From NCBI GenBank assembly GCA_963920705.1, contig OY987227.1, positions 23,151,434-23,215,433 of the forward strand: DNA of 64,000 nt, given 5' to 3'. The stretch is from Odiellus spinosus (taxonomy: Eukaryota; Arthropoda; Arachnida; Opiliones; Phalangiidae). The position numbers and the translations under genes are program-made. Below the pieces are notes generated by a model that was given only the letters and a program-made list of their open reading frames with translations, was not told the origin of the DNA and did no database searches. This document shows positions 1-64,000 of this stretch, piece after piece (positions within the stretch are counted from its first letter, which is position 1; every line of letters begins with the position of its first letter).

Positions 1-3000
1 TGGCTCTTAAACGACGAGCTGAGCGATTCTTATTACTCGACTCATCCGTTTCAGCAACGCGTCAGACATCGTTTCTTGTTGAGCGGCAGTGGCAAAAGGC
101 AACCGGTCGAAAGCGAAGACTCGGGTCGTCACTTTCCTTGGGTTTACGCCCGACAAATATTCTCCAAGTCCTCTTTGAACGGAATTAGCCACATCGCGGC
201 GGCCGATAATTGGTTCCGAAGGCTTTTGTGGGTAGCTCTGTTTATTCTGTGCTTGGGCGGCTTCATCTACCAGGCTGGCTCCTACTTCTACCTCTATTTC
301 AAATACCCGACCACGGTCGAGGTTAAAGTGGAAAATAAAGGATCTCTCGAGTTTCCCGGGGTGACCATTTGCAACAGTAACAAGTACGCGAGAAGCCAAA
401 TTTTTAATCCCTCCACAGCCTGTAGTTAAGACAAATTTCCCCGTTCTTTTCTCAAGAATTCGTCGGTTGCAGTACTGCGAAACATATCATCAAGAGTGCT
501 TGATTAACGCCACGGATTTCGAAGTAATTCAGGTTGAACAAACTTATGTATTATAAGATTTACTATAAGCTGCGTTCATACCAGGCCATGAAGTCGATTC
601 AAACCGTTTCGATGCGGTCATGTGTCATCAATCGATTCAGATTTAAATATCGATTTGATTATATCGATTAAATTCAATTGAGATAAACCGGTGTGAACGT
701 AGCTTATATAATTGATGCGCGTTTCGATGTTAAGTCGTTTAGTGGCTATTTCTCCTTAAGTGACACCGCGCCTCATATAACTTTTAACGTCTTGTCATGG
801 ACACACTCAAGCTACGGTCACACTAGCATTTCTTAATCGATTTGAAACGCTAAAATCAAACCGATACTCAAATCGCCAGGGATCGATTTAAGCGTCATGT
901 GTTCCCGCATTATCTTCATAAATCGATTTATTGTAGCTTTATCTATCGGTTGTTGAAACCGAATCGGTATGAATCAGATACTCGAAGCAGTTTCGAGAAA
1001 TCGAATCAAATCGATTTGATAAAAGACGGTTTCCTGTTCCCATGACTCCAGCGAAACGTTTTGGAACGGTTTAAATCGATTCCAAGGTCTAAACTATAAC
1101 AAGCGCATATAAGCTACGTTCACACCTGGCACTTTGGAACCGTTTTCAAACCGTTTCGAATGTTCAAATTGACTTTTCAAGATACTAAATTGGTTTCTTG
1201 ATGATAGATCTACACGGGTAACCCCAAAATTTTTTAATTTAACCTTTCCAAAACGGTTAAAAACGGTTTCGAAGTCTGAAGTGTGAAAGCAGCTATAGAA
1301 ACATTCGAGCCTCCCTTAAATTTTCGAATTAAAGGCGATTTTTGAAGCGAAGAGCAAAAAAGGAAACAATATATCACCTAAGCTTTAAGAATTTTCTGAG
1401 TCAAAAAAAAAAAAAAAAAAAAAAACTAAATAATAATTATAATTGTATTGTTCGCAGAACAATTTTTTTTTTTTGGTGCGAAAATCGCTTGGTGAATGTT
1501 AACGCCTATGCTGACCATCAGGTATTCGAAATGTAATTTAAATTGGCAGTTGTTATAACGAGAGTTAATATTATTAACAAACAAGTCCCGACACAGACTA
1601 GTTTATAATTTCTTAACTCCAAATTCAATTAAAATCTCATTGGCTATTTACATTAATTACTGCGTCGTTGAACTCGTTGAAAACTGAGATTTACGTCCAG
1701 ATTATATAATCCAGGGCTTCGTCAACTCGATTCGAGGTAACAGAGTGTATTTTTTCAAGGGGTGTTTTTTTCCTGGGGTGTAATTTTTCAAGGGGTATAT
1801 TTCTTCAAGTACTTTTTCAAGGGGTGGTGTATTTTTTAAGGGGTGATTTCAAGGAGTGTATTTTTTCAAGGGGTGTATTTTTTCAAGGGGTGTATTTTTT
1901 CAAGGAATGTATTTCACCCCTTGTAAAAAAATTAAAAAAAAATCTCAATTTTTCTCAATCTCAATTTTTCTCAATCTCAATTTTTCTCAATCTCAATTTT
2001 TCTCAATCTCAATTTTTCTCAATCTCAATTTTTCTCAATCTCAATTTTTCTCAATCTCAATTTTTCTCAATCTCATTTTTTCTCAATCTCAATTTTTCTC
2101 AATCTCAATTTTTCTCAATCTCAATTTTTCTCAATCTCAATTTTTCTCAATCTCAATTTTTCTCAATCTCAATTTTTCTCAATCTCAATTTTTCTCAATC
2201 TCAATTTTTCTCAATCTCAATTTTTCTCAATCTCAATTTTTCTCAATCTCAATTTTTCTCAATCTCAATTTTTCTCAATCTCAATTTTTCTCAATCTCAA
2301 TTTTTCTCAATCTCAATTTTTCTCAATCTCAATTTTTCTCAATCTCAATTTTTCTCAATCTCAATTTTTCTCAATCCCAATTTTTCTCAATCCCAATCTT
2401 TCTCAATCCCAATTTTTTTTTCTCAATCCCAATTTTTCTCAATCCCAATTTTTCTCAATCCCAATTTTTCTCAATCCCAATTTTTCTCAATCCCAATTTT
2501 TCTCAATCCCAATTTTTCTCAATCCCAATTTTTCTCAATCCCAATTTTTCTCGATCCCAATTTTTCTCAATCCCAATTTTTCTCAATCCCAATTTTTCTC
2601 AATCCCAATTTTTCTCAATCTCAATTGAGAAAAACCGTTTACGGTCATGTAGTCTACTTGAGAAATATCCTTAACATCGTGTGTAAAGGAATCTCGAATC
2701 GCCATTCAAATTGTTTAAAGAGCGTTTATGCCTTCATAACACGCCCCTGCTAAAGCATCATTAATTCCATGGGCTTCACCGTCTTGTTCTTTTCAAAGCG
2801 CGTTTTTCTTTTCAATGGATGCTTTATTTTCAAAGGGTGTTTTATTTTCAAAGCGTGTTTTGTTTTCAAGGGGTGTTTCAATTTCAAACGTTGTTTTCAA
2901 TGAGTTCTTTATTTTCAAAGGGTGTTTAATTTCAAGAGGTGTTTTATTTTCAAAAAAAGTGCTGTTTTATTTTCAAAAAAGGGGTGTTTTATTTTCAAAA

Positions 3001-6000
3001 AAGTGGTGTTTTATTTTCAAAAAAGGGGTGTTTTATTTTCAAAAAAGGGGTGTTTTATTTTCAAAAAAGGGTGTTTTATTTTCAAAAAAGGGGTGTTTTA
3101 TTTTCAAAAAAGGGTGTTTTATTTTCAAAAAAGGGGTGTTATATTTTCTAAAAAGGGGTGTTTTATTTTCAAAAAAGGGGTGTTTTATTTTCAAAAAAGG
3201 AGTGTTTTATTTTCAAAAAAGTAGTGTTTTATTTTCAAAAAAGGAGTGTTTTATTTTCAAAAAAGGAGTGTTTTATTTTCTAAAAAGGAGTGTTTTATTT
3301 TCAAAAAAGGAGTGTTTAATTTTCAAAAAAGGAGTGTTTTATTTTCAAAAAAGGAGTGTTTTATTTTCATAAAAGGGTGTTTTATTTTCAAAAAAGGAGG
3401 GTTTTATATTCAAAAAAGGGGTGTTTTATTATCAAAAAAGGGGTGTTTATTATCAAAAAAGGAGTGTTTTATTTTCAAAAAAGGGATGTTTTATTTTCAA
3501 AAAAGGGGTGTTTTATTTTCAAAAAAGGGGTGTTTTATTTTCAAAAAAGGGGTGTTTTATTTTCAAAAAAGGGGTGTTTTATTTTCAAAAAAGGAGTGTT
3601 TTATTTTCAAAAAAGGGGTGTTTTATTTTCAAAAAAGGGGTGTTTTATTTTCAAAAAAAGGGGTGTTTCATTTTCAAAAAAGGGGTGTTTTATTTTCAAA
3701 AAAGGGGTGTTTTATTTTCAAAAAAGGAGTGTTTTATTTTCAAAAAAGGGGTGTTTTATTTTCAAAAAAGGGGTGTTTTATTTTCAAAAAAAGGGGTGTT
3801 TCATTTTCAAAAAAGGGGTGTTTTATTTTCAAAAAAGGGGTGTTTTATTTTCAAAAAAGGGGTGTTTTATTTTCAAAAAAGGGGTGTTTTATTTTCAAAA
3901 AAGGGGTGTTTTATTTTCAAAAAAGGGGTGTTTTATTTACAAAAAGGGGTGTTTTATTTTCAAAAAGGGGTGTTTAATTTTCAAAAAAGGGGCGTTTTAT
4001 TTTCAAAAAAGGGGCGTTTTATTTTCAAAAAAGGGGCGTTTTATTTTCAAAAAAGGGGTGTTTTATTTTCAAAAAAGGGGTGTTTTATTTTCCAAAAAGG
4101 GGTTTTTTATTTTCAAAAAAGGGGTGTTTTATTTTCCAAAAAGGGGTGTTTTATTTTCAAAAAAAGGGGTGCTTTATTTTCAAAAAAGGGTGTTTTATTT
4201 TCAAAAAAGGGTGTTTTATTTTTTCAGGGGGTGTATTTTTACAGGGGGTGTATTTTTACAGGGGGTGTATTTTTACAGGGGGGTGTATTTTTACAGGGGG
4301 TGTATTTTTACAGGGGGTGTATTTTTACAGGGGGTGTATTTTTTACAGGGGATGTATTTTTACAGGGGGTGTATTTTTACAGGGGGTGTATTTTTTACAG
4401 GGGGTGTATTTTTACAGGGGGTGTATTTTTTACAGGTTTTTTTTTACAGGGGTCTATTTTTACAGGGGGTGTATTTTTACAGAGGGTGTATTTTTACAGG
4501 GGGTGTATTTTTACAGGGGGTGTATTTTTACAGGGGGTGTATTTTTTACAGGGGGTGTATTTTTTACAGGGGGTGTATTTTTTACAGGGGGTGTATTTTT
4601 TACAGGGGGTGTTTTATTTTCAAAAAAGGGGTGTTTTATTTTCATAAAAGGGGCGTTTTATTTTCAAAAAAGGAGCGTTTTATTTTCAAAAAAGGGGTGT
4701 TTTATTTTCAAAAAAGGGGTTTTTTATTTTCAAAAAAGGGGTGTTTTATTTTCCAAAAAGGGGTGTTTTATTTTCCAAAAAGGGGTGTTTTATTTTCAAA
4801 AAAAGGGGTGCTTTATTTTCAAAAAAGGGGTGTTTTATTTTCAAAAAAGGGTGTTTTATTTTTTCAGGGGGTGTATTTTTACAGGGGGTGTATTTTTTAC
4901 AGGGGGTGTATTTTTACAGGGGATGTATTTTTACAGAGGGTGAATTTTTACAGGGGTGTATTTTTACAGGGGGTGTATTTTTACAGGGGGTGTATTTTTA
5001 AAGGGGGTGTATTTTTACAGGGGGTGTATTTTTACAGGGGGTGTATTTTTACAGGGGGTGTATTTTTACAGGGGGTGTATTTTTACAGGGGGTGTATTTT
5101 TTACAGGGGGCGTATTTTTTACAGGGGGTGTATTTTTTACAGGGGGTGTATTTTTTACAGGGGGTGTATTTTTTACAGGGGGTGTATTTTTACAGGGTGT
5201 GTATTTTTTACAGGGGGTGTATTTTTTACAGGGGGTGTATTTTTACAGGGGGTGTATTTTTACAGGGGGTGTATTTTTACAGGGGTGTATTTTTTACAGG
5301 GGGTGTATTTTTTACAGGGGGTGTTTTATTTTCAAAAAAGGGGTGTTTTATTTTCAAAAAAGGGGTGTTTTATTTTCAAAAAAGGGGTGTTTTATTTTCA
5401 AAAAAGGGGTGTTTTATTTTCAAAAAAGGGGTGTTTTATTTTCAAAAAAGGGGTGTTTTATTTTCAACAAAAGGGGTGTTTTATTTTCAAAAAAAGGGGT
5501 GTTTCATTTTCAAAAAAGGGATGTTTTATTTTCAAAAAAGGGTTGTTTTATTTTCAAAAAAGGGGTGTGTTATTTTCAAAAAAGGGGCGTTTTATTTTCA
5601 AAAAAGGGACGTTTTATTTTCAAAAAAGGGGCGTTTTATTTTCAAAAAAGGGGTGTTTTATTTTCAAAAAAGGGGTTTTTTATTTTCAAAAAAGGGGTGT
5701 TTTATTTTCCAAAAAGGGGTGTTTTATTTTCCAAAAAGGGGTGTTTTATTTTCAAAAAAAGGGGTGCTTTATTTTCAAAAAAGGGGTATTTTATTTTCAA
5801 AAAAGGGGTATTTTATTTTCAAAAAAGGGTGTTTTATTTTTTCAGGGGGTGTATTTTTACAGGGGGTGTATTTTTACAGGGGGTGTATTTTTACAGGGGG
5901 GTGTATTTTTACAAGGGGTGTATTTTTACAGGGGGTGTATTTTTACAGGGGATGTATTTTTACAGGGGGTGTATTTTTTACAGGCGGTGTATTTTTACAG

Positions 6001-9000
6001 GGGGTGTATTTTTACGGGGGGTGTATTTTTACGGGGGGTGTATTTTTACAGGGGGTGTATTTTTTACAGGGGGTGTATTTTTACAGGGGGTGTATTTTTA
6101 CAGGGGGTGTATTTTTACAAGGGGTGTATTTTTACAGGGGGTGTATTTTTTACAGGGGGTGTATTTTTTACAGGCGGTGTATTTTTACAGGGGGTGTATT
6201 TTTACAGGGGGTGTATTTTTACAGGGGGTGTATTTTTACAGGGGGTGTATTTTTTACAGGGGGTGTATTTTTTACAGGGGGTGTATTTTTTACAGGGGGT
6301 TTATTTTTTACAGGGGGTGTATTTTTACAGCGGGTGTATTTTTACAGGGGGTGTATTTTTACAGAGGGTGTATTTTTTACAGGGGGTGTTTTTTTACAGG
6401 GGTGTATTTTTTACAGGGGGTGTATTTTTTACAGGGGGTGTATTTTTACAGGGGGTGAATTTTTACTTTGGGTGTATTTTTACAGGGGGTGTATTTTTAC
6501 AGGGGGTGTATTTTTTACAGGGGGTGTATTTTTTACAGGGGGTGTATTTTTTACAGAGGGTGTATTTTTTACAGGGGGTTTATTTTTACAGGGGGTGTAT
6601 TTTTACAGGGGGTGTATTTTTACAGAGGGTGTATTTTTTACAGGGGGTGTTTTTTTACAGGGGGTGTATTTTTACAGCGGGTGTATTTTTACAGGGGGTG
6701 TATTTTTTACAGGGAGTGTATTTTTTACAGGGGGTGTATTTTTACAGGGGGTGTATTTTTTACAGGGGGTGTATTTTTTACAGGGGCTGTATTTTTACAG
6801 GGGGTGTATTTTTACAGGGGGTGTATTTTTACAGGGGGTGTATTTTTACAGGGGGTTTATTTTTTAAAGGGGGTGTATTTTTACAGGGGGTGTATTTTTA
6901 CAGGGGTGTATTTTTACAGGGGGTGTATTTTTTACAAGTGGTGTATTTTTACGGGGAGTGTATTTTTACAATGGGTGTATTTTTTACAGGGGGTGTATTT
7001 TTACAGGGGGTGTATTTTTACAGGGGGTGTATTTTTACAGGGGGTGTATTTTTACAGGGGTGTATTTTTACAGGGGGTGTATTTTTTACAGGGGGTGTAT
7101 TTTTACGGGGAGTGTATTTTTACAATGGGTGTATTTTTTACAGGGGGTGTATTTTTACAGGGGGTGTATTTTTACAGCGGGTGTATTTTTACAGGGGGGT
7201 GTATTTTTACAGAGGGTGTATTTTTTACAGGGAGTGTTTTTTTACAGGGGGTGTATTTTTACAGGGGGTGTATTTTTACAGGGGTGTATTTTTACAGTGG
7301 GTGTATTTTTTACAGGGGGTGTATTTTTTACAGGGGGTGTATTTTTACAGGGGGTGTATTTTTTACAGGGGGTGTATTTTTTACAGGGGGTGTATTTTTA
7401 CAGGGGGTGTATTTTTACAGGGGGTGTATTTTTACAGGGGGTGTATTTTTACCGGGGGTGTATTTTTACAGGGGGTGTATTTTTAACAGGGGGTGTATTT
7501 TTACAGGGGTGTATTTTTACAGGGGGTGTATTTTTTACAGAGGGTGTATTTTTACAGGGGGTGAATTTTTACTTAGGGTGTATTTTTACAGGGGGTGTAT
7601 TTTTACAGAGGGTGTATTTTTTACAGGGGGTGTTTTTTTACAGGGGGTGTATTTTTACAGGGGGTGTATTTTTACAGGGGGTGTATTTTTTACAGGGGGT
7701 GTATTTTTTACAGGGGGTGTATTTTTACAGGGGGTGTATTTTTTACAGGGGGTGTATTTTTTACAGGGGGTGTATTTTTACAGGGGGTGTATTTTTACAG
7801 GGGGTGTATTTTTACAGGGGGTGTATTTTTTACAGGGGGTGTATTTTTTACAGGGGGTGTTTTTTTACAGGGGGTGTATTTTTACAGCGGGTGTATTTTT
7901 ACAGGGGGTGTATTTTTTACAGGGGGTGTATTTTTACAGGGGGTGTATTTTTACAGGGGGTGTATTTTTTACAGGGGGTGTATTTTTTACAGGGGGTGTA
8001 TTTTTACAGGGGGTGTATTTTTACAGGGGGTGTATTTTTACAGGGGGTGTATTTTTACAGGGGGTGTATTTTTACAGGGGGTGTATTTTACAAGGGGTGT
8101 ATTTTTACAGGGGGGTGTATTTTTTACAGGGGGGTGTATTTTTTACAGGCGGTGTATTTTTACAGGGGGTGTATTTTTACAGGGGGTGTATTTTTACAGG
8201 GGGTGTATTTTACAGGGGGTGTATTTTTTACAGGGGGTGTATTTTTTACAGGGGATGTATTTTTTACAGGAGGTTTATTTTTTACAGGGGGTGTATTTTT
8301 ACAGCGGGTGTATTTTTACAGGGGGGTGTATTTTTAAAGAGGGTGTATTTTTTACAGGGAGTGTTTTTTACAGGGGGTGTATTTTTACAGGGGGTGTATT
8401 TTTACAGGGGGTGTATTTTTACAGTGGGTGTATTTTTTACAGGGGGTGTATTTTTTACAGGGGGTGTATTTTTACAGGGGGTGTATTTTTTACAGGGGGT
8501 GTATTTTTTACAGGGGGTGTATTTTTTACAGGGGGTGTATTTTTACAGGGGGTGTATTTTTACAGGGGGTGTATTTTTACAGGGGATGTATTTTTACAGG
8601 GGGTGTATTTTTAACAGGGGGTGTATTTTTACAGGGGTGTATTTTTACAGGGGGTGTATTTTTTACAGGGGGTGTATTTTTACAGGGGGTGAATTTTTAC
8701 TTAGGGTGTATTTTTACAGGGGGTGTATTTTTACAGAGGGTGTATTTTTTACAGGGGGTGTTTTTTTACAGGGGGTGTATTTTTACAGGGGGTGTATTTT
8801 TTACAGGGGGTGTATTTTTTACAGGGGGTGTATTTTTTACAGGGGGTGTATTTTTACAGGGGTGTATTTTTTACAGGGGGTGTATTTTTTACATGGGGTG
8901 TATTTTTACAGGGGGTGTATTTTTACAGGGGGTGTATTTTTACGGGGGGTGTATTTTTACAGGGGGTTTATTTTTTAAAGGGGGTGTATTTTTACAAGGG

Positions 9001-12000
9001 GTGTATTTTTACAGGGGTGTATTTTTACAGGGGGTGTATTTTTTACAGGGGGTGTATTTTTACGGGGAGTGTATTTTTACGGGGGGTGTATTTTTACAGG
9101 GGGTGTATTTTTACAGGGGGTGTATTTTTACAGGGGGTGTATTTTTACAAGGGGTGTATTTTTACAAGGGGTGTATTTTTACAGGGGGGTGTATTTTTTA
9201 CAGGGGGGTGTATTTTTTACAGGCGGTGTATTTTTACAGGGGGTGTATTTTTACAGGGGGTGTATTTTTACAGGGGGTGTATTTTACAGGGGGTGTATTT
9301 TTTACAGGGGGTGTATTTTTTACAGGGGGTGTATTTTTTACAGGGGGTTTATTTTTTACAGGGGGTGTATTTTTACAGCGGGTGTATTTTTACAGGGGGG
9401 TGTATTTTTACAGAGGGTGTATTTTTTACAGGGAGTGTTTTTTACAGGGGGTGTATTTTTACAGGGGGTGTATTTTTACAGGGGGTGTATTTTTACAGTG
9501 GGTGTATTTTTTACAGGGGGTGTATTTTTTACAGGGGGTTTATTTTTACAGGGGGTGTATTTTTTACAGGGGGTGTATTTTTTACAGGGGGTGTATTTTT
9601 ACAGGGGGTGTATTTTTACAGGGGGTGTATTTTTACAGGGGGTGTATTTTTAACAGGGGGTGTATTTTTACAGGGGTGTATTTTTACAGGGGGTGTATTT
9701 TTTACAGGGGGTGTATTTTTACAGGGGTGAATTTTTACATAGGGTGTATTTTTACAGGGGGTGTATTTTTACAGGGGGTGTATTTTTACAGGGGGTGTAT
9801 TTTTTACAGGGGGTGTATTTTTTACAGGGGGTGTATTTTTACAGGGGGTGTATTTTTTACAGGGGGTTTATTTTTTACAGGGGGTGTATTTTTACAGCGG
9901 GTGTATTTTTTACAGGGGGTGTATTTTTACAGGGGGTGTATTTTTACAGGGGGTGTATTTTTACAGGGGGTGTATTTTTACAGGGGGTGTATTTTTACAC
10001 CCCCTGTAAAAATACACCCCCTGTAAAAATACACCCTAAGTAAAAATTCACCCCCTGTAAAAATACACCCCCTGTAAAAATACACCCTAAGTAAAAATTC
10101 ACCCCCTGTAAAAATACACCCCCTGTAAAAAATACACCCCCTGTAAAAAATACACCCCCTGTAAAAATGCACCCCCTGTAAAAATACACCCCCTGTAAAA
10201 AACACCCCCTGTAAAAAATACACCCTCTGTAAAAATACACCCCCTGTAAAAATACACCCCCTGTAAAAATACACCCCCTGTAAAAATACACCCCCTGTAA
10301 AAAATACACCCCCTGTAAAAATACACCCCCTATAAAAAATACACCCTATGTAAAAATACACCCCCTGTAAAAATACACCCCCTGTAAAAAATACACCCCT
10401 GTAAAAAATACACCCCCTGTAAAAAATACACCCCCTGTAAAAATACACCCCCTGTAAAAAATACACCCCCTGTAAAAAATACACCCCCTGTAAAAATACA
10501 CCCCCTGTAAAAAATACACCCCCTGTAAAAATACACCCCCTGTAAAAATACACCCCCTGTAAAAATACACCCCCTGTAAAAAATACACCCCCTGTAAAAA
10601 ATACACCCCCTGTAAAAACACACCCCCTGTAAAAACACACCCCTGTAAAAAATACACCCCCTGTAAAAAATACACCCCCTGTAAAAATGCACCCAATGTA
10701 AAAATACACCCCCTGTAAAAAAACACCCCCTGTAAAAAATACACCGTCTGTAAAAATACACCCACTGTAAAAATACACCCGCTGTAAAAATACACCCCCT
10801 GTAAAAATACACCCCCTGTAAAAAATACACCCCCTGTAAAAATACACCCCCTGTAAAAATACACCCCCTGTAAAAAATAAACCCCCTGTAAAAAATACAC
10901 CCCCTGTAAAAAATACACCGTCTGTAAAAATACACCCACTGTAAAAATACACCGCCTGTAAAAAATACACCCCCTGTAAAAAATACACCCCCTGTAAAAA
11001 TACACCCCTTGTAAAAATACACCCCCTGTAAAAATACACCCCCTGTAAAAATACACCCCCTGTAAAAATACACCCCCTGTAAAAAATACACCCCCCTGTA
11101 AAAAATACACCCCCTGTAAAAACACACCCCCTGTAAAAAATACACCCCCTGTAAAAAATACACCCCCTGTAAAAATACACCCCCTGTAAAAAATACACCA
11201 TCTGTAAAAAATACACCCCCTGTAAAAATACACCCCCTGTAAAAATACACCCCCTGTAAAAATACACCCCCTGTAAAAAATACACCCCCTGTAAAAAATA
11301 CACCCCCTGTAAAAAATACACCCCCTGTAAAAAATACACCCCCTGTAAAAAATACACCCCCTGTAAAAATGCACCCCCTGTAAAAATACACCCCCTGTAA
11401 AAAAACACCCCCTTTAAAAAATACACCCTCTGTAAAAATACACCCCCTGTAAAAATAGACCCCCTGTAAAAATACACCCCCTGTAAAAATACACCCCCTG
11501 TAAAAATACACCCCCTGTAAAAATACACCGCCTGTAAAAAATACACCCCCTGTAAAAAATACACCCCCTGTAAAAATACACCCCTTGTAAAAATACACCC
11601 CCTGTAAAAATACAACCCATGTAAAAATACACCCCCTGTAAAAAATACACCCCCTGTAAAAATACACCCCCTGTAAAAAATACACCCCCTGTAAAAAATA
11701 CACAACCTGTAAAAATACACCCCCTGTAAAAAATATACCCCCTGTAAATATACACCCTCTGTAAAAATACACCCCCTGTAAAAATACACCCCCTGTAAAA
11801 AATACACCCCCTGTAAAAAATACACCCCCTGTAAAAACACACCCCCTGTAAAAAATACACCCCCTGTAAAAAATACGCCCCCTGTAAAAATGCACCCCCT
11901 GTAAAAATACACCCCCTGTAAAAAAACACCCCCTGTAAAAAATACACCCTCTGTAAAAATACACCCGCTGTAAAAATACACCCGCTGTAAAAATACACCC

Positions 12001-15000
12001 CCCTGTAAAAAATACACCCCCTGTAAAAAATACACCCCCTGTAAAAATACACCATCTGTAAAAATACACCCCCTGTAAAAATAAACCCCCTGTAAAAAAT
12101 ACACCCCCTATAAAAATACACCGCCTGTAAAAAATACACCCCCTTTAAAAATACACCCCCTGTAAAAATACACCCCCTGTAAAAATACACCGCCTGTAAA
12201 AAATACACCCCCTGTAAAAAATACACCCCCTGTAAAAATACACCCCTTGTAAAAATACACCCCCTGTAAAAATACAACCCCTGTAAAAATACACCCCCTG
12301 TAAAAATACACCCCCTGTAAAAAATACACCCCCTGTAAAAAAACACCCCCTGTAAAAAATACACCCCCTGTAAAAATACACCCCCTGTAAAAAATACACC
12401 CCCCTGTAAAAAATACACCCCCTGTAAAAAATACACCCCCTGTAAAAATACACCCCCTGTAAAAATACACCCCCTGTAAAAATACACCCCCTGTAAAAAA
12501 TACACCCCCTGTAAAAAATACACCCCCTGTAAAAAATACACCCCCTGTAAAAATACACCCCCTGTAAAAATACAACCCATGTAAAAATACACCCCCTGTA
12601 AAAAATACACCCCCTGTAAAAATACACCCCCTGTAAAAAATACACCCCCTGTAAAAAATACACAACCTGTAAAAATACACCCCCTGTAAAAAATACACCC
12701 CCTGTAAATATACACCCTCTGTAAAAATACACCCCCTGTAAAAATACACCCCCTGTAAAAAATACACCCCCTGTAAAAAATACACCCCCTGTAAAAACAC
12801 ACCCCCTGTAAAAAATACACCCCCTGTAAAAAATACGCCCCCTGTAAAAATGCACCCCCTGTAAAAATACACCCCCTGTAAAAAAACACCCCCTGTAAAA
12901 AATACACCCTCTGTAAAAATACACCCGCTGTAAAAATACACCCGCTGTAAAAATACACCCCCTGTAAAAAATACACCCCCTGTAAAAAATACACCCCCTG
13001 TAAAAATACACCATCTGTAAAAATACACCCCCTGTAAAAATAAACCCCCTGTAAAAAATACACCCCCTGTAAAAAATACACCCCCTGTAAAAAATACACC
13101 CCCTGTAAAAATACAAACCCTGTAAAATATACAAACCATGTAAAAAATACATCCCCTGTAAAAAATACACCCCCTGTAAAAATACACCCCTTGTAAAAAT
13201 ACACCCCTTGTAAAAATACACCCCCAGTAATAATACACCCCCTGTAAAAAATACACCTCCTGTAAAAATACACCCCCTGTAAAAATACACCCCCTGTAAA
13301 AATACACCCCCTGTAAAAATACACCCCCTGTAAAAATACACCCCTGTAAAAAATACACCCCTGTAAAAAATACACCCCCTGTAAAAAATACAATCCCTGT
13401 AAAAATACACCCCCTGTAAAAATACACCCCCTGTAAAAATACACCCCTGTAAAAAATACACCCCCTGTAAAAAATACACCCCCTGTAAAAATACACCCCC
13501 TGTAAAAAATACACCCCCTGTAAAAAATACACCCCCTGTAAAAATACACCCCCCGTAAAAATACACCCCCCGTAAAAAAACACCCCCCGTAAAAAATACA
13601 CCCTCTGTAAAAAATACACCCCCTGTAAAAATACACCCCCTGTAAAAAATACACCCCCTGTAAAAAATACACCCCCTGTAAAAATACACCCCCTGTAAAA
13701 ATACACCCCCTGTAAAAAACACCCCCTGTAAAAAATACACCCCCTGTAAAAATACACCCCCTGTAAAAATACATCCCCTGTAAAAATACACCCCCTGTAA
13801 AAATACACCCCCTGTAAAAAATAAACCCCCTGTAAAAAATACACCCCCTGTAAAAATACACCCCCTGTAAAAAATACACACCTGTAAAAAATACACCCCC
13901 TGTAAAAATACACCCCTGTAAAAATACACCCCCTGTAAAAATACACCCCCTGTAAAAAATACTTCCCCTGTAAAAAATACACCCCCTGTAAAAAATACAC
14001 CCCCTGTAAAAATACACCCCCTGAAAAAATACACCCCCCTGTAACAATACACCCCTGTAAAAAATACACCCCCTGTAAAAATACACCCCCTCTAAAAAAT
14101 ACACCCCCTGTTAAAAATACACCCCCTGTAAAAATACACCCCCTGTAAAAATACACCCCCTGTAAAAAAAAACACCCCCTGTAAAAAAAACACCCCCTGT
14201 AAAAAATATACCCTCTGTAAAAATACACCCCCTGTAAAAATACACCCCCTGTAAAAATACACCCCCTGTAAAAATACACCCCCTGTAAAAAATAAACCCC
14301 CTGTAAAAAATACACCCCCTGTAAAAATACACCCCCTGTAAAAAATACACCCCCTGTAAAAAATACACCCCCTGTAAAAATACACCCCCTGTAAAAATAC
14401 ACCCCCTGTAAAAATACACCCCCTGTAAAAATACACCCCCTGTAAAAATACACCCCCTGTAAAAATACACCCCCTGTAAAAATACACCCCCTGTAAAAAT
14501 ACACCCCTTGTAAAAATACACCCCCTGTAAAAATACACCCCCTGAAAAAATACACCCCCTGTAAAAATACACCCCCTGTAAAAATACACCCCCTGTAAAA
14601 AAACACCCCCTGTAAAAAATACACCCCCTGTAAAAATACACCCCCTGTAAAAAACACACCCCCTGTAAAAAATACACCCCCTGTAAAAAATACACCCCCT
14701 GCAAAAATACACCCCCTGTAAAAAACACCCCCTGTAAAAAATACACCCTCTGTAAAAATACACCCTCTGTAAAAATACACCCCCTGTAAAAATACACCCC
14801 CTGTAAAAATACACCCCCTGTAAAAATACACCCCCTGTAAAAAATAAACCCCCTGTAAAAAATAAACCCCTTGTAAAAATACACCCCCTGTAAAAATACA
14901 CCCCCTGTAAAAATACACCCCCTGTAAAAATACACCCCCTGTAAAAATACACCCCCTGTAAAAAATAAACCCCTGTAAAAAATACACCCCCTGTAAAAAT

Positions 15001-18000
15001 ACCCCCCTGTAAAAAATACACCCCCTGTAAAAAATACACCCCCTGTAAAAATACGCCCCCTGTAAAAATACACCCCCTGTAAAAATACACCGCCTGTAAA
15101 AAATACACCCCCTGTAAAAAATACACCCCCTGTAAAAATACACCCCTTGTAAAAATACACCCCCTGTAAAAATACACCCCCTGAAAAATACACCCCCTGT
15201 AAAAATACACCCCCTGTAAAAATACACCCCCTGTAAAAAACACCCCCTGTAAAAAATACACCCCCTGTAAAAATACACCCCCTGTAAAAATACACCCCCT
15301 GTAAAAATACACCCCCTGTAAAAATACACCCCCTGTAAAAATACACCCCCTGTAAAAATACACCCCCTGTAAAAATACACCCCCTGTAAAAAATAAACCC
15401 CTGTAAAAAATACACCCCCTGTAAAAATACCCCCCCTGTAAAAAATACACCCCTTGTAAAAAATACACCCCCAGTAAAAATACACCCCCTGTAAAAATAC
15501 ACCCCCTGTAAAAATACACCGCCTGTAAAAAATACACCCCCTGTAAAAAATACACCCCCTGTAAAAATACACCCCTTGTAAAAATACACCCCCTGTAAAA
15601 ATACACCCCCTGAAAAATACACCCCCTGTAAAAATACACCCCCTGTAAAAATACACCCCCTGTAAAAAAACACCCCCTGTAAAAAATACACCCCCTGTAA
15701 AAATACACCCCCTGTAAAAAATACACCCCCTGTAAAAAATACACCCCCTGTAAAAAATACACCCCCTGTAAAAAATACACCCCCTGTAAAAATACACCCC
15801 CTGCAAAAATACACCCCCTGTAAAAATACATCCCTTGTAAAAATACACCCCCTGTAAAAATACAACCCCTGTAAAAAATACACCCCCTGTAAAAAATACA
15901 AACCCTGTAAAAAATACATCCCCTGTAAAAAATACACCCCCTGTAAAAATACACCCCTTGTAAAAATACACCCCCTGTAATAATACACCCCTGTAAAAAT
16001 ACACCTCCTGTAAAAATACACCCCCTGTAAAAAAACACCCCCTGTAAAAAATACACCCCCTGTAAAAAATACACCCCCTGTAAAAAATACACCCCCTGTA
16101 AAAAATACACCCCCTGTAAAAAATACACCCCCTGTAAAAATACACCCCCTGCAAAAATACACCCCCTGTAAAAATACATCCCTTGTAAAAATACACCCCC
16201 TGTAAAAATACAACCCCTGTAAAAAATACACCCCCTGTAAAAAATACAAACCCTGTAAAAAATACATCCCCTGTAAAAAATACACCCCCTGTAAAAATAC
16301 ACCCCTTGTAAAAATACACCCCCTGTAATAATACACCCCTGTAAAAAATACACCTCCTGTAAAAATACACCCCCTGTAAAAATACACCCCCTGTAAAAAT
16401 ACACCCCCTGTAAAAAATACACCCCCTGTAAAAAATAAAACACCCCTTTTTTGAAAATAAAACACCCCTTTTTTGAAAATAAAAAACCCCTTTTTTGAAA
16501 ATAAAACACCCCTTTTTTGAAAATAAAACACCCCTTTTTTGAAAATAAAACACCCCTTTTTTGAAAATAAAACATCCCTTTTTTGAAAATAAAACACCCC
16601 TTTTTTGAAAATAAAACTCTCCTTTATTGAAAATAAAACACCCCTTTTTGGAAAATAAAACACCCCTTTTTGGAAAATAAAACACCCCTTTTTTGAAAAT
16701 AAAACACCCCATTTTGGAAAATAAAACACCCCTTTTTGGAAAATAAAACACCCCTTTTTTGAAAATAAAACACCCCTTTTTTGAAAATAAAACATCCCTT
16801 TTTTGAAAATAAAACACCCCTTTTTTGAAAATGAAACTCTCCTTTATTGAAAATAAAACACCCCTTTTTGGAAAATAAAACACCCCTTTTTTTGAAAATA
16901 AAACACCCCTTTTTGGAAAATATAATACCCCTTTTTGGAAAATATAATACCGCTTTTTGGAAAATATAACACCCCTTTTTTGAAAATAAAACACCCCTTT
17001 TTTGAAAATAAAACACTCCTTTTTTCAAAATAAAACACTCCTTTTTTCAAAATAAAACACTCCTTTTTTCAAAATAAAACACTCCTTTTTTCAAAATAAA
17101 ACACTCCTTTTTTCAAAATAAAACACTCCTTTTTTCAAAATAAAACACTCCTTTTTTCAAAATAAAACACTCCTTTTTTCAAAATAAAACACTCCTTTTT
17201 TCAAAATAAAACACTCCTTTTTTCAAAATAAAACTCCTTTTTTCAAAATAAAACACTCCATTTTTCAAAATAAAACACTCCTTTTTTCAAAATAAAACAC
17301 TCCTTTTTTCAAAAAAAAAAACACTCCTTTTTTCAAAAAAAAAGCACTCCTTTTTTCAAAATAAAACACTCCTTTTTTCAAAATAAAACACCCCTTGTAA
17401 AATTTTTGATAATTTATTTTACAGGGTGTGTATTTATTTTTTTTTTTACAAGGATGGAGATTGAGAAACATGGAGATTGAGAAAAATGGAGATTGAGAAA
17501 AATAGAGATTGAGAAAAATGGAGATTGAGAAAAATGGAGATTGAGAAAAATGGAGATTGAGAAAAATGGAGATTGAGAAAAATGGAGATTGAGAAAAATG
17601 GAGATTGAGAAAAATGGAGATTGAGAAAAGTGGAGATTGAGAAAAGTGGAGATTGAGAAAAGTGGAGATTGAGAAAAGTGGAGATTGAGAAAAATGGAGA
17701 TTGAGAAAAATGGAGATTGAGAAAAATGGAGATTGAGAAAAATGGAGATTGAGAAAAATGGAGATTGAGAAAAATGGAGATTGAGAAAAATGGAGATTGA
17801 GAAAAATGGAGATTGAGAAAAGTGGAGATTGAGAAAAGTGGAGATTGAGAAAAGTGGAGATTGAGAAAAATGGAGATTGAGAAAAATGGAGATTGAGAAA
17901 AATGGAGATTGAGAAAAATGGAGATTGAGAAAAATGGAGATTGAGAAAAATGGAGATTGAGAAAAATGGAGATTGAGAAAAATGGAGATTGAGAAAAATG

Positions 18001-20862
18001 GAGATTGAGAAAAATGGAGATTGAGAAAAATGGAGATTGAGAAAAATGGAGATTGAGAAAAATGGAGATTGAGAAAAATGGAGATTGAGAAAAATGGAGA
18101 TTGAGAAAAATGGAGATTGAGAAAAATGGAGATTGAGAAAAATGGAGATTGAGAAAAATGGAGATTGAGAAAAATGGAGATTGAGAAAAATGGAGATTGA
18201 GAAAAATGGAGATTGAGAAAAATGGAGATTGAGAAAAATGGAGATTGAGAAAAATGGAGATTGAGAAAAATGGAGATTGAGAAAAATGGAGATTGAGAAA
18301 AATGGAGATTGAGAAAAATGGAGATTGAGAAAAATGGAGATTGAGAAAAATGGAGATTGAGAAAAATGGAGATTGAGAAAATGGAGATTGAGAAAAATGG
18401 AGATTGAGAAAAATGGAGATTGAGAAAAATGGAGATTGAGAAAAATGGAGATTGAGAAAAATGGAGATTGAGAAAAATGGAGATTGAGAAAAATGGAGAT
18501 TGAGAAAAATGGAGATTGAGAAAAATGGAGATTGAGAAAAATGGAGATTGAGAAAAATGGAGATTGAGAAAAATGGAGATTGAGAAAAATGGAGATTGAG
18601 AAAAATGGAGATTGAGAAAAATGGAGATTGAGAAAAATGGAGATTGAGAATAATGGAGATTGAGAATAATGGAGATTGAGAATAATGGAGATTGAGAAAA
18701 ATGGAGATTGAGAAAAATGGAGATTGAGAAAAATGGAGATTGAGAAAAATGGAGATTAAAAAAATTGGAGATTGAGAAAAAAGGAGATTGAGAAAAATGG
18801 AGATTGAGAAAAATGGAGATTGAGAAAAATGGAGATTGAGAAAAATGGAGATTGAGAAAAATGGAGATTGAGAAAAATGGAGATTGAGAAAAATGGAGAT
18901 TGAGAAAAATGGAGATTGAGAAAAATGGAGATTGAGAAAAATGGAGATTGAGAAAAATGGAGATTGAGAAAAATGGAGATTGAGAAAAATGGAGATTGAG
19001 AAAAATTTTGATTTTTATTCTTTGATTTGTTACAAGGGGGGGGTTTTGAAATTTTTTTCGTTCGTTGAAATATTTGTTCGTTCGTTGAAATTTTTGTTCG
19101 TTCGTTGAAATTTTTGTTCGTTCGTTGAAATTTTTGTTCGTTCGTTGAAATTTTTGTTCGTTCGTTGAAATTTTTGTTCGTTCGTTGAAATTTTTGTTCG
19201 TTCGTTGAAATTTTTGTTCGTTCGTTGAAATTTTTGTTCGTTCGTTGAAATTTTTGTTCGTTCGTTGAAATTTTTGTTCGTTCGTTGAAATTTTTGTTCG
19301 TTCGTTGAAATTTTTGTTCGTTCGTTGAAGTTTTTTTAAACCCCTTGTTTAATATTGTCAAGGAGGATCAGAGAAGGAGAGGAAATATGGGGCTGCGTTG
19401 AGTTAGAGAGAGAAGAGCCAACCTCCCACTCGGGTGGAAAGGGGGGATAGGAAATTCTCGAGGTAAACTGTTGTCACGTGGTCGCTAGCTAGCGCGTCTC
19501 ATAAAGGATTCGTTTTACCCACGCGACAACATTTTACCACGAAACGTCTCTACCCCCGTCTTCCCAGAGTGGGAGTTTAGGCCGACGCAGTAGGAACCGC
19601 GCCGTCCCCACATTTCCTCTCCTTCTCTGATCCTCCTTGATATTGTCACGCTGATCCACTGTTTAGGAGATTTCTCCCACTGGTCAAACCTGTGATGGTA
19701 TAGCTTTACTTTTATAGAAACAATGTACTCTGAAATTACCATTGAAAAATAGTATATTAATTAGAGTGCCATCGAACCAACCACGCACGGTTTATTATCT
19801 CGTATCTTTTACAGCAAAATATTGTTACTTTATCGCAGGAAAAAGTATCCCGATTGGATAAACAGGTTCAGATAGCGTTGGGTCACAACAAGAGCGGTCT
19901 ATTCATCAACTGCTCCCTAGAAGGAAGAGAAATTATTAGCGGCGAGGACTGCTTCAGGTTAGGTTATAGGAGCGACATAATGAAAAGGAGCCTCGATTGA
20001 GGATAACGATCCTAATTTCTTCTTCCAGGCATTTTAACCTGTTCTTCATCCCGGATCACGGTAATTGTTTCACGTTTAACGCGGTGTGGAACTCGAAAGG
20101 AGAGAAGATGTTCCACGCTTACGAATCCGACATTTGGAATTCACCCACTGGTATTGTTGCCGTTATTCAAAATACGCCCGACTTAACTCTTTGACTCAGT
20201 TTTAGAATTAGATCTGAATGTCGAAGCGGAGGAATACCTCGACCAGTACGTTTCGCCAGCCATTCTCGTGTCCGTTCACGCTCCCGATTCCTATCCGGAC
20301 CCCGAAGCCGGTCGAGTCAAAGCCTTACCGGGCAATCTTTACAACATTGGCTTGAAAAAATCCACTACCATTTTATTGCCGACTCCCTACCAAACCAATT
20401 GCACCGAATACAGAGATTTACCATGGACTAAAGGTTATCCGGGAAAATTACATCCTAAAGTAATTCAGTTTTTTCGTTCATCGCTCGCTACTCATCTCAA
20501 TACCACTCGTATCTCGATAACTTACGAAAATCTTTTAGATGTGCACCCAAGAATGTTCAAGGAACGCGCAAATCGAGCAGTGCAAATGCGTTTCGCCCAA
20601 TTTAACTCGTTTAACATCCGACGAGGCTCCGTGCACAGTTAATTCAGATGCTGGTAAGCAAAAAAAATGTTTAGTCTAGTGGTGGTTTAGTCTAAGAAGA
20701 AATGGCGTTTCTTAAACGGTAACTCGAATCTCGGTATTTTTGGGATTCGAATTCTTAGTTTCATCATAGTTCGGAGGCGTATATACGAGTTCTTATAAAG
20801 ATTAATTTTCACCAAACGACTTTCTCAGGAAAAACAAAATTGTTCCTCTAGCAAAACAATAA

Positions 20863-20895
<33 letters not shown>

Positions 20896-23800
20896 GGGAG
20901 AAAAATGATTTATAAAGTGTGTTTTCGCTAGCTTGGCTTAAATATTTTTTCGTTTTGCTTTTCGCGTCAAAAACAGGCTGGTGAAAATTAGCCGTTACCC
21001 GGCATTCCCAGCAAGAAGTAGAAAGTTAAGGAACTAAAACTTAATATGTTTTATAGGAGAAACGCTATTCCCATTTCTTTTTGTTATAATATTTTGGTTT
21101 AAAATTTTAAATGAAACTAGTTTCCCTTACGCGCAGCATTATGTGCCGAAATGGCTGAAGATCAAACGAAATCCTACTGCCGAACTCTTTGCAGAGTTCC
21201 TTGCGAGTAAGATTTGATTATAAGCAATGATCCACTATTAAATCTTTCCCTATTGCGAGCTATAACAAAAAAAAAAAAAAAATTAAGTATGTGGCTTATG
21301 GTATAAGGGGTCCTATTAACATCACTCGTCTAAAATAGAAAGTAGTACTTAGTGGATATATATTCTTAGAAACCAAGTTTTCCCAAATAGAAGAAAAGTT
21401 TTAAAGAATATTTTTATCTTTGTAGGAATTGTGGTTAAGTATATGTTTGCGATACCAGTCGTAAAATTGGTAAGGCAACGTTAAAAACCTTATGCATTGT
21501 AAGTTGACAAGAAAAAAAGATTGCATCTAGCCCATAATAGTACGATTTCAAGAGTAGTGACCCCGGACACGCCTCTTTTGGATTGCGTTTTAATAACACA
21601 AAGAGGTGAAGAGGAAAATGATTGAAAAAGGCGACACATTTTCCGTAATTACTCGAAGCTCTATCTATAGGGGCAAACGAATTAGTGGATTAGTGCTTTA
21701 AAATTCTCAGCTGTGTACTAAAAGTGAGAATGATAAACTTATTTTCAGAAGAACTATTTACGAAGTTACTGTAGACACAACCGCCTGGCCTAAACCCAAC
21801 GAGGTACATGTTATAAATACAACCATGAAGTACAACAGAGTTGCCACAGACCAGGAAAACGTAGAATATTCAGAAAAGGCAGAGAACTTTGAAATTCTTA
21901 AAAAATTCCTATATGTGGGTCTATTTTTGTTTAAAACGCTGCATCGATTTAGTGTAGGCACATTTAATGATGAGCCTAGAAAATTACAACTTTCTCACAG
22001 TTTAATCAAGAAAAACAGAATATTTGGATATTAATACTGTGATGTAATAGGGAAAAATCTATTAGGAGAATCAGAAGCCGATGAAACCCTCCTTTGAAGT
22101 CTACTACTCCAATGTTCCATATAGCGCTCCTCTCTGTATGGGTAAAATTCCCAATTTTACGAGTTAGAAGGGGTCCTACTTCATCCCCCCTGTCTACGGA
22201 AAATTGGAAATTCTCTCTCTCCACAAACGACGACGTTTTTTGGACGAACTCCAAGGCTGCTAGAGATATTCCCGCTCCGAAAACATCTACCGTTAGGAGG
22301 CGTACGAATCGCGCCTTTTGAGAATAACCCATACAGAGAGGGGTAGACAAGACCCGGGAGTAATAGACATCAAAGGAGGGTTTCATCGGCTTCTGGGAGA
22401 ATTTACATGTAGAAGGTTTGTAGATTGTCAAAGAAAAACCTAAAAACTTAAGGCCTCTTTAAAATAAAATATCTGTGGCAACCCCGTACAAAAAGTCTAC
22501 GATTTATAGGCTGCGAAATTCATTTTGTGGGTTTTAAAATGAAACGCTTTTCTTAGAAAGGTGAACTTGGCAAGTGGGCCAACAAGAGTTTGAGTGAAAT
22601 AAGGTAATATCATTTTTGGTTTAATTTTTAAAAATAAAATTTTTGGAAGCCAGTTTTTTCTATTTCCATAGAAAGAATTTACTGAAGGTTAAGATTTACT
22701 TACGTAGCATGGAGCACACTAAATACGAGCATTTACCCAAATATTTGGTAAGTTATTCATTAGCCAGTCCAATTTCTTCCAAGATTTTTTTGTATTAGAG
22801 AAACTCGGGAGATCAAATTTGAACCTGAAACTAAAATTATAATATAAGAAGTGTTGAGCTTAACGAGAGAGTATCACATTCCAACAATTGTTAATAAAAT
22901 TAATGAAACCTATCACTTAAAGGAAAATCTTCAATTACTGTTAGATTTAATTTTTAAATTACCTTAAAGTTGAAATTAGAGACAAAATTAAACTCCATTT
23001 TCGTTTATTTTCAAGATCACCAAAAGAAGCATTCGAAAGGTTTTTTTACAACTAGCGCTCATGTTTTTGGTGTTTAAATTAAGTTCTAAAGTTTAAGTTT
23101 TAATGTAAGTATAAAATCGAACCAATCAGTTGAACCCAACCGCTCCCGCCATCAACAATACAGATTTCCCAATATATCAATATATTCTGGCGACGTTACT
23201 GTCGCGACGTTTACAAGTAACTCAACCGTTGAAGGTTGAAATAAAACGATTGGTTCGAATTTACCCTGCACTGAAATTCCCACAAAACCCATCTTCATAA
23301 TTTAAATCAAGCACTGAAATATCCCCTAAAAATTGTAGAAATATGTTATTCAGATATAGTTTTGTGTTCCATTTTAAAGCTCTTATAATTTCCCTTTAAA
23401 CTTTTCTAAATAATGAAAAAAAGACAAGCTTAAGCAGTATTTAATCTAAACGGTCAAATATGTTTTTTCATTTAGTAGTATCAAAAGTAGAAGTGGGTAA
23501 GCTCCCCCTTTTAACTAGGGCAAGGCGACTAAAAAATTAGAATTTATCATTTTCGCGGGAAACTGCAAACCCAAAATCGTGCGGCCCGCGGTTTCACCAC
23601 GCCTTCTTCCATCTCTAGTCGAAGAATCGCGCGCGATTTCGTGTATTCATCTTCGGTTTCCCGCCAAGAGCGGAAAATTTGGGAGAGAATAACAAGATGT
23701 GTAGCCCATAGTTATAGCTACACTTCTTAAACGCCTAAAGTCAATTGGCTTCCAAGTTTCCAAGTTTCATTGAAAAAAAGTAACATGCCGTTCATGTTAC

Positions 23801-24964
23801 AAGTTATACAGAAAAACAAAAACAAAAAAAAAAAAAAAAAAAAAGATTTTTCGTGGTTACTACTGAATTGGCTGCCCTAATAATATTGCCTACGTGCCCT
23901 TTAGACTTTTCATAATTAACATTAATTGATTAACAACGAAATATAACGTCAAACATGATATTAAATTGAAGGGCAATTAAATAAAAGTGGTGCTAGGATT
24001 GTAAAAATGGTGCTAGGATTGTGAAAATGGTGCTACGTTTTGTGAAAATGGTGCTAGGATTGTGAAAAATGATACTACAATTGTCAAAAATGGTGCTACG
24101 ATTGTGAAAATAACGATCTATATATTGGTGTGCTTGGTTTTTATGTAAAATGATTTTCGACCTTATTCTCTCAATGTAAAATGTTACCAAAAATAATTGT
24201 CTAAAATAAGAGTGGATTTAATATAAATCCTGCCTCTAAGTGGGTTTATCAGTTTGACTACTTTGCGAGTTAAACCTACTTTTAAATTATAACGGTATTT
24301 AAATATTTTCGTTCGCGTAGTCTTTAAAATGTCCTTTTGCATTATTAGCTAGCAGCTTAAATATAGCTACAACTCAATTAAAACTTGTCCAAAGGCGCGT
24401 TTTCAATCAATATTGTGGGTAAAGAATCGAGCTTTCGGGTCAGAATGGAACCTTAATATCAAGCTTCGATTTAATCCACGTTTTTAGGATACAAATGTAT
24501 CTAAATAGATTTGAAACGTGGCTTAAACTAAGGCACAGAGCAGAAATTTCATGATGCTTCCCCTTACATTAAAATAAAACCTGGCATCGATTTTCGGAAG
24601 ATTTAAATTATACGCTTACCGCGTTTTTGGTCGTATTATTTACTAATTACTAATTTAAATTATTTAACGGTAGCTAGTGGAAGTTTTCTCGCATTTGGGA
24701 GGATACTTGTCGTTATGGCTGGGTTTTTCCGTTCTGACAATGTGGGAGATTGTGGAAAATTCGGCGTTGATATTCATAAAAGCTTGCAAGACCGCGTCTA
24801 CCGCTAGTCAAACGGACTTTGCGCCGGAATCGAACCAATTAGAAATGACAATCAAGCCTTCCCCAAGAAAACCGCGACCTCGTAGACGATCAGCTAACAC
24901 AGGGTGCCAGTTACCTCAGCCAGACATAATCAGCCGCCGAGATAGATACGATATGCAAAATTAA
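1..24964 (+). CDS. Degenerin/ENaC (pickpocket-like) sodium channel subunit, 5' end at window edge
   Basis: This is an amiloride-sensitive-type cation channel subunit of the plasma membrane. I assembled 11 exons with matching phases: <1-383, 457-532, 19839-19957, 20029-20150, 20206-20459, 20539-20653, 21137-21206, 21749-21803, 22557-22603, 22672-22747, 24674-24964. They total 1608 nt (535 codons plus stop), close to the family's usual length. Exon 1 carries transmembrane segment 1 (LLWVALFILCLGGFIYQAG) and the post-TM1 signature FPGVTICN. Exon 4 has GNCFTFN. Exons 6-7 hold the cysteine-rich extracellular domain (MCTQEC, CKCVSP, CRVPCE). Exon 11 has the pre-TM2/pore signature SHLGGYLSLWLGFSVLT with the G-x-S selectivity filter, then a basic cytoplasmic tail. 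The N-terminal His-Gly gating motif of the family reads Asn-Gly here (SSLNGIS). Exon 5 has two in-frame acceptors (20200 or 20206). Intron 2 is 19.3 kb and holds the satellite complex; the next longest intron is 1.9 kb. Family identity is firm; ligand and role are unknown. Confidence 0.92.
564..708. mobile_element. TATAAGCT-type MITE, copy 1
   Basis: Terminal inverted repeats: left TATAAGCTGCGTTCATACC, right the complement of TATAAGCTACGTTCACACC. The inside is rich in ATCGATT motifs and has no coding potential. It lies in ENaC intron 2. The flanking TA suggests a TA-type target, but this is not certain. Confidence 0.6.
809..905. mobile_element. TATAAGCT-type MITE, partial copy
   Basis: Begins CAAGCTACGGTCACACTAG, similar to the inverted repeats of the flanking copies, followed by the same ATCGATT-rich interior. 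I could not find a matching right end, so it is called a fragment. Confidence 0.4.
1108..1298. mobile_element. TATAAGCT-type MITE, copy 2
   Basis: Left end TATAAGCTACGTTCACACC, right end the complement of TATAGCTGCTTTCACAC. The homology extends inward through AAACCGTTT-like motifs on both sides (1161-1170 and 1261-1270), giving a foldback element. It sits in ENaC intron 2, 440 bp before the satellite complex. Confidence 0.6.
1740..1928. repeat. Degenerate 17-bp units at the left edge of the complex
   Basis: Imperfect copies of CAAGGGGTGTATTTTTT, best preserved at 1866-1904. The unit resembles both the 17/18-bp family (CAGGGGGTGTATTTTT) and the GGGGTGT core of the 22-bp family, so it may be related to the ancestor of both. 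It ends in CACCCCTTGTAAAA (1915-1928), a motif that recurs at block borders. Confidence 0.8.
1945..2622. repeat. 16-bp satellite, left arm (family A)
   Basis: About 42 tandem copies (estimated from length) of CTCAATCTCAATTTTT, itself a doubled CTCAAT plus a T run. From about 2372 the unit changes to CTCAATCCCAATTTTT, so two sub-blocks can be separated. The block ends in a small palindrome, TTCTCAATCTCAATTGAGAA. Confidence 0.97.
2623..2788. other. Non-repetitive spacer between 16-bp and 22-bp blocks
   Basis: About 165 bp with no tandem structure and no recognisable gene. It is the only clearly unique segment in the left arm. Confidence 0.7.
2789..4222. repeat. 22-bp satellite, left arm (family B)
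   Basis: The unit is GGGGTGTTTTATTTTC followed by six A. Copies before about 2940 are degenerate, as expected at a satellite edge. Variants cluster: GGAGTG copies at about 3190-3480 and GGGCG copies at about 3985-4040. Because 22 is not a multiple of 3 and the unit has no stop, all three + frames stay open for long stretches. Confidence 0.97.
4223..4608. repeat. 17/18-bp satellite, first left-arm block (family C)
   Basis: The unit is ACAGGGGGTGTATTTTT, with an 18-bp form carrying one more T. It starts at the junction TTTTATTTTTTCAGGGGG, which recurs at about 4862 and 5838. It returns to 22-bp units at about 4609. Confidence 0.95.
4609..4861. repeat. 22-bp satellite, second left-arm block
   Basis: About 11 copies of the 22-bp unit, including the same variant order (GGGCG, then GGGGTTTTTT, then CCAAAAA copies) that ends the first 22-bp block. 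It looks like a duplicated segment and not an independent expansion. Confidence 0.93.
4862..5318. repeat. 17/18-bp satellite, second left-arm block
   Basis: Tandem ACAGGGGGTGTATTTTT(T) units between two 22-bp blocks, entered through the same CAGGGGG junction as at 4223. Confidence 0.93.
5319..5837. repeat. 22-bp satellite, third left-arm block
   Basis: About 23 copies of the 22-bp unit ending in the same series of variants as the blocks that end at 4222 and 4861. Confidence 0.93.
5838..9995. repeat. 17/18-bp satellite, main left-arm block
   Basis: More than 4 kb of G-rich (+ strand) ACAGGGGGTGTATTTTT(T) units without 22-bp inserts. Each unit contains TACA-GGGGG-TGTA, a dyad around a G5 tract. 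Point variants (CAGCGGG, CAGAGGG, ACTTAGGG) recur in groups, showing nested duplication. Confidence 0.97.
9980..10007. repeat. Inversion centre of the satellite complex (hairpin)
   Basis: The strand of the 17/18-bp unit flips here. ACAGGGGGTGTA (9980-9991) pairs perfectly with TACACCCCCTGT (9996-10007) across a TTTT loop. Left of this point all units are G-rich on +; right of it all are C-rich on +. Confidence 0.95.
9996..16438. repeat. 17/18-bp satellite, right arm (reverse complement, family C')
   Basis: About 6.4 kb of TACACCCCCTGTAAAAA(A) units, the reverse complement of the left-arm family. It contains no 22-bp inserts, unlike the left arm. Longer duplications with shared rare variants are visible, such as 11585-12000 repeated at 12545-12960, 15061-15240 at about 15490-15670, and about 15710-16010 at about 16058-16358. 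Confidence 0.97.
16439..17395. repeat. 22-bp satellite, right arm (reverse complement, family B')
   Basis: Reverse-complement 22-bp units (ACACCCCTTTTTTGAAAAT...). From about 17010 outward the copies are a distinct variant with CACTCC and TTTTTTCAAAAT, that is GGAGTG with ATTTTG on the other strand. The left arm also has GGAGTG copies in its outer part, but with ATTTTC. Confidence 0.96.
17396..17451. other. Border segment between 22-bp and 16-bp blocks, right arm
   Basis: Short AT-rich link with CACCCCTTGTAAAA at its left edge, TTTTACAGGGTGTGTATTT in the middle and TTTTACAAGGATGG at its right edge. These are versions of the border motif also seen at 1915-1928 and 19029-19043. Confidence 0.7.
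17452..19003. repeat. 16-bp satellite, right arm (reverse complement, family A')
   Basis: About 97 copies (estimated from length) of GAGATTGAGAAAAATG. The left-arm unit read on the other strand is GAGATTGAGAAAAATT, so the arms differ by one fixed base. Variant clusters occur (AAAAGTGG at about 17630-17700 and 17815-17870; AATAATGG at about 18648-18700), and one copy near 18378 lacks an A. Confidence 0.97.
19046..19335. repeat. 20-bp satellite at the right edge (family D)
   Basis: About 14 nearly identical copies of GTTCGTTCGTTGAAATTTTT, a GTTC/GTTG micro-repeat followed by a T5 run. It has no counterpart on the left side. It is bordered by TTACAAGGGGGGG (19030-19043) and ACCCCTTGTTT (19340-19350). 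Confidence 0.97.
19360..19639. mobile_element. Palindromic MITE abutting the satellite complex
   Basis: The ends are inverted repeats of about 35 bp beginning AAGGAGGATCAGAGAAGGAG. ATATTGTC flanks both sides (19352-19359 and 19640-19647), an 8-bp target duplication if the right end is taken at 19639. Further inside, GGTAAACTGTTGTC pairs with GACAACATTTTACC, so most of the 280 bp can fold back. There is no transposase. The 8-bp duplication points to a hAT-like source (inference). It lies only 10 bp beyond the last border motif of the array. Confidence 0.8.
20863..20897. repeat. AT microsatellite followed by a T run
   Basis: Alternating TA, then a run of about 17 T, in ENaC intron 6. Ordinary simple sequence. 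Confidence 0.8.
22072..22395. mobile_element. 324-bp foldback MITE in ENaC intron 8
   Basis: Inverted repeats of about 65 bp start CAGAAGCCGATGAAACCC and end with its complement. GGAGAAT occurs directly outside both ends (22065-22071 and 22396-22402), a 7-bp target duplication. The inside has no transposase reading frame. The CAG...CTG ends and the duplication length suggest a hAT-like or related non-autonomous element. Confidence 0.8.
23820..23845. repeat. Poly-A tract
   Basis: An A run of about 20 within ENaC intron 10; it could mark the tail of an old retroelement insertion, but no element body is recognisable. Confidence 0.6.
23988..24107. repeat. Imperfect 19-21-bp tandem repeat
   Basis: Six copies of a unit like GTGGTGCTAGGATTGTGAAA in ENaC intron 10, with small length changes between copies. 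Confidence 0.85.
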
Positions 24965-24976
24965 TATTTAAAAGAA

Positions 24977-24982
24977 AATAAA
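24977..24982 (+). terminator. Poly(A) signal of the ENaC gene
   Basis: AATAAA 13 bases after the stop codon; a second AATAAA at 25013-25018. Either would give a very short 3' UTR. Confidence 0.6.
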
Positions 24983-25023
24983 AAAAAATTATGTAATCCC
25001 AGTTTCTTTTCTAATAAAAGTTT

Positions 25024-25029
25024 TTTATT
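25024..25029 (-). terminator. Candidate poly(A) signal of the calsequestrin-like gene
   Basis: TTTATT on +, that is AATAAA on -, 78 bp past the stop codon of the - strand gene. It is only 6 bp from the AATAAA of the convergent ENaC gene at 25013, so the two 3' ends probably overlap. Confidence 0.5.
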
Positions 25030-25106
25030 TGAACTCCATTAATTAAGTTAAGCGATAATATTTATCAATTTTAAAAGTTAATTACATTAATACGACGAGA
25101 TGGTTT

Positions 25107-28100
25107 TTAGAGTTCCGTATTGACGGGGGCTTTCGTGGCTTGTCTGGAGGCTTCATCGATGATAGGTTTCGGCTTGACAGACACCTCGACGGGTGTCGAG
25201 GACACGGTGGGATGAATTTCGTCACCAGTCACTTCGCATACCCACGATCCGTCATCCCGACCAGAAGTAGCGCCGCTAACCCGGATACTGCAGTCGCCCA
25301 TCGAAGTATCACCGACCCAAGTAAGATGAGGTAGACGATCCAAGTTGAATCCGATATTTTTTCCGTTATGAAGCCACAAACAATCTCCGACGATGTTTTG
25401 AACGATGCAGTCCAATTCGAAGGTAGAGGCTTCTTCCACTTCAACTGCTTTTGGTGAACGGATCAGAGTCTGCGCGTCTATAGAAAAACAAATATTTAAA
25501 CATTTTCCACCGTGTACCGTACCGCTTCCTTTCCGCTCCATCCTCGTAATTACATCCATAAGCGTTAACTAGTACTTAGCAACCCAATCGAATCATAGTT
25601 ATCCCAATTTCGCACTGTTTGGGACTATTACCGTGAGATTTCTGTAAGAGAAGAGTGCTGTCAACTACGCTCGATAGCCATTCTTTAATTAAAGCGACGT
25701 TTTGAATATCCGCTTGCTTGTTAGCAGTCATATTCAGAAGTTGACTGCTAAACCAGGCACTCTTGTTCTGAGAGAAAATACCAATCATTAGTCTGAAGAG
25801 TTTTTAAAGATATAAATTCAAGGATGAATAGTTACTGTTGCAAATTCAATTACTCCCATTGCTGGCAAGATTCTTGGCATGCCGTAGGTTTTACTCAGGT
25901 AATCTTTCATCTAAAATAAATATCAGTTCAATTTACACGATACGGAAGAGTATATTTTCTTCCGTAACGTTACCATGGTTACAATTGGGAAGACCTCGGA
26001 GTCTATCCAAATGACGTTCAGGCTTTCGTATTTATTATCAGTGCTGTTTCGAACGACCTTGGTCAAAAGACGATTGAAATACCCACCGACAGACGATGCT
26101 TTCGCCCCAATGGCGATTACGGTATTCGCGGATAAGTTCAGGGCCTGGATGTACATGAAAAACAAAATTTATTTTCCGAAATTTAAGTTAACCTTTAACT
26201 TTTATTTACCAGAGTGTCCTCTAGATTTTCTTCAGTTAGATACAAAAAGGCGCTGACTCCATTCTGTTTTACAAAATTTTCGATATCCAAAGCACTGGCC
26301 GGCTAATTTGTTAAACGAATGGTTAGAAATAGGCGTGGATGAGTTGGATAACCTCAAATATTGGTTCCTCTCCAGAAACCGTGTTAGAATTGTTACTAAT
26401 AATAGTTAATTAAAACTTGCGTTAATCGGACAAGGAATGCCTATTTTCTGAGATGATTTGTATAGCGAAATTTGTCCAACAGTGTCTAATTTCAAGTGTT
26501 TAGCTACGAGGCGATCGAAAACGACGTAGAACGGAAAATCGGGGGCAAGGTTCTTTGCCGCGGTTTCGTACGCTTGGTAATCTCCAGTTCCGAGAACGAA
26601 GAAACCGACCAATCGAGTTTGTTGAACGGCATCAAACGCTAGTTTATCTAACTTGCCGGCAATTACTTTGAGAGGATTGGTCTTTATCTGAAAATGCATG
26701 GATTTAATCTTTGACTTTGAGTAAAGAAAAAGCTCGTGGAGAAACTCTACTTCTTAAAATACGGCTCGCATCTTCCAACACGCTTTGGCTGGCTAGCTAG
26801 CTTACCGTACTATTTTTTAACTACTTAGAAGAAACGTTACCTTTTTTATGTAAGACACTAGATTAGTCAGGTCCCGTTTTCCTCTGTAGGTGTAGCGTTT
26901 TCCATCGACAAACACGTGAATACCAAAGAATTTGTACAGTGCTACGCAAAATATTTAGTTAAGGATTTAGTTTTCAATAGGCCTTATTATAAAATAATCT
27001 TGGAAACGAATAAAAGAGCCGTTAAAAAGCACCCGTTTGTATTGAAGATGGTCCCTTTTTTCAAGGCTGGTACAAAGTGTAGGATTTTCTATACTTTCTC
27101 CAACCTTGAAACTAATAAAAAGAGCCGTTAAATAGAACCAGTTTATACGGAAGATGGTACATTTTTTCAAGGTTGAGACGTAGTCAGAATTTATGTTATC
27201 GTCTATTAATTAGGCGGATGTATTTCATTATACTTCAGCGGCACATACTACGTAACCAAAGGGACATGTCCCTTTGACTATTTTCATTTTACTGGTTCCC
27301 GCAAAAGTCTTTCAGAAAGTTAAGGTGACAATTTTTTTTTTTTTTTTTTTTTTACTGTTCACGCGTATTAGATGCAGCTGAAAGATCACAAATTATCCCA
27401 GAAAAGTAATTATCACCCACTAGCGTAATGCTATCAGATAATTTGAACAATTACGTCAAAGACAGCTAACCAGGCTTGAATTACATAGGAAAGTCAAAAC
27501 GGTGCCCTGATCACCTGTTTAATTCACGTAGCTATGACAGAATCAAGTCGGGAGTTAAATATAAATATATAGGTAGCTTTAATGTGCTTCTCTATATTGA
27601 CTTTTGAGCAGTTTCCCAATTACAACTTTTTTAACAAAAGTAGCTAAACTCGCCTATTCAAACTCTACCCAAGTAGATTTCACTATGAAGCGTAACAATT
27701 AAGACAAATATTAAACATTATTACTAAAAACAGCTAAAAGAAGGTACACATAGATTGACATACAAAAATACCGGAATTATACCATGAACGTTAAGGATTG
27801 TATAAGCTTTTAATCTTGAATGCTTTGGTAGCGCAAGGGATTTGGCGTTATTCCAAATTTTACTTACTAGTGTTTAAAAGACTGGAGTTCTTGACCTTAA
27901 CGCTAATGACGGAAACGTTGTCAACGGCAAGTAACTGGGCCAAAACTTCCGCGAAATCAACTTTCCCTTCGGTTTTAGAACAGGCGCACTCGGTGGCATT
28001 TGTATTACCGTCTTCCACAAGGACGACACTGGTTCCAAGAGCCACGGCAGCGGTCACTTCGCCTATATCTTCCTCAGTGAAATGCTTGACCCGACTAGCC

Positions 28101-28225
28101 CCGTCGTGGCTCGGCGTCTTCAGGAAGTTAAGAAGCGAAGCGCGACTTAAACCGCTTAAATACAACACCATACAACATAACGCTACCTTAGAAACGTTGT
28201 TAGTAGACATTTTTGCGAAATACAT
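25107..28225 (-). CDS. Calsequestrin-like protein with a C-terminal immunoglobulin domain
   Basis: Eight exons on - with consistent phases: 27868-28225, 26841-26941, 26421-26687, 26210-26302, 25974-26144, 25836-25910, 25632-25767, 25107-25477. From the ATG at 28210 this gives 518 residues; an ATG at 28225 would add 5. A signal peptide follows (KVALCCMVLYLSGLSRA). The next part aligns by eye with the three thioredoxin folds of calsequestrin, the Ca-binding protein of the sarcoplasmic reticulum: RLVGFF and FPFYVVFD in domain 2, LNVIWIDSEVFPI in domain 3, then MGVIEF...SAWF. Two things differ. The protein is not strongly acidic, and the Asp/Glu-rich tail is replaced by an Ig domain (FELDCIVQ, CLWLHNGK, DDGSWVCEV, with an extra cysteine pair as in nephrin-like Ig domains). 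Ca storage is therefore doubtful; a secreted or ER-lumen role is inferred. The intron between exons 3 and 4 needs a GC-AG donor. Confidence 0.85.
26999..27190 (+). repeat. Dispersed dimeric repeat, copy 1
   Basis: Two related units of about 100 bp, each with a core like GAGCCGTTAAA...TTTTTTCAAGG. It lies in intron 1 of the calsequestrin-like gene. The same dimer, inverted, follows the peroxidase gene at 33540-33738. Confidence 0.75.
27332..27353. repeat. Poly-T tract
   Basis: A run of about 22 T on + (A on -) in intron 1 of the calsequestrin-like gene. Confidence 0.8.
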
Positions 28226-29445
28226 TCAATGCCAAGAGCGAATCCTCAAAAGAATCTGAATCTCAGTAAACACTCGAAGTGTAACGAATATTCAGGATCT
28301 TATCTAAGAAATCTTGTAAAAATAAATTTTAAAAAATATATAAAAAAAATTTGGCTGATAAGTAAGGTCTCAGCTAAAGGTACTCGTCTAGCAAAAAAAC
28401 AAGACTCAGATAAGATTTTCCAGGATTTTTTATATCTACTGCTACGACACCACGCTATGACGTCACATACGGTGCCGCTCGTCGCGATCAATGGAATTGA
28501 AAGCATTGTTCATAATTATCAGTCAATCGTTATCTCTAGTGTTTGAAACAATCGCGTTCATGACTTTTTAACACTGAACAAAAATAATTTCGTTAATGCC
28601 TCTATCTAAAAAAAAGTGATTGTAAAATACATTTTATTAGGTTATATTCCATTAGGTTGCGCAATGCAGTGGGTGTGGAAAGATTACGTTTAATTTACCT
28701 TGAAAAAAATACGTCTTAGTATTTTTTGCAAGACATTTTGACACTAACCCCAACTGGAAATGTGACAAAAGTTCCTATAAATGGCATATGATCCTGAACT
28801 TGATAACGCACTTGATTAGGTCTTACATAGCCATACTTATGAGGTCAATATTGGTTTTAATATTTTTTCCATATTCTTATTTACACACGAGAACTATTAC
28901 ACAAGTGATGACCCAAACAAGTTAAAGGGAATACAACCTTAAAGGCGTTCTTTAGAAAATATCATTTTAAGTTTACGGTTGATCACATTAGCAATTAACC
29001 ACAAACTATCGCCAAGAGTAGTACATAGAATGGAGAGGGTAGCAACCATTTCCACCTTCTAGGGATAGAATAAAACTGAGGGGGTCTTTTTTTTCCTTTT
29101 GGGTATATGATACTTTGATTGTAATTATATATAGTTTTGTATTCTTGAATAACAAGGACTTATAATATCAATAACTCTATACTATATTTAATTGTATTAC
29201 AATTAAAATTTTCCCTATGATAATTTTATTAATCTTTAGTTTTAGGGTATCAAGTAGGCCTATATTATTGGATAACTACTTTAGGAATGCCCAACTTGGC
29301 TGAAAGCTTTTTAATAAAGAAACTCATTTAATTGAGAAAAGCCCAAAAAACCAATAATGCACTTTCAACATGTAGCGGATAAAGCCCGGCACGTCATTGC
29401 GAGTTCGAAATCCTACCTACAACAAGTTCCTTGAATAAGAGGTAG
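28226..29445. other. Intergenic DNA upstream of the calsequestrin-like gene
   Basis: AT-rich sequence between the start of the - strand calsequestrin-like gene and the + strand peroxidase, so both promoters should lie here or just beyond. Apart from the TGACGTCA site at 28458-28465 I see no gene or strong element. Confidence 0.5.
28458..28465. promoter_or_regulatory. CRE-type palindrome TGACGTCA
   Basis: A perfect cAMP-response-element octamer about 235 bp upstream of the calsequestrin-like start codon, in a promoter-like position. Function is inferred from the motif only; a second copy occurs at 48384-48391. Confidence 0.4.
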
Positions 29446-30077
29446 GGTTATTCCATCTCAAATACGGATTTTTCATGAAACTTTTGTCTAGGGTCCATTA
29501 CCATCTGTAATGAAGAGACTCCGGAAGTTTAGCGAATTTAAATTGAAAATTTTTAAAGTTATGATTTTTTAAAGTTTTTGACCCATTTTCCAATCTTTAT
29601 TCAATCAATAGTGGTTCCTGTGAAACCAAATTTTGGGGTTTATTCTAAATGTATACGTAGGTGATTTCCTAAAAATTTCACTAAAATTGGAGGTGGACCT
29701 TTTTGTGAATTAATTGTTAATTGCCACCCCCATAATTAGCGCTTAACTCCAAAACTTGAGTGTATAGAGCTAAACGGATTTCAAATTCAGACTCGGGACA
29801 AGTTTTTCGCTAGGGTTAACCAATTTCAGATTTTTAAAAATAATATCGGCCAAGATATATAATTAAATGTGAGTCAAATAAGCACAGAAACCACAATTGA
29901 TTGGATAAAGATTGGAAAATGGGCCAAAAAAATTTCAAAAATCATAACTTTAAAAATTTTCAATTTAAAGTCGCTAATCTTCAGGAATCTTCATTACAGA
30001 TGGTAAATGGACCCTAGAAAAACGTTTCATGAAAAATCCGTAATTTTCGACCAGCATGGATTTGAGATGGAATGACC
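29446..30077. mobile_element. 632-bp foldback element with long inverted repeats
   Basis: Imperfect inverted repeats of roughly 180 bp: ATTCCATCTCAAAT, GGATTTTTCATGAAAC, CTAGGGTCCATT and AAATTGAAAATTTTTAAAG occur left and are mirrored right. AGGTAG flanks both ends (29440-29445 and 30078-30083), a possible 6-bp target duplication. The loop has no coding frame. The superfamily is not assignable by eye. Confidence 0.75.
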
Positions 30078-30460
30078 AGGTAGGCTCTTATCATTTCCTT
30101 GTTTGTAGTTGGTTGAAAGTCACGCGTAAAATCCAATTAGAATTAACACGGTCATTCGTGGCGTTTGAATATATTGTAACTATGTTATATACTATCTAAT
30201 CGAACAATGGGAAACGAATACGTGCAGGGGTTTTAAATATGAATTATTTATAAGTATTTCCAATCGTCCCGATACAAACGACTGTAGTCAGAATAGCTAA
30301 AAGGTATAAACCTTTCCCCGACTGGAAATTTCAGTATTTTTCTCATATAACTGAGCGAGAAATATGCGCAACTCTCTGGTGATCATCGCCATAATCTGGT
30401 AACTGAAGCCTCACCTTAAACAAGAGTATCCGAAACTAGTAACCGATCCTATATTTTCAG

Positions 30461-33400
30461 CTACTTCCGGGTTCATGTGGCTCTGGCTCAATGTCCGTTC
30501 GGCGGTGGAAAGACAAGTCATAGTGAAGATTTCCAAGAAAAGTCTGTTTCTAGTTTTCCCCGAGTTTTTCCGAGTAGCTATTTGAGCGAAAGATTCATTT
30601 CGTAGCGACCATCACATCCGTGAAAGACAAGTAAACGAATATCAGGGATTCGAAAATTACCCGAAATCGGATAGGTCGAGCAGCGAGATAAACGCTTGTT
30701 TTATCACTTACTGCAACCCTTTCGAGAAATATCGTTCGTATAATGGCTCGTGCAATAACTTGGACCACCCATGTTGGGGTCAACGGTTAAGTACTCACAA
30801 TCGCCTGCTTCCTCCGGATTATGGAAAAGGTATATTGTTGAAAAATGCGACTTAAATTCTTCTAAAGTTTCTTTGTGTTTCAGGATTTAATAGGTTCAGA
30901 GAAGCTATCCCTGGAACGCCACCCTTACCAAACTCTAGGTTAGTGAGTCGAACGGTTCACCGTCACACGCCGATTGACTCTAACAGTCGTTCGCACCTAT
31001 ATGTCGGTTGGGGACAGTTCATAGATCACGATTTCGCCAATACGGCTTTGGCTTCCAGTAGTAAGTATATAAAGAAAATAGGGTGCTAGACGAAACTATA
31101 CCTCGCCTTAAATTCGCATCTCCAAAAAAGGGAACAATTCCATATGCAATGGAATTTATATCCCTAGTGGAGACGAGTTCTTTGAGAGTCCCGGATGTAT
31201 GACTTATTTTCCATCTCATGGTAAGCTTGTAGACCACCCGCTTTATGACCTAATTATAGAATTCATGAATTAATCTATAGAGGTCTTGTGCGGAGAACAA
31301 ACTTTACCAAAAGGAGTTACATGCGGTTGTATTCCTTGTTTGAATGGACAGGCCCAGCAGATTAACACCGAAACGTCCTTTATCGACGCTTCCTCCATCT
31401 ATGGTTTAACTGAGGAATCAGCCATGGAATTAAGAGAACCCGGAAGTAATGAACCGAAGAATGTATATTTGAACGGTGGTGTTTAAAGCTACGTGCCCAC
31501 TGTTGGTGTACAGCCAAAAAACTGTTAAAAAACACTCACACTAAAAGTGATTTCTTCAACTGTCTTATTATCTCTTGTCTAGCCGCTTATCTACGAGTGG
31601 GCCAATATAACTTACCACCGCGTTCGAACCACTCAGCACCGTTCAAATGCGAATCTCACGACTGTTTGGACAATAGGTGCTTTCAAATGGGAGAAATGTT
31701 AAACAATCAAAACGTTTTCATGGTCGCCCTACAAACGCTATTCATTCGGGAACATAACCGAATAGTAGACGAAATGCGCTCTTACATAGACGACATTGAA
31801 ACTCTCTACCAAGAAGTCAGGAGGATCGTTGGAGCAATGATGCAAAATATAGTTTACAACGAACAGCTTTCCGTCGTTTTGGGGGAATGTCGCAGTCCCG
31901 AGCTTCGAGTGAGTTTGATATAGAGGGGTTCAGCTTTTTCGAAATAAAAATATGCTTTGTCATCCCCGCCAAAGATCCCTTCTCCGCCTCGGTACTTGTA
32001 CGACGCTACTTTAAACCCGCAGACTCTAGTCGAATGCGTGACCAGCGCCTGCCGGTACGGACACTCGGAGATGCAAGGATTTGCTCGTCTGTTTCAGCGA
32101 CCAATATACGAATCTGTCCCTTTAGCCCGATTGTTCTCGTTGGACCTCTTCTGTCGGAACGACTCATTGGAGTTAATTCTCGGAGGATCGATTGACCAAC
32201 GAGGAGGACAATTCGACCAATATTTTTCGTACCAGGCAACTAATCGTATGAGCACTCCATTTTGGAAAACTTACATCGACCTCGCCGCGTATGACATCGA
32301 AAGAGGTCGAGACCACGGATTGCCCTCTTACACTGCCATGAGGGAGTTTTGCGGTCTTTCGGTACCAACTACCTACGAAGAATTAAGGGAACTGATGCCA
32401 GCGGAAGTCGTTGATAAATTCCGAAGTCTATACGGGTAAGGAGACGCTAATATGCGAATAACATATAGCTGCCAAAATTCTTAAGATTTTATCACCAACA
32501 GCGAAGACGGATTAAATAATATAGACTTGATGAGTGCTTCAGTTAGCGAATATCGTGATTCGAATTGTAACGCCGCTGTTGGCCCCACGTACGCTTGCAT
32601 CCTCACGGAGCATTTTCGACGCCTTAAAAGGGGAGACCGTTTCTGGTTCGAAAACGAAGGATTTCCTGGCTCGTTCACTCGAGGTATATCCTAAGAACGT
32701 GAAAAGGGTCACCCACCTAACTACTAGATGGAACAGAGGTTAATTACTCTCAGCTCTCTGAGCTAACAATTATTTATGACGTTTAGGAGACCGCGTTTAA
32801 GCAGTAGCAGAAGTAAATATTTTTGCGATCTTGGTGGTCATTGTGGATAAATTCACGAGGCCGACTTTATAATTGGTTGGTAATAACTAAATTCTTATTC
32901 GGGCTTTAGAGGTTATATTACGACGGGGCAGGCCCCAGGGTGAAAAATAAAAAATACCACACTGCTCCCGGAGCAATACATCCGAGAGGTTCCAGGGCAA
33001 TCGGACCAGCCCAAAGAAAAATACCATTAGATAATCATGATCAAATTATTGAGGTGGGAACTTGTTTCTTAGGTACAAAAGAGAGCTTCTACTAGTTAAA
33101 GGTAGTATGAAGCTCTGGCCCAACATGGGTGATAAAATTTCACATTCCTGTCAATACGCCTAACAAATGTTCTCTAAAATGGGCAAAAGCTACTTTGGGA
33201 AACAAGATGACTATTTTTCGTTATAATTTTTACTCCCTTTAAATTAGGGCTTACCTACTTATATATTTACTTCTGGACATAGCAAGAAAATTTGAGTTCT
33301 AAAAAAGTTCCATCTGGTGGTGGGTGCCATCATGCATCCCTAGGATTACCCGTTCGAAAAAAAAAAAAAAATTAAATTATATTTTCAGATCAAATCCAAG

Positions 33401-33528
33401 AAATTTATAAAACTACGATTGCTGGCTTATTATGTAGAAATACCGAACTAGTGGATATTCAGGAAAATATCCTTTTGATGCCTAGCGGGTATGTTAACAG
33501 AAATCTTCCCGCCAGAGACAATATATGA
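30461..33528 (+). CDS. Animal haem peroxidase (peroxinectin/chorion-peroxidase class), 5' exons not found
   Basis: Oxidoreductase using hydrogen peroxide; in arthropods such enzymes act in cuticle or chorion cross-linking and immunity. Nine exons: 30461-30522, 30593-30829, 30884-31060, 31131-31220, 31281-31475 (or 31478), 31583-31908, 31975-32435, 32502-32683, 33389-33528. Phases agree throughout and give about 623 codons. Family landmarks in order: NGSCNNLDHPCWG, LLPPDYG, the distal-histidine motif WGQFIDHDF, INTETSFIDASSIYGL, LFIREHNRI, the proximal-histidine region CRYGHSE, DIERGRDHGLPSY and VGPTYACILTEHFRRL. The protein ends in VNRNLPARDNI. The first exon here starts after a good acceptor (TATTTTCAG) in mid-codon, so a signal-peptide exon must lie upstream; I could not locate it. 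The intron between the first two exons (30523-30592) is inferred from the frame change; its donor GTGAAG is weak. Confidence 0.92.
33107..33245 (+). repeat. CTTTAAA-type dispersed repeat, copy 1 (first part)
   Basis: Shares AGCTCTGGCCCAA, ACAAATGTTCTCTAAAA and a final CCCTTTAAA with 49437-49570 and, more weakly, 57645-57782. Confidence 0.65.
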
Positions 33529-33539
33529 TAATATAAATC

Positions 33540-33738
33540 CTAACTACGTCCCAACCTTGAAAAAAGGCAACATTTTCCGTAGAAAAGGGTTCTATTTAGC
33601 GGCTGTTTTTGTTAGTTTCAAGCTTGGGAAAAGTATAGATAATCCTATACTTTGTGGCAACCTTGAAAAAAGGCAACATCTTCGATAGAAACGGGTGTTT
33701 TTTAACGGCTCTTTTATCCGTTTCCAAAATTCTTTTAT
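33540..33738 (-). repeat. Dispersed dimeric repeat, copy 2 (inverted)
   Basis: Reverse-complement counterpart of 26999-27190. Both halves begin with AACCTTGAAAAAAGGCAACA. It starts about 10 bp after the peroxidase stop codon, so it probably supplies most of that gene's 3' UTR. Confidence 0.75.
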
Positions 33739-34174
33739 AGAAAGGCCTATTTCCGACAAAACCTTTTTTCGTATTTACATAGCTTTGCGGTAAAATTCTA
33801 TAAAGGGGCAGTTGCATGCATGGATTAGTTTTTAGTTACGTCAGGAGTATGCAAAAACGCCCAAAAGGAGTTAGTTATTATAGACTGCTGTTACGTTTAT
33901 CCTAATGAAAAGGGAATGTAAACGCCTCTCTTATATGGGGTCCACAACGAATTTCAAGATTTGCCACCAGGGTAATTCATATCTGATAATTTTAGTACTG
34001 GTTAACATACAAGCCTATGAGGGCTCTTCCGTGAAGAACGCCTTAGAGTTTAAAGTTTCAATAGTGTGAACTTAAACAATTAGGAGAAGCGAGTTGAGTA
34101 GCTAAATACAAATGTAGCTTATTTCCCTTTAAAAATATATTATCTAGAACTGTATCCTTTAAAAGCCCTATCTT

Positions 34175-34330
34175 CTCTGAACTTTACCCCTTTAAAATGT
34201 TCTTCCCTTAAGCACACAGCCTAGCTTTGACTGTACAATTTACTATGGTCAACGTCGTCTGCTTAGCAAGAAAAAAAATGGACTTTAAAGGGACTTTAAA
34301 AATCGCAGATAGTCCCTTTAAAATCAGCCT
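34175..34330 (+). repeat. CTTTAAA-type dispersed repeat, second part
   Basis: Contains CACACAGCCTAGCTTTGACT and CAACGTCGTCTGCT, both also in 49620-49675, among several CCCTTTAAA motifs. At 49437-49700 the two parts are adjacent; here they are about 0.9 kb apart. Confidence 0.65.
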
Positions 34331-34482
34331 ATATAAGCACTTGGCACATCGGGCTTAAAATTTTCCATGCGCAATTCTTTTCTCTACTTTTTCTTTAAAC
34401 TGTGGAAGGTATTCAACCCCTTTTAACCCCTCGCTGATTACATGATCCATACATCATCATGCCGCGCCCCACATTATTAGCA

Positions 34483-34656
34483 TATAGGGAGACAGCAAAG
34501 AGCCAAGGGGGAAAGAAAGCCGGACGTCATGGAACCCCCTTACTGGAGGAGCTCTTGTAAGAGCGAATACTGTAACTCCCTCACTGAGGGGAATGACACA
34601 GAGGTGAGAGATAGAAACCTCTGACGTGTCAATGTCTCCCTTGCTGACTCCCTATA
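34483..34656. mobile_element. Possible small inverted-repeat element
   Basis: TATAGGGAGACAGCAA (34483-34498) is mirrored at 34641-34656 with one mismatch. The inside has further small hairpins (GCTCTTGTAAGAGC). No target duplication is clear. Confidence 0.4.
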
Positions 34657-37620
34657 CGGGATTAAAACAGATTTTAAACAACAGTCTTGGCTGTTACATT
34701 CGATGGATCTTCTTGGCTTTTTTTCTCCTAGTTATTGACGAGATAGGGCTGGTAGCTTTTCTTCTAAAATTTGAGACTGATCGGGACCTTTCCAAGGGTA
34801 GGCTGGAGATACTCAATTCCTCGTACTTGGCTACGTTCGCACTAGTGTATCTAAAAAAGCTGACGTATTACGGCTAAAGTTTATGTAAATTTTAATACAT
34901 TCAAAGGTTCATAACTTACTCCAGAAATGTAGTTAACATGAGTTAGCGAAACAATTTTCCCGAAAAATTTCGCTTCCATGCTTCAGTGGTCTTTCTGGAG
35001 ATTTTTAGTCGGGAAGAGAGGTGCGACCGCACTTGTCGTGTATTGTCTTCCCTTCGTACTCGCACTCGTACTCGCACTCGCACTCGTACTCCTGATATTC
35101 AAGAGGGGTTGATGCCTTCACTTCACTCACGCTGTGAATAAATTTACAAATTTTTGATACATTACTCTCAACTAAGTTACACTTTAAATTAAATAAAATT
35201 GTAGCTGAGAATAAGCTAAGTAGAATCAGTTAACTCCACCACTAACCTTGGCAGGCATTTTTGGTTAAGTTTAGCAGGATAAACAACCATGCCCCTTTGA
35301 AAGCCGAGACTTGCTTAAAAAAATGGGACTAAAAGTCCAAAGGGGGTTCTTTCATACACCTGATAACAGTTTTTTTTTTTTTTTTTTCTTCAAAAGAGAT
35401 AATCTTATCCTGAGCTGCGATGAAATTAAAGCAGCCACCAAGATGAATCTATCAATCTTTTCGACCAAACTAGGGGAAAAATAAAATTGTTCTATGAATG
35501 AATAGAAGAAAAAAAGAAAACTTAAATACCAATAATTAATTTATAATGAAATATTTTACGACAGGGTTGAAATGTAAATTACAATTTTTTTTTGTACAAA
35601 CTGCGGAAAAAATCAAAAGTAAAATAAAATTGAGGGGATGAAAGATGTTTGCGACTTTTGTCTCTCTCTGTCGATCAATCTTTCGCTTCTTAAAAACTTT
35701 TAATTTACAAAACAAAAACGAAAACAAAACCCTGTGGCAAAAAAAATTCCAATTTTTTTTTTTTTTTTTCATCGCGCGCGCGTTCATTTTTCAAGGGCAA
35801 TTAATGGAACTCTTTAAATAATCATTCAGTGAGAGATGTTTTAATGTTTTGGTATGAAGTTCATTATTTTTTTTTTTTTACAACATACCATTTAAAAGCT
35901 GCAATCGGTGATTTATCTTTACATAAGACGCAGATTTTTTATGTTTTTATCGTTTGTATTTTTTTTTGCCACAAATATACAAATATATTCACACAGTGTA
36001 CAGGTAAAGTAACCGAGCCAATGGCTGCTGGTTCTACTTTTTTTTATTTTCAATCGAGCTCTCTCGCATGGGCAAGAAGTTCATCTCGAGACTCTTCACA
36101 TTTTTTTTTTTGCTAGACTTAATCCGTGCACGTTTGATAATTAATTTAATTTATTTCTTATTTTTCAGCAATATGATTTCGAACTAGGACAATTTGTTTG
36201 TTTTCTACACAAGGGGGAAATCATTTTGAAGAAATTGACGCTATTGCATATATTTTATAATATCACCCCATTTCGATTTATAGATAAAATCATTTAATTT
36301 TTTGCGTTTTATTTTGTTTGAAATTTTTTTTTTTTTTATTATTTTTTTGAGGTTCACGTTGGGTAAAATGTCTTTGAACTCGACTTTTGAAGTAAGAAAG
36401 CTTTACTATTTACAAAATCTTTCGCGGGTGTCTTATTACAGATATATAAAAACAAGGGGCTGTACATTTTATCGTCTGTAATGATTGAAGGGGTGGGGCG
36501 AGAGTCAAGAACAATTTTTAGGATGTCAGGGCGTTCAGAGTCAAAGGTCAAGGGCGTGTTAAAAAGAGAAAAAGTTTAAGAATAATACCTTAATTTTTTT
36601 CACGTCTCGTTATTTTAACAGCCAAATATAATCTTTTTTTAAACTAAGCTTTATTTTACTAAAAATGCTTTATCTCTCTTTGTAAGTCTTAAAAACAGTG
36701 ACGTATTTTACAAAAAAAAAACCCCAACAAAACGAAAAATGAGAAATTGGAAGTATAGTGAGCAATTTATCTGTAGGCAAGAACACGCGTGGAAACGAAA
36801 CAACCTAACGTCACAAACGCGTATTCTTATTTTGTATGTTTATTTTCCGACAAAAATAAATGCAATTTACTCTATATATTTTTGTTGTTGTCCGTGTCTC
36901 AGAGGTGATTCGTCACTTATTCACGCACTCTTGTTAATAAGGGACACCAGAAACAGATTTCGCGACTTTTTCTCCACACGTTTTTAGAAATAAGAGACAA
37001 AACGCTAGCGACTGGCGGCGCAATTATCGCGTTTTCTTTCCTTTTCTTTTTTAAACCGCACTAACTCTTAAAATTCCATTCTTCTTCGTTTATGATATTT
37101 ACAAAGTATCGTACTGTATATACTCTACTGACTTTTTGATGATACAGGCATTTCCCTCCGCAGTTTGAGCGAGGGTTTCTTTCTTTTCACGAGCCTCAAA
37201 TTCGGGACAGAACTCCTGGGCAGAGAGTGTGCGCAACCCGTTTTCTCACTGGAATTCCACACTCATCTCTATTAATTAGTTACTCAAGACTGACATTTTG
37301 CGCTACCTATGGCTGTCTTTGGATATACGTCGTCTTTTTGTCGCAGGTATCGTTAACGCCGTTTCACATTGGTCTAAAAATGTCCCAAAAAATATAACAC
37401 CCATCAAATTAATAAAAAAAGATTTGAATACACAAGCAAACTAAACAATTTCACTTTTTATTAGCTTAAAATTTTAAGTAATACGTTTGATATCAAATCT
37501 CTAACTATTTTGAGTTTAATCACGAATGCAAAAACGTAACAAATAAAAAATTTAAACAATAATGAAAATTGAAAATGATAAAAATTGCGAAGATGAATGA
37601 GCAATGATGAAATAGTTAAT
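34657..37620. other. AT-rich region between the peroxidase and NCOA6 genes
   Basis: No gene is recognisable. It holds many T runs (35363-35388, 35753-35770, 35866-35880, 36326-36338). The part nearest NCOA6 may be its 3' UTR: TTTATT at 37457-37462 is a possible AATAAA signal on -. Confidence 0.5.
35051..35093. repeat. Short 6-bp tandem repeat
   Basis: About seven copies of ACTCGY (CTCGTACTCGCACTCG pattern), ordinary simple sequence. Confidence 0.85.
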
Positions 37621-40600
37621 TTATCTTAGTGAACTTCTAAGATTATATTTTTTAAAAAGGGGAGTTTTACCAGTGGAGCCGCCAGATCGTGTCTTTCTTT
37701 TGGCCGGTTGAGGTAATTCGAAAGAGGTTTCCTCTTTGTTTTGCGTTGGTATGGGGGAATAAGAGGTTGGAATACTCGGAGACCCAACAGATGATGAGGT
37801 CACCTCGCATTCCTTCGATTGATTGGTTCCCCTAGACCCAGATCTCGCTGAAATGAAAACAGAGTTAACTAGCTTCTCTCATTCAATCAAAAAGGATTTC
37901 TCAACTCACCTTGGTATTTTTTAACTTTCTCAACAGATTTCTCTCGTTGTTCATTGTTGGTTCTGACACGTCTGCCATCGCGGTAGATGGGTTTTCGTAC
38001 CACTACCGCGTTGACTTTATTTTTCGTCGCCTCACTAATGCTACTTTTTCTTTTCCACTTCCTTGTATTCACTCCACCTCCATCGGAAATCTCGTCAGAA
38101 TCGTCTTTGGAAAGAAGCTGCTGTTTTTGACGGGAATTACGCGTGCGAATAAAACTTTTGTCTTCATCAGTGGCCGGTAAAGGGGCGTTGCTTAATTTCG
38201 CCCGTGACTTGTTAACCAGCTCACTGAGAGATAAATCGTCTTCGCTAGAGCATTCCGATTCACTTCCTGCATTTGTTTCAAATGTATTAAGTTAAAATCT
38301 TAAAAATAAATTATTTTAGTGAAGAGTTACCTTTCGTTTTTCCTTTCCTGTACAAATCTTCTTGTTTCTTTTTAACCCAATTAATTTTTTCTCCATCTTT
38401 CTCGAGGAACTTGTTGTTTTTCTCAGCCGTCGCACATTGTTCTTCTTTGACCCTGTTACTCATCAATCTTTTTGGACTGTCTTCAACACCCATGCACGCT
38501 TTGATCAACTCAGCCGCATTCTCTGAACATTTTCTTTTAACGGGTTTCGAGAACATAACCGTTTCTTTAGACTCTCCCTTGGTCTTCGAGGTGTAGAGTT
38601 TTTCTTCTCTAGTCGTTGTTTCTTGTTCCTCTTCATCTTCGTCGTCATCATCGTCAATTACGACCACTTCGGGCGAGTGTTCTGCGGGTTGAGCCGTTCT
38701 TAATTTGTCCCCAGTCGAGACTGCAGGGTTATTGGAGAGTTCTGAAGGTGAACTATTCCTTGGACGGACAGTTTCTGGGGAGAGAGGCGCCGAGGAGACG
38801 GATTTTGTAGTCTTTGAAGAGGCATTGTCGCTATTATTTTCCTCCAGACTATCGGAGTCACTATCTTTAACCGTTACTATTTGGCATTCTTCCAAGGCTG
38901 GGGTCTCATCCATTAATTTTTCAATTTTAATATCATCCCTAGGAAGTTGGCTTAGGGAAAGTTTAGAACTTTCCACCAGTGTCGTTTTGTCTTTTTGGGT
39001 CGCTTCTTTTTCGATATCTAGTTTGACTTCTACACTCTCATTTGTGGCTAGTTTGTGAGAAACTGAGCTATTTGTAGGGATATCCGCTGTATGGGTTGAT
39101 TCAGCTTTATCAATCTCTCCGGAATCTCCTAACTGACTAATGTTAGGCAAAGTTTCCTTTTCTATCAGCTCCTCTTTTTCAATCTTTACTTTCGGAGGAA
39201 CCTTAACAGTCTCGTTTTCTTGCTTGATCATGACAGGAGTTTCAACCTGGTGAGTTTTACTCTTTTCAGAATCAAGCAAACGTCTATTACCCTCCACTGT
39301 GGTGGCATTTGATTCTTCGATAGTTTGCGCGGTAACTTGAGCGGTTTCTTCAGTGCTTTTTCCACTTGATATCAAACTAGCGGGAGGCGCGCCGAGGCTA
39401 GGAACGATTTTAAGAGACGAGGAGGCTCCAGTGACCACCACGGATTTTACGACTACCGTCGTTGTCCTCGGACTGGTTTGAGATATCGTTGTCGGGGAAT
39501 TGGTACTTTTAACTTTGGAAACCACCAATCTTACCGGTGAGGGCGAACTGGTGACATTTCCGCCAGAAACCACAGCGGAAGATGAGGGGGAACCAGACCC
39601 TGGTAAAGTAGAGTGACTCGTTTGCGAAGACTGACCGATTATTTCAAAAAGAGTTGAACTACTCGAACGTCCAGAAAAGGCGGGTGAACACGAAGAGGGC
39701 AGGGCGACAAGTTTGATGGGGACAGATTTCGCGGATTGTTTAAGAGGAACCATCATGCTCCCCGCAGAAGCGTTTGATGAGAGCAAGGAATGAGCGTGTG
39801 TCGCTCCCGAGGAGCTTTTAATAATTAGGGTAACTTTTCCTGGCTCCCCGCAGCTGAAAACTCCTCGATTACAGGTTAAGAGTGTGTTCAGAGACGGATT
39901 TAAGACTGGGTTATTCGCCGAGGCCACCAAAGTCTGCGAAGTTGAAGCAGTGGTCACGCAAGTGACGCTAATTCCATCGGTTTTCGACGTCGTGACGAGT
40001 AGAGAGCGCGTCAATGGCGTACCAGAATCAGCTAAAACGACAGTTTGTCTAACAGGTAAAACTCCGGGCTTTTCTGAGGGCTCAGGCCCGCTTTTATTTT
40101 CACTAGAATGTGGCGGAGGAAGTCCACTCGAAATGTCTTGAGCACAGCCATTTACGGTAATGGCGGAACCTGCGGGGGCAGTGGCAGCCACCGAAGTTGT
40201 GGAAGACTTGGCTTCGGAAATTGCATATGGTGTAGAGACGGTGGCCACCACAGATGGAACAATGGGGTAGGACACACCACCACCACTCACTTTACTGTTT
40301 TCGGTTTTAATATTGCACAAATTTGAGGCTAGAAGGGAGGTTTCCCGGGAATCCTGGGACGAACTCAGAGAGTCATTTTTAATTTCTGCCTCGTTAGAAA
40401 GACCAGTTGCGTCAATGTCAGGTTTAGAAATCAAATTTGAAGGCTTCTCCTTGGTTTCATCTAGAAACGCCATTTTTTCAACCATATCAGAACCTTCTAC
40501 AGTGAAGAATAATATTAGTAAAACATCCTTTCAAAAAAATGAGCTTCCCTCAATTAAAAGTGACCAAAATATTAGAAGTTTAATAAATGGATATACAACA

Positions 40601-43600
40601 AAACCTAAACTTAACCCACTGCACCTAAAAATTACCAGGAAACCATATAAGTTACACTGGGAAATAATATGTATCCATATACCCATTCATAGGTTGATTT
40701 TACCAAAAAAGGTGGGTACTTTTGTTCAAATAGTCAACCATCTCAAAAAAAATATTATTTGTCTCAATCTATTTTTATTTTTTCCTGAAGTGTTGGTAAC
40801 TACGAGCGGCTATATAAGAAATAAGGGCTAATCGGGGACTTGGGGAAGGAAAGACGTTATGATGATGTTATTGATGATTGGCGGTGATGATGTTTCAAAA
40901 CGTTTGCAAGCCAGTCCCATATTTGGAAGCTGAACAGGGCCAAATAGGGTTCTTTAAGAATTCCCAGTATAATTTCTAAAAAAATATTTACTACTATACT
41001 CTTGAAGGTATATCTTTAACTCACAGCCTAATTTATTTTTAAAATTGTTTAACTCCCTTAATATAGGCATTTTGCAAAAGTCTACGTTAGTTTCGAATTT
41101 TACTTAATGCCTTATTTTCAAAGGTTTTCCAAGATGTTTCCAGGTTTCATTAACTTTTCCAATCTTTCCCTAGTTTTTTAGCAAGATTCCCCTGATTTCT
41201 CAAATTTTTCCCAGATTGTTTTTGAAATAATGAAATTTTTCGTACTCTTGCAGTTTTGACTTTTTGAATATTTTGATAAGAACTGTTCATGTCTGAAGTA
41301 TTTTGACTTTAAATTTAAAATGTTTTTAGTTTTTAGATTTAAAAATGTGGAGAGCGGTCGTGCTTTTTTTATATCTCTTGCGAGAAACGTTATCAAAACG
41401 TAAATTCAAGAGAGCTCATAATAAGTTTATAAAGTTTTGCTAGAGATTTTCTATTGTAGTCAGCGTACAGTAAAGGTAAACTGTTCATCATTCCATCATG
41501 AATGAGTCAGTTGTTAAACCGAAATCCTAAATGTAAATTAAAGTACTTATGGTTAAACCGTTAAACCAAAGACTTTTTGTCATTGTTACTCAAATATGAA
41601 GTTCTAAGTAAAAGGTATATTATACAGTATTTGGAAAACCAATTACACTAATTTTTCCAGTGAATTTTGCCTGATATTTTTAAAGCATCTAAGGTTTTGG
41701 AAAATACTAATAAAAACTATGAATTTCGCTGATTAAGGTTGTACCAACTTAGTGTCATTGAAGTTCATGATAAGTACTGAAATTTCCTGATTTATGTCAA
41801 AAATTTTAAGATTCACTATTCAAATTCCCAGATATTTCCAGGTTTGTTTGAACCCTGAGTAATATATTTTTGATATGTGTTTAAATTGAACTATTTCAAA
41901 ATTTAAGCACAAAATACTTCAGACAAGTTTGTTTGAATTCTTTTACAAAATGCTACAAGTCCAGTCATTTTTGTAAAATAATTTTGTAAACATTACTACT
42001 TATTCGCAATTTTTTGACTCAATTATAAAATTACTAGACTGTTACTGAATTTTCCAGCTTTGAGAAAAAAAAATGAAGTTCAATAAACCACTTACTATTG
42101 GAAGAATCACCGGATAGTTCCAACTTTGGTTTAACGCTCTCTAAGAATGATTCTTCCTTAACCGTTTTATCAACTCGAGTTCTTGTCCCGACGGAAGACG
42201 CGTTACCTTCACTCAGTCCTTTGGTTTGAGCCGCGTCAGGAGGGCGCTGATCATTACCTTTCTTGAAAGTTCGATTGACAATATTTTTTGACTGTTTATT
42301 TCGAGACCAATAGTCATCTAGAGAATCGCCACTAGATTCTTCGTTAAAAGCGTTACCATTCTCGGTGATCTTGGTCTCACTAACTCGTGTTTTATTATCA
42401 ATTAAAATTCTTTTTTCAAAGAGGGTGTCAGCGGATTCTCTATCGCGAATGGAACCGTGGTTGAAATAGAGGCATTGGGTCTCTCCGCCGCTGGTCGAAG
42501 CTAAAGCGGATGATTTCAGGTTGATGAGTTTATTTCCTATGGCAAATATTTTGGTCGAATAGGCGGTGGTTGGGTTGGCGGATTCCGCAGTGGGAGAAGA
42601 AGCGTTCGTATTTAAGGTCACCGCATCACCCCCCGAGATGTCTTTGTCAAAATTGATGAGGGAAGGAATGGGCATGCTCTCGGGAGAGCCGATGGCCGAC
42701 CCAGAGGTCGCGCTTGTTCCTGCAGAAACGGCGTCACGAACCAAAGGCACTTCTAGGACTCGGGAAACGCGTTGTTTAAGGGGGAGGGGATCAATCCCGA
42801 TGAGTTTCGTTTGAAACTCTCTTTTGAAGTTCACAAGGCACACTGTATCGGCGGCTCGATTGTCGTAAACGCCAACTTCTCGATTTCTAAGCGAATCAAG
42901 ATTTTTAACCACTGGGCTTTCCAAACGTTTAGACACTCCCTCCACGCGATTTTCGGTGAAATTTGGGGCGTGATTAAAGCCTTCGTTCGAAGATACCTCT
43001 ACTACTTGAGAAGAAGAGGTGATGGTTGTACTTGTCGCTTGACCAGTTTTTTTAGCTTCCCATACCTGATTGGGCGCTTCAGGGTCTTGCGCGGAGGACA
43101 CTGCCTTCTCATTCGCCCCATTTTCAACTCCTTTACAGTTTGAGCTTACTTCGCACTTCAAAACCGCTCGCGTTTCTTTACTGAGTTCCGATTTCTCTTC
43201 TTCATCTTTCTCAGAGTCTTGGAACAATTCTTCTGGCAGAGTCTCCTGAATTTCTACTTTCCTCAGCATACTGCTCGGCAACTGTAGCGAATGACTAGTC
43301 TCTAGGGGCGATTCCAACAAAGGCAAACTGACCGAAGGAGGCTTGGAATCTATAGCCACAGACTGAAAAGACTTCTCGTCCACTGGGCTACACCGACTTT
43401 TTGATACCGGACTTTCCAATGAAGAGTCTTTCGCGCCTTCCTTCTCTTCGCAGACAGTCAGTGGTAGTTGAGGTAGGTTGGGGAATGAGGATTTTGCTTC
43501 TTTTTCTTCGCCTGAAATATAAAAATCAGTAAATTTACAGAGGCAATTTAAAACACTTTTAGGTTTCATACTTGGAATTTCTTTCGATAGAAGGGGTAAT

Positions 43601-46600
43601 GTCATTGGTGGTGGCAGTTTAGGAAAAGTTCCTTCGCTAGAGGAGACTGCGTCCGAAGAGGCTGAGTCGAGTAAAATCTTAGAATTGACCGCTTTAATGT
43701 ATCTCTGATTAGATGGCGTGGTTACCGCGTGATTAACAACAGTTCTCAATTCCGTTTGCTCTGATGGTATGATTTTATCATCGTTCTTGAAACTTTTAGA
43801 AGTTTCTGAGAAACTGTCATCAGTATTTTGAGAAGTGTTAGAACTTAAAACGTTAGATTCCGAAACACGAATAGCTCGGGCATCTATCAGGCTGTTTGGC
43901 GTCGAAATTTGTTTACCACTTTCGGCTGACTGAACGATGGAGCCTCCAGACAAGAGTTTTTGTTCTCTAATTCGATCATTTAAGGTCACTCCGTACAACT
44001 TGGTTTTGCGATACTCTCTCGTAGATTCATTCTTCGATAGGTTTAATCTTCGACTGACACTTTCTTCTTTCTGAGTGCCAACTGCGTAATCAGCAGATTT
44101 AAACAATTTTGAGGCGCGAATTTTCTTTTGATCAAGTTTGGAACTGTCCACCAGATGGTTGGGAACTTCGGCATTCGGGGTAGAAGAGCCTTCTTTTCTG
44201 GGACTCACAACTACGGCAGCATTGGGTCCTCTCAGCGATATATGCAAGGGTGGAACTTTTGGCTCCATACCGTGATTCTTCTTGGCATTAGGAACGCTAA
44301 CAAACACAACATCCGCTTTAGAAGCGACGGTAAATCCCGATTCAGCATTTGCTTTTCTTTTAACTTCGAGATCCTTCGAATCTTTGATCGTTCGCTGGTC
44401 AATTTTTAACCTTAGTTTTAGTTCGCCTGGTGTGGAGCCCGCGCTAGAAACAGTTACGGTAGATGGCCCACCAGAAGCGTTAACCAGAGCAGTAGAGGTT
44501 TGGCTACTTGTTGCGGCGCTAACGTTAGTTTCCGTCTCGGAATGAATTGACTGAACACAGACATTTTCCCGGTCACCATCCTTGTTACTTTCTGAAGGTA
44601 AGAATTCGGTCGAAGACTGAGAAATATCCGTATTAGATTTACTAATACCAGAGTCTGTATCGGAAAAGACATTTAAGCGAGTATCTTTGCCATCTCTCTC
44701 GGCTTGTCCATTCTCGGAAGTTTCCATTTCGCCTTCCAGAAACAGTGGCGATTCTTCTTCCTCTTCGTCACTCGCCATCGGTTCTAAGTGTCCGGTAAAT
44801 GGATTGATTAGCCGTTTCGTTTTATTATCATCGCCTAGCGGTGACGAAGGCCAAGTTAAATTGTCCGTACCGCTTGGAGTTTTCCGGCGCGAGAGGTTCT
44901 CCGAAGAGTCTTTCAGTAGACTAGACGCCAATCTGGCAGCCAGACTGCTTCGCGCAAAAGACTGTGCGAACTGACGAGAAGGCGAGTGAACTTGACGAAG
45001 TACGGGAGGCGGATGAAGATTGGGCGGCGCTTCGACCCGCGGTTGCCCCTGAGCCTGAGGATGAATAAGAGGTATATTGCGACGTGATCCTGTCTGCTGA
45101 TCTTGAGTCTTTTTCAACTCCGAGTCATTCGTCACTTTCGAGACGTAAGAACTGGACGGGATCTTGCTAGTTTGCGCAGTGTTAACTGGGAGATAGACCG
45201 ACGGTTGCCCAATTCCCATTTCTTCCGATATTAGGCCAGGGGCGGCGGGCAGTGTGGTTTTTTCTTTGGGTCTGCGCGCTTTTCTTTTCTTTTTCTGTGA
45301 CTGTCCCGTGTCATCGGGGGCGGGCGGAGGCAGCATTTTTGTGGGAGCTTGGCGATGCGAGCCCGTCCCTCGAGCGTCACTTTGTAATAAATTAACCAGA
45401 AGGGGGCTAGATTGGGCAATGTTTGCTCTGACGGAAAGGGATGTAGTAGTCGCCGTCGTAATCGGCGGTGCGCTTATTCTAGAGGCTAAATCGCTTAAAA
45501 CAGAAGCTGGGTTAGGTGTTTGAACGGGGGACACCGGTGGTGTTGAAGGCGTTAGAGGGCGCGAAGCGAGCGGAATACTAGGTGACTGAGTTTGAATCGC
45601 ATTGCTGCCGCTAATCGAACTGGCCGCGTTAAAATGAGAATACTGAGGTGAAGAAAAATTCAATGAGACACCACCCACGGTTGTTGGGGTGCTGGTCGTA
45701 GTCGCCGTTGAATTGGGATGTAAACCCAAAGCATTTGTTGCGCTATTGGAGTTACTTCCGCTATGCTTTGTGTTCATCGCGTGTGTCATACTAGCAAAAG
45801 GGAAGGGCCCGAAATTTGTTTGAGAGCGGCCGGAGGAACCGGCGGCAGCCACTAAAAGTCTATTAGCTTTAGACGCTCCGGCAGAACTTCCGGCCAAAAA
45901 TGGTAAATCGGAGCAAGCTGGCGCAACCACATTAGGAGAGCGAAATCCGATATCTCGAGATACAGGCAAAGCCGCGGGAGAAGATATTCTTCTTTTGGGC
46001 GCCTGAGAAGTTGATGGTACCGACAACCTGTGGTCCAGCGAATTTCCATCTTCTAACAAAATAGGCGAGACTGAAGTTGATGACGGTGTCGGATTTCCTC
46101 CTCGTTGACTCAGGTATTGCACGATATTCTTTCTTCTAGCTTCAGCATTGCTGGGTCCTGGTTGATTCTCAGGAACCGGTTGATCAAATTGGCGGTTTAC
46201 GCCACCGGAAGTTGGCACCGAAGAGCCACTGGCTTCCGAGCTCAGAGTATTTTCATCCGGTTTGCTTAAAACTATCTCTCTGGTTTCTCCATATTCCCCC
46301 GCCAACGTTAATGATATTATCTAAGCAAGAATAAAAATTATTAGAGAAAGTTTCAACTTTTATTTAAAAAAATGTACGTACCTGGTCCCCCTCAGTTTGC
46401 ACGGATAAAATACCGAGCTGACGCAATGCTTGGTCACCTTGCTCGGCTAACTGGCGTAACCGAGCCGCAGCCTCTTTCGGAATACTGAAAGTCACACGAA
46501 CGCTGTTCCATGGTTCTACTTTCCTCACCCTCAGAGGCTTCTCAGCTACAATAAAATACACTTCAGTTTCACCACTCTATACACTTCAGTTTCACCACTC

Positions 46601-46752
46601 TTAACCTAACTGCAAATATGAATCCTACCTTTTGATATGAGACTCTGAAGCTTTCGGACAAGAAGTCTTAAACGCTTGGGAAAAGCGGGATCCCGAATAT
46701 CTCCTTCGCAGGTTAAAACTGTTGTTGTTAAGGAGTCATCTTCGTCTTCCAT
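37621..46752 (-). CDS. NCOA6: Nuclear receptor coactivator 6 orthologue
   Basis: A nuclear coactivator; in other animals NCOA6 is a subunit of the MLL3/4 (Trr) histone H3K4 methyltransferase complexes. Coding exons on -: 46629-46752, 46382-46545, 42096-46320, 38331-40496, 37910-38266, 37621-37847. Phases agree; about 2400 codons against about 2060 in human. The conserved N-terminal domain spans exons 1-2: [45 protein letters not shown]. The nuclear-receptor box LVNLL in [14 protein letters not shown] (45385-45399) is nearly identical to the vertebrate one, and a basic [12 protein letters not shown] stretch follows as in vertebrates. The middle is low-complexity Ser/Thr-rich. Exon 4 has an acidic [12 protein letters not shown] run; the C terminus is basic, with a TRNSR motif in exon 5. 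A 60-bp in-frame candidate intron lies in exon 3. A clear second LxxLL box was not seen. Confidence 0.93.
40497..42095 (-). other. NCOA6 intron with degenerate repeat
   Basis: The 1.6-kb intron between exons 3 and 4. Stretches such as CAAATTCCCAGATATTTCCAGG and nearby GTTTGAACCCTG (about 41817-41856), and similar ones at 41120-41220, look like decayed relatives of the element at 58142-58578. No genes seen. Confidence 0.5.
43512..43571 (-). other. Candidate 60-bp stop-free intron inside NCOA6 exon 3
   Basis: On - it begins GTATGAAACC and ends TTTTTATATTTCAG, with a branch-like TTTACTGAT before a pyrimidine tract. It is AT-rich, exactly 60 bp, and open in the coding frame, so both spliced and retained forms would be translated through. 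Confidence 0.6.
46556..46605. repeat. Short tandem duplication in an NCOA6 intron
   Basis: ACACTTCAGTTTCACCACTC occurs twice in a row, 25 bp apart. Confidence 0.8.
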
Positions 46753-47646
46753 ATCTGTTCAAGTGAGGTGAAAAAAAGATTTTATTGAATACAACACTAG
46801 ACTATGTTCTTAAGAGCAAGATCTTTTGAGTATATCAGAAATAAGTTCAATAACAATGCGAACAAAAAACAATTCCTACACTATACTCATTAGTTCTTTA
46901 ACAGGCAGTGTAAATGGATTATCATTAGAATCAATTTGCGTTTTATTATACGTTAAAACTAAAAGAGAAGTGACACAGAGAAGCTTGAGTGTTTGCTGGC
47001 TACGCTGCTACTGAATTCAGGAAGCCAGTTTCAATCAGGCATCCACTATTTACAGCTAATTAAAATTTCGTTTAAACTTAGGGCGCTTTGAAAACGGATT
47101 AAAGAATTACTACCATTATCACATAAGCCACTATGGCTAAAATATTTCCAATAGAAAATACATCAGCGACTTTTACGAGTAAAACTCTCTGTCCAACTTC
47201 GGTAATGAATACTGGATAAAATTAAGGCCTCGGTCAATAAATTTGGCCGAAGATTAGGCTTAGATATAAAGTTAGGAACTAGGCCTAGGGGAGGAACTTG
47301 GTTGAAAATTTTCAATCAAGTTCAGAGTTAAACGCTTATTCGGGCAAAATGTAGGAAAAATTATAATTCGAACGAAACCCTTAGTTTCAAGCTTGAGCGA
47401 GGGGATAAATCTTGACGAATTTTCTTTAAAATTCGATTTGGTATCAAAGCCAAGGCTCGAGTAAGGGTTATGGCTCGGAGGACGGACGATGCCTTAAGCC
47501 GTGTGTGAATCGAGATTACCAGTGGCGAGTCCTAAGAAGGCGATATAATCGCGCTTAGTCGCTTTTCGTAATTTTAATTACAAATGGGGCCAGCCGCGCG
47601 TAAGCTTCGCGAAAAGATTATCAATCGAAATATGTAAAAAACTAAC

Positions 47647-47741
47647 CTGGAAGTGATATTTTTTCAAGCATATTATTATAGCCATCCGAACGTTAAACAA
47701 TAACATTTATCCGCCATTTGTAAACTACCGAGCGCATGCGC
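47647..47741 (-). promoter_or_regulatory. NCOA6 promoter and 5' UTR exon with NRF1-type site
   Basis: GCGCATGCGC (47732-47741) is a perfect NRF1 palindrome, typical of TATA-less housekeeping promoters. AAATGGCGG (about 47711-47719), a YY1-like motif, follows on -. A donor (CACTTCCAG|GTTAGT) at 47647 would join this leader to the acceptor just before the ATG at 46752, leaving an intron of about 0.9 kb. The leader holds an upstream frame of 13 codons (47717 down to 47676). Confidence 0.6.
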
Positions 47742-49436
47742 AAAAATTAATGCATATAGGTACCAGCTCTGGTACCAGTGAGAAACCGGTGCTGCACTGG
47801 CCTTTCCGGTTTCATCAAAAATACGCGCGAAAATTTAAACTGTAAACTTTAATCAAAAATTAAAATTGTAGCCCCTCTTGTATCTATATTTTCTAATTTT
47901 CACAACGATACCTAAACATCAGGGAATCGAGAAACACTATCTCAAATTTGGTCTTGCACATAATTCGATTCTGAAGGACCCGTTAGGAGAGTATAATAGA
48001 CAACTTTAATTTGGAAATGTGCCCCTGGCAACGAACTGTACAGATTTTAGGATTAACGACTACTAAATGAGGTTAAGCAGACGAAACTCAAAGTTTATCT
48101 AGTATCTCTGGAAAGTTAGTAATGTAAATCGCTTCGCTCAGGGGCCCAATGTGAAATCTAGTTTCCGATCTTAATTTATTTAGGTTTAAAGGGTTTGTAA
48201 TTTGTACGTCTTATATTATGTTATATAAGAGGGAATCTCCAGTTTTCGATCGTAAACTAATTTCGCATAGTTGCAGAAAAGTGCCCCAGAGTGCACATTA
48301 CTATATTGATATTATCTATCCCTAAACAAAAGGAAACAATTCGGATACTTTTATGCCTGAACGCCGGCTTTGTAATTGAAACGTGACGTCACGACTTCGT
48401 CATACTCATAAATACATTTCAAAACAATTAAATGATATAGAGCTAGATAAACCTGTAACAGATGCGCATGGACATTATGTATTAAAGTTTCCATGCGCTT
48501 CTGCCAGTATCGACCTTTTTCACAATAAAACAGAGTAAATATAGAACGTCGCCATATTTTTTCTGTATAACAGACAGGGTCGCTACAGTCGCTCTTCCAT
48601 AACCACCCTTCACCACTCAAGGGCGAAGTTGGCTATCAGTACTTCCTTCATGGTATGACAACAAGGATCGCTACAGTCAGCCTGGTGACCAATCACTTTA
48701 AAATATATATATATAAAAATAAAATAAAAATACAGAACTGGCTCTTCATATTCCTCCTTGAAGGAAGAACGTTGAATACAAATTTTTTCCTTCGAGCTTC
48801 CTCAATTGGCCAGAGTGGGCCCCTGGGTTTTTAGCTTCACCAAAATGGTGTAGCTTCTACATTCGTTGCGGCGCCACCGCCGTCGTTTGAAATGACGAAA
48901 AACAGCTAGTTGCGCATGATTACTGAGAAACCCTAAAACCCCTCCATTTTGAAAAACAAAGAGAATGGGGAAAAGGACCGTGACAAAAGGGAATGCGTCA
49001 AAGACCGAGATAAAAAGCAATGCGAAATGGACCGAGATAGAAGGGAATGAGAAAAAGGACCGAGATAAAAGGGAATGAAGTCGAAAAATGAAGTGCCATT
49101 GGTGTAGCTATTCTATGGACTTCACCATTTTGTTTATAAATCTTAGAGAGCGAGTGTCATACAAATTTTGAGAGGATGGTATCAGAGGGTAATGCTGTAT
49201 TCCCATGTTCTTGATGTTTACTATATTATAATTTTTTAAACCTAATCAAAACTTTTCTGCTTTATCGATAGTTTGTGAGATTAATCTTAAGTTTTCGAGA
49301 ACCTTTTTTCACTACCGACCGTATAATGGATTATGCCACGAACTGTATAACAGCTTGATAGCAGATTATTTACATGGGAGGGAGAGTTGAGTATTAACAG
49401 AAGGCGTGATTATGCTTTTACTCATTTTCGGTTCAA
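47742..49436. other. Intergenic DNA upstream of NCOA6
   Basis: No gene is recognisable. A CRE palindrome TGACGTCA lies at 48384-48391 and a short minisatellite at 48965-49081. Confidence 0.5.
48965..49081. repeat. 27-28-bp minisatellite
   Basis: About four copies of a unit like ACCGAGATAAAAGGGAATGC plus seven further bases. The first three copies keep one open frame, but there is no sign of a surrounding gene. Confidence 0.75.
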
Positions 49437-49700
49437 TATAAAGCTCTGGCCCAAAGGGGAAGGTGCAGCTTGACATTACTGCCACTACGTCTACAAATGT
49501 TCTCTAAAACCGGATCAAGTTAGTCAGAAAACATTGTCAGACGATTTTTCGTTTCGGTTTACACGCCCTTTAAAGGACCTATCTGTTCTAGAATTTGCCC
49601 CTTTAAAACTATCTTCCCTTATGCACACAGCCTAGCTTTGACTGTACAAGTTATGATGACCAACGTCGTCTGCTAAACAAGAGAAGAAGGCGACTTTAAG
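49437..49700 (+). repeat. CTTTAAA-type dispersed repeat, fullest copy
   Basis: Contains, in order, both parts seen separately at 33107-33245 and 34175-34330: AGCTCTGGCCCAA, ACAAATGTTCTCTAAAA, CCCTTTAAAG, CACACAGCCTAGCTTTGACT, CAACGTCGTCTGCT. No terminal repeats or coding frame were recognised. Confidence 0.7.
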
Positions 49701-51270
49701 AGAGGTCATTGTGCCAGAAACTTCCCTTGCTTACTTTAATTCTGATTAAGTCTCTGAGCTACATTTATCAGCGTAAATTTAAATTTCTTTTCCTTCCAAG
49801 CAAGGCTTTGTACAAACTTAGATGATACTACCAAGAGTCTATAGATGAAAATGTGTCGGAATGAAGATATGTAGTAAATTCGTAATGATGAAATGCACAT
49901 GCGCATAGGATAATTATAAAAACGCGAGAATGGGCGTGGGTTAGATCAGTGGAGGCTGTTTTAGGAAAAAAAGCTGGTACAGAAGCCATTTCGTTACTCA
50001 AATAATGGGATAACCAGATCGATGCTAAATCGAGTGGCGTCGTCTAGTGAAATTTTAACTTTTAAAAGTCTATGGGCACTTGTTCAATCCAAGGAACAAC
50101 AAATTAATTTTAATATATAACTAGGAATTTAATTTCGAAATGTACAAAGTCAGTATAACCGAATCAAAATGATTGCGACTAGATCGTGAATAGATCGATC
50201 GGGTTCCGAGTATTGATCAGGAAAATTCTCACACCTCCGCACGTTTCGAGATAGGAGGAAAAGCTAGTCTAATTCCACCTAAAACTTTCAACATGTAGAA
50301 GACTAAGCTACAACGTATTTCTATGGCTAAATTACTTGGTGATTAAAAGTAAGCGTAACTTTGCCCACCATGACCATTTCAGGTGGCATGAACTAAATAC
50401 GTGGCCATCTATACTCGTGTTCAAGAGAAGTTGTAGCCATTTGTCTATTCTGCCAACTCCTCTTGAACATAACCATGGACGAACTAAAATGACTAGGCAT
50501 TTTTATATTTGAATCCGTCTAGTTTTGTCCCTTCCTTCTTTTAGTAGCAGCGACCGTCGCTCCATCTCGCGTTTACCCTACACTGAATTTAATTTCCCTG
50601 CTTGCAAAATCTATGGCGGCTACGACGTGGATACGGCTCCCTCGCCTAGTGGTGTTCGACTGGTCTAGTCGAGAAACGAAATAAGATATAAGGTTGGAGA
50701 TTGAGAAAGAGGCTGCTAGTGGTTTGGGTTCGGATACGCAGGCGCGTGACGTTCGATACCACCTGCTGCTTTTTTTGAAAGAAGTCGAGAAATGGCGGAT
50801 TCCGAAACGGGACAACCCCCGCTATACTCGCGCCATAAATGCGAAACATCTCAGTTACATATATTCTAAACTGAGATCGTTACTATTAAATACGATGATA
50901 GTCTTAAGAAGCCCGGAAATGCCTAGATTTAAGTCATTTGTGACCTGTCTTACATTTCCAGTAGACACGGTTTCTCAAAGGGCAAGTCTAACAAAATGTC
51001 GGGTTTATTATCGGACGTTTCATAATAAGAGCGTCAAGATATGAACAATTATGTCAATATAATAAACCAATTAGACCTAAGCAAGGGTTCTTCTAAGCTT
51101 GTATTTTAACCTGATCTGCTTTTATATCTTCAAAACACCAGATATAGAGGACAAGAGCTCCTTTTTCCAATTTTAAGTCTTCCATTTGGCCTTTGGCATT
51201 GAAAAAAAAAATAATAAAAAACAAGTTGGGAAACCAAAATATAACCTCCCCGACCCCGACGTTAAGGTAA
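49701..51270. other. Intergenic DNA without recognisable genes
   Basis: Open frames around 50573-51044 on both strands match no family I know and lack splice or codon signals. Nothing else stands out. Confidence 0.4.
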
Positions 51271-51306
51271 CATAACCTAACCTAACCTAACCTAACCTAA
51301 CCTTAC
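51271..51306. repeat. Interstitial telomere-like repeat (CCTAA)n
   Basis: About six tandem CCTAA units (TTAGG on -), the canonical arthropod telomere motif, ending in degenerate CCTTACCTAA. Too short to be a telomere; it supports, weakly, an arthropod origin. Confidence 0.85.
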
Positions 51307-51479
51307 CTAAAATAAAAGATGAAAAGAAATGTGGAGTATTGGAAGAGTAGAAGAAACAGCGTGCATTTCAATCACACTTCTCTATTTCCCATCTAGGTTA
51401 CGGAGTATAAGTATTTTCCCTTAACCTCAAGGATTCAGAGAATGCAAAAGTGTGTCCTGCGTTACCCCTGCGTTACCCA

Positions 51480-52785
51480 CAGTGGCGGCGCCAGGATTTT
51501 TTAACGTGTAGGCTAGAGCAAGTTGGGGCCCTTTCACGAAAAACGTGCCCCTCCTTCCCCCTTGAGATGAAAAATTAAACTAAATAATGTTGAGCTTAAG
51601 TTTATTAATTATTGGGAATGTTTAACAAAAAAATTATTTCCAAAAAATCATTTGATGGCACTGAACTATCACTTCTAATGTTTCTTAATTCTCCTAGCCT
51701 TTCATCGACATCGTTAGTATTTAAAGGGTCTGATTCGTCCGAGCAATTTTTGGGTCTTTTAAAGAAGATTTCTATTGAGCCTCTTTGCTTTTCACACTTT
51801 AATTGCTCATCTTTACTTTTTTTACGCTTTTGGGCACCAGACAGATTTTTTTTTACGGTACATTTTCTGAATTAAGAATGAGTTGATTCTTTGAAGAACA
51901 GGACACACACGTAACACGTTTAAAAAAACGAACACGAAAGCGCGAAATATTTCAGTTTTACCGTTAATGGTTTAGTTGTGAAAAAAAAAAATTACTTCAA
52001 CGTTACTCTTGTTTGGGATAACTGCAAATGTTCAGCATTGGGGTTCTGACCCTGAATTCGAAGTGATAGCTCAAGTCTAATGTATTATGGAAATTGTCAC
52101 TCTTTTGGACATCTGGAATAGGGAAGAAGTGGGTTTGAAAGAAGCTATACCACTGATTCTAGGGGCCTGTTAACCTTATATATATGGCTATTTGAAGATA
52201 GTTCTATTCTTAGTTTTATTGTGCCTTTCAGTTATGTTTTTTAGTTAAATTGGAAACAGAATCACGAAAGAAAGAGAGCCGCTAAGAAAGTTCAAAAGCG
52301 AGGGCAAAGCAATAAAACTCCTCTCATGCTTCCGACATTTGGCGCACTTAAAATATTTTCTTTTCTCATAGCAAACGGATTCCCTGTGGCTACCCTTCTC
52401 TGGTCTTCACTGGCGAGCCCATAACTATCTTCAGTCATTAGTGTAACCATGCGACTTTCGAACCCTATTCTTTACAATAGATTTTTGAATTTTTTTTTTT
52501 TTTTTTAACAAATATTTTTTTCTTAGCTATGTTTAGCAACAGTTTAAAGAGTAACGGACATAAAAAATAACCTTTATCAAAACTGGTTTAAAAATCAAGT
52601 ATAAAAACTCCCAAAATGATTCATTTAATTCCTTTTTACACTTACTAAAATGCTCATTTTTGCCAATCTGTTAGTTTAGGGCGCACTTTCAAGAAATTCG
52701 GGGCCCTTTTTATCCAATTATGGGGCCCCTGTCATATTTTCAAGTAGGCTACAGCCTACTTAGCCTGAGTGTGGCGCCGCCACTG
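51480..52785 (-). mobile_element. hAT-superfamily DNA transposon, deleted copy
   Basis: Ends CAGTGGCGGCGCCA and TGGCGCCGCCACTG are inverted repeats. GTTACCCA flanks both (51472-51479 and 52786-52793), a perfect 8-bp target duplication as made by hAT transposases. On -, from the ATG at 51865, there is a remnant of a transposase N terminus (LSGAQKRKKSK, RGSIEIFFKR) as found in ZMYM/TTF-type hAT proteins. A frame change in the A run at about 51848-51856 breaks it, and the catalytic part is missing. The copy is therefore non-autonomous. Confidence 0.9.
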
Positions 52786-52793
52786 GTTACCCA

Positions 52794-54203
52794 TAATTAT
52801 ATGCGGCAGGGCATAGATATCTTAATAGACACACCAAATGAAATGTTTATTTTATAAGTAAAAATTTAATACAAGTAATATAAATTAACACTTGAGTATA
52901 GGCTGTACTGTGTGATTATCTTTGATAATCCACTGATTTGATAAAGACGAAGAATTTAGTCTGGGATGGCAAGGAAGACAAGGAATGAAAACGACGAAGA
53001 TATGGTAGCAAGTTCCTCTTGGACAAACCAAGGAATATTGTAGACTGAATGTTCCATTTACAACCCATTGTCGGTAGATGATTGATAATTACTTCCGGTA
53101 CAATTTTCGTCCGAAATTCTTGATTTGACGTGCTAACAGAGGGCCATTACTGATATTTTCATCATACAAGTGATCCCAGTCATTGCAAGAATCCAAGGAT
53201 TGAGCTGGTTTATGAGAGGTTATTCTCCAAACCGGTTACAAGACGTTAGCTTCCACTCCTACGATAAAAAAAATATCTTAAAAGACTGAAAGTAGACTAA
53301 TTTCCATACCGTTAGAATAGCTCCTTTTCTGTTTACAATTACGAGGCCGTATGAAGAACTGCCGAGCTTTTACTGACTGTAGGTATCTCATATGTCAAGT
53401 CCGAAAACACTAACTGCTTGCACGTTTCAATTCTTCGTAACCGGGCCGTCTCTTTCTTGTGATAAATGAAAGCCGTGTCGCTGCTCTGTTGACTTCAAAT
53501 GGTGATAACATTCTATGCTGGTTGATTATCTCCCTTAAGTCATTATAGCTCTCTTTCGTCTGGTCTGGCCTCGTCTCGTCTCGAAGATCACTGTACACGG
53601 CTTATTTCGATTATGAAAAAAATCGGAAATGTTTCTTGGTTTTATAGTGGAGAAAACTGAAGCCTATTTTTTTTCCAACATCAGATGTCCATTTTTTCTT
53701 CAAAATTGTTGTTTTTTAAACACGGGAAACCTACTGTACTTTTGTTCAAGGAGAGCTTTCACCACTATCATTTTTCTTAAGAGGTTTAACATTTTGTATC
53801 AATCCGCCTCAGCTTTAAATCTTATATCATTTCTATCTTGGATGCCCGTGTAAACGTACCTTTATTTAGATTCTTCAATCCACCCCAAGTTTGCAGCAAG
53901 CCTTAGCCTATACTGCCCGTTATACCTTTGCTTTTTGGACTAAATGATATATAAAAAACAGCTTAACGCGTGTTGCCAACTCAAGCTGGTATTAAACGGT
54001 CAAATTTCACTAAATTTTTGGACAATTTCTTAAATATCTTCTAAACTATCTCGAATTTTTAATTGATTTTTCAGCTTAGTTATTAATTAGATTCAGTTTA
54101 ACAATATTATGATATCAAATTAAAATTTAAATGCATTATACGCTTCAATTTACTAAAAGAAATCGCGGCATAAGGCCAAAATAGTTTGGGCATGGAAAAG
54201 GGG
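52794..54203. other. Intergenic DNA without recognisable genes
   Basis: AT-rich. A frame at 53410-53598 on - has a protein-like composition but no known motif, and I do not call it. Confidence 0.4.
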
Positions 54204-54864
54204 TATATATAGCTTTCGCTAACCTTTATTCATCGAGCGAGTAACCGTGAAGAGTTGGGGAAAACCCCCCCTTCTCAACGTCTAGACGTTTATCGTAACC
54301 CTAGGCATTCGGTAACTGCACCACAAAGACCCGTAGAGGGAGGAGATGAGTGGAGTGGAAGGTTGATGTGGACTATATTAGTGAGGGACGCCTCGCTAAT
54401 ATGGCCCGCTGAGATCGGACACTTGAGGTTGGACCTTGGTGTAGGGATGGTCGGAGGTGATTATAACAGTGGGAGACGTCCCATTGCGTATAATCGCCTT
54501 CAACTGTCCAGCATCGAGGTTTGACCGTAAAGTGGATGGTGGAAGGTGATAATATGCAATTGGAGACGTCCTGTTGCATATAATTGCACGACACTTGAAA
54601 CTTAATGTGGCAGCCACGCTTAAAGGAGGTAATTCCCGTTAAACGGAATTGAACGATAAGCTGGTATGATTACGTCTCTAGACTTTTTGCTCCACGAGCT
54701 AGGTCACGTGATTTCCGCTTACACAGGATATCCGCTTACACAGGAAGTGACACACACACACACACAGACACACACACAGACACACACACAGACACACAGA
54801 CACACACACACACAGACACGATCAGTGTAAAACCTCCCCCTGAACTAAAGTTCAGTCGGGGAGG
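54204..54864 (+). ncRNA. Candidate structured RNA: TATA box plus three GACG-loop hairpins
   Basis: TATATATAG lies at 54204-54212. Downstream are three perfect or near-perfect hairpins: 54375-54402 (stem ATATTAG...GAGG), 54459-54495 (GATTATA...GTGGGA) and 54549-54584 (ATAATATGCAA...GGA). Each has the same GACG tetraloop, at 54387, 54475 and 54565, so the spacing is 88 and 90 bp. Stem sequences differ while pairing is kept, which suggests selection on RNA structure or descent from a tandem duplication. A CA repeat follows, then a strong stem at 54833-54864 (CCTCCCC...GGGGAGG). It could also be the leader of an unknown retroelement. Confidence 0.35.
54751..54818. repeat. CA microsatellite with GACA interruptions
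   Basis: About 68 bp of CA repeats, directly preceded by two copies of TCCGCTTACACAGGA. Confidence 0.95.
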
Positions 54865-56119
54865 TAAAAATCAAGCTCGGTTAAGCGACTCTCACTGAGT
54901 CACGGATATAAATATGAAATAGGTGTTTTTCGTACAACACTCGCCCTTTAGGCAAAAAATAAGATAAAATGGAAGATATTGTAGCTACTAGAGTGGTCCC
55001 GCCATGTACGGGGATAGTCCACCTTCACCGAGCTCACGTGGTTGCCATGGAGACCCTACCAGCGCAGTAACCGTGGCTTTGGGCCCGCTCGACACGGTCT
55101 TTACCAGGATCTTTTACTGACTAAGAAAACCTTAGGCCTCTTATTTAAGTCCTATTTAGGTCCCAGAAATTTCAAATGGCTAAATAACAAGTTCCTCGAA
55201 ATCCTTTATGACAAACCTAGTATAAGGGGAGTTTTTAAGCAACCTTCTAATTGTAGTTACGTTGGAGGGTGTTCACTTTCCATTATTGACCGTCGGTCCA
55301 ACCACGCGGGAGAGGGTTTCTAACTTAGGGGAGAAGACAGCGGGGAAGGATCGATGTAGAGAGAAGCCCCTGTGAACCCTCTCCGTTACAAGCGACCAAT
55401 CTTCGGCATAACGTATTCCATAGCTCAATGCCAGCTGGGGGAGCATTGTAAAAGATGCGTGTTTCTATCCCGCTTTTCCCAAATCCAATGCCCTTCCCAA
55501 ATGAGATACTACAGCGCTACAGCCTAAATCATGGCAACTTTTAGATAGAATAATTCTAATTAACTTTCTGGTGAATTCTCTTAACACGCACTAATACCGT
55601 TGGAATCGCGAATTTAAATTTAATTATTTCAAATTAAGAATAATTCATTTAATTAACATTGAGCTTTGTTAATAATGTATAGAAAAGCGCTCGCAATATG
55701 ACTATGCAAGGGCAGGACACCATCAAAGTCATCATTAAATGGATTGAAAAGGGACTAGTTGATCCGATAGTTCCCCGAAAAAGTTTGGTTAATAAACAGT
55801 TTTTCTTTAGCATGAATTAACGTTAATAATTTAATATATAAAGTCATTCAAGGTTACACTATAAGGCAGATAACTATTCACCCCCTGCATAACCAAATTA
55901 TTATCCATTTAAGCCTTTTCAAAATGTTTCAGCAATATTACGATTTAATTTAAAAACAATGTTTTAATCTTGTTTAAAGGGAGAATGCAACTTAACAAGT
56001 GTTTTTTTTTATCGATTCCTTATCGTTTAAATAGGAATAATCCACCAATAATAAAAAAAAAAAATATATATAAACAAATTTAAATATTACCCTGAAAATA
56101 AGCTTAGATGGATTCAAGG

Positions 56120-56258
56120 AGATCCCGAATTTCTTCGCATTGATGGGTCAACGACCAATTGAATCTTATTGAAAGTCTCGCGGGGATCTCGCCTGAACGA
56201 CGGGCCTTTGCTCATTGGTCGATGACTGATAATTGAATGTGAAGAAATTCAGAATCCC
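56120..56258. repeat. Inverted repeat / small foldback element
   Basis: GAATTTCTTCGCATT (56127-56141) is mirrored at 56236-56250, and ACGACCAAT (56151-56159) at about 56214-56222, each with few mismatches, giving a stem around a loop of about 55 bp. Confidence 0.55.
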
Positions 56259-57644
56259 CATTAGCTTGACCATTTAAAGGAAGCTCGTACTAAATCATGG
56301 CACCGAGAAGAGGGAAATATTAATGTCATTTTGTCAGGGAAAATACTTTAAGATGGTCAGGAATAAGTTGGAAAATTAGTTTAATCCACTTTTGTTAAAG
56401 TCAGGTTATTTAATTTGGTTAATTTGGTCAATTTTGCTGTGAGGTTGCGTGTCTACTGTGAATTATCTGTATAATTTATGTAATTTTGTTCATTGTTTCA
56501 CTTTCCCTTCAATTCTACTTCCTTCACTTTCCCTTTAAAACTATTATTTGCCTCAAAAACTTAAAATAAAATTCCTATCGCTTTTACGCAAAATTCCCCA
56601 CTTTTAGTTGTCGGTCTGATATTTCTATTTAAATGATAACAAGATGTTCAACCCTATAGTAAAAGCCACTGTAAACGTCACTTTCATGTTCATTTTTCAA
56701 TAGTTTAATTGAATTTGTGGTTTAATCATATGTCATTACATGTTTCTTGTTTGTGAAGAGAATATGTAATTTATATAAGTTTCCAAAAATGTAGCATAAG
56801 CATTCAAGGTGTGGCGGTTTAAATAACTTGTTTTCAAATTAAATACTGATGCGAAAGTGAAAAACAAATTACATGGATGGATAGATTATGATTTGACGAA
56901 TGAAATTCATTTATTAGTTTAATAAGATTAATGCAATTAAACTTCTATAATGATTTTCGCCTTCTTATCGATTTTCATCTTTTTCAACGGCAACACCACA
57001 ACCAATATGAGAGCTACACCTTCCCCTAGCGGGTAAGGCTAAAAGTTAAAACTCTTAAAATGATTTTAAACATTAAAACAATAGGCGAAATCGAATCTCA
57101 AGACTCCCAACATTTGTTTCACTACAAAGCTATTCCGATTGGCTGATATGGTTCTGGCGATCTAGAAAGGTGCAGCCGATTACCAAACATTACATTACAT
57201 ATTCGCATTAGCATTAATAAATTCATGGTTCCTGATATTATTAACGTTTCATTTTTCACCGTGAGATATAGAGTTTCCACTTCCGTTATCGCGCGACTCC
57301 ACGTTTCCACCATTCACCCACCCACCCGTACGGGGCCGGTCCTTAAAACTTACAATTTCTGATTCCATTAAAAAATGAAAATCCACCTGCCACCGTCGGA
57401 GAGAGGATGAAATAAACTTTAGAGTTTTGTTTTCCATCCAGAGAACATCAGTTTTCTCGGGGTACACCATATAACCCACTAAATAATACCACTCGAGAAG
57501 GAGTTGAGCTTATTAATAATGAGATAGGCACAAGGTGTTGGTCAAGTTTCCTTATACAATAGTTGTTGATTGTGACACACATCAAAATTTTAAGAAATGG
57601 GATTTCATGTAAAAATCATTTAGAGCGATACATTTAAAATCAGT

Positions 57645-57782
57645 TTTCTACACCCAAGGTGTAAGGATTCCAGCCACTATGTCTAACAAATGTTCTCTAA
57701 AATCGTGGAGCAAGTTTCGTTGGAAAAAAAGACGTCGCACGCTTTAGACGACTTTTCGATATTTTTACACCCCCCTTTAAAA
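57645..57782 (+). repeat. CTTTAAA-type dispersed repeat, diverged copy
   Basis: Shares ACAAATGTTCTCTAAAA, a GACGACTTTTCG-like stretch and the final CCCCCTTTAAA with 33107-33245 and 49437-49590. Confidence 0.55.
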
Positions 57783-58141
57783 TTCCAAAAATTTAATATT
57801 ACCAAATAAAACTGACGAATTTGAAAAATTTCACGTATTTTCGTGAAAATGATAGCGAATTCATCTGGGTGCTCTTCTAGAGCAATGGAAATCACTCTGA
57901 GAGCTACTTTTTCTATGGTTAAATCGAGCACTTCCGGGACAACCTTTTTATCTTTCATGAGAGCTACCGAAAAGTACATCTTTTTCAAATTTTTCGTTCC
58001 ACTGCTCGATGCTCGATAGCGAGCAGGGCAAGAGCAATTAAATTGGGGGTTTCATCAAGATTCAGAGCACTTCAAGAGTGGTTCAGTGGAATTCGCTGTA
58101 AATGAAACTGGAAAAATTGCGCCCAATAATAAATATCTATA

Positions 58142-58578
58142 ACAGGGTTCGTACAAAATTTGGGAAGTTAATTTCCCTGACTTTTCCAGGTTTTCCCTGA
58201 CCATTTCCAAATAATTAATATTTTTTTTCGTGAATATATTCTTACGAGCTTGAGCTGTTGGTAATTCCCTCATTTTATTTGACATAGTTTATCAATCGGG
58301 GTCAGCTGATAGTTTACTCAGAATATGAGAAACAATTTGAATCTTTAGGCAAATATTCTCAGTTTATAATAATTACGTTACAAATGATTGGGCAACCAAT
58401 CATAAAAAGTTCCTTGACACATACCAAAATATTTATTTTCTCTGACCACTTGGGCTATTTCCAAATTCCCTGACTTTTCCCTGACCTTTGGGGCCACTTT
58501 CCAAATTCCCTGACTTTTTGGGCCAATTTCCAAATTCCCTGACTTTTCCCGGTTTTCCAGGTTGTGTAAGAACCCTGT
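58142..58578. mobile_element. ACAGGGTTC-ended repeat element
   Basis: Ends are ACAGGGTTCGTACA and the complement of ACAGGGTTCTTACA. The inside repeats TTCCCTGACTTTTCC and its variants several times. It has no coding frame. The target duplication is not clear. It is likely a non-autonomous DNA element; decayed relatives occur in the NCOA6 intron. Confidence 0.6.
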
Positions 58579-60121
58579 ATAAATTCCGAGAGATCTACAA
58601 TTTACGCCATTATTAACCCACTCCCCTTTTCTAAAAATTTCAAATTATTTCGAAAAAAAGAGAGGCTCTAATACCATTGGCGAGTATTAGAATTGACAGC
58701 GCACGCAAAGCTAAGCCTTCAGTTACCCCTAGTAATTTGTTAATTGATTTACACATAAAAGTAGCCGTCTTTGAGGGTCCTGCGTAAAGTTAACAATGCG
58801 TTTCCCAAGTATATAATATAAGGCTTGATATTACTGGGGTTGATTTTCCATAATTAGGGGTTCGGTATTCCTTAATTCGAAAAGATGATAAGGGGAGCTT
58901 ATATTTTACTAGCTATAGTACTATCAGCTGGCAGACGACACGCACGACGGGGCTTAAAATTATATTCCTATAATAATCTTTCTAGGATTGTAAATTGTTC
59001 AGGATCCGGGCCGTAGATCAACGTCCCGGATTGCGAGTCGGGCTAATTAACGATCACAGTTTCTAGGAAGGAAGACGACAAGATGGAGGGGAAGATTGAG
59101 TAGGGGGAATATACTGAGAGAGAAACGCGCTCTTAATTGGGTTATTGCTAATCTGGATTCGGGACCTTCCGAGCCCGACAAGTTTATTTTTCCCTTTTTC
59201 TTTATTGATCCCCTCATTTTTTTGGAAGAGATTTGAGAAGGCGTTACGCGGTTCAGCCGAGAGGGATTCGAGTGAATAAGAATGGTAAAATAAAAAATGT
59301 CGCCCGACTTCAGCGTTCGCATCCTTTGGCGCTCACCGACACTAGGTTTGGTTTGTTCCTCTTCGGTACACGTAGCTGTGTAGCTCTCCTCTCTGGCTGC
59401 GCGCAGGCGGGGCAAAATAGAAGCCGCGTGGAGGGTTTCACTCAGTCTGGCCTCGGAGCCTTCTCGGGGACGGAGCCCCCCACCACGTCGCGTACTCGCT
59501 ATCCGAAAAACAAAAAGAGAAGAGGGCGGAAAGGAGAGAAAGAGAGGAAAAACAAAAAGAGCCTTTCTCAATTCGGCGTCAACGCCCCCCTCCTCTTCAC
59601 TCTCACCCTCTGACGACGAAGCGGTTTCTTCTAAAAAACGTACGTCTAATCGTCGAAATAGTGCGGGGAACGAAACATTTTTCGGCCGAAAGTACATCCC
59701 GTTAATTCCTCGTTTACCGGAAGAGATTTTTCCTTATCGTTGGCAGCCCGGCCGCGTTCCTCTTCCTACCCCTTTCCCCCGACTCTACTTCCCTTTCGTC
59801 AAAATATCGAGCGCCGCGTTATTCCCGTTTTTTTTTTTTTTTTTTCGAGGGATCGCGGACCCGTCCCACGGATAAGAAACTTTAGAGACCCGCGTTCTTA
59901 TTTTTTTATTTTTTTTCCAACCGAAACTTATTAAAATCGTTCTCCCGGTTACGGTTGTTGGGGGAAAGATATAAACGGCCTGGTATAGTGCCACTGAGAA
60001 TCCCCCCTACTCCGTTTCGGTTGGTTGGTCTAGTCGGAGGCCTCCTATTGGTCGAGAGCGACTCGGGACGGATTCGGAGCCCCCGCGAGGTGGGCTTCCT
60101 TCCGCGCGCCGCGTTCTTTCG
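58579..60121. promoter_or_regulatory. Upstream and promoter region of the NOL4-like gene
   Basis: From about 59230 the sequence becomes much richer in G+C and CpG than its surroundings, up to the start codon at 60122. This is as expected for a 5' UTR and promoter. No TATA box or defined start site could be fixed. Overlapping - strand frames here look like composition effects. Confidence 0.4.
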
Positions 60122-60718
60122 ATGGAGAGAAGGCACAACACGAGGCACGCCGCCGCCCTGGCAGCGGCGGCCGCCGCCAAAGGTTCGCGGAGCTACGCCA
60201 CTCGAGGCGACGGATCCAGGGACGCCAGTCGCGACTCTTCGCCCTCCCAGCCTCCTCAGCCTCAGCAACAACGGGGCGCTACAACGACGCCGAGAGCGCC
60301 CACCACCATCCAGGATTCGCCTCGAGGTGGCGCACCCTCTTCCGAGTCTTCCTCGGTGACCTCGGTGGAAGGGGGCGCGGACGCCTCCCGTTCTTCCCGG
60401 GACCGAGCCACTGATACCGGTGGTTCGCCAACCAGAGGCGAAATGTACGAATCGTTCCAGACGTGGGCTATGAAGACCTACGGGGACAGTGCCAAGACCA
60501 AGACGGTCACCCGAAGAAAGTACAACCGAATCGCCAAGATTCTCCAAGGTGAAGAGATGAACAGCGCCGAAAACTCCAAGTTCAGATTCTGGGTGAAGGC
60601 CAAAGGTTTCCGGATGGGTCCACCTGTTAAAAGCGAGCCTTCGGACGCGACGCCACCACCCAAGAAGAAGAAACTCGACGAGAGCCAAATCCTGTACGTG
60701 CCCTGCGGGAAAACATCC
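60122..60718 (+). CDS. NOL4: NOL4-like (nucleolar protein 4) first coding exon, gene continues past window
   Basis: 199 codons ending at a good donor (ACATCC|GTAAGT), phase 0. Residues from about 105 on match the conserved N-terminal domain of NOL4/NOL4L: MYESFQTWAMKTYGDS, KTKTVTRRKYNRI, FRFWVKAKGF, then a basic PPPKKKKLD stretch and ILYVPCGKT, where vertebrate NOL4 has LYVPVKT. Vertebrate NOL4 starts almost directly at this domain. Here about 105 extra residues come first, rich in Ala, Ser, Pro, Gln and Arg (RHAAALAAAAAAKGS). NOL4 is a nuclear or nucleolar protein of poorly defined function. No further exon was recognised before 64000, so the next intron exceeds 3.2 kb. Confidence 0.88.
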
Positions 60719-63700
60719 GTAAGTTAAAAATATACGCCTTTTTAAAATTGGCGCGCTTTTTTTGGCCGGGCAAAGAGAAAGACTGTAGACGCGCGGCGCT
60801 GGTCAATTTCTCTCGCGGCGACCAATCCGGAGACAGTATGACGCTCGCTGGGGGAAAACGCGGCGCGAGTTATTATTAGAGAGCAGTTTTTAACACGCAC
60901 GAATACGTAATCATCACTCGGTTTAAGCAAAGCTCTTGGGAAAGGTGGTCGCTCGCGTCACTTTCGAGAATTGAGTCAGAGACAGACAAACACAGAGGGT
61001 GCGGGCGAGTTGTTGGAGTGTTTGTACGATTTTGGACACTTGTCGCGTCTTTTTTACCATTTTAGAAAGAAAGGGGACATCGAGTTATTTAATCGACAAA
61101 TACGAAATAAAAAAAGTACTTCAAATTAAACACTCGAACGGATAAACAAACTCGTCTGATGATCCGAAAGTTTATTTTAAGGGATTCGGAATTAATAGAC
61201 AGGTTGATCAAAAAGGTATACTTGAGGAACGGATACGTGTTGTAAAGCCATACCATATGCCGTTTTGTTAAAATTAGTTTCGTTATTATAAACCAGATAA
61301 AATAAAAAAATAAAATCAATCATTTTTCGCGAACGGTGAAGTAATATTTCTGAACTCTAGGGGGAGTAATACGCAATGCTAAAGCTAATAAGGAAGTAAA
61401 TAGTTCCGAATTTCTAGAACATATGAATTTATTCATCAGATAAATTCATTTTACTTGCCTCCCCTTTTTTAAGTCATATCCGGAAACTTTATCGGGCCCC
61501 ATGATCCAACCAAGCATCAGTCGTAATTACAATCGCTTTAATACTAACTGTAGCGTACTGTGGGAAGCTGAACAAACTATTGTAAAGGAAATTTTCTAAT
61601 CCGTGTACATAAACAACGAAACAATATAGGGATATTGGGATCAAAAGGGTCTACTATACACTAACAGACTTTCAACGCGTTAACTCGCCGAGTTCGAAGA
61701 GGAACTTTTGACTTTTGAGAGACTCGAGTGTTAGGCTGTAGGGAAGAGGAAGGGAAAGGAATGACTATGTCTTTAGAAGCCCGATCTACAATTCGAGTTT
61801 CTATTAGCATCGCGATCTAGAGAGGTTGCTTACGTGAATATTTCTAAAAGAATCATAAAAAAAATGTATCCTACAAGGAGTATAAAGAATTCCGAAATCG
61901 AGAAAGTAAAAATATCAAAAAAGAAAGATGCCAAGTTTTCGTAAGGACCAGAAAAAGAAGAAGAAAAAAAGTGAATGGAGTAGATTTTTTTTATATCTCT
62001 CTCCTTTTCTTCATCTTCCTTCCTCTCGTTTTTAAGCGCGAGAGAGAGAGAGGTTGATCTTGCTTCTTCATCTTATCGATTTTGTCAAGATACGCGATAG
62101 TCCGAAGACTGGCTTTCTTGCCTGGTCCCATCCCGACATTTTATTATAAACTTGATATTATTATTATCATCATCATTATTTTTCCGCGAATGATAATTAT
62201 CACCATAAAATAAATTCTTATTCAATCTTAGTAGCAATTTTACTAGTTACTGGCCGTTCATTCGTCTATGATTTATGATATTATGAACAGTGTGTATTCG
62301 CGATATTTTCCCCCGAAGAACCAAACCTAGTTTTTCTTTAGTATCGCATTGAAATCAAACTTACTAGGTTACGATGTGTTGTAAAATATTATGTAGGACC
62401 CCTTAAAAATAGATTACCATAAAAAATCTGCCTCAGTAACGTTAGAAAAACTATACCAATACCTTTTGGAATGTCTTTTTTTAATTCATACTCAAAGAGG
62501 TTGATGATAAAAACAAGATGCCATTCTAATTATTTTATAACTTTGAGCCTAAAGAAAAACTACGATTAAAATTTTGGTATCATTTATTTGGACCACTGAA
62601 AATCACCCAAATTGGATGGATACTGCTCAACTGTCAAACCCGAATGTTTGCGGTTCTAGGTTGATAGCCTCTACAGGCTTCTCTATGCGAAAACTATCAG
62701 TCGTTGATCCCCCTAAAATTCCTCCAAGGTTTATATTTATACCACATACTTTTGGTCTACATTAGCTACACCAATCTAGCAAAAACAAAGGGAGACGAAG
62801 AACCTCGTCCTTCAGTTTTAATTGGTTGATTGATTGAGGAGTGTAGGCCAAAAGTATTTACACTTGAGCCACAAAACTCTAGTTCGATCACCCATTTTCC
62901 TCAGCCTTCATTTTCCACTTAAATCTCATCAACTAGCTATTTTTATGGAATTACAAAGGCCAATGTTAACCTTTTTACCGATTTATAAAAAGAGTATGAT
63001 TTAGAACCAATAATATTACGTTGAATTTCATTTTAAATGGCCAATTGTTAGTCAGCATACAAATTCTTAAGAATATTACTGTCATACACAGAAAGGCAAG
63101 GGGCTGAGAAAGTTTTCATTCATACATATTTTATTTGCTGCAAATAATCAAAGATATATACACGTATATAAGCCAAAGATTTCTTCTGCTGATCACCCTC
63201 TCCATTTCTCCAATAACTTGCCCAAATTTTAGAAGAAGCCCAGAGGGAAAGTATCAATCCAGGGTGACAGACAGAATAAACCTTAGGCCTTTGATTAGTG
63301 GCAGAATTTCGGACACTTTTATCACCACTCTAAAATTGGAGTTTCGCAAATTAACGATAAACTTTAGTTGAGCTTTAATGAGTTTAAAATATTTACGCCC
63401 TTAATGTAATAAAATAATATGGCCATCGTCTTCATTATCCCTATTAAACCAACTCCTCTTGCACAGAAGACAATACATATATTTCATTTTGAGGTAAAAC
63501 TTAAAACCTTGTAAAAAGACGTAACGCTCCATTTAAAAATGCGTTTTCCAATGGATGTTTAGGTCCCTTCCAAAGTTGTAATAGTGGCGAAACGTTTTCC
63601 TAAGCCTTATTCCATTTTCCTTTTCCAAAAAATATTATATAGGTACTTTAGAAATTTTAGTTTTATTCACCACTTGTTAAATTTGTCGGTATATAATCCC

Positions 63701-63746
63701 GCCCCTTTCTCTGCCAGTCTGCCACGCAGCTGATTTAGAGAACATA
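60719..63746 (+). other. Intron 1 of the NOL4-like gene
   Basis: AT-rich, no coding exon recognised. Small features only: a GA run at 62040-62052 and a 15-bp inverted repeat (ATACTTTTGG-like) at about 62746 and 62843. Confidence 0.5.
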
Positions 63747-63860
63747 ATGAGTACGAGCAAGGTACAAGCGTCAAGAGAAAGGCTATCTAAACTAGAGAAG
63801 AGTGTAGCGGCGGAAATACAAAAACGAAGAGAGGGAGTAAAGGCTGAGGGGGAGGGTTGA
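63747..63860 (+). CDS. Small open frame of unknown status
   Basis: 37 codons from ATG to TGA. The peptide is charged and coiled-coil-like (RERLSKLEKSVAAEIQKRRE). It has no match I recognise. It could be a short exon, a small protein or chance. Confidence 0.15.
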   Translation: MSTSKVQASRERLSKLEKSVAAEIQKRREGVKAEGEG

Positions 63861-64000
63861 GGCCAACAGGTGTGCAAATGGTGGCGGCCATTATTACTGC
63901 CAAACACCGACTATATAGTGTGTGGAGCCTAAGCTAAACCCGCGTAAAAAAAAAAAGCGCCCGTACCCGTAGCGAATGACGAACGAAATACTAATCAGGT

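Follow-up and report, generated by a model that had tools for sequence, protein, structure and literature searches.

The window analysed here is a stretch of 64,000 nucleotides from the arachnid Odiellus spinosus (contig OY987227.1, positions 23,151,434 to 23,215,433). Two matches to the Pfam ASC family (DEG/ENaC channel) lie on the same strand, one at 1-427 (E 1.4e-20, profile 2-83) and the other at 20187-20639 (E 4.4e-5, profile 205-284; 23.1 bits, slightly below the cut-off of 23.6). They flank on both sides a 17.6-kb block in which three kinds of short tandem repeat are mirrored about one point, in agreement with an earlier, sequence-only reading that had placed the block inside one intron. 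A 40-aa piece at 19839-19958 gave no match in a Pfam search, and an element with inverted ends lies at 19358-19640; neither this element nor the 163-bp fragment described below figures in the earlier account of the block. A 1000-bp stretch of right flank has a single place in the assembly and, for that reason, no empty site could be demonstrated.

The left arm of the block lies on the plus strand. Its outermost array is a degenerate 17-bp variant, GTGTATTTTTTCAAGGG (1741-1914; TRF row 1745-1914), followed by the 16-bp array AATCTCAATTTTTCTC of 686 bp (1941-2626; TRF), a 163-bp mobile-element fragment present in this arm only (2627-2789; delimited by alignment and junction patterns) and the 22-bp array TTTTATTTTCAAAAAAGGGGTG (2790-4222; the 22-bp TRF row covers 2790-5840, with best rows at 2934-4222 and 5318-5840). 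Farther inward come alternating blocks at 4217-5318 (TRF), which as read from the sequence consist of 17-bp units at 4217-~4607, 22-bp units at ~4608-4866 and 17-bp units again at ~4866-5318, then an inner 22-bp block (5318-5840; TRF) and the 17/18-bp core array TGTATTTTTACAGGGGG with its G-rich strand (5840-9993; TRF and monomers). The 17-bp TRF row, 4217-9999, runs across the inner 22-bp blocks of this arm. Beyond the turning point (9970-10017), the TRF rows continue in reverse order on the minus strand with the right 17/18-bp core array (9994-16434; row 9996-16434), the 22-bp array (16432-17396) and the 16-bp array ATGGAGATTGAGAAAA of 1553 bp (17454-19006). The last two are separated by a palindromic P-type spacer (17397-17453), for which masked BLAST found similar stretches at the loci C4_19.48, C3_21.77 and C4_21.44. 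A 20-bp array, TTGAAATTTTTGTTCGTTCG, lies on the plus strand at 19046-19335 (TRF). GC skew passes from +0.69 to -0.68, with the switch at 10 kb of the window.

The mirrored order A-B-C, C'-B'-A' proposed from sequence alone is therefore borne out by TRF rows on both strands, and the same holds for the extra blocks restricted to the left arm (TRF and sequence reading), the 20-bp array restricted to the right side and the unequal 16-bp arms, whose consensus differs at one base. The reported C/G difference between the 22-bp arms is present, confined to a C to G sub-block of the right array at ~17020-17390 as read from the sequence; a CCC sub-block was likewise read on the inner side of the left 16-bp arm. 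With three families and two orientations, the block departs from an ordinary satellite array of one family and one orientation. When units were compared with the 17-bp core, shuffles scored as well in 0 of 300 cases for the outer 17-bp variant (score 46) and for the 30-bp unit, in 4 for the P unit, in 5 each for the 22-bp and 18-bp units, in 128 for the 16-bp unit and in 233 for the 20-bp unit. A pattern for the first 20-bp units has one place genome-wide at up to three mismatches and no second, and the 20-bp family was dropped as a right-end marker on this account.

The turn, previously put at about 9994, is located between 9993 and 9994, at the centre of a perfect 22-bp stem in which 9970-9991 pairs with 9996-10017 around a TTTT loop. 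The single strand of 9970-10024 folds at -24.1 kcal/mol, a value equalled by none of 200 shuffles. The hairpin TGTA-TTTT-TACA is present in every 17-bp unit, and only 2 of 200 shuffles fold as well as a single unit does.

A search of the 443-Mb host genome with the turn pattern gave 54 rows at 40 distinct places. At 24 of these 40 the turn sits exactly on the unit hairpin (23 canonical T5, one T6); nine other turns that were read are variants resembling separate events. We read 33 turns, 12 with kilobases of arm and 21 (in 20 windows) with some 300 bp on each side, spread over ten contigs. Their immediate flanks mostly differ, apart from three turns on C12 that seem identical. All 33 are convergent, with the G-strand on the left and the C-strand on the right. 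The matched divergent-turn pattern gave 27 rows, only two of which have the unit's TACA before the G-run, compared with the 24 convergent turns on the unit hairpin; one of the two is enclosed by a pair of convergent turns separated by 36 bp. A second, strict pattern for divergent turns yielded five rows at three places, and its reversed control yielded more (29). The polarity extends along the arms: at the 12 larger loci, inward and outward motif matches number 6210 and 35 for the 17-bp family, 3876 and 30 for the 16-bp family (the outward matches at C4_23.72 being an unrelated array), and 1042 and 2 for the 22-bp family.

These 12 kilobase-scale loci carry several mirrored families, and a layout of the kind seen in the window is found at other loci. 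The nesting itself is only a tendency, because in 4 of the 11 arms that have both arrays the 22/18-bp one is placed outside the 16-bp one (exclusively outside in 2); it is placed inside in 9 of the 11 (only inside in 7, on both sides in 2). Selection by the turn pattern leaves loci without a turn, or with a decayed one, invisible, and it is partly through this choice that the 17-bp family stands at the centre. Turns lie nearer contig ends than a uniform distribution would predict (KS p 7e-4 for 29 turns, that is, the 33 read with near neighbours merged and the seven unread places excluded, neighbours possibly being non-independent).

The 163-bp fragment belongs to a dispersed mobile element with at least 40 matches genome-wide (40 of 827 candidates scored). 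The window, C3:23.675 and C5:24.077 can be aligned over the series 16-bp array, 163 bp and 22-bp array. The 33-bp junction of the fragment with the 22-bp array occurs at six places, exact in all six, and its other junction, to the 16-bp array, at eight, exact in five; the exact Y-containing junction pattern has one place. Both junctions are exact at the same five places, the window included, on two chromosomes, and the composite arms therefore have a common descent, which is demonstrated for arms and not for whole elements. In all five cases where a turn is known at a distance of 7-15 kb, the fragment is directed inward. As a marker of a rigid whole element it was rejected, since only one window arm has it and its side and the turn's loop type agree in just 2 of the 5 cases. 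Through the same fragment we reached a 14-kb palindrome at C8:6551801-6566133, whose arms are 98.4% alike over 6638 bp. It was dropped as a parent foldback transposon after a survey of its copies: a 601-bp piece has at least 66 matches (40 of 235 candidates scored), of which the four other near-complete ones are unpaired and most of the remainder are fragments. Its 151-aa ORF has no Pfam family above cut-off.

The two arms of the window resemble each other weakly. Across loci, within-locus arm similarity (0.20) exceeds that between loci (0.13; permutation p 0.013), and at 4 of the 12 loci (C3_23.66, C4_21.44, C5_22.58 and C1_32.7) the arms have a longer match in common than any of 20 shuffles, strikingly at C5_22.58, with 436 bp against a shuffle maximum of 243. 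On these two grounds, some arm-to-arm copying has occurred. The best match of an arm is its own other arm in 1 of 24 arms, and at C3_9.34 and C4_19.48 unit lengths differ between the sides and the arms have no long exact match in common.

On balance, and with moderate confidence, we read the block as one member of a dispersed family, non-coding and foldback-like, in which a palindromic seed spread and the arms then grew largely separately. The fixed polarity of this dispersed family and its common non-satellite junctions indicate that seeds or arms spread ahead of array growth or during it. The ancestor would have been a short palindrome with the 17-bp motif at the centre, 22-bp-like and 16-bp motifs farther out, and the T-rich strand headed toward the centre on either side. 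This seed, or at least the composite arms, would have been copied to many places by some mechanism, and at each place the motifs may have expanded into kilobase arrays via slippage or unequal exchange. Since these processes act mainly between units of the same orientation, the two arms would lengthen and homogenise largely apart. The turn could be kept or renewed at TGTA-TTTT-TACA, a natural fold-back site for a strand, because every 17-bp unit has this hairpin. Candidate seeds matching ACAAGGGGTACCCCTTGTAAAA are numerous (4267 forward and 4077 reverse matches). On C1 they cluster at 0.19-2.4 Mb; in contrast, the exact 17-bp pairs listed for C1 start at 32.70 Mb. We saw no seed that was unexpanded and combined the three motifs; L060, the single cluster that was read, has only P-type and ~28-30-bp units. 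We infer no host function for the block. The outward growth from a palindromic seed suggested earlier fits better than the giant duplication with which it had been paired. That two-option interpretation, which lacked the dispersed family with its fixed polarity and common junctions, is partly supported as a whole.

A true foldback-type DNA transposon, with long terminal inverted repeats built of tandem repeats and an unseen transposase supplied in trans, is unlikely, although much of the layout speaks for it. Long inverted repeats make up most of the element, the arms are internally repetitive, and dispersed palindromes have composite arms of common descent at several places. In addition, TA separates the P units at L060, each of them a small inverted repeat, a form that resembles small Tc1/mariner-type elements; as the units there are tandem, the TA may be part of the repeat. 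Against a transposon, the best common word at the window ends is 4 bp, equalled by 295 of 300 random pairs, and four other loci have no clear target duplication (best 8 bp at C5_22.58, 8/300, in one of five tests), boundaries being uncertain by some bases. The outer ends vary and have no terminal sequence in common at these five loci, and the 4-nt loop at which the arms meet leaves no space for a gene.

Drosophila FB elements have inverted repeats that are ordered series of short tandem repeats and, by this general description, are alike in their tandem-repeat-built arms. Tetris, a foldback transposon of Drosophila virilis for which no transposase was found, likewise has tandem repeats inside inverted repeats grown into satellite-like arrays (PMC4079207). 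Its repeats belong to a single 220-bp family, its ends carry a flanking domain, and its target duplications measure 8-10 bp (PMC4079207), whereas the family described here has several mirrored families of 16-32 bp, variable ends and no duplication found, and its arms in the window, unlike those of Tetris, meet with a 4-nt loop. Galileo is a Drosophila P-superfamily element that has a transposase and whose target duplications in D. willistoni are 7 or 8 bp long; it is alike in its long inverted repeats, which contain direct tandem repeats unequal in number between arms, and in the pieces of other elements within them (PMC4168063). The tandem repeats there are ~140 bp long and are confined to a single copy, the one with the longest arms, of 4.2 and 4.7 kb (PMC4168063); the arms in the window measure 8-9 kb. 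The satellite-like Helentron arrays of the Pacific oyster are also tandem and genome-scattered, there with a mobile carrier, whereas no carrier was identified here; the available part of that account makes no mention of a mirrored multi-family set (PMC7492417). Among the titles and abstract openings listed by searches of open-licence literature, we found no description of a mirror-nested multi-family satellite.

Slightly less probable still is recurrent snap-back in place, by which a G/T-rich 3' end would fold at TGTATTTTTACA and back-copy a pre-existing single-orientation composite array, independently at many loci. The turns lying exactly on the unit hairpin, the separate appearance of the nine variants, the folding of the single unit and the four loci with matches above shuffles are all consistent with it, and a strand bias is expected if folding is limited to the G-strand end. 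It would nevertheless require identical polarity at every turn read, the window arms are not copies of each other, and the arms of C3_9.34 and C4_19.48 argue against it. Doubtful, and less probable again, is that these are selfish palindromic compound satellites spreading without a transposase, in which the G/T-rich strand would fold at the unit hairpin, be copied and be inserted via break repair, with a hairpin-closed linear or extrachromosomal molecule as intermediate. If true, such spread would account for the strict polarity, the near loop-free centre, the variable ends and the missing target duplications, and the polarity would directly record the strand end that folds.

That a composite array underwent one giant inverted duplication at the window locus, the other option raised initially, would explain why order and strand are mirror images on the two sides of the turn. 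It is now very improbable, as a layout of the same kind exists at other loci, the 163-bp fragment is confined to one arm, and the longest exact match between the 17-bp arms, 156 bp, is no clear excess (as long in 5 of 50 monomer shuffles and, in a second test, in 1 of 20). Fold-back reads are known to yield palindromes, and yet the chance of an assembly or read artefact is close to nil, as the sequence-only reading had argued, given window arms unequal in length and unlike in unit consensus and variants, and turns on ten contigs with mostly unlike immediate flanks.

Satellite arrays are usually regarded as holding a single family in a single orientation, and long palindromes with nearly no spacer as unstable. 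Against this usual view stand the 33 turns of one genome with the same polarity and the 12 kilobase-scale loci with several families. Our findings suggest a mirror-image family dispersed over the genome, whose palindromic seeds spread and then grew on each side. Uniform polarity and mirrored multi-family loci make two questions testable, namely the dispersal of satellites to sites such as introns and the dependence of array growth and inversion on strand orientation.

The mirror-image layout of the 16-, 22- and 17-bp families put forward by the sequence-only reading is borne out by the TRF arrays. In the window, the left arm opens with a degenerate 17-bp array (1745-1914), followed by a 16-bp array (1941-2626), 22-bp arrays with two 17-bp blocks between them (2790-5840, split by reading the sequence) and an innermost 17/18-bp array that ends at 9999, and the right arm carries 17/18-bp (9996-16434), 22-bp (16432-17396) and 16-bp (17454-19006) arrays in reverse order on the opposite strand. 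GC skew changes sign at 10 kb, and the turn, previously placed at about 9994, is a TTTT-loop hairpin with a perfect 22-bp stem centred between 9993 and 9994 (sequence and fold). The 20-bp family is, as proposed, confined to the right side, beyond the right 16-bp array (19046-19335). Exons of a DEG/ENaC-type channel gene flank the block on both sides (two Pfam ASC matches, the second slightly below the curated cut-off).

Other repeats lie in the same window. Adjoining the block at 19358-19640 is an element about 283 bp long whose inverted ends measure 35 bp (97%), flanked by TATTG on each side; similar stretches occur near blocks C4_20.21 and C3_9.34 (named by contig and Mb position of the turn). 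A repeat at 22070-22395 is about 90% identical to block-flanking stretches at C5_22.58 (two inverted copies) and C5_21.89; 26961-27207 and 33520-33766 form an inverted pair (83%) 6.3 kb apart, and an element of about 590 bp with inverted ends occupies 29460-30045.

The block is one of a dispersed family. Searching the 443-Mb assembly, where the window is G000:C3:23151434-23215433, with a convergent-turn pattern yielded 54 rows at 40 distinct places, comprising 23 canonical T5 hairpins, one T6, nine variants and seven others on C2, C7, C11 and C84, in which GGGGTGTATTTTT is followed by further T and ACCCC, or by CCCC. Leaving out these seven, 33 turns were read, 12 at large scale (the window, C1:32.7 Mb, and 10 kb to either side of the turn at ten further loci) and 21 in 20 short windows. 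G-runs lie exclusively left of centre in all 20 short windows and C-runs exclusively right in 19, the remaining one holding two turns 36 bp apart and one C-run on the left; C15:12843514 has just two G-runs on its left side. The matched divergent pattern gave 27 rows (reversed control, 6), of which 25 are different motifs; the unit's TACA precedes the G-run in two, C3:16232854 and C12:23248678, the latter between the two convergent turns of the short window just mentioned. A stricter divergent pattern returned five rows at three places, fewer than its reversed control (29).

Twenty-nine turns on ten contigs lie closer to contig ends than a uniform placement (KS p 7e-4), often to one end. Three turns on C12 (19591917, 19604669 and 19616307, spaced 12.8 and 11.6 kb) are identical over 90 bases around each, as if a whole palindromic module had been duplicated in tandem. 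A separate palindrome at G000:C8:6551801-6566133 (stretches L054-L057) has arms of at least 6.6 kb (98.4%), its left end lying beyond the stretch read, and mirrors its own 83-bp and 14-bp arrays around a 1.1-kb array of 14-bp units at the centre. The left flank of C4_21.44 (L024) contains a small foldback, roughly 800 bp long and situated about 4400-3600 bp to the left of the turn; its arms share, as a 100% inverted match, a GC-rich stretch of 68 bp that is apparently not satellite.

Polarity is nearly uniform across the 12 large-scale loci, with motif matches pointing toward versus away from the turn at 6210/35 (17-bp), 3876/30 (16-bp) and 1042/2 (22-bp); every arm with at least ten matches is inward (24/24, 17/17 and 15/15, respectively). 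The left arm of C4_23.72 shows 12 inward and 17 outward 16-bp matches, and the outward cluster, 8.2-8.4 kb out, was rejected as a family member, since TRF reports an unrelated 23-bp array there. All loci compared were picked via the turn pattern, which is why the 17-bp family (including 18-bp and 32-bp variants) sits at the turn in 12/12. Among the 11 arms with both clusters, the 22/18-bp cluster lies inside the 16-bp one in seven, on both sides in two and only outside in two. The block order that the earlier reading suggested seeking elsewhere thus recurs exactly in the C1 left arm, and is only a tendency in the rest of the family.

Composite arms at different loci share descent, judging by the sequence of their junctions. 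The non-satellite stretch at 2627-2789, a 163-bp fragment confined to the left arm of the window, matches a dispersed mobile element (at least 40 matches, the best 40 of 827 candidates being scored). At C3:23.675 Mb and C5:24.077 Mb, the 16-bp array end, the 163 bp and the 22-bp array start are all as in the window. Six places carry the 33-bp junction with the 22-bp array, all exactly, and eight carry that with the 16-bp array (five exactly, three with two or three mismatches); five places, window included, have both. C4:19.486 shares the 16-bp junction, yet there the mobile element runs on where the 22-bp array is expected. All five copies 7-15 kb from a known turn are oriented inward, the stretch from fragment to turn being read in part at C3:23.675, C5:24.077 and C11:17.096. 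The fragment's side agrees with the loop type of the turn in two of these five, suggesting either that the element as a whole did not travel as a single rigid unit or that one copy was lost at random. Another copy lies on the minus strand at C1 30937259, near G000:C1:30906039-30924199, possibly a further mirror block, where the variant unit CCCCTGTAAAAACGAGGGG occupies the minus strand on the left and the plus strand on the right.

There is no clear sign that the window's two arms are copies of each other: the longest exact left-right match between the 17-bp arms is 156 bp, equalled or exceeded in 5/50 monomer shuffles (109-165), and identical-monomer runs common to both are no longer than in shuffles. 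Over the 12 loci, the own other arm is the top match by 36-base words in 1/24 arms, several trimmed arms being short (minimum 83 bp), and arm similarity is 0.20 within versus 0.13 between loci (permutation p 0.013). The longest arm-to-arm match exceeds all 20 shuffles per locus at four loci: C3_23.66 (150; shuffle maximum 125), C4_21.44 (129; 122), C5_22.58 (436; 243) and C1_32.7 (217; 215). Unit lengths are unequal between arms at C3_9.34 and C4_19.48, where no long arm-to-arm match was found. These mixed results suggest that the arms of a locus evolve largely separately, with some copying between them.

The block resembles foldback elements in layout, the closest systems in this respect, among those compared, being Tetris (PMC4079207) and Galileo (PMC4168063) of Drosophila. 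Neither target-site duplication nor common termini, two defining features, were found at the five loci where both ends were examined, and the block is therefore not classed as a foldback element.

A possible seed is the palindrome ACAAGGGGTACCCCTTGT with AAAA after it, which matches the assembly 4267 times in the forward and 4077 times in the reverse direction; this corresponds to about 4300 to 8300 sites, since one palindrome may be counted on both strands. Among 100 places listed, it clusters on C1 at 0.19 to 2.4 Mb; on that contig, the exact 17-bp pairs listed begin at 32.70 Mb. One cluster (L060) combines units of about 28-30 bp containing TACACCCCCTGTA with 42-45-bp palindromic units separated by TA. 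In shuffle-tested comparisons, the 17-bp core is related to the outer 17-bp variant and the 30-bp unit (0/300 as good for each), and more weakly to the palindromic candidate seed unit P (4/300) and the 22-bp and 18-bp units (5/300 each); the 16-bp and 20-bp families showed no link to it.

Every 17-bp unit contains the hairpin TGTA-TTTT-TACA (-1 kcal/mol for a single unit; 2/200 shuffles as good), and the canonical turn is an exact G5-to-C5 switch across it, so that fold-back of a strand end at the unit hairpin could have made or renewed turns, an origin compatible with the long matches between arms at four loci. What the data show directly is the mirror layout, its spread over the genome, its polarity and the junctions that loci have in common. 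Beyond that, we lean, with slightly better than even confidence, toward a model in which a small palindromic, foldback-like seed, whose full structure and mode of copying we infer along with the manner of array growth, would have spread to many sites, after which the arrays of each arm would have grown largely separately.
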